From positions 1 through 25,536 of the forward strand of contig JABLUY010000370.1 in assembly GCA_013306675.1 (NCBI GenBank): DNA of 25,536 bases, written 5' to 3'. Shown here piece by piece: positions 1 to 25,536 of the stretch (its first letter is position 1; each line of letters opens with the position of its first letter). The position numbers and the translations under genes were made by a program. This stretch comes from Thraustochytrium sp. TN22. Lineage: Eukaryota; Sar; Bigyra; Thraustochytrida; Thraustochytriidae. The notes beneath the pieces are model-generated. The model was not told the origin of the DNA, made no database searches, and saw only the letters and a program-made list of their open reading frames with translations.

Positions 1-55
1 CAGGCCGGGTACGACCGGCTCGGAGCCTCGGGCACCGGCAGCCTGAGTGGCCGGA
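1..55 (+). repeat. 55-bp exact direct repeat, copy 1 (cut by window edge)
   Basis: These bases are identical to 741-795. The match begins at the first base of the window, so the true repeat may be longer on the left. The sequence after base 55 differs from that after 795. It could be a dispersed element, one unit boundary of a 740-bp tandem array, or a terminal repeat. Confidence 0.9.
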
Positions 56-740
56 GCTGGCGCGCCGCGCGGCCAAACCAGCTAGCCAGGGCCGCCGTCG
101 ACGTCCGCGACCAGGGCCGAGCCGCGTTTGTCATTGCCTCCAACGGTGTTCCCGAGCGCGTATCCTGCTCGCGGCCAGTGGCTTGGAGCGCGTCGGAAAG
201 CTGACGCGCCGGGACCCGGAGAGGAGAAGGCCGTAGAACCGGAGAGCGCGCAGCGGGGCTGTCAGAATGGGCTGCTCTGCTCGTGACCCGTTTTGATAGC
301 TTTGCGGCATGTGGACAGGATGTAGATCTTCACTGTCAGGCAGCGTCGGAGCAGGAGCTGCCACTGGAGAGGAGCCCGCCTGCCAGTGGAGAGTTGCAGC
401 TGGCGGGCAGGAGCTGAGAACCCGTCACAGTCACTCAGGCTGCCCAAGGCTTTCAGGCGTCGCTACGACATCGGGAACATGGCAGCCGAGCGAACCGCCG
501 TCACACGCGGCCGTTGCCAGTGGAGGCGAGGAATTATCCATCCATCCTGCGGTTTGGTGGGCCGAGATTGTGGGGCACAGCGACGGCCTCAGCCTGGCTG
601 CGGCCTTCCGAGTCCGAGACCGTCCGAGACCGTGACTCCGAGTCGCTCAAGAGTCGCTCCGAGTCGGAACGGAGAACGAATGCAGTTCTCACAGTTCTAC
701 CGTTTGCGAGGACATGGCCCGCGTCCGGGCCCCGCCGCCC

Positions 741-795
741 CAGGCCGGGTACGACCGGCTCGGAGCCTCGGGCACCGGCAGCCTGAGTGGCCGGA
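741..795 (+). repeat. 55-bp exact direct repeat, copy 2
   Basis: This is the second copy of the sequence at 1-55, in the same orientation and with no mismatch. The flanking bases on the right (after CCGGA) are unrelated to those of copy 1. Confidence 0.9.
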
Positions 796-1373
796 CAAGA
801 CGGTAATCATGAGCGAGTCACGACGCAACCAAGACACAAAATCGGAGGCGGTGGCGGGCAGGCTATTAGCGACTATTAGCAGCAACGCAAGCGTGCGCAA
901 GCGCGGCACGCAGCACATAGGCCGACATGTTCCGATTTGCACCTGCGCAGGCGCTGGCCGTCGCCGTCCGCCGGCGTCTGATTACGCTTTCCGTGCCGCG
1001 CCATGCCGCGCTACGCTGCACTGTACAGCACTGCGCCGCGCCGCGCCGCACTCAGCGGGCTACCCAGACCGCGCCCACCCAACTCTGAAGAAGCACGCTT
1101 CGCTTCTTGTAGCGCGTCCGTGCAAGAACCTGGCAGGCGGAGTCTCGAGCGAAAACTCTGCCACGCCTTACAAGCTCGGTGATCCTTCTCAGTCCTGCCG
1201 CCCGTCAGGGACAAGCGATGCAGGCTTCTCCTGGCTCTGCGCGCGAATCGCACGCCGCACGCGCCCGCACGCGCCCGCCAGCACTGGCCTCTGATTATGA
1301 TCTTTGGGCTGTCCCGGTGCCGTCACCGCTCTCAACCTCGCACACGCCTCCGAGTCGTGCACCTGCTCGGCCC

Positions 1374-1400
1374 GCTCTCAGCGCTCTCAGCGCTCTCAGC
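1374..1400 (+). repeat. 9-bp tandem repeat, three copies
   Basis: The unit GCTCTCAGC occurs three times head to tail. A fourth partial match (GCTCTCA) follows shortly after. It lies in non-coding DNA about 560 bp before the kinase start. Confidence 0.85.
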
Positions 1401-1704
1401 AGCCTGTGGCGCTCTCAAAGCCAGCCAGATCGGTCGCGCCACCGGCCGCGCCGCGTCGCCCGCGAGCTGCCGGGCCGGACGAGCGCGCCGCCGCTGGCCT
1501 CGACAATTGATTGACTTGGTCGCTCTTCAGCTGCTGGTTGGTTGCCAGGCCGGCAGCGGCAATGCGCGTGCGTGGAGAACGCCGCGCGTGCCGGAGCCGC
1601 GCGGAGCCGCGCCGCGAGACAACCGGCGCGCGGCACGCGCGGGCCGGCCAGCGCGGGACGCCCGCGCGCACGCTTGTCCACCACCACCCGCTCTCGTGTG
1701 TCGA

Positions 1705-1730
1705 GCCCGCCCCCCCCCCCTCCCCCCTCC
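1705..1730 (+). promoter_or_regulatory. C-rich tract (G-rich on the minus strand)
   Basis: The tract consists of C runs of 3, about 12 and 6 separated by single G or T bases and followed by CC. On the opposite strand this is a G-rich sequence able in principle to form a G-quadruplex. It lies about 235 bp upstream of the kinase ATG, so a promoter or leader role is possible but not shown. Confidence 0.4.
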
Positions 1731-1963
1731 GAGCGTCTGTTGCGTTTGATGCGCTTTCGATGTTGAGATCGCCAGGGCTTAGCAGCCAGCGAAGGACTTG
1801 TAGTGAATCCGGGAAATCGACCAATGGCCCTTGCACGGAGAGCGGCCACTAGGGAGAACGGAGCGCTGCGAGCTGATCAGCAATTTCGCGAGGCAAAGTC
1901 CAGCAAACCGGCAATCATCGAGGCGGAATTTTGGGTGGTCAGCGAGCTGAGCGTGCAAGCCGG

Positions 1964-3010
1964 ATGGACCCGATCTCAGGGCTGGCGATCGTGTTGCAGC
2001 TGGTGAGCGATGCCTCTTCGATGCTCGAGCACGCGCGCGCTTGCAAGCGCAAGGCCACGCACCTGCGCAGCTCGCTGGAGCAGGTGTCGTCGCGGTTGCA
2101 GCAGCTGGATGAGGCGGACGTGGACGTCTCACAGCTGGAAGCGCAAATGAGGGAGATCGTGGGCCTGCTGCAGCCGCACTTCGGGTCGACCAAGGGCCCA
2201 GCAGCGCGCATCCTGGCGCTTATGAGCGTGCGCACGGCGAGGCAGGCGCTCACGGACGCTGAGCAGCATCTGCAAACGACGCTGCAGCTGTGCCAGATCG
2301 ACCTGGTCCTCCCGCGGCGTCGGTCAGGCGTTCCAGGCGGTGGCTCGTTGCGCGATGAGACGGAGGCGGACGAGGAGGACGACCGCCGCGATCTGCTGCA
2401 GGGGCTGGAGCAGTTGCGCGAGGCCGGCCAGCTGTCGGGCGACCACGTCGATGTGGTCATCGAGATGTTGCGCGATGCGCCGAACGCGGACCTGGCCGCG
2501 GTGCAGGAGGGCCGCCTCGGCACACGGCACCAACGGCGCGCCGTGGACCAGGTGACCATTTGTCTGATCCATGAGCACGAGGCGGAGGTGGCGACCTTGG
2601 CGAGCGACCGCGTGTGGCTGCACTCGCCCGAAGAGCTGCTGGGCGAGGGCCGCTTCGGCCAGGTCCTGGCCGGCACGATGATCAATGAGGACGGCGAGGA
2701 GGAGGATGTGGCCCTGAAGCGCGTGCGGCCGTCGGCGAACCGTCTGCAGGTGCAGGAACAACAAGCACTGGTGGCGGAAGCGGAGAACTGGACCGGTCTT
2801 GTGCACAAGAACATCGTCTGCCTGCTGGGCACCTGCATCCTGGACAACCAGTTCCACCTGGTCATGGACCGCTGCGACATGTCGCTCGATGACCTCCTGT
2901 ACGAGCACGAGGTTCATGCTACCCATGAGGCGCTGCTGACGCTGGACAACCGTGAGACGGTGCTTCGCGGCATCTCTCGCGGCCTCGAATACCTGCACGG
3001 CAAGGGCATT

Positions 3011-3041
<31 letters not shown>

Positions 3042-5875
3042 TCCTGAGTCATGACCTGGGCCGCGTCAAGCTGGCCGACTTTGGCTTGTCGACGCGCACC
3101 GTCGCGGACGGCAGCTACGCAGAGACCGTCCGGCCGGTGGGCACGCCGCTGTACATGGCGCCCGAGGTGCTGGAGCCTCCGGCGCGCTGGACGACGCGCG
3201 CCGACATTTACTCGCTCGGCATCATCATCTGGGAGGTCTACCACGGGCAGACACCCTTCTCGCAGGGCGGGTCCGGCACGGACTTTGAGGCGCGCGTGCA
3301 GCGTGGCGAGCGACCCGTCATCTCGGACGAGGTGGACATTCGCCTCTGGGTGGTGCGCATCATCGAGCGCTGCTGGCAGCATGACCCGGTGCTGCGCCCT
3401 CGCGCCTCCGAGGTGCTGCGCGAGTTCGACCAGCACGGCCAGGGCGGGACGCGCCGCCGCTCCACGACCATCATCAAGACCGTCGTCAAGCGCTTCTCGG
3501 CGGCCTACAGCAAGCGCACGGGCAAGCACGTGCTCTCGCAGCGCCGCAGCAGCCGTCGCAGCAGTGGCAGTGGTGGCGCGGCGCCGCGGCAGCAGCAGCA
3601 GCGGGCGCAGCAGGCGCAGCAGCAGGCCTCGCTGCGGGGCGCCAGCGGCGGCGGCGGCGGCGCTTCGGTGTACTCGATCCAGACCTGGCTGAGCCAGCTC
3701 GCCAACGGGTCCCACGACACGGCCGACACGCTTCAAGCGCTCCACGAGGCGCTCGAGTACGAGTACGAGGCGGAGCGCGCTCTCTCGGACGGTGCCCTGG
3801 CCCAGGAACAGCTCCGCGAGGAGGCGCGCTCGCGCGGCGTCTTGCGCGACATCAAGGTGGTCCTGGAGCGCGAGTCACAGGTGCGGCTGCTCACGCAGGC
3901 GCTCTGGGTCATCCACTTCTCGCTCACGGGCCGCGGCGCGGGCGCCTTCCGCGAGCCGGCCGTGGAAACCTTTGGCCTCGGCGCGCTCGCTTGCCGCCTG
4001 ATGCGCAGCAACCAAGGCTCCGCCGACCTGCAGGCCGCGGCCTGCGCCGCCATCGGCAGCATGGCGCTCAAGACACGCAAGAACCAACAGAAGCTCGCTG
4101 GGGACGAGAACGCCGCAGTCGCCGTTGTCGAGGCGCTGCGCGCTTTCCCGCGTGATGCCGGCGTGCAGGCAAACGCGTGCGCCGCCGTCGCCAGCCTGGG
4201 CGAATTCGGCGACTGCAAGAAGGCCATGGTGCAAGAGCTGAACGTCGGCGAGCTCCTTGGGGCTGCCATGCGCGCGCACCAGCGCAACGCCGATGTGCAG
4301 GAGGAGGCGCTGCACGCCATCTCCGTGCTGGCCTCGTCCGACATGGGCGACGGCATTCTCAACGGCGACCCGGCCACCAACATGCTGGCCCAGCTCATGG
4401 CGCTCGCCAGCGCCTTGGACTCGGTCGCCGCAACGGAGCGCAACCGCGACATCCTCGGCAAGGAGCTCCGCCTCGGTCCCGACATCGTCTCGGCCATGCG
4501 CGCGCACCGCTCGCACGTTGGCGTGCAGGCCATGGGCTGCGACGCCGTACGCATGCTGGCCGTCGACGATGACCTGGAAGCCACCTTCGTCATGGAGCTG
4601 CGCGCTGGCGTCGACATCCTTGAGGCCATGCGCGCACACCGCAACAGCCTCGCCGTGCAGACCAATGGCTGTGGCGCGATCTGGCATCTGACCGCGGCGC
4701 AGGCACACCAGGAGGTCCTTGGTGTGCAGCTGCACGCTGGCGTCGATGTGGTGGCGGCCATGCGCGCGCATCCAGGCGACGCCAACCTCATGAAGCTCGC
4801 CTGCGCTTCGCTTTGGAACCTGTGCCGCATTGAGAGCTCCGCCGTGGCGCTCGTGCAGCAGGACGGCGGCGCGGCCGCCGTTCTTCAGGCCATGCGCGCA
4901 CACCGAGGCGTCGCCATCGTGCAAGAGAAGGCCTGCGGCGCGCTCTGGCGCATGAGCGACAACGAGCGCAACCGAGTGGTGCTCTGCCAGCAGCTCGGCG
5001 CGGGTGGTGACCTGCTCGAGGCGATGCGCGCCCATCGCCAGGACGACGACGTCCAGATGCTCGCCTGTTCCACGCTCTGGAATCTCGCCGAGGACCTTCA
5101 GAACCAGGTCATCTTGGGCCAGCAACTCCGCGCCGGCACCGAGATCGTCCAAGCCATGCGCACGCACGCCGACAAGGTCCCAGTGCAGGTCAAGGCCTGC
5201 GGTGCGCTCTGGAACCTCGCCAAGAATGACAGCAACGAGGTGGACCTGGTCCAGTCACAGGGCGCCGCCGCCGCCATCCTAGACGCCATGCGAGAGCACC
5301 GCGACCAGGTGGAGCTCCAGGTCCTAGGGCTCGCGGCGCTTTGGAACATGTGCTACAACGAGCGAAACCAGATTATCATCGGTCAGGACTTGAACGCGGG
5401 AGCTGAAGTCCAGCTCGCCATGCGCGCTTTCCGCGACGAGCCCACCGTTCAGGAGAAGGCCTGCGGCGTCATTTGGAAGCTCGCCCGCAACGACGATAAC
5501 GAAGTCGCCCTCGTGCAGACCACCGGTATCGGGCCCGACATCGTCACGGCCATGCGCACGCACATCTCCCGAGCCAACGTCCAGGCGATCGCCTGCGCCG
5601 CGCTTTCCAGCCTCGGCGTCAATGCCCGCAACAAGCAAATCCTTGGCCGCGACCTCAACATCGGCCAGGAGGTCCTTGCCGCCATGCGCGCCCACCGATC
5701 CGACCGTGGCGTGCAGGAGCGCGCCTGCGCCGCGCTCCTCACGCTCGCCTTTGGCAATGAGATTCGACAGATCCTCGCGCGCCAAGGCGCCGCCACCGAC
5801 ATTGCCCAGGCCCGCACCAACTTCCCCGACCTCCAGCTCGCCTCCGTCGTCTACCTCATGTTCTCTACTTCTTAG
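1964..5875 (+). CDS. Helical-bundle/protein kinase/ARM-repeat protein (candidate MLKL-like cell-death kinase)
   Basis: The protein has 1303 residues and begins at the first ATG of the frame (MDPISGLAIVLQ...). Residues about 3-115 form four amphipathic helices with a hydrophobic first helix, resembling the HeLo/RPW8/MLKL-type bundle. An acidic linker (about 132-140) and more helices to about 185 follow, like an MLKL brace. A Ser/Thr kinase of TKL character spans about 219-490, with a GEGRFG loop (227-232), Lys252 in ALKR, HRDLKPANVLL (Asp353, Lys355), DFG (Asp372) and APE (399-401). All catalytic residues are present, so it should be active. A basic linker and a Gln/Ala- and Gly-rich stretch (about 532-566) lead to about 13-14 ARM-type units reaching the C-terminus. 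In plants and animals, bundle-kinase proteins of this layout permeabilise membranes in cell death; that role is only inferred here. An ordinary signalling scaffold kinase is the alternative. The kinase call is very sure, the bundle call moderate. Confidence 0.9.
4496..5815 (+). repeat. Coding ARM array with exact 132-bp period
   Basis: The A of the AMR-motif ATG falls at 4496, 4628, 4760, 4892, 5024, 5156, 5288, 5420, 5552 and 5684, always 132 bp (44 codons) apart. Earlier, more diverged units lie upstream (for example 4136 and 4268, also 132 bp apart). The unit consensus is roughly AMRAHR-x4-VQ-x2-AC-x-ALWNL-x-N-x2-N-x3-L-x-Q. The ten units therefore contain no net insertions or deletions. 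Confidence 0.9.
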
Positions 5876-6006
5876 TTTGCAAGCCGGACTTCGCCGCCGC
5901 CATGACCACTACGTTCAAGTTCACACATACATCGCGCGCCCTTCTCCACTTCTTAGTTTGCAAGCCGGACTCCGCCGCCTTGACCACTATGTTCGAGTTT
6001 ACACAT
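5861..6006 (+). repeat. Tandem duplication covering the kinase stop codon (81-bp unit)
   Basis: Bases 5861-5928 (last codons, TAG and 3' flank) recur at 5942-6006 with a few substitutions and a 3-bp gap. Both copies contain ACTTCTTAGTTTGCAAGCCG. The offset is 81 bp. The coding gene ends inside copy 1, and copy 2 is entirely 3' non-coding. Confidence 0.9.
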
Positions 6007-6767
6007 CCCTTCTCTCATGATGGTGGCCTTCAAGTTGTTCCGGTCGCCGTCGCTGGCGACCAAGCTCGCGGGCTGGCAAGCCCTAGATGTCCGTGTCAAG
6101 CCCGCGCGTGAGCTAGCCCGCCCTTTACGCTGAGACTCCTCTCGAGTCAGGGTGGTCGAGGTCCTGCACTTCTTCCTGCTTGTGGTCGTCCTTGACCTCG
6201 TTCCGGTCGCCGTCGCCGGCGTCAGGGCTCATGAGCCGTGAAGCCCTGGAAGCCCTTGCCTTGCGCGCGCGCGTGAAATAGCCTGCCTTTTTCGCCGAGA
6301 CTTCTCTCGGGCCAGGCTCTGCTCTAGGCTCTGCTCTCGGTCCTCCTCTCGTGGTCGTCGTCCTGCACCTCGTGGTCTTTGACCTGCACCTCAAGGTCGT
6401 GGCCCTGCCTATCGTGGTCATCGCCTTCCACTCGCGGTCCTCCTCCGCGCTCTCTTCCTCCTCTCCTCCGCGCTCTCTTCCTCCTCCTCCTCCGCGCTCT
6501 CTTCCTGCTTCCCCTCCTCGGCCTGCTCAGCCTCCTCGTCGTCGCCCAGGCTCCTGCTCCTTTTTCTCCTTCTCCTTCTCCTCGCTGTGCTCGGAGCCCA
6601 GGAGGTCGTCCCGGCGCTCGGCGACAGAGCCCAACCAAGCGCGGCGGCGGCAACGGAGACGGCGGCGCGAGGGCAAGAGCGGCGGACGGCGGCAGCGGCG
6701 CGGACGCGCTCCGCGACGGCCCGGCCCTGCCCGGCCCGCGGCCGCGGCCAGCTGCGTCCGAGTCGCC
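5876..6767. other. Non-coding stretch between kinase and RING-CH genes
   Basis: This holds the 3' flank of the kinase gene and the promoter and leader of the RING-CH gene. It contains the second copy of the stop-codon duplication, a degenerate 163-bp duplication (6038 onward and 6201 onward) and a strongly pyrimidine-rich CTCCTCC stretch at about 6430-6590. The frame upstream of ATG 6768 stays open back to about 6351 but has no ATG, so I do not count it as coding. Confidence 0.6.
6038..6385 (+). repeat. Degenerate direct duplication, unit about 163 bp
   Basis: TTCCGGTCGCCGTCGCTGGC at 6038 matches TTCCGGTCGCCGTCGCCGGC at 6201. GAGACTCCTCTCGAGTCAGG (about 6131) matches GAGACTTCTCTCGGGCCAGG (about 6296). 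Further downstream both units carry GTCCTGCAC and TGACCT motifs in order. Indels separate the blocks, so this is an old copy. Confidence 0.6.
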
Positions 6768-7733
6768 ATGGAGGCACTGCGTGGGCGGCGCGAGGCCAAG
6801 AGCGGTACGGAGCGCGGCGCGGCGGCCGCCGCGAGCGACCTGGACGAGGTGTCCAGCGAGGACGCGGAGGAGGGCCTCGGCGGAACGGAAGAGCAAGTCG
6901 AGACGGCGTCCGAGGCCAGCGCCTCGCGCCTCTGCAGGTTCTGCTACATGGAGGAGGAGCCCGGCGGCGAGGAACTCGTCGCGCCCTGCGATTGTGCCGG
7001 CACGATCAGGTTCGTGCACGCCTCGTGCCTGAATCAGTGGCGCATGATGAACCTTGACAACGACCGCAGGTTCCGCTGCCAGCTGTGCCAGCGGCCGTAC
7101 CGGCTGGCGGGCGCGACGCACGGCGCGTGGCGGCCCCGGCGCGAGGTGGTGGATGCGGCAGTGCGCTGCGTGAGCGGCGCGCTGCTGGCGCCGCTGGCGG
7201 TCGGTGCGCTCTTTCTGTCACGCGTCGTGCGCCGCGACGACCTGTATGTGCACGGGCCCACGAGCGTGTACGCGCGGCCGTGGCGGCGCCGCACGTTTGG
7301 CAGCCTGCTGAGCGCCGAGGTGCTGGCGGACATCAACCTCTTCATCGTCGGCGCGGACCCGCGCAAGCTCTCGCGCGTGGCGCTAGCCATTTACGGGCTC
7401 GCCAAGCTCGGCAGCTACGGCTGCACCTTTTGGCTGTTTACGGATGGCCTCGCGGACGTCATTCCAGTGCACGTCCAGGACGCCAACGGCGAGGTACGGC
7501 CCTCTCCCATGATTGCCATCCTCAAGGCCGTGCTGGAGTTCTACATTATCCCATTCTTTTTGCGCACACCTCAGTCGCGCATGAAGCTGCCCTTTTTCGC
7601 GCTCACAAGCGGCGTCGGCCTTTGGTTTATCTGGGCCTGGATCCACAACCGCTTCCGCGCTCTCCTGCTCGAGTACTTGCCAGCGTACCGCCGTCTCGAG
7701 CTGGGCGAGCTGGACCGCGCTGTCGCGAATTGA
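6768..7733 (+). CDS. RING-CH (MARCH-type) membrane E3 ubiquitin ligase
   Basis: The product has 321 residues. The start is the only in-frame ATG before the domain and sits in GCCATGG context. After an acidic, low-complexity N-terminus (1-50) comes a C4HC3 RING-variant zinc finger with ligands Cys56, Cys59, Cys74, Cys76, His84, Cys87, Cys104 and Cys107. The CDCAGT and HASCLNQW signatures mark the RING-CH family, which recruits E2 enzymes and ubiquitinates membrane proteins. Hydrophobic segments near 127-150, 203-225, 248-265 and 274-293 suggest two to four membrane spans, with the RING facing the cytosol. The protein is far too short for Doa10/MARCH6, which has about 14 spans. The substrate and membrane cannot be read from sequence. 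The gene converges on NSA2 downstream. Confidence 0.9.
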   Translation: MEALRGRREAKSGTERGAAAAASDLDEVSSEDAEEGLGGTEEQVETASEASASRLCRFCYMEEEPGGEELVAPCDCAGTIRFVHASCLNQWRMMNLDNDRRFRCQLCQRPYRLAGATHGAWRPRREVVDAAVRCVSGALLAPLAVGALFLSRVVRRDDLYVHGPTSVYARPWRRRTFGSLLSAEVLADINLFIVGADPRKLSRVALAIYGLAKLGSYGCTFWLFTDGLADVIPVHVQDANGEVRPSPMIAILKAVLEFYIIPFFLRTPQSRMKLPFFALTSGVGLWFIWAWIHNRFRALLLEYLPAYRRLELGELDRAVAN

Positions 7734-7965
7734 CTGTTTTAGCCGCACGTCGGTCTTTCCAATGTCCCAGGCTGAGCCGCGCCGTCGCAAAGCAAACGGA
7801 TTGTAAACATCTCTGACGCCTCCTCTGTGTCTCTAGTAGTAGCTGACTAGAGCTGGACCGCACGGTCGCGAGCTGATTGCTGATTGCCACCATCGTGAAC
7901 ATCACACAGCCCCACATCACATCCGTCTCCAGCGTCTCGAGCGAGCAAAGGTCGCGAACTGATTG
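7707..7965 (+). repeat. Degenerate copies of the RING-CH gene 3' end
   Basis: The end of the gene (7707-7736, including the TGA) is echoed at 7850-7879, about 25 of 30 bases identical. A shorter, more decayed form lies at about 7934-7965 (CGTCTCGAG ... GGTCGCGAACTGATTG). The two downstream copies share following motifs of the AACATCACA type, and a related ATTGTAAACATC lies at about 7800. Confidence 0.6.
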
Positions 7966-8193
7966 TCAACATCACATGGCATCTACACGATCGATTTTGC
8001 AACTCTTACGAAAAAGGGAAATCACCAAACGTAAAGAACGGGTCCGTTGCTGGGCTGCGCTGACAGTGAGCGCTGAGCTCTAGTCGTGCGCTGTCCTGGG
8101 CCGCCTGCCGGGGCAATGCAGCGCGCCGAGCCGCTTTCGCGGCGGCGGCGCGCCGCGCGTGCGTCGCGCTCCCCCCTCCCCCACACACCCATT
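7734..8193. other. Convergent intergenic region, RING-CH / NSA2
   Basis: The two genes end facing each other, so this should hold both 3' untranslated regions and transcription ends. It contains the decayed copies of the RING-CH 3' end described separately and a C-rich CCCCCCTCCC patch near 8170-8182, next to the NSA2 stop. I see no gene and no clear AATAAA signal. Confidence 0.55.
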
Positions 8194-8976
8194 TTACACA
8201 AGCAGCACCGCGTTGATGCAGCCGTCGAGCTCCGGGTTGTTGGTGACCTGGGCGTAGGAGCCCGTCACGACCTTGCCCGAGGTGGTGACGAGGCCCAGCT
8301 CGTGCGTGGCAACCTCGATGATGGTACCCTTGGACAGGACGCCGAGCGCGGTGTAGGTGGTGGAGTGCGGGTTCTTCTTGACGCCGAGGATCTCGAGCTG
8401 GAAGGTCGCCTTGAGCTCCGGGTGCGTGACGTTGGCCTTCTTAAAGCGCAGGCCGGTGGGGCGGATGAACTTCTCGTACTTTGGCGGCTTGCGCGTAAAG
8501 GACGGGTCCACGAAGACGGGCAGGTTGACGCGGCGCTTCCACGACTTCTTCTGCCGCTTGCCCGAGCGCATCACCTGGAAGACCTCCGAATCGGCCAGCG
8601 GCTTGACCTTGGGGATGGGCACCTCCCACTTGCCGGCCTTCTCCTTGCGCTTCTGCTTGACGGAGTTGCTCAGCACCTTGGCGCGGTTCGTCTCCTCACG
8701 GTCCAGCAGGTACGCCGGCAGCGCGCCCTTTTGCACCTCCTCCTCCTTGGCGTGCTTGTTCTTGCGCTCGTCGTGCATGGCGATGGTCTTGCGCATCTCC
8801 GCCTTCTCCTTGAACCGCTTCTGGTTGTACAGCTTCGCCTTCAGGCCGTGCACCTTCTGCGCGTACTTGGACCGCCGGTGCGCCTCGCGCGCGTCGCGCT
8901 TGCGCTCGCGCTCCTCCGCGTCGAAGCGCCGCCCGTAGCGCTTCGTGTGGAGCTCCATGTGCTCATTCTGCGGCAT
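8194..8976 (-). CDS. NSA2: Ribosome biogenesis protein NSA2 (60S maturation factor)
   Basis: The product has 260 residues, the same length as the human protein. NSA2 is a nuclear/nucleolar GTPase-associated factor of pre-60S particles, needed for 27S pre-rRNA processing. The start [15 protein letters not shown] and the end [17 protein letters not shown] match the family at both termini, which fixes the ATG at 8976 rather than any codon upstream. The N-terminal third is rich in Lys, Arg and Glu (helical, rRNA binding). The middle has the conserved RAKVLSN and [18 protein letters not shown] blocks, followed by [20 protein letters not shown]. The C-terminal part is the S8e-like beta domain. The gene is intronless and conserved; nothing is odd except a GC-rich, open leader upstream. 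Confidence 0.97.
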
Positions 8977-9659
8977 CTTGCCCGCGCCGCCGGCCCAGCC
9001 GCCGCCGCCGCCAACGAGGGACCGAACGAGGGGGGCGCCGGAGGGGCCCTCGCGCCGCGCCGCCGCTCGCCCGCCGCCGCGCCGCCGCCGCCTCGACTCC
9101 GCGCGCCGTCGGAGGTCTGCCTGCCTGCCGGCGCGCGCGCTTGGACCGCGCGGCCAGCGGTTCTGCGCGTCCACTCCTTCGTCGACACTGCCGTCGCCAC
9201 TATTGTCTACACGCCGGACTTTGCTGAGCTCATGATCATGATCCGGCGACAGCCTCTACCTAGCTTAGGCCTAGCTAAGAGCTGTGCTGGCCGCTCGCCT
9301 CTGATTTGCGCATCGCGTGCGGAATGCTGGCGAGCAAAGCAGACGGACCTCTCCAAGCTGGTCGTCTGCGCGTGTCTCGCCAACTTGCACGAGGGAGAAC
9401 GTTGGAGCACATGACGAGCGGACAAGCGAAAGGTCTTGCAGCCAAACTGCGTTTGCTGTGGCTAAGAGCTAGTCAAAGAGCGTCTGCTCTCTGGTCGAAC
9501 TGTATTCGCTGCTCTGGTCAGACTGCACTGGCCGAGCCCCGTCTGCAGAGTCGACGGAAAAGCGAGCTTGAGCTTTGAGCTGGCAGTGGCAGAGTCGACG
9601 GAGAGCGAGCTTGAGCTTGAGCTGGCAGTGGCCTTTTACATAAGAGCAAGCCTGAGGAA
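8977..9659. promoter_or_regulatory. NSA2 promoter/leader and hydratase 3' flank
   Basis: Bases just above 8976 are extremely GC-rich and continue the NSA2 frame for 66 codons without an ATG, so they are probably the leader. Further right the composition drops. There is a perfect 12-bp palindrome TCATGATCATGA (9230-9241), a CCTAGCTTA/CCTAGCTAA pair around 9259-9277 and, next to the hydratase stop, a 43-bp tandem repeat (9547-9632). I find no gene in it. Confidence 0.5.
9547..9632 (+). repeat. Tandem repeat, two copies of about 43 bp
   Basis: Copy 1 (9547-9590) and copy 2 (9591-9632) both run from AGAGTCGACGG to GAGCTGGCAGTGGC. They differ by small changes, including a 2-bp length difference. 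It lies 27 bp beyond the hydratase stop codon, in its 3' flank. Confidence 0.9.
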
Positions 9660-10460
9660 TCACTCCTGCGGCAAGACAAAGGGCGCCTCGCGCTTCTCGA
9701 AAAAGGCGGAGATGCCGTCGCGGCACTCCTGGGAGTCGCGCTGGTCGGCGAGGCGGGTGGCGGTGTCAAGCATGAGGTCGTGGGTGATGGCGCGGCCGGC
9801 GACGGCGTTAATGAGATCCTTGGAGGCGGCCATGGCGCCGGGCGCGTTGACGGCAAAGTGGCCCTTGGCCCAGGTCTCGAACTTGTCGAGGTCGTCGGCC
9901 TCGGGGACGACCTCGGAGAGCAGGCCGATGCGGCGCGCCTCCTCGGCGTCGAAGCGCTCAGCCGTGAGAAAGTAGCGGCGACTCTGCTGCGGGCCGATGC
10001 GGCGCACGACGTAGGGCGCGATGGTGGCCGGGATGAGCCCAAGCTTGACCTCAGACAGCATGAACTTGGCCGAGGCCACGCCCACGGCCATATCACAGGC
10101 CGACACGATGCCCACGCCGCCGCCAATGGCCGCGCCCTGCACGAGCGCCACCGTGGGCAGCGGCAGCGACGCGAGGTCGTTCAGCATGCCGCTGAGCTCC
10201 ATGGCGTCCTTGATGTTTTCCTCCTTGCTGTACGTGGCGGCCTTCTTCATCCACCCCAGGTCTGCGCCTGCCGAGAAGCTCTTGCCCTCGGACCGCACGA
10301 AGAGCGCGCGCGGCGCCTCCTTGCGCACCATGCTCAGCAGCTCTCGCATCGTCGCGATCATCTCGTCCGACATGGCGTTGTGCACCTTGGCCCTCGTCAT
10401 CGTCAGCGTCGCGAAGCCGCCCTCCGACAGCGCCAGCTTTGCCGTCTCGCGGACCGCCAT
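9660..10460 (-). CDS. Enoyl-CoA hydratase family, methylglutaconyl-CoA hydratase-like
   Basis: The product has 266 residues, the usual crotonase length. The fold hydrates 2-enoyl-CoA thioesters. The closest pattern I know is the LiuC type of leucine breakdown, which hydrates 3-methylglutaconyl-CoA to HMG-CoA. Visible are HNAMSDEM (27-34), the oxyanion-hole block FSAGADLGWMKK (62-73), GAAIGGGVGIVSACDMA (109-125), SEVKLGLIPATIAPYV (136-151, Glu137 at the catalytic Glu164 position of rat hydratase) and RRYFLTAERFDAEEARRIGL. Gly replaces the other classical Glu (GGGVG instead of GGGxE), as I recall for LiuC-type enzymes. No mitochondrial presequence or PTS1 is seen from this ATG, although the frame stays open upstream. 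Exact substrate is inference; family membership is firm. Confidence 0.9.
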   Translation of the reverse strand: MAVRETAKLALSEGGFATLTMTRAKVHNAMSDEMIATMRELLSMVRKEAPRALFVRSEGKSFSAGADLGWMKKAATYSKEENIKDAMELSGMLNDLASLPLPTVALVQGAAIGGGVGIVSACDMAVGVASAKFMLSEVKLGLIPATIAPYVVRRIGPQQSRRYFLTAERFDAEEARRIGLLSEVVPEADDLDKFETWAKGHFAVNAPGAMAASKDLINAVAGRAITHDLMLDTATRLADQRDSQECRDGISAFFEKREAPFVLPQE

Positions 10461-10936
10461 TCTCGCAGTCCTCCCTCCTGCACGAGCTCCTGACCCCGAC
10501 TCGACTCGACTCGACTCGACTCGACTCGGCGCGGGCTGGCTGCTGGCCGGAGGCGCCTTGCACTGCCCGCTGTCGCCCACCGACCGCGCTGCTGCTTTGC
10601 CCGCCGCGCGCGCGAGGCGTCGCGTCGCTCGCCCGCTCGCTCGTGAGAGCTTGGGATCAGGATTTGCGTCGTGGTCCGCAGGGCGCACTCAGCTCGAGCT
10701 GGGGCCATCATGACCGACCTTGAGCCAAGGCACTGGAGGAAGACCACTGCAGGGCGGTCCCAGGGCGGCGCGCTCGACGTCCTCTGCAGCGCACACTCAC
10801 TGACTGTCAGCTCGACGAAACCGAGCGCGACGTCTCCGACCACTGCAAGCTCGGCTACTGCGACAGGTATCATACATCATCATGGTTTTAGCTCAAGCCA
10901 CCATGTCGGCTGGCCGTGCGCGCTGCGCGCCGCAGG
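10461..10936. promoter_or_regulatory. Hydratase promoter/leader and PAN-gene 3' flank
   Basis: The hydratase frame stays open for at least 76 codons above its ATG, but without an ATG. The leader includes a (CGACT)6 pentanucleotide run. The remainder contains short CATCATCATGG-type motifs near 10870 and no recognisable gene. It should hold the hydratase promoter and the end of the PAN-like transcript. Confidence 0.5.
10497..10526 (+). repeat. Pentanucleotide repeat (CGACT)6
   Basis: Six uninterrupted CGACT units lie 37 bp upstream of the hydratase start codon, probably in its 5' leader. On the transcribed strand the repeat reads (AGTCG)n. Confidence 0.95.
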
Positions 10937-11764
10937 TCAGCAGGCGAAGACGCGACGCCGGTAGCATGAGGCGAGGCTACTCAAGGGCGGCTCTGAGGTG
11001 AATTCTACAGGCTCGTAATGCACGTCGCAGACGCCCTGGGCCGCGTATGGGTCGCGGGCGGACCACTCAAAGCCAGTGCACTCGAGGTCGTGCTTGCATG
11101 CCGCCTTGCACCAAAGCCGCGAGCACGGACGGCCTTCTGTGCACAGCCGGTCCGAGACGCCGGGGCCTAGAGCCCCGCGGCAGTGGCCGTCGCCGACGAA
11201 CTCGAACTTCTCGCACGACTTGGCAAAGTGCTCCTCGCACGCCGGCGGCTCGCGGCTCGCGCACGCGAGCTGCGTGCACGTGAAGCTGGCCAGCGGTGCG
11301 CTACGCTCGCACGAGTTGCAGCCGTCGAACCAGACCTTGCAGGCCGGCGGCGCCTCGAGGGCCACCGGCGCCGAAGATATGCTGTGCGCGCAGTGGGCCG
11401 GACTCCGGCTCACCTGCCAGCACCGGACGAAGTCCCTCTGCTTGACGGCCTCCAACTTGCCGCGGTGTACCTCGCACCGCCGCGCCCGCTCCTGGTACTC
11501 GATCCCCGTGCACTCGTACCTGTCCCCGCAGAGCGCCTTGCAGCGATGCAGCGAGACGCCCTCATGTACCTCAAAGTCGCCCTTGCCGTCCGGCCCTCGG
11601 CAGAAGCCCTCGCCCAGGAGCACGAGCCTCTCGCACGCTGGCTGCCCGCCCGCGCTGGGTCCTTGTCGCAGGCCGCTCTCTGCCGCGGCAACCTTTGCAG
11701 CGACGCTCGCGAGCCCAGCCGCCACGAGCAAGACCACGCGCGCCACCTTCGCCATGACCACCAT
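10937..11764 (-). CDS. Secreted cysteine-rich protein with two PAN/apple-like modules
   Basis: The product has 275 residues. A start at 11764 (or 11755, three codons on) gives a clean signal peptide: a short basic start, then VARVVLLVAAGLASVAA, with cleavage near residue 27. An ATG at 11905 would add 47 hydrophilic residues ahead of the signal and is less likely. Module 1 (about 44-116) and module 2 (about 184-268) share the order C-x8-GxGxCR...C-x3-C-x5-CTGxE...CxVH...C, an apple/PAN-like disulfide pattern used for protein or glycan binding. Between them lies a motif VWFDGCNSC (144-152) with further paired cysteines. No membrane anchor follows, so it is probably secreted or surface-retained. 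I do not know its ligand. Module assignment rests on cysteine spacing only. Confidence 0.7.
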   Translation of the reverse strand: MVVMAKVARVVLLVAAGLASVAAKVAAAESGLRQGPSAGGQPACERLVLLGEGFCRGPDGKGDFEVHEGVSLHRCKALCGDRYECTGIEYQERARRCEVHRGKLEAVKQRDFVRCWQVSRSPAHCAHSISSAPVALEAPPACKVWFDGCNSCERSAPLASFTCTQLACASREPPACEEHFAKSCEKFEFVGDGHCRGALGPGVSDRLCTEGRPCSRLWCKAACKHDLECTGFEWSARDPYAAQGVCDVHYEPVEFTSEPPLSSLASCYRRRVFAC

Positions 11765-12489
11765 GACGTTTTCCAGTGAGCTCAAGCTGATTTGCCGCCT
11801 TGCCTGCCAGTGCGGTGCGTCTCGGCGTCGCTGCGAGCCGCCTTGCCGATCTGCAGTACGATCATCAACCGCCTCTGGCTCGTCGACGAGGCCGATGGAG
11901 AGCATTGCTCGCGCCCCCCCGGTGTGTGGGTCAAGCCAGCGGGCCGAACCGGAGTGCGGTGCCGGCGATCCCGGCGATCATGATGCGGCCGGCGAGCGCG
12001 CCGCAGAACGGGGCGTAAAGGCCCACGCCGCCTCCCGCCACCGACGCTAGCGCCGCCGCGCAGCCGGCTCCCAGCGCCGGTCGCGGTGCAGGTTATCTCC
12101 AAGGCGATTTCAGGCGGGTTCGGGCTTGTTGCACTGCAGTGCAGAGAATGGCAGTGCAGTGCGCCGCGTTGCACCGTCTGCCGAGACTGGCGTCGATCTG
12201 CCGAGACTGACGAGCGCCGGATAGTTACGACCGGTTGGTTGACTCTGGCAGAAGTGAACAGGGCGACGAATCAAGGCGTGTTGGTTGCGATGCTTCCATT
12301 GATCCGCCCACGGGTTGAGCGCACGCGCCAGGCCTCTAGCTAGCCTGCGAGACTTCAGCTGGGCTTGGAGACTCCACCGCGACGCCGCCGCTCAAGCTGC
12401 TGTTCGCCTCGCCTTACGTACGTCAACTTGAACGTCTTGCAGAACAAGATCTTGTGCATTGGGTCGCACTGGGCCGACCTTTTATTTAC
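11765..12489. promoter_or_regulatory. PAN-gene promoter and MDR-1 3' flank
   Basis: No convincing gene is seen. It holds a C run near 11916, a perfect palindrome GCACTGCAGTGC (12131-12142) followed by a second GCAGTGCAGTGC at 12151-12162, and a direct repeat TCTGCCGAGACTG (12177-12189 and 12197-12209). An in-frame ATG for the PAN-like gene lies at 11905, so some of this could be its leader or an N-terminal extension. Confidence 0.5.
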
Positions 12490-13509
12490 CTACAAAGAGG
12501 CGACCTGAATGACGAGCTTGCCGCGCGCCCCATGGGCCATGAGCTTGGCGAGCGCCTGGTCTACACCGGCCTGAGAAAAGGCCACAGGCGAAGCGCCGTC
12601 GAGGACGGCGCGCAGCTCGCCGGCCTCGACGGCGTCCGCGACGGCCTTGAGCCGGGCAGCACTGGTCTCGACCATGACGAGGCGGTATTCGGGCCCGGCG
12701 CAGACGACTTTGCGCCATGCAATGCTGGCGAGCGCGCCGCCGACGCTGCCTGTGGCCTCGCAGAGGTTGCGCGCCAAGAAGTCAAGGCCGAGCGGCGCCA
12801 CGTCAACGAAGACACCGCGCGCGGAGCGGCCATAGACGGCGCGGCTGCGCGCGTAGGCATCCCTCTCGCCAATGCAGTCAAAGACCAAGTCCACGCCGCG
12901 GACCGTCTCCCACCAGCGCTGCTCCCTGTAGTTGATGACCTGATCTGCGCCCAGCGAGACAACGAGCTCGGCGTCCCGCGCGGTGGTCGCCACGAATCCG
13001 GCACCACGGGCCTTGAGTAGCTGCAATAGCGCAGAGCCCACCCCGCCGGAGCCACCCAGAACGAGCGCGCGTGCGCCTACAGGCATTTTGGCCGCCTCCA
13101 GTGCCTGCAGCGCGACGCGGCCCACCATGGGGAGCGCTGCGGCATGCACAGCGCTCGTGCCGCCTGGCTTGCGCGCGGCGCGCTTCGGGTCGACCTTGGC
13201 GAACTCCGCGATTCCCTCTTGACTGATAAAGTCCGTATCGGCGATGACCTCGTCTCCGACCTGGAATTCGACCACCCGCGCGCCCACGGCCTCCACGACG
13301 CCGCACAGATCGCAGCCCAGCACCTGAGGAAACCTGGCGCCCGTCAGAAAGCGCGCCTTCCCGGACACGAAGTGCGCGTCGCCCGCGTTGAGCGCGCCCG
13401 CCAGGACGCGGACGATCATCTTGTCCTCATCGCCAGGGCCCAGCACCGGCTTGGGCCAGCCGTCCTCCACGCGCACCTCATCGAAGCCGCGGACAACGAC
13501 AGCGCGCAT
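12490..13509 (-). CDS. MDR-family NADPH:quinone oxidoreductase-like protein, copy 1
   Basis: The product has 339 residues, typical for the zinc-less quinone-oxidoreductase branch of the medium-chain dehydrogenase/reductase superfamily, which reduces quinones, enones or enoyl thioesters with NAD(P)H. It starts MRAVVVRGFDEVRVED and has the GroES-like N-terminal domain with LNAGDAHFVSG, FPQVLGCDLCGVVEAVG (60-76) and VGDEVIA. The Rossmann domain has the nucleotide loop LGGSGGVGS (151-159) and SLGADQVINY (185-194). The cysteine cluster of zinc alcohol dehydrogenases is missing. It shares the RWWETVRGVDLVFDCIG block with the two genes to the right, so all three are paralogues. It is divergent from copy 2, 636 bp away. 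The start is fixed by alignment with the paralogues. The substrate is unknown. Confidence 0.9.
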   Translation of the reverse strand: MRAVVVRGFDEVRVEDGWPKPVLGPGDEDKMIVRVLAGALNAGDAHFVSGKARFLTGARFPQVLGCDLCGVVEAVGARVVEFQVGDEVIADTDFISQEGIAEFAKVDPKRAARKPGGTSAVHAAALPMVGRVALQALEAAKMPVGARALVLGGSGGVGSALLQLLKARGAGFVATTARDAELVVSLGADQVINYREQRWWETVRGVDLVFDCIGERDAYARSRAVYGRSARGVFVDVAPLGLDFLARNLCEATGSVGGALASIAWRKVVCAGPEYRLVMVETSAARLKAVADAVEAGELRAVLDGASPVAFSQAGVDQALAKLMAHGARGKLVIQVASL

Positions 13510-14145
13510 GCTGCTCGTCTCGGTACTGCGGCGGCGGCCGCGCGGCCCGTGCTTGCTCCGGCGGCGCCCGCCGCGTGTGACACAGCTGCGGGGGTCCTAG
13601 CTCCTCCGCGCTGCCGCAAGCCACCATCCAATGCGATGCACACATTGCTGAAAGGTTGTGCAAAAAGGGCGATGTCACCCCACCGAGATTCTTCTCCTTG
13701 GTTTTGACCCGCCAAGCGCTAACTTACTGTTAGTAGATTCTTCTCCTCGACCCGTTACACGCCTCGAAGGCTCCGACCGCGTCGTCAGGGCGAGCGCACA
13801 CGTGCCACACGCCTCGTAGTAATCGCTGCTTCGAGCGCATCCTTCGCAGTCAGTCACCATCGCTCGCTGCGCCTGCCGCTCCCTCAGGCTGCCAGTGCCT
13901 GGCTTTGCTCTGTACATCGGGACACATGCGATGCATCCCGATGCGCGATGTGATGTCGCGGCCGTGGCTCGGGCCGCGATATGGGCGTGTTGCATCGCGC
14001 AAGTCGGCGCCTGTGGCGCTCGCACCTGCCGCAGAAGCAAACAGACAACGCCGTATGCCTGCTGGCCATCTGCGTCTCTTGTGTCTGTTGCGTCCCCCGA
14101 GATCTCTCTCTCTCTCACTCCCTCTTCTCCTTCTCTCATTGGCGA
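13510..14145. promoter_or_regulatory. Divergent promoter region between MDR copies 1 and 2
   Basis: This 636-bp stretch separates two head-to-head paralogues and should hold both promoters. It includes two GATTCTTCTCC motifs (about 13685 and 13736), two potential small hairpins (13915-13943 with CATCGGGA/TCCCGATG arms; 13956-13979 with TCGCGGCC/GGCCGCGA arms), and a CT-rich tract with CTCTCTCTCTCTC at about 14100-14140 directly before the copy-2 ATG. Part of it (from 13981) is open in the copy-2 frame, but the paralogues do not support coding there. Confidence 0.55.
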
Positions 14146-15282
14146 ATGAGGGCGGCCGTCGTAACGAGGTACGGCGCGCCAGACGATGTGGTGCACGTAG
14201 TGGAGGACTACCCGCGGCCGAGGCTGGGGCGCTGCTCGAACAAAATGGTGGTGCGCGTGCTGGCGGCTGCGCTCAACGCGGGCGATGACATCACTCTCAC
14301 GGGCCGCGCCAGGGGGCTCATGAGCGAGGTCGACTTCCCCTTTGTCTTGGGCGGCGACTTGTGCGGCGTGGTGGAGGAGGTAGGGAGTCTGTGCCGTGGT
14401 TTCGCGGTAGGCGACCGCGTGATCGCACAGCTGGACTTTCGCGACGCGCACGGCATGGCCGAGCTTGCGCTCGTGGACGGCAGGCGCGCAGCGCGCGCGC
14501 CACATGGCCTCTCGGCGCTCGAGGCCGCGGCGCTGCCCACGGCCGGCATGACGGCGCTTGAGGCAGTCGCCAAGGCCAAGATCGAGCCGGGCAACCGCGT
14601 GCTCGTGCTCGGCGGGTCGTCCGGCGTCGGCTCGCTCGTTGTGCAGCTGGCCAAGGACGCCGGCGCAGGCTTCGTGGCCGCCACCTCGCGCAACCAGGAC
14701 CTGGTCGCCTCGCTCGGCGCGGACCAGGTCATCGACTACTCGGTCACGAGCTGGTGGGAGGACGTGCGCGACCTGGACGTGCTCATCGACGCCATCGGCG
14801 ACGCGGACCTCATGGAGCGCGCGCGCGGCGTCTTTGGCTCGCGCAGCGCCAGGCTCGTCACGGTGAACCCGCTCGGGCTCGACTTCTCGGTTGAGACCAA
14901 GCTCGAGGCGCTGTCCACAGCCATGGGCTTCCTCCGGCGCGGCTGCCAGCAGCGCTTCTCCGCGCGCTACAAGATGTCCGTGGTCGACTTCAAGGTCACG
15001 CCTGCGCGCTTGACGGCGCTCGTGGACGCCGTCGAGGCGGGCCGTCTGCGTCCCGTCCTGGACGAGCGTTGTCCCTTCGCCTTCGACCAGGACGGCGTCC
15101 TGCACGCCGCCAACCTCCTGCACGCGCACGCCGGCAAGGGCAAGCTCGTCGTCGAGGTCGCCGCGTCCCCCGACGTCCCCAACGACCCCGATGCGGCCGG
15201 CCCCGACGCCGTCGGCGCCCATGCATCCGCCTCCAAGGCCGCCGTCGCGCCCGGCTCCTCTCCGGGCCCGGCCGAGCTCTAA
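14146..15282 (+). CDS. MDR-family NADPH:quinone oxidoreductase-like protein, copy 2
   Basis: The product has 378 residues. An earlier in-frame ATG at 13981 would add 55 residues unlike either paralogue, so I use MRAAVVTRYGAPDDVV, which aligns with copies 1 and 3. Domain order is GroES-like (to about 120) then Rossmann. Marks are LNAGDDITLTGRA, FPFVLGGDLCGVVEEVG (64-80), AAALPTAGMTALEAV (127-141), LGGSSGVGS (155-163), AATSRN (178-183) and SLGADQVIDY (189-198). The C-terminus carries about 40 extra Ala/Pro/Ser-rich residues after KGKLVVEVAA, absent in the paralogues. No zinc-binding cysteines are present. Closest relative in the window is copy 3. Expected activity is NAD(P)H-dependent reduction of a quinone or activated alkene; the true substrate cannot be told. 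Confidence 0.9.
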   Translation: MRAAVVTRYGAPDDVVHVVEDYPRPRLGRCSNKMVVRVLAAALNAGDDITLTGRARGLMSEVDFPFVLGGDLCGVVEEVGSLCRGFAVGDRVIAQLDFRDAHGMAELALVDGRRAARAPHGLSALEAAALPTAGMTALEAVAKAKIEPGNRVLVLGGSSGVGSLVVQLAKDAGAGFVAATSRNQDLVASLGADQVIDYSVTSWWEDVRDLDVLIDAIGDADLMERARGVFGSRSARLVTVNPLGLDFSVETKLEALSTAMGFLRRGCQQRFSARYKMSVVDFKVTPARLTALVDAVEAGRLRPVLDERCPFAFDQDGVLHAANLLHAHAGKGKLVVEVAASPDVPNDPDAAGPDAVGAHASASKAAVAPGSSPGPAEL

Positions 15283-16025
15283 CTGTAAAGCTTCTCAGTA
15301 GAGCTAGCCTCGCCCAGCTCCAGAGCTAGTAGTAGCCTCTCCCCGTCCGCGACGAGTTCTCCGCCGCGCGCTGCGCGTTCAAGACTTGGGACTCGCCATC
15401 GGGATGTCAACGAGGCCTGCGAAAAGGGGGGCAATCCCGGAGAGAGGCCCCTCGGAGTCGGTTATTAGCAAGAAGCCGCACAGGACCACGCGTATTTCGA
15501 CCATATTAGCCCTATCAAGTACCTCGCCGCGCTTCCCTACGCCTCAGAGTCTGGCCCTGGCAGCCCTCCAATGCACCCCTCTACGCCGTGTCGGCGGGAG
15601 GGCAAACTCCCCACAACCGCCCTGCGCCAGCCACCTGCTCCGCGGCGGCTCACGCGTGCTGCGCGGGCGCGGCGCTGCACGTCTAGGTCGTCTGCGCATC
15701 GCTTCGCATCGCATCGCAGCGCGGCGCCGCGCCGCCGCGCCGCTCTCCTCGCTGCCGCCGCTCTCCGCCTGCCACCAATGGCCAGTGTTGTTGCAGTGCT
15801 GGGCTTCGGGCTGTGCATTTTTTTTCCTCCCAGCGCCGCGGGTCCCCACACATGTCGGTGGAGCTGCGGCCCTCGAGCCTCGGGCGGCGGGAGGCGGCGG
15901 CGGCGGCGTGGCGCCGGCCGCCAGCGCAGCGGCGCTGGCGCGCGTCCCCGCGTCCTGCGCCCGCCGCGCCCTGCCGCCTCCCGCCGCCCGTCGTCGCTTC
16001 GCGCAGCGCAGCGCCTCTGGCGGCC

Positions 16026-16060
16026 GGCCTCGCCTCGCCTCGCCTCGCCTCGCCTCGCCT
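16026..16060 (+). repeat. Pentanucleotide repeat (CGCCT)6
   Basis: Six perfect CGCCT units (16031-16060) are preceded by one near-unit GGCCT. The run ends 10 bp before the first GCGCAATA hairpin. Confidence 0.95.
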
Positions 16061-16070
16061 CGCGCCCTTT

Positions 16071-16109
16071 GCGCAATAGGACAGGCCGGCGCGGTCCCCG
16101 TATTGCGCA
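16071..16109. promoter_or_regulatory. GCGCAATA inverted-repeat element, copy 1
   Basis: GCGCAATA on the left pairs with TATTGCGC on the right, and GGAC inside pairs with GTCC, leaving a GC-rich centre. The left arm also lies inside TTTGCGCAATA, which contains TTGCGCAA, a perfect palindrome like a C/EBP-type bZIP site. A near-identical element occurs at 16330. It could be a protein-binding element or an RNA hairpin in the leader of MDR copy 3. Confidence 0.65.
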
Positions 16110-16329
16110 GGCTGCGCGCGGCAGCTGCAGCGGCTCGCTCGCCCTTGGGCGCGAGGGCGCGCCGCCGCCCCGACATCAGGCCGCGCTGCGGCCGCGGCCA
16201 TGGCGCGGGCCGCGGCCGGGCGCGAAGGCGGGCGCGAAGGCGGGCGCGAAAGCGACTCCCCGCCCGGGCCTCGTCTCCGAGTCCACCGGGGGCGGGCCAG
16301 GAGGCTCGAGCAGCGCGCGCGAGACCATC

Positions 16330-16367
16330 GCGCAATAGGACAGGCGCGGTGCGTCCCGTTATTGCGC
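16330..16367. promoter_or_regulatory. GCGCAATA inverted-repeat element, copy 2
   Basis: The left arm GCGCAATAGGACAGG is identical to that of copy 1 and the right arm reads GTCCCGTTATTGCGC. The loop differs in length and sequence while the arms are kept, which is what selection on pairing or on a dyad binding site would leave. It lies about 170 bp before the MDR copy 3 start codon. Confidence 0.65.
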
Positions 16368-16538
16368 AGCGGCCAAGCCAAGCCAAGGCGGCGCGGGGAG
16401 CGCAGGGGCGAGAGCAGAACCGCAATCAACAACCGAAGAAGCAAGACACAAGCAGGCAAGCAAGCAGGCTAGCAGGCACGCAAGCAAGCGACGAGGAAAG
16501 CGAGCAGCAAGGCCGAGAGCAAAATCGTCTCGCTCAAG

Positions 16539-17582
16539 ATGCTGGCGGCCGTGGTGACCGCGTACGGCGCGAGCGCGAACGTGGTGGAGGTGCGCGAGGA
16601 CGCGGCGCGGCCGGCGCTGGAGCAGGGCAAGATGCTGGTGCGCGTGCTGGCGGCCTCGCTGAACGCGGGCGACGCCATCGCGTACTCGGGGCGCGCGCGC
16701 ATGATCTTGGGCAAGCAGAAGTTCCCGTACGTGCTGGGCGGCGACATCTGCGGCGTGGTGGAGGAGGTGGACGCGGCCGCTGAGGGCGGCTTCGAGGTGG
16801 GCGATGTGGTGATCGCGGATGTGGGCTTTGAATCGCTGGCTGCCGGCGCGGCCGAGGTCGCGCTCGTGGACCCGGCGCGCGCCGCGCGCAAGCCGGAGCG
16901 GCTCTCGGCCGTGGAGGCGGCGGCGCTGCCGACGGCCGGCATGACGGCGGTGGAGGCGGTGCGCAGGGCGGAGCTGGCCGGCGGCGAGCGCGTGCTGGTG
17001 CTGGGCGGCTCGGGCGGTGTGGGCAGCATCGTGACGCAGCTGGTCAAGAGCGCCGGCGCGTCCTTTGTGGCCGCCACCTCGCGCAACGCGAACCTGGTCA
17101 CCTCGCTGGGCGCTGACCAGGTCATCGACTACACGCAGACGCGCTGGTGGGACGCGGTGCGCGAGGTCGACGTGGTCATCGACTGCATCGGCGACGCCGA
17201 CGCCATGGTCAAGAGTACCAAGGTGCTGCGCCGCGAGAACCCGCGTCTGGTTACCGTCAACCCGGTGGGCCTGGACGTGAGTGCGCGCAACGCGTACGAC
17301 GCGCTCTGCATTGGCACTTCGCTCGTGGGCCGCATGGTGCGCCAGAAGCTCACAATGCGGGCGCCCAAGACTTCGGTGGTGGGCATCAACCCCTCGCGCG
17401 AGTCGCTCGAGGCCGTTGTCGCGGCTGTGGACGAGGGCCGCTTCACGCCACTGCTCGACGCCAAGTCGCCCTTTCCTCTCACGCAGGCCGGCGTCCGCGC
17501 CGCCTGCCACCAGCTCGAGACGTACCAGGCCAAGGGGAAGCTCGTCATCCAGGTTGCGCCGGAGCAGAAGCGGGAGGACTAA
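16539..17582 (+). CDS. MDR-family NADPH:quinone oxidoreductase-like protein, copy 3
   Basis: The product has 347 residues, starting MLAAVVTAYGASANVV, with an A at -3 of the ATG. Domains are GroES-like then Rossmann, with LNAGDAIAYSGRARM, FPYVLGGDICGVVEEV (62-77), AAALPTAGMTAVEAV (127-141), LGGSGGVGS (155-163), FVAATSRNANLVTSLGADQV and WWDAVREVDVVIDCIGDAD. The last block is nearly shared with copy 2. It lacks the catalytic zinc cysteines. The short acidic/basic tail EQKRED replaces the long tail of copy 2. Tandem order with copy 2 and strong similarity point to duplication. The enzyme class is firm; substrate and compartment are unknown. It ends 105 bp from the convergent queuosine-salvage-like gene. 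Confidence 0.92.
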   Translation: MLAAVVTAYGASANVVEVREDAARPALEQGKMLVRVLAASLNAGDAIAYSGRARMILGKQKFPYVLGGDICGVVEEVDAAAEGGFEVGDVVIADVGFESLAAGAAEVALVDPARAARKPERLSAVEAAALPTAGMTAVEAVRRAELAGGERVLVLGGSGGVGSIVTQLVKSAGASFVAATSRNANLVTSLGADQVIDYTQTRWWDAVREVDVVIDCIGDADAMVKSTKVLRRENPRLVTVNPVGLDVSARNAYDALCIGTSLVGRMVRQKLTMRAPKTSVVGINPSRESLEAVVAAVDEGRFTPLLDAKSPFPLTQAGVRAACHQLETYQAKGKLVIQVAPEQKRED

Positions 17583-17624
17583 GCAGAGAGATAGGCTTGC
17601 TTGCTCGCTCATGTACCAACTCAA

Positions 17625-17641
17625 ACACACACACACACACC
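17625..17641 (+). repeat. (AC)n microsatellite in a convergent intergenic gap
   Basis: About eight AC units lie within the 105-bp gap between two convergent stop codons. They are followed by a T-rich stretch (TTTTCGTTTATTTTTCTGTT) that may serve 3'-end formation on the plus strand. Confidence 0.9.
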
Positions 17642-17687
17642 ATGATGATCTTTTCGTTTATTTTTCTGTTCTTCTCCGGGGTTTTTA

Positions 17688-18740
17688 TCAGTAGTGCATT
17701 GTGCCACGCACGACGAGCAGCGGCGCGCTGGTCGCCTCGCCCTTGGTCTCCTCGTCCGTGTTGGGCGCCGTGGTCCCGTCCACGGTCTCGCGCACGAAGG
17801 CGTCCAGCTCACGGCCCGAAAGGTGCTCCGCCTCGGCGCATGCAAGGATGGCCTCGGCGTGTGCCCAAGCGCCCGCGCGGAGGCGCTGCTCGCGGGCCGC
17901 GTCAAGCGGATCGCTCACGTCCAGCACGATAGGGCCCACGTCCACCGCCAGGTCGTCGCCAAACGAAAGACCCAGCTTGACCATGCCGGCGATCAGGCCC
18001 GCGTCCACCTTGACCGGCAGACGCGCGTTCTTGAGCAGGTAGCGAAACGGCTCGCCCGCCTCGCCCGGGCCAAGCTCGCCGTCGAAGCGGTCCACCAGGC
18101 GCTCCAGGAAGCGCACCGCCTTGCGCGCCGGCAGCACAGCAGCGCCCGAGGGGCTAGCCTCGGCCGGGATGCGGTCGTCAAAGGCCGGGAAGGTGGTCGC
18201 CAGCAGGTCCGCAAAGGCCGCCACGTCCAGGTCCGGGCCCAGCTCGCGGCAGCGGCCCACGACAAAGTCGCCTAGCGAGGCGGCGCCTGCGTCCACGAGA
18301 CGGCCGCCGGTCTGCGTCAGCGCGCGCACCATGAGGTCCACGAGCGGCTTGAGCGGGCCGTCCACGCTCGTGCGGATGGCGCCGCCCAGCGCCTCCTCCT
18401 CCACCTGGCTCGGGATGCCAAAGTGCTGCTCCAGCTGGAACGCGTTCACCGACCGCAGCCCGTCCGCGTCCAGCTTCACGCCCGAGATGTGCATGTGCAT
18501 CACGCCAAAGAGCGCGATCTCCTCAAACGGCCGCGCGCCCTCCCCCTGCTGCTGCATGCCCGCCGCCAGCTCCTCCGCGTAGCCGCGCCCAAAGTCCACC
18601 AGGGACAGAACGCCCAAGAAGCTCACCTCCTCCTCCACGCTCTCGAACTGCAGCGGCAGCTGCGACCCGCGCGTCACCAGCTCCGGGCTCTCGCGCGCCC
18701 GAGCGCCCGCCGCCGCGGCCACTGTCGCGGCATCGCTCAT
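17688..18740 (-). CDS. Queuosine-salvage (DUF2419/QNG1)-like protein
   Basis: The product has 350 residues from the ATG at 18740 (MSDAATVAAA); the frame above is open but has no other ATG. I recognise, with moderate confidence, the queuosine 5'-phosphate N-glycosylase/hydrolase family, which frees queuine for tRNA modification. Supporting blocks are FLGVLSLVDFGRGYAEEL (41-58), GGRLVDAGAASLGDFVVGRC (145-164), LLATTFPAFDD (179-189), RKAVRFLERLVDRF (206-219), and ARLPVKVDAGLIAGMVKLGL (239-258) where family members have a LPVFADN- or FADYRVPQ-like segment. That last segment differs from the canonical motif, so activity is uncertain. The C-terminal 30 residues are Thr/Glu-rich before LLVVRGTMHY. 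It shares the strand with the helicase to the right. An uncharacterised relative of the family is the alternative. Confidence 0.55.
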   Translation of the reverse strand: MSDAATVAAAAGARARESPELVTRGSQLPLQFESVEEEVSFLGVLSLVDFGRGYAEELAAGMQQQGEGARPFEEIALFGVMHMHISGVKLDADGLRSVNAFQLEQHFGIPSQVEEEALGGAIRTSVDGPLKPLVDLMVRALTQTGGRLVDAGAASLGDFVVGRCRELGPDLDVAAFADLLATTFPAFDDRIPAEASPSGAAVLPARKAVRFLERLVDRFDGELGPGEAGEPFRYLLKNARLPVKVDAGLIAGMVKLGLSFGDDLAVDVGPIVLDVSDPLDAAREQRLRAGAWAHAEAILACAEAEHLSGRELDAFVRETVDGTTAPNTDEETKGEATSAPLLVVRGTMHY

Positions 18741-19166
18741 CTCGCGCGCCAGCCGCGTCCGTTCCCACCCGGGCGACCTGCACGAGCTGCTGCCGCCGCT
18801 GCCCTGGACCGTCCGAAGCCCGCGCTCGCCGCCCGCGCCGCCGCTGCCGCGCTGCGACCTCGAGTTTTTTTGCGGTTTGCCAGTGCTGCTCTTCAACTTT
18901 GGCCGCGTCGCGCCGACGTTCTTCGCAAGAACACCGTCACGAACGAGGACTGCGCTGCAAGGAGGCGGCGACCACTGCAGAGCACGACCAGAGCAACTCG
19001 AAGCTGAGGCTAGCTAGCCAAAATCAGCGGCAAGCAAACGCGGGGGTCACAGGCTGGTCTGCTGGCCGGCTGACTGGCTGGCTGGCTGCCAAGTGCCAAG
19101 AATGATCCAGGCTTCAAAGAATGGGGTCGAAGGCCATCGCTTTTCTCACGACACACCAGGCAGAAA
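18741..19166. promoter_or_regulatory. Upstream region of the queuosine-salvage-like gene
   Basis: The stretch between two minus-strand genes should hold the promoter of the gene starting at 18740 and the 3' end of the helicase transcript. Seen are a TTTTTTT run near 18865, GCTAGCTAGCC at about 19010 and a short CTGG tandem run (about 19072-19088). No gene is visible. Confidence 0.5.
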
Positions 19167-21251
19167 TCATTCTGCTCTCTTCAGGAGTGGTTCTCGGAGA
19201 TGGAGGCTCTCCAGCGCGGTTTGGATCTCCGGGAGTCCGACCTCGATCGCAGCGTCGACCTCGACCGAAGACTTTGACGGCGCCGGCGGGGCAGGCGGTG
19301 GTACAGCAGGTTGATGGAGGGGCTCGCAGCCCGTTCGGACGTACGCCAGCACGGGCGACTTCGGGTGCGCAGCGCGAACTTCGGCAGCCCAGGTACGAAC
19401 AAAAGTCACGTAGAATGCCTCCAGGTCCAGCTGCTCCTGGGAGAGCGCCTGCGAGGGCCCGCCAGTTGCGGCCCTGAGACTTTTGTGTGTCTTGTATGCG
19501 CGGTGGTACGTGTCGAGAAGCTCGCGCATGCGTGGGGGAATAAACAGGCAACGTCTAGCCCGCGTGACCGCCACATACCACAAGTTGAGCCCGTCGCTCC
19601 ACGACGGAATGGTCAGTTTGACGGCAGACCTGCCTGCATGTGCAGGGTCCCGCTCGAAGCCGGCAAGCTCAATGAGGTCATCGCAGACTTCGACATTGTC
19701 CCACTCCTGGCCCTTCGCAGCGTGCACGGTGCTGAGGAGCACGTCAGCCTCGCTAGCGTCGACCTCGGAGTCAAGGACGTAGTGACGGAACTTTTCCACC
19801 ACACTCAGCGTCCCCCTTTTGTAGCGGTTGACAATGGACACCGCGAGGCTGTACTTGGCCAGCTTGCGCAGGCGAACTTCGTCGACGAAGATCCTCCAGC
19901 TCACCGCTTGATTCGTGAATTCGGGAAAGGTGACAGAAGTCACGCGTCCCAAGAAGAGCTGGAAGGCCTCTTGGAGAACCTTCAGTGCCGTGTTCCAGCG
20001 GTTCCTCCCCGAGCCTTCGCCTTCGCCGTGAATCGCGAAGCGGAGCTGCGGGACGCTGCCATCGCTCATACTGCTGATCATCTCCAGCGCTCTGGAGAGC
20101 AGCATCATGTTCGTGTGGGCAATGATGGTCACTGGCTGACCAGCGCCAAGCGGCGCTTGGCTCGTGATGTGCACCTTGCCCGCGTGCGGGGCGCCACCAT
20201 GAACGCGGTAAGGCTGCCAACCTTCCGGCGAAACCTTCTCCTTAAGGAAGAGGATCGTGTTGGCAACCGATGCGATGTCTTGCCCAAAGCGAAAGCTCGT
20301 TGTCAGCTTGCAGTCGATGCAGTCGGCGAGCTCGAGCAAATTCGCGGCTTTGGCGCCACGGAACCCATAGATGGTCTGCACGGCATCCCCCACATAAACG
20401 GTGAACTTGCCGCGACGGGTATTTAGCCGCACCCACGCAATCTGGCTCGCGCTGCAGTCCTGTGACTCGTCGACGAGCACGGCTGAGCCGGGGATGGCCA
20501 CGCCGCGGAGCTGAGCCTCTTTCATGATGACGTCGAAGGTGGTGAAGCCTGCCGGCGAGACACCCTTGGCGTTGGGCCGCAGCAAGCAGTACATCTTGCG
20601 CGCATTTCGGGTATACAAGTCGCCAAATCTCGTGTCCAGGTAGCTTGCCGTCTTGTGGTGCCGTTTGGCAGGGTAGTAGGTCTTATTAAACTTGCGGTGG
20701 TCGAATCCTTCCTGCTCTGTGTCCGCACTTGCAGTGAACTGGCTCAGCGTCTTGCGAATGTGAAACACCATTTTCACTGTCTCCAGCTGCCGTAGCGCAG
20801 GCTTGCTCGCAGGAATACGGCGCAGCCGGTACTGGATGTCGTCCTTGCATTGAATGCGGATGAGTTTCTCCACGTCGCTGTCATCGCCGACCCGGAAACT
20901 GGCGTCCAGGCCCAGGCTCGCGCTGGCTTGCGCGTGTAGCGTTCGGCACCTCACGCCCTCTGGCAGCCTATTCTGGGCGTCTGCGGCTGCCGACCGGTTG
21001 AAGGTTAGGTACGTGACCTGCGTATGCCCCAGCTCCTTGAGGCGCGCTGCGAGCACCTCCAGGGTCGTGGTCTTGCCGGTCCCCGCCGCCGCCGTCACGC
21101 GGACCACCACGCCGTCGGTCGGGACGTCCCTGGGCGCGCGCGCCAGCGCCACCACGCCCGCCTGCTCCTCTGTCAACGCCCTCGTCGGGAGGCGCGAGGC
21201 GCTCATCATCCGATCCTTTATGAGCACCGAGTACTGCCTTTGCTCGCTCAT
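19167..21251 (-). CDS. UvrD/Rep-type SF1 DNA helicase, FBH1-like
   Basis: The product has 694 residues from ATG 21251 (MSEQRQYSVLIKD). A 3'-5' ATP-driven helicase is indicated by ordered SF1A motifs: Q motif LTEEQAGVV (26-34), Walker A AAAGTGKTT (54-62), Ia YLTFNRSAA (81-89), Walker B VLVDESQD (258-265), III VYVGDAVQTIYGFRGAK (285-301), IV LTTSFRFGQDIASVAN (316-331), V STVHAAKGQEWDNVEV (507-522) and VI NLWYVAVTRARR (556-567). The SFRFGQDIASVA and VHAAKG-EWDNVEVCDDL blocks are closest to FBH1, an anti-recombinase that removes Rad51. No F-box is seen at the N-terminus, and the protein is shorter than human FBH1. Its C-terminus is Pro-rich then acidic. Base composition is clearly lower in GC than the neighbours. 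The helicase call is certain, FBH1 orthology likely but not proven. Confidence 0.92.
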   Translation of the reverse strand: MSEQRQYSVLIKDRMMSASRLPTRALTEEQAGVVALARAPRDVPTDGVVVRVTAAAGTGKTTTLEVLAARLKELGHTQVTYLTFNRSAAADAQNRLPEGVRCRTLHAQASASLGLDASFRVGDDSDVEKLIRIQCKDDIQYRLRRIPASKPALRQLETVKMVFHIRKTLSQFTASADTEQEGFDHRKFNKTYYPAKRHHKTASYLDTRFGDLYTRNARKMYCLLRPNAKGVSPAGFTTFDVIMKEAQLRGVAIPGSAVLVDESQDCSASQIAWVRLNTRRGKFTVYVGDAVQTIYGFRGAKAANLLELADCIDCKLTTSFRFGQDIASVANTILFLKEKVSPEGWQPYRVHGGAPHAGKVHITSQAPLGAGQPVTIIAHTNMMLLSRALEMISSMSDGSVPQLRFAIHGEGEGSGRNRWNTALKVLQEAFQLFLGRVTSVTFPEFTNQAVSWRIFVDEVRLRKLAKYSLAVSIVNRYKRGTLSVVEKFRHYVLDSEVDASEADVLLSTVHAAKGQEWDNVEVCDDLIELAGFERDPAHAGRSAVKLTIPSWSDGLNLWYVAVTRARRCLFIPPRMRELLDTYHRAYKTHKSLRAATGGPSQALSQEQLDLEAFYVTFVRTWAAEVRAAHPKSPVLAYVRTGCEPLHQPAVPPPAPPAPSKSSVEVDAAIEVGLPEIQTALESLHLREPLLKRAE

Positions 21252-21873
21252 TTCAGTCTTCACATGGCATCAAGGCGGCGGTCGGTCACTCGTGATCAGA
21301 ACCTTCCCGCCGCGGCCAGTCCACTGGCAGGAGGTAACTCGGCACCGGTGACGGCAATCGCGCATGGTGCCAATCTACCAGCCCGGCGCATGAAGTACAT
21401 GCATCGAGACTCGGCAACCACTGGCCACCTTTCACGAGTCGCTTGACCTTGAGCTCGACGCGTGGAAGCCAGTTCTCCGTCACGTCCTGGCAATCTTTTC
21501 AGGAAAAATCCTCCTCGCGTCGCATCTCTCAGCTTTGCGTGCCTGGGCGAAAGCGCTCCGTCTCGTGTCCGAGATGCTCTCGGCATCCGCGACGTGGGCC
21601 GTTGTCCGCGGTCTCGGCCGTCGTCCTCGGTCTTGGCCGTCGTCCGCGATCCCAGCCGCCGCCCTCGACGTCGGTCATCTTGAAGACCGTCGCTTGGCCT
21701 CCATCATCTTGGCCTCCATCATCTCCACGTCCTCACTGTCATCAGGCTGTCATCAGGCTGCTCGTCCTCCACGTTCAGGTTCATGCCTGACTGACTGTGA
21801 CTCAGAGATCAGACCTGGGACGCGAGTTGGCGGCGCGACTCCGCTCGCTCGCGCAGCCAGCGGTCGCGGCGGC
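21252..21873. promoter_or_regulatory. Divergent promoter region, helicase / SEL1L gene
   Basis: This 622-bp stretch lies between two head-to-head genes. The side next to the SEL1L gene is open in its frame from 21535 but lacks a credible signal peptide there, so I treat it as leader. It contains three adjacent small tandem duplications with periods of 19, 15 and 11 bp (21597-21758). No other gene is seen. Confidence 0.55.
21597..21758 (+). repeat. Three adjacent short tandem duplications (19, 15 and 11 bp)
   Basis: A 19-bp unit of the form GGCCGTCGTCCNCGGTCT starts at 21597, 21616 and 21635 (imperfect). CTTGGCCTCCATCAT occurs at 21693-21707 and 21708-21722. TGTCATCAGGC occurs at 21737-21747 and 21748-21758. 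The periods are unrelated, so these are independent local duplications. Confidence 0.85.
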
Positions 21874-24800
21874 ATGCGGGCGGCAACAGGGGCGGCGGCG
21901 GCCCTGCTGGCTGCGCTGCTGGCGTCGGTGGCGGCGGAGCGGTCGGCGCGGCGGCACGATGGCGCCCTCAAGGGGACCATCAACGTGACGGTGATGGGCG
22001 CCAACGGCGAGGCCGCCGACGTAAGCGCGCACGGCTGCTGCACGTGGGACGAGCTGGAGGTCGCGGTGCGCGTGGCCGTGCCGCGTGTGGCTGGTACGTA
22101 TGCTGCGTGGGGCGTGGCGGTTGTGGACGAGGACTCGGGCGAGATGCTACAGCGACTGGAGCTCAGCCCCAACGCCGACGCACACGGCAACAAGGCGAGC
22201 AGCGGCGGCGGCGGCGGCAGCAGCAGCAGCAGCAGCAAGAATAACAATGACAACAGGGCCGAGCCTTGGGTCACCTGGGAGACGCAACAGGAGCGCCTTG
22301 AGGAGGCGCTGCAGGTATTTGATGGGCTGCGGCCCGCCGTGGGCTGCGAGGTGGCCGACGTCTGGGAGGAGCCGCTCGAGGCAAGCTGTGGCTATGGCGC
22401 GCACTGGCCACAGCTGGTCGAGGCGCGCCAGGAGGGCGAGAACAAGTACGTGTTCATGTTCAACCGCAACACGGACCAGCCCGCCGTGGCGACGCACGAG
22501 GACGTGCTGCACGTGCTCTCCTTCTCGCAGCCACCAGGGGCGCGACTGCGCGGCGAGTGGGCCACCCCGCGTGAGCTGCACGTGCACGTGGTCGAGGCCA
22601 CTACCAAAGGCCCAAGCACTTCGCCAACGGAGGACGGTTCGGAGGCGGCACCATCCACCGCCACCTTCTCGGTTCAGGTGCGCAAGCATCCTCGCGCGGA
22701 CGGCGGCGCAGAGCTACGCGCGCTGAGGCGCGGCGTGCCCGGCGAGGCAGCCATCCTCGAAGCCCGCCACCGTCTGCGTCTGGGCTTCGAGGCGCGTGTA
22801 CGCTTCCTTGTGCATACCGCGGACCCGGCCACGGCGGCGCTGCGATCGGCGGTGATTGAGATCGCCGACTGCGAACGGGCGCAGGCGGCGACCGAGCCGC
22901 CTCGGACCACACTCCCAGTGCGGCCGCGGCCCCTCTCTGCGCCCGAGAGGGAGCCCGTACTGCGCATGGACGAGACGCTCGTGCTGCGCGAGTCGACGCT
23001 TCTCTTACCGCGGCTGAGCGGCGCCCTCGCGCTGCCGCACCGGAGTGCCCCCTTCGAGCAAGAAGCCTGGACGCTCATGGTCTGGCTTGCTGTGGACCCG
23101 CGACAGCCCCATGAGGGCCTGCGCGCCGTGCTGTACCACGGGGAGGGCCGCGGCCACGAGGATGGCCCGCGCACGCCCTCGCTCTGGCTCATGCCTGGCA
23201 CGGGCCAGCTGGCGCTGCGCGTGAGCACGGTGGACCACGCGGACTACGGCGTCGACACACCCGAGGCCTTTCCGCGCGGCCGCTGGACGCACGTGGCCAT
23301 GGTGGTGCGCAACGAGACCACGACGTCGGGCCGCTTTCGCGTGGACGTCTATCTGGACGGGCAGCGCGCCCTGCAGCTGGACGAGCCAGCTGCCTCGGTG
23401 CTTGCGTGCCCGGGCGAGCTGCACTTTGCGCATGATGCATGGGGTTCCGGCTTGTGGGGCTACGCGCGGCACCTTGAGGTGCTGCGCCGCGCCGTGCCGG
23501 CGAGCGAGGTGCTCGACGCGATGGAGAGGACCCAAGCGGGCCTGAACGAGGCAGTCTCACTTGCGTGGGAGGCGGAGCAGGCATGGGCGCCCGCGTCGGA
23601 GGCGGCGGGCAGCGCCGACCAGTGCAAGCGCGACGACATCGACGACGTGTGTGCGGACGCGCACTCGCTCGTGGCCGTGACGACCGACTTGGACGGCACG
23701 GACCCGGGGCCACTGCTGGAGCTGGCGACGCAGGAGCTCCCGCATATGGACTTGGACGCTCTGAAGCGCGCGGCGCGCGCCGGGAGCGCCGAGGCAAGCT
23801 TTCTGCAGGCCGCGTGGGGGTGGGCGTCGCGGTTCGTGAACGCGTCGCAGACGAAGAGCTCGCTGTTGGCCGGCATGGAGCGGGCCGCGCTTGATGGCTC
23901 GATTGAGGCCAAGCTGGTGCTGGCCGAGACGTGGCGGCGGCGCGGGCACTGCCGCACTGCTCTTGCGTACTACAGCGACGTGGCGACGCGGTCGCTGACG
24001 GAGCACACGACGCGCGGGCAGCAGCCGCTGGTGGAGACGCAGGTGCTGCACGAATTCGTGCGCGACGAGGGCGAAAAGGGCGAAGACGACCTCAACATCC
24101 AGTACTACCTAGGCCAGGCGGAGCTGGGCGACGCGGATGCCATGGTGGCAGTGGGCAACTGGTACTACTGGGGCTCGCGCGGGCTGGCGCGCGACCACGC
24201 ACGCGCGTACCGGTACTTTGAGCGCGCCGCGAATGCCGGGCAGCCGGACGGCATGACGGCGTGCGGCAATATGCTGCTCAAGGGCGAGGGCATGGAGGCG
24301 AAGAACGTCTCGGCCGCCATTGCGCGGTATCGGCGCGCGGCGGACCACCAGCAGCTAGCGGCGCTGAACGGCCTGGGATACATTTACTTCTTTGGGCATG
24401 GCGACGAGATCGCCAAGAACGCGAGCCGTGCGCTCGAATACTTTGAGCGCAACCTGCGCGACGGCGACTCGTTGTACAACGCGGCGCACATTTATCTGCA
24501 CGAACCTGGCCTGTTGAATCTGGGCAGGGCCGTGGCGTACTTGCGGCGTGCGGCGGACGACTTCCAGAGCGTGCCAGCGGCGCACGCGCTCGGCCAGCTG
24601 CGCGCCGTGGACCCGCACGGCTGCGCGGACGCCGTGCGGTACCTGCGGCAGGCCGCCCTGCGCGGGTCGTGGGGGCGGCGGCTGCGGCAGGGCTTTGACG
24701 CCTTTTTGCGAGGCGACTACGAGGCGAGCCTCTTCCACTATTTGCTGGGCGCGCTGCTGGGCTACTCGCGCGCGGCGGAGAACGCCATCTGGCTGCTGGG

Positions 24801-25200
24801 CCGGCCCTTGGCTCGGCTGGACCGCGTGCCGAGCGAGGCGCTCTTTTCGCGCGTGGACCGGCCGCTGCCGCCGCTGCAAGCGCTTCTGCTAGGCGAGCTG
24901 CGGCAGGTGCACGGCGACCTGGCGGGCGCGCGAGAGGCCTGGGTCGAGGCGGCGCTGCAGGGCGACTGGACGTATCAGGCCATCTACCGCGCACAGGCCA
25001 GCTACAATCTTGGCATGGAGGCCCTGCGCCTGCGGGAGTTCCAGCGCGCGCGCGCCTTTCTGGTCAAGGCGGAGTCCTTTGTGGAGTACGCCGGGGGCGA
25101 CGATCAGGGCAGTGGCGCGCTCTTTGCCCTGGCCTTGGCTCGCTGGCGCGTTTGGGCCGTCGAGCGACTCCCCGAGTTCCTCGCGCAAGGCTGGCAGTGA
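21874..25200 (+). CDS. SEL1L/HRD3-type ERAD protein with N-terminal LamG-like domain
   Basis: The product has 1108 residues. The ATG at 21874 gives a signal peptide (MRAATGAAAALLAALLASVA, cut near 21), so it enters the ER. An N-terminal beta-rich part (30-340) contains a Gly/Ser/Asn low-complexity loop (109-126). Residues about 366-545 look like a LamG/concanavalin-type domain (WTLMVWLAV, GRWTHVAMVV, VDVYLDG). From about 628 come Sel1 repeats: ETQVLHEF...YYLGQAELGDADAM, then YWGSRGLARDHARAYRYFERAA, LGYIYFFGHGDE and AVRYLRQAALRGSWGRRL...GDYEASLFHYL. These follow SEL1L in order. SEL1L/HRD3 receives misfolded glycoproteins and stabilises the HRD1 ligase. Unlike SEL1L it has no C-terminal membrane span, ending EFLAQGWQ. 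The identity is strong; the missing anchor and the added LamG are the oddities. Confidence 0.92.
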   Translation: MRAATGAAAALLAALLASVAAERSARRHDGALKGTINVTVMGANGEAADVSAHGCCTWDELEVAVRVAVPRVAGTYAAWGVAVVDEDSGEMLQRLELSPNADAHGNKASSGGGGGSSSSSSKNNNDNRAEPWVTWETQQERLEEALQVFDGLRPAVGCEVADVWEEPLEASCGYGAHWPQLVEARQEGENKYVFMFNRNTDQPAVATHEDVLHVLSFSQPPGARLRGEWATPRELHVHVVEATTKGPSTSPTEDGSEAAPSTATFSVQVRKHPRADGGAELRALRRGVPGEAAILEARHRLRLGFEARVRFLVHTADPATAALRSAVIEIADCERAQAATEPPRTTLPVRPRPLSAPEREPVLRMDETLVLRESTLLLPRLSGALALPHRSAPFEQEAWTLMVWLAVDPRQPHEGLRAVLYHGEGRGHEDGPRTPSLWLMPGTGQLALRVSTVDHADYGVDTPEAFPRGRWTHVAMVVRNETTTSGRFRVDVYLDGQRALQLDEPAASVLACPGELHFAHDAWGSGLWGYARHLEVLRRAVPASEVLDAMERTQAGLNEAVSLAWEAEQAWAPASEAAGSADQCKRDDIDDVCADAHSLVAVTTDLDGTDPGPLLELATQELPHMDLDALKRAARAGSAEASFLQAAWGWASRFVNASQTKSSLLAGMERAALDGSIEAKLVLAETWRRRGHCRTALAYYSDVATRSLTEHTTRGQQPLVETQVLHEFVRDEGEKGEDDLNIQYYLGQAELGDADAMVAVGNWYYWGSRGLARDHARAYRYFERAANAGQPDGMTACGNMLLKGEGMEAKNVSAAIARYRRAADHQQLAALNGLGYIYFFGHGDEIAKNASRALEYFERNLRDGDSLYNAAHIYLHEPGLLNLGRAVAYLRRAADDFQSVPAAHALGQLRAVDPHGCADAVRYLRQAALRGSWGRRLRQGFDAFLRGDYEASLFHYLLGALLGYSRAAENAIWLLGRPLARLDRVPSEALFSRVDRPLPPLQALLLGELRQVHGDLAGAREAWVEAALQGDWTYQAIYRAQASYNLGMEALRLREFQRARAFLVKAESFVEYAGGDDQGSGALFALALARWRVWAVERLPEFLAQGWQ
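22198..22245 (+). repeat. Coding trinucleotide tract (GGC/AGC/AAC) in the SEL1L gene
   Basis: Runs of GGC then AGC then AAT/AAC-type codons encode five Gly, six Ser and several Asn around residues 109-126. It forms a flexible loop between two beta-rich parts and is likely to vary in length between strains. Confidence 0.9.
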
Positions 25201-25536
25201 GGTGAGCTTGTGATGTGATGAGCCAGTAATGAATGTGCATGTAGGCTAGCTTTGCAGTGAGAAAGGTTACTTACTAATACTAACTTCCGGGGCGGGCGGT
25301 TCTTGCTTTCCTCCTCGTCGTTCTATACTTGACCCTACGGATGCTCGTGCGGGTGGTCGTGCTGCTGTGGGTCGCTACTTGAAGGGTTCCGCTGGCGCTG
25401 GACGCGCGCCACCGCGCGTGCCCGCCAATGGGCCGAGCTGTGCACGGCCCGTGACGGCCGCCAAGGCACGCAGCAGAACCAGGCAGCAGACCTGCATCGA
25501 CGGCGCGGCGAGACGCGGGCGGGCTGGAGCAGGGCG
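25201..25536. other. 3' flank of the SEL1L gene to window end
   Basis: The first 80 bases have lower GC (GTGATGTGATGAGCCAGTAA-type sequence, then TTACTTACTAATACTAAC), fitting a 3' untranslated region. After about 25290 the GC content rises again, perhaps toward the next gene. No frame here has recognisable protein similarity, and no gene start can be supported before the window ends. Confidence 0.5.

Follow-up and report, generated by a model that had tools for sequence, protein, structure and literature searches.

A Thraustochytrium protein family joining a helical N-terminal domain, a protein kinase, and ARM repeats, with a candidate MLKL-like bundle

Does a protist join a necroptosis-type helical bundle to a protein kinase, and what might such a fusion do? 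The question is raised by a gene in a 25,536-nucleotide stretch of DNA (the whole of it termed the window here) from the 37.9-Mb genome of Thraustochytrium sp. TN22. The available text of two reports (PMC11476962; PMC12881547) describes bundles of this type in animals, fungi, and plants, and a protist bundle-kinase family, if genuine, would extend the pairing beyond these groups. Whether unicellular protists run immune-type cell death would then become a question for the bench.

The gene occupies 1964..5875 of the forward strand, which carries all features described below. Its frame runs from an ATG at 1964 to 5875 without a stop, encodes 1303 amino acids with a GC3 of 0.87, and aligns with five full-length paralogs. 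All six frames stay open, and their N-terminal domains (NTDs) and kinases can be aligned along the whole length; the N-terminal starts also coincide, with the initiation codon of each paralog chosen by the analysts. The first-pass annotation had read the protein as a helical NTD, an acidic linker, a second helical stretch, and a kinase, an order borne out by Pfam, the translation, and hydrophobic moments. The NTD (residues 1-116; 1964..2311), delimited by paralog conservation, moments, and profile comparisons with the MLKL N-terminal domain, is followed in brace-like position by the acidic linker and helical segment (residues 117-215; 2312..2608), as seen in the paralog alignment and in helical moments around residues 137-182. 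The kinase domain (residues 223-487; 2630..3424) matches PF00069 (1e-47) and PF07714 (9e-47), and among PDB sequences one EGFR construct ranks first and RIPK1 next. As had been claimed, it keeps its catalytic residues: Lys252 of VALK (2717..2719), Asp353 of HRD (3020..3022), and the metal-binding Asp372 of DFG (3077..3079) are all present in the alignment and motif table.

The protein does not end with the kinase-like domain; some 800 residues follow, beginning with a basic, low-complexity linker rich in Q, S, and G (residues ~497-571; 3452..3676; recognized by eye from the translation). The ARM-repeat region (residues ~680-1290; 4001..5833; outer limits by eye) confirms the fusion of an ARM array behind the kinase, matching ARM_LRRK2 at 2e-23 (best stretch 1017-1267) and a ZER1-like model over its cut-off (best stretch 888-1045). 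It contains ten regular 44-residue units, the last of 43 (residues 844-1282; 4493..5809), which are old and diverged, neighbors sharing 25-45% amino acid identity. ARM_LRRK2 is the best ARM family for this protein in Pfam, although LRR and ROC-COR domains have no Pfam match in it and its ARM region lies after the kinase; in LRRK2 itself, ARM stands before the kinase. NACHT and NB-ARC likewise have no Pfam match in the protein at E<=10.

A survey for relatives, suggested by the first-pass annotation, brought to light at least nine proteins in this genome that combine kinase and ARM, seven of them with a recognizably related NTD. Eight of the nine genes pass the ARM_LRRK2 cut-off, and the other, C80, passes that of ZER1-like_2nd. 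Residues 1-120 retrieve the full-length genes of five other members, plus a single broken fragment (E 3e-37 to 2e-4); six of the related NTDs were grouped by search, and C331b joins them with an HHalign probability of 95.7%. The NTDs of C331a (7-16%) and of C232, C39a, and C39b (all below 0.5%) are not claimed as related. C249 and C80 align by eye with the six and were dropped because HHalign gave 0.2% for the former and phmmer found nothing in PDB for the latter; two weak NTD-like matches, C420 and C423 (E 0.3 and 0.7), were dropped as having no kinase in frame by eye. According to the motif table, catalytic residues are intact in the window protein, C199, C415, and C248, and lost in C453, C331a, C331b, C80, and perhaps C18.

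The proposal that the NTD consists of four amphipathic helices fared unevenly. Stretches around residues 5-22, 25-54, 57-78, and 89-110 have high helix-type moments, as do residues 137-182, but values are low for windows that begin at 73-81, within the presumed fourth helix, and the strand-type moment exceeds the helix-type in places. With a best 19-residue Kyte-Doolittle mean of 1.36, the first helix does not have the character of a membrane span. Lipid-binding bundles are basic; the NTD is neutral to acidic, with a net charge of -5 to 0 in the six members and no net positive charge, although in five of these residues 25-50 carry a charge of +3 to +4.

The resemblance to MLKL, the animal necroptosis executor, stood in part. 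With the first six-sequence NTD profile (A2), the MLKL bundle ranked first of 177,635 PDB sequences (E 0.0045), and MLKL accounted for six of the nine matches, collinear across bundle and linker; the reversed profile gave a best E of 0.41 with MLKL not among its matches. Scored locally, MLKL reached 18.5 bits; 2000 shuffled copies peaked at 9.4, and 1426 reversed ORF pieces, partly repeated because they come from overlapping loci, at 5.4. With later NTD profiles, however, MLKL was found at E 0.071 behind TRAF2, at E 0.079 behind a HIP1 coiled coil aligned to the linker, and, for one further profile, not among the PDB matches. Pfam MLKL_N matches one of the six members at E = 3, and HHalign gave probabilities of only 7.5% and 1.5%; in that comparison MLKL was outscored with A2 by 3 of the 78 decoys, whose alignments spanned 15-16 columns, in a control flawed by three decoy sources that begin at the kinase start and overlap the last A2 columns. 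The suggested likeness to RPW8 and HeLo did not hold: in this genome the RPW8 Pfam model has no match, and the HeLo model none at E<=1. The MLKL reading of the NTD is thus partly supported by profile comparison, and the domain is best called a candidate MLKL-like four-helix bundle, for which homology is suggestive only. The sole weak genome-wide match to MLKL_N, C9 (E 0.1), was dropped: inspected by eye, its 681-amino-acid frame contains a WW-like stretch but lacks a kinase.

The arrays of some paralogs tell of recent turnover. Fresh duplicate repeats with 84-94% DNA identity occur in three paralogs and not in the window protein: core units are 90% identical in C199 (6 units), 84% in C415 (17 units), and 94% in C248 (9 units), where four adjacent 132-bp units are identical in DNA. 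When neighbors were compared in eight arrays, that of C80 standing outside the test, repeats more than 85% identical extended over at least 100 amino acids in two (C248, 264; C415, 176), while C199 reached 88, short of that length, and the window's own array showed no homogenization. Because its array is old and diverged, the window protein may be a conserved rather than a fast-changing member.

Variation within the three homogenized arrays is concentrated in repeat columns 14, 17, 20, 21, and 24, a set fixed after part of the data had been seen, where pN is 0.33/0.50/0.18 versus 0.06/0.09/0.04 elsewhere. The pN/pS ratio at these columns is above 1 in C199 (3.2) and C248 (1.5) and below it in C415 (0.76), which leaves room for relaxed constraint. 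Columns chosen as the five most variable in one array varied more than random columns in another in five of six tests (p<0.02; the sixth, p=0.07), the arrays of C415 and C248 being close kin and not independent. C199 repeats match the ARM repeats of APC by alignment to a solved structure (E 1.8e-10), and assignment of the variable columns to the groove draws on this register and on general ARM anatomy. The columns thereby appear to gather on one helix face in the three paralogs, as in fungal NLR repeats, for which the accessible text reports high internal conservation with variable sites on the concave side (PMC4986451). Some arrays, then, resemble recognition surfaces that change quickly.

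In the youngest duplicate pair, C415 and C248, the NTD outpaces the kinase. The NTDs differ by 50 nonsynonymous and 14 synonymous changes (pN/pS 1.2) and the kinases, under clear constraint, by 31.5 and 34.5 (pN/pS 0.29), a contrast with a Fisher p of 0.0005. Flanking DNA matches over ~0.4 kb upstream (79%) and ~0.2 kb downstream (75%), plus two shorter stretches of 44 bp (89%) and 161 bp (84%); the DNA compared holds no further match. Confinement of the matches to the vicinity of the genes is read as segmental duplication rather than as alleles.

These observations are tentatively brought together, at somewhat less than even chances, in a lineage-specific family of receptor-like kinases with an ARM sensor, a kinase switch, and a bundle output. 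We infer that a ligand would bind the concave groove of the C-terminal array and thereby release or dimerize the kinase; phosphorylation would then fall on the kinase itself, on the N-terminal region of the same protein, or on a paralog whose kinase is dead. The NTD, as output module, would oligomerize and may act at membranes like MLKL and HeLo bundles, to which its homology is suggestive only. Catalytically intact members could form the sensor or trigger arm and those that have lost catalysis could serve as executors or decoys, a split within one family that would resemble the division of labor between RIPK3 and MLKL. Membrane killing by the family is possible. A bolder and improbable extension is sensing analogous to that of NLRs, in which a kinase replaces NACHT/NB-ARC, the hypervariable homogenized ARM groove reads an invader such as a virus, the signal passes between catalytically active and dead siblings in the manner of RIPK3/MLKL, and cell death is executed or signaled by an MLKL-type bundle that evolves fast. 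As described in the text available, fungal NLRs share a modular N-terminal domain, a switch, and a homogenized array with clustered variable sites (PMC4986451), but here a kinase stands where they have NACHT/NB-ARC, the repeats are ARM, and the window's array is not homogenized. If true, the combination would be a kinase-based counterpart of NLR receptors.

N-terminal bundles also occur in plant U-box/ARM proteins and in Cbl, and these provide a model for the strongest alternative, a sizeable though still doubtful possibility: that the NTD is an adaptor or scaffold that docks partners, in a family of ordinary signaling kinases with ARM scaffolds. The neutral to acidic NTD is consistent with such a role, as are an ARM_PUB match in C80 (6e-4, below its cut-off) and the combination of kinase and ARM in LRRK2 (from the Pfam name and solved LRRK2 chains). 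The NTD profile consensus also touches PF25055 DUF7792, which we take to be an N-terminal domain of plant ARM proteins, weakly and collinearly (E 2.5, residues 6-81), yet at 8.7 bits against a 27-bit cut-off and second after an unrelated enzyme family. A scaffold whose partners do not change would rarely evolve as fast as the NTD does in the youngest pair, and MLKL stood above every other bundle in the A2 search.

It is unlikely that the protein is a true MLKL relative executing necroptosis-like death by membrane permeabilization, a reading that overlaps the receptor-like kinase explanation, so that the probabilities of the readings do not sum to one. The A2 results argue for it, as do the shared order of helical NTD, brace-like linker, and kinase-type domain, the paralogs with lost catalytic residues, and precedents in plants and fungi. 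The weak or absent MLKL matches with the later profiles, Pfam, and HHalign, the NTD charge, and the long ARM array, foreign to MLKL, argue against it; the window protein's intact catalytic residues and several paralogs are further differences. The pairing of a bundle with a catalytically intact kinase is not unprecedented, since in the available description wheat Pm13, like other plant MLKL_NTD-kinase proteins, has both; that description gives 476 amino acids, a C-terminal kinase, and no ARM array (PMC10951266). Fungal HELL-kinase and HELL-pseudokinase proteins, as far as their source text extends, also join a bundle to active or dead kinases (PMC12881547), whereas this genome has no Pfam HeLo match and proteins of its kinase clade end in ARM, SAM, WD40, or SRCR. 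What is less familiar in the architecture is the fusion to ARM repeats.

A plain dimerizing coiled coil under relaxed constraint, with arrays turning over by slippage without selection in a non-immune kinase expansion, is also improbable: with the three later profiles the scores of short coiled-coil chains approach or exceed that of MLKL, pN/pS at the variable columns is below 1 in C415, and tandem 132-bp units rich in GC are liable to slip or to be misassembled, but the six full frames are open and alignable, separate arrays share variable columns, and the kinase of the young pair is constrained.

Among viral contigs, 13 stretches match a peptide pattern and none encodes a relative. In phages 34 records match, the best 5 of 34 covering just kinase residues 277-487, with a top identity of 31% over 43% of the query. 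Kin within the kinase clade carry WD40, SAM, or SRCR domains at the C-terminus. In the kinase tree, a single change accounts for the eight ARM kinases, with support of only 56/57, C80 having been labeled non-ARM there and its ARM repeats recognized afterwards, and a wider group of 15 rows is supported at 98/85 under a midpoint root.

The window is contig C300 of the source genome (37,891,866 bases in 453 contigs) in full, and an open, stop-free frame on its forward strand (1964-5875) translates into a protein of 1303 residues. The order given in the first-pass annotation, helical N-terminus, acidic linker, kinase and ARM array, recurred in the translation and Pfam matches as a helical N-terminal domain (NTD, residues 1-116), an acidic and helical linker (117-215), a kinase (223-487), a basic, Q-rich low-complexity linker (about 497-571) and an armadillo (ARM) region (about 680-1290), whose ten regular units start at residue 844. 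The catalytic residues described as intact were found by alignment and motif table at Lys252, Asp353 and Asp372. The closest solved structures to the kinase were one EGFR construct and then RIPK1 chains (best 60 of 2743), which are compatible with the TKL-type kinase that had been claimed. Hydrophobic moments supported helices at about 5-22, 25-54, 57-78 and 89-110, but were weak in windows beginning at residues 73-81. A direct repeat of about 50 bases, noted by eye, lies 5' of the gene (1-55 and 741-795).

The window protein belongs to a real gene family. NTD residues 1-120 matched seven places in the genome, the window and paralogs named by contig: C199 (58% NTD identity to the window), C415, C248, C18, C376 and C453. 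C376 is a broken bundle-gene fragment close to a contig end (locus L012, about 6115-6445); its DNA is 84% identical to that of C415 across 334 columns. The kinase query found at least 35 places at E<=1e-20 (C18 split in two pieces), a lower bound because 134 of 297 candidates were scored. Among 17 translated kinase genes classified by C-terminus (C80, C277a and C277b truncated by locus ends), the suggested family survey, made here in the same genome, yielded nine kinase-ARM proteins (window, C199, C415, C248, C18, C453, C331a, C331b and C80). SAM C-termini were found in three (C39a, C277a, C277b), WD40 in C249 and SRCR in C232; a Pfam search of the C39b C-terminus returned no family, and C56 and C50 fell outside the group formed by these 15. 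The ARM_LRRK2 cut-off was passed by eight of the nine ARM proteins and just missed by C80 (26.0 vs 26.2), which passed ZER1-like_2nd. In a midpoint-rooted tree of 29 kinases, omitting five of the 35 places that had no locus, 15 genes (nine ARM, three SAM, C39b, C249 and C232) lay on one side of a branch with support 98/85, and the eight ARM kinases labelled as such clustered with support of only 56/57.

Catalytic residues (K/HRD/DFG) are kept in four of the nine ARM kinases: window, C199, C415 and C248. C18 has HRE in place of HRD, C80 has HRQ and GFG (by eye), and C453, C331a and C331b have lost several. The two C331 genes form a tandem pair on the reverse strand (L053:4881-7721 and L053:1438-4323), C331b with the family NTD and C331a with a shortened or diverged one. 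The kinases of C249 and C232 are intact. C249 (L054:1936-4821, forward) combines a helical N-terminus, alignable with the window family by eye but not with HHalign, with a WD40 propeller. C232 (L055:1185-5084, reverse) has a likely transmembrane segment, judged by eye, followed by SRCR and a PAN match that is weak and under cut-off, which gives it the look of a membrane receptor whose kinase faces inward. The C39 and C277 kinases (L056, L057, L043, L047) are in the same clade and appear degenerate by eye; all but L057 have several SAM domains.

The MLKL link claimed for the NTD, MLKL being the animal necroptosis executor, was strongest with one profile and faded with others. The first profile made (A2, six sequences) was searched against 177,635 PDB sequences after MLKL had already been named, and six of its nine matches at E<=10 were MLKL, occupying ranks 1-5 and 7 at E 0.0045-0.034, with the top one collinear across profile positions 2-141; the reversed sequences gave two matches (best 0.41), with MLKL in neither. 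Scored alongside 2000 shuffled copies and a set of 1426 reversed ORF pieces, the latter partly repeated since they come from overlapping loci, MLKL ranked first with all three profiles (18.5 vs 9.4 bits for the next best with A2, 15.2 vs 11.1 with A4, 13.5 vs 12.5 with A7). However, the 16 PDB matches of the shorter A4 were headed by TRAF2 (0.065), with MLKL next (0.071). A6, with the C331 pair added, gave eight, led by a HIP1 coiled coil that matched the linker (0.0013), MLKL lying at 0.079-0.66, and none of the 18 PDB matches of A7, with C249 and C80 added, was MLKL. Aligning A4 to a single MLKL sequence in HHalign gave 105 collinear columns (P 0.035, probability 1.5%), a score equalled by 0/100 shuffles and 1/78 decoys (that one over 29 columns); A2 reached 7.5% over 130 columns. 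Pfam MLKL_N matched one of six NTD members (E=3), and the profile consensus matched only a tautomerase family and DUF7792, both far under cut-off. Residues 1-116 carry a net charge of -5 to 0 in six members, with +3 to +4 at residues 25-50 in five of them. Judged from sequence, the NTD probably folds as a four-helix bundle of the type seen in MLKL, HeLo and adaptor proteins; that it lies nearer MLKL than adaptor types is somewhat less likely than not, and MLKL kinship of the family is plausible rather than established.

In the youngest pair, C415/C248, nonsynonymous and synonymous differences numbered 50 and 14 in the NTD (pN/pS 1.2), 21 and 6 in the linker (1.13) and 31.5 and 34.5 in the kinase (0.29; NTD vs kinase, Fisher p 0.0005). 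Gene conversion of the kinase alone is argued against by the similar pS of NTD and kinase (0.16 and 0.17). Among the six of 15 pairs computed, NTD dN was below dS in C300/C199, C300/C415 and C199/C415 and not in C300/C18 and C18/C453.

The evolution of the ARM arrays is the stronger, unexpected part of the findings compared with MLKL kinship, and it is seen in siblings of the window gene, not in the window gene itself. Regular 44-residue units were taken from eight ARM proteins, C80 being left out; assembly may miscount exact tandem copies. C248 has 11 full-length units, with a longest run of six neighbours at >=85% amino acid identity and four adjoining units identical in DNA; C415 has 19 units with a run of four, and C199 ten with a run of two and core neighbours at 77-86%. 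The window, C453, C18, C331a and C331b arrays had no run at that threshold. In the homogenised cores of C199, C415 and C248 (6, 17 and 9 units), amino acid changes cluster at columns 14, 17, 20, 21 and 24, while columns 10, 13, 29 and 31 vary too. When the five columns that varied most in one array were tested in another, p was 0.0002, 0.009, 0.071, 0.0015, 0.016 and 0.014. The C415 and C248 arrays do not count as independent, being closely related (86% DNA identity); C199 is more distant at 60%. As counts rather than a formal selection test, pN/pS at the five columns vs elsewhere was 3.2 vs 0.35 in C199, 0.76 vs 0.49 in C415 and 1.5 vs 0.72 in C248.

Columns 14-24 sit on the ALWNL helix, which aligns with ALWNLS of APC ARM structures, and column spacing together with general ARM anatomy suggests that the variable columns face the ARM groove. 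In designed ARM proteins, peptides are bound at helix 3 and at a ladder of conserved asparagines (PMC6838082, PMC10684580). Among fungal NLR repeats, 16% show internal conservation >85% over >=100 residues, vs 0.4-1.2% overall in plants, animals and dikarya, and their variable sites lie mostly on the concave side (PMC4986451); that length is reached by two of the eight ARM arrays here.

The simplest model covering all parts, based on anatomy and evolution, is one in which the ARM groove would act as sensor, the kinase as switch, the bundle as output and the dead-kinase siblings as partners. Its nearest analogues are MLKL, fungal HELL-kinase proteins (PMC12881547) and wheat Pm13, which combines a bundle with a kinase that has conserved catalytic residues, resistance being lost when bundle, brace or kinase is mutated (PMC10951266). 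Open-licence literature yielded no MLKL report for thraustochytrids, none for protist groups among the matches listed, none for oomycetes by title or abstract start among those listed, and none on programmed cell death in thraustochytrids by title among those listed; HeLo/MLKL, armadillo, WD40 and kinase jointly returned one plant NLR review. In the passages of PMC11476962 consulted, the non-animal MLKL homologs named come from fungi and plants, with no occurrence of the word protist. Because coverage was open-licence only, such protist proteins could well sit unnoticed among database annotations.

The same genome also yields above-cut-off matches to NACHT (seven) and NB-ARC (two), in frames of 1201-3907 residues (C418, C111, C332, C420, C142, C76; C316). 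These are possible NLR-like ATPases; the models also match other ATPases, and they give matches, mostly below cut-off, in 11/14 and 6/14 control genomes. A neighbour of C415 carries a PfaD domain (TIGR02814, 5e-198) together with FabA-like stretches under their cut-offs, the layout of thraustochytrid PUFA synthase subunit C, which makes the source look eukaryotic and thraustochytrid-like. G+C in the window is 61-74% per kilobase, and long antisense frames opposite real genes, as expected from high G+C, make ORF length alone a weak gene test there. Pfam places downstream a RING-variant protein gene (6351-7730, +), an S8e-family ribosomal-type protein gene (8197-9174, -), and genes for an enoyl-CoA hydratase (9663-10688, -), a UvrD-like helicase (19170-21263, -) and a Sel1-repeat/lectin-fold protein (21535-25197, +). 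Three zinc-type dehydrogenase genes are clustered at 12493-13509 (-), 13981-15279 (+) and 16539-17579 (+).
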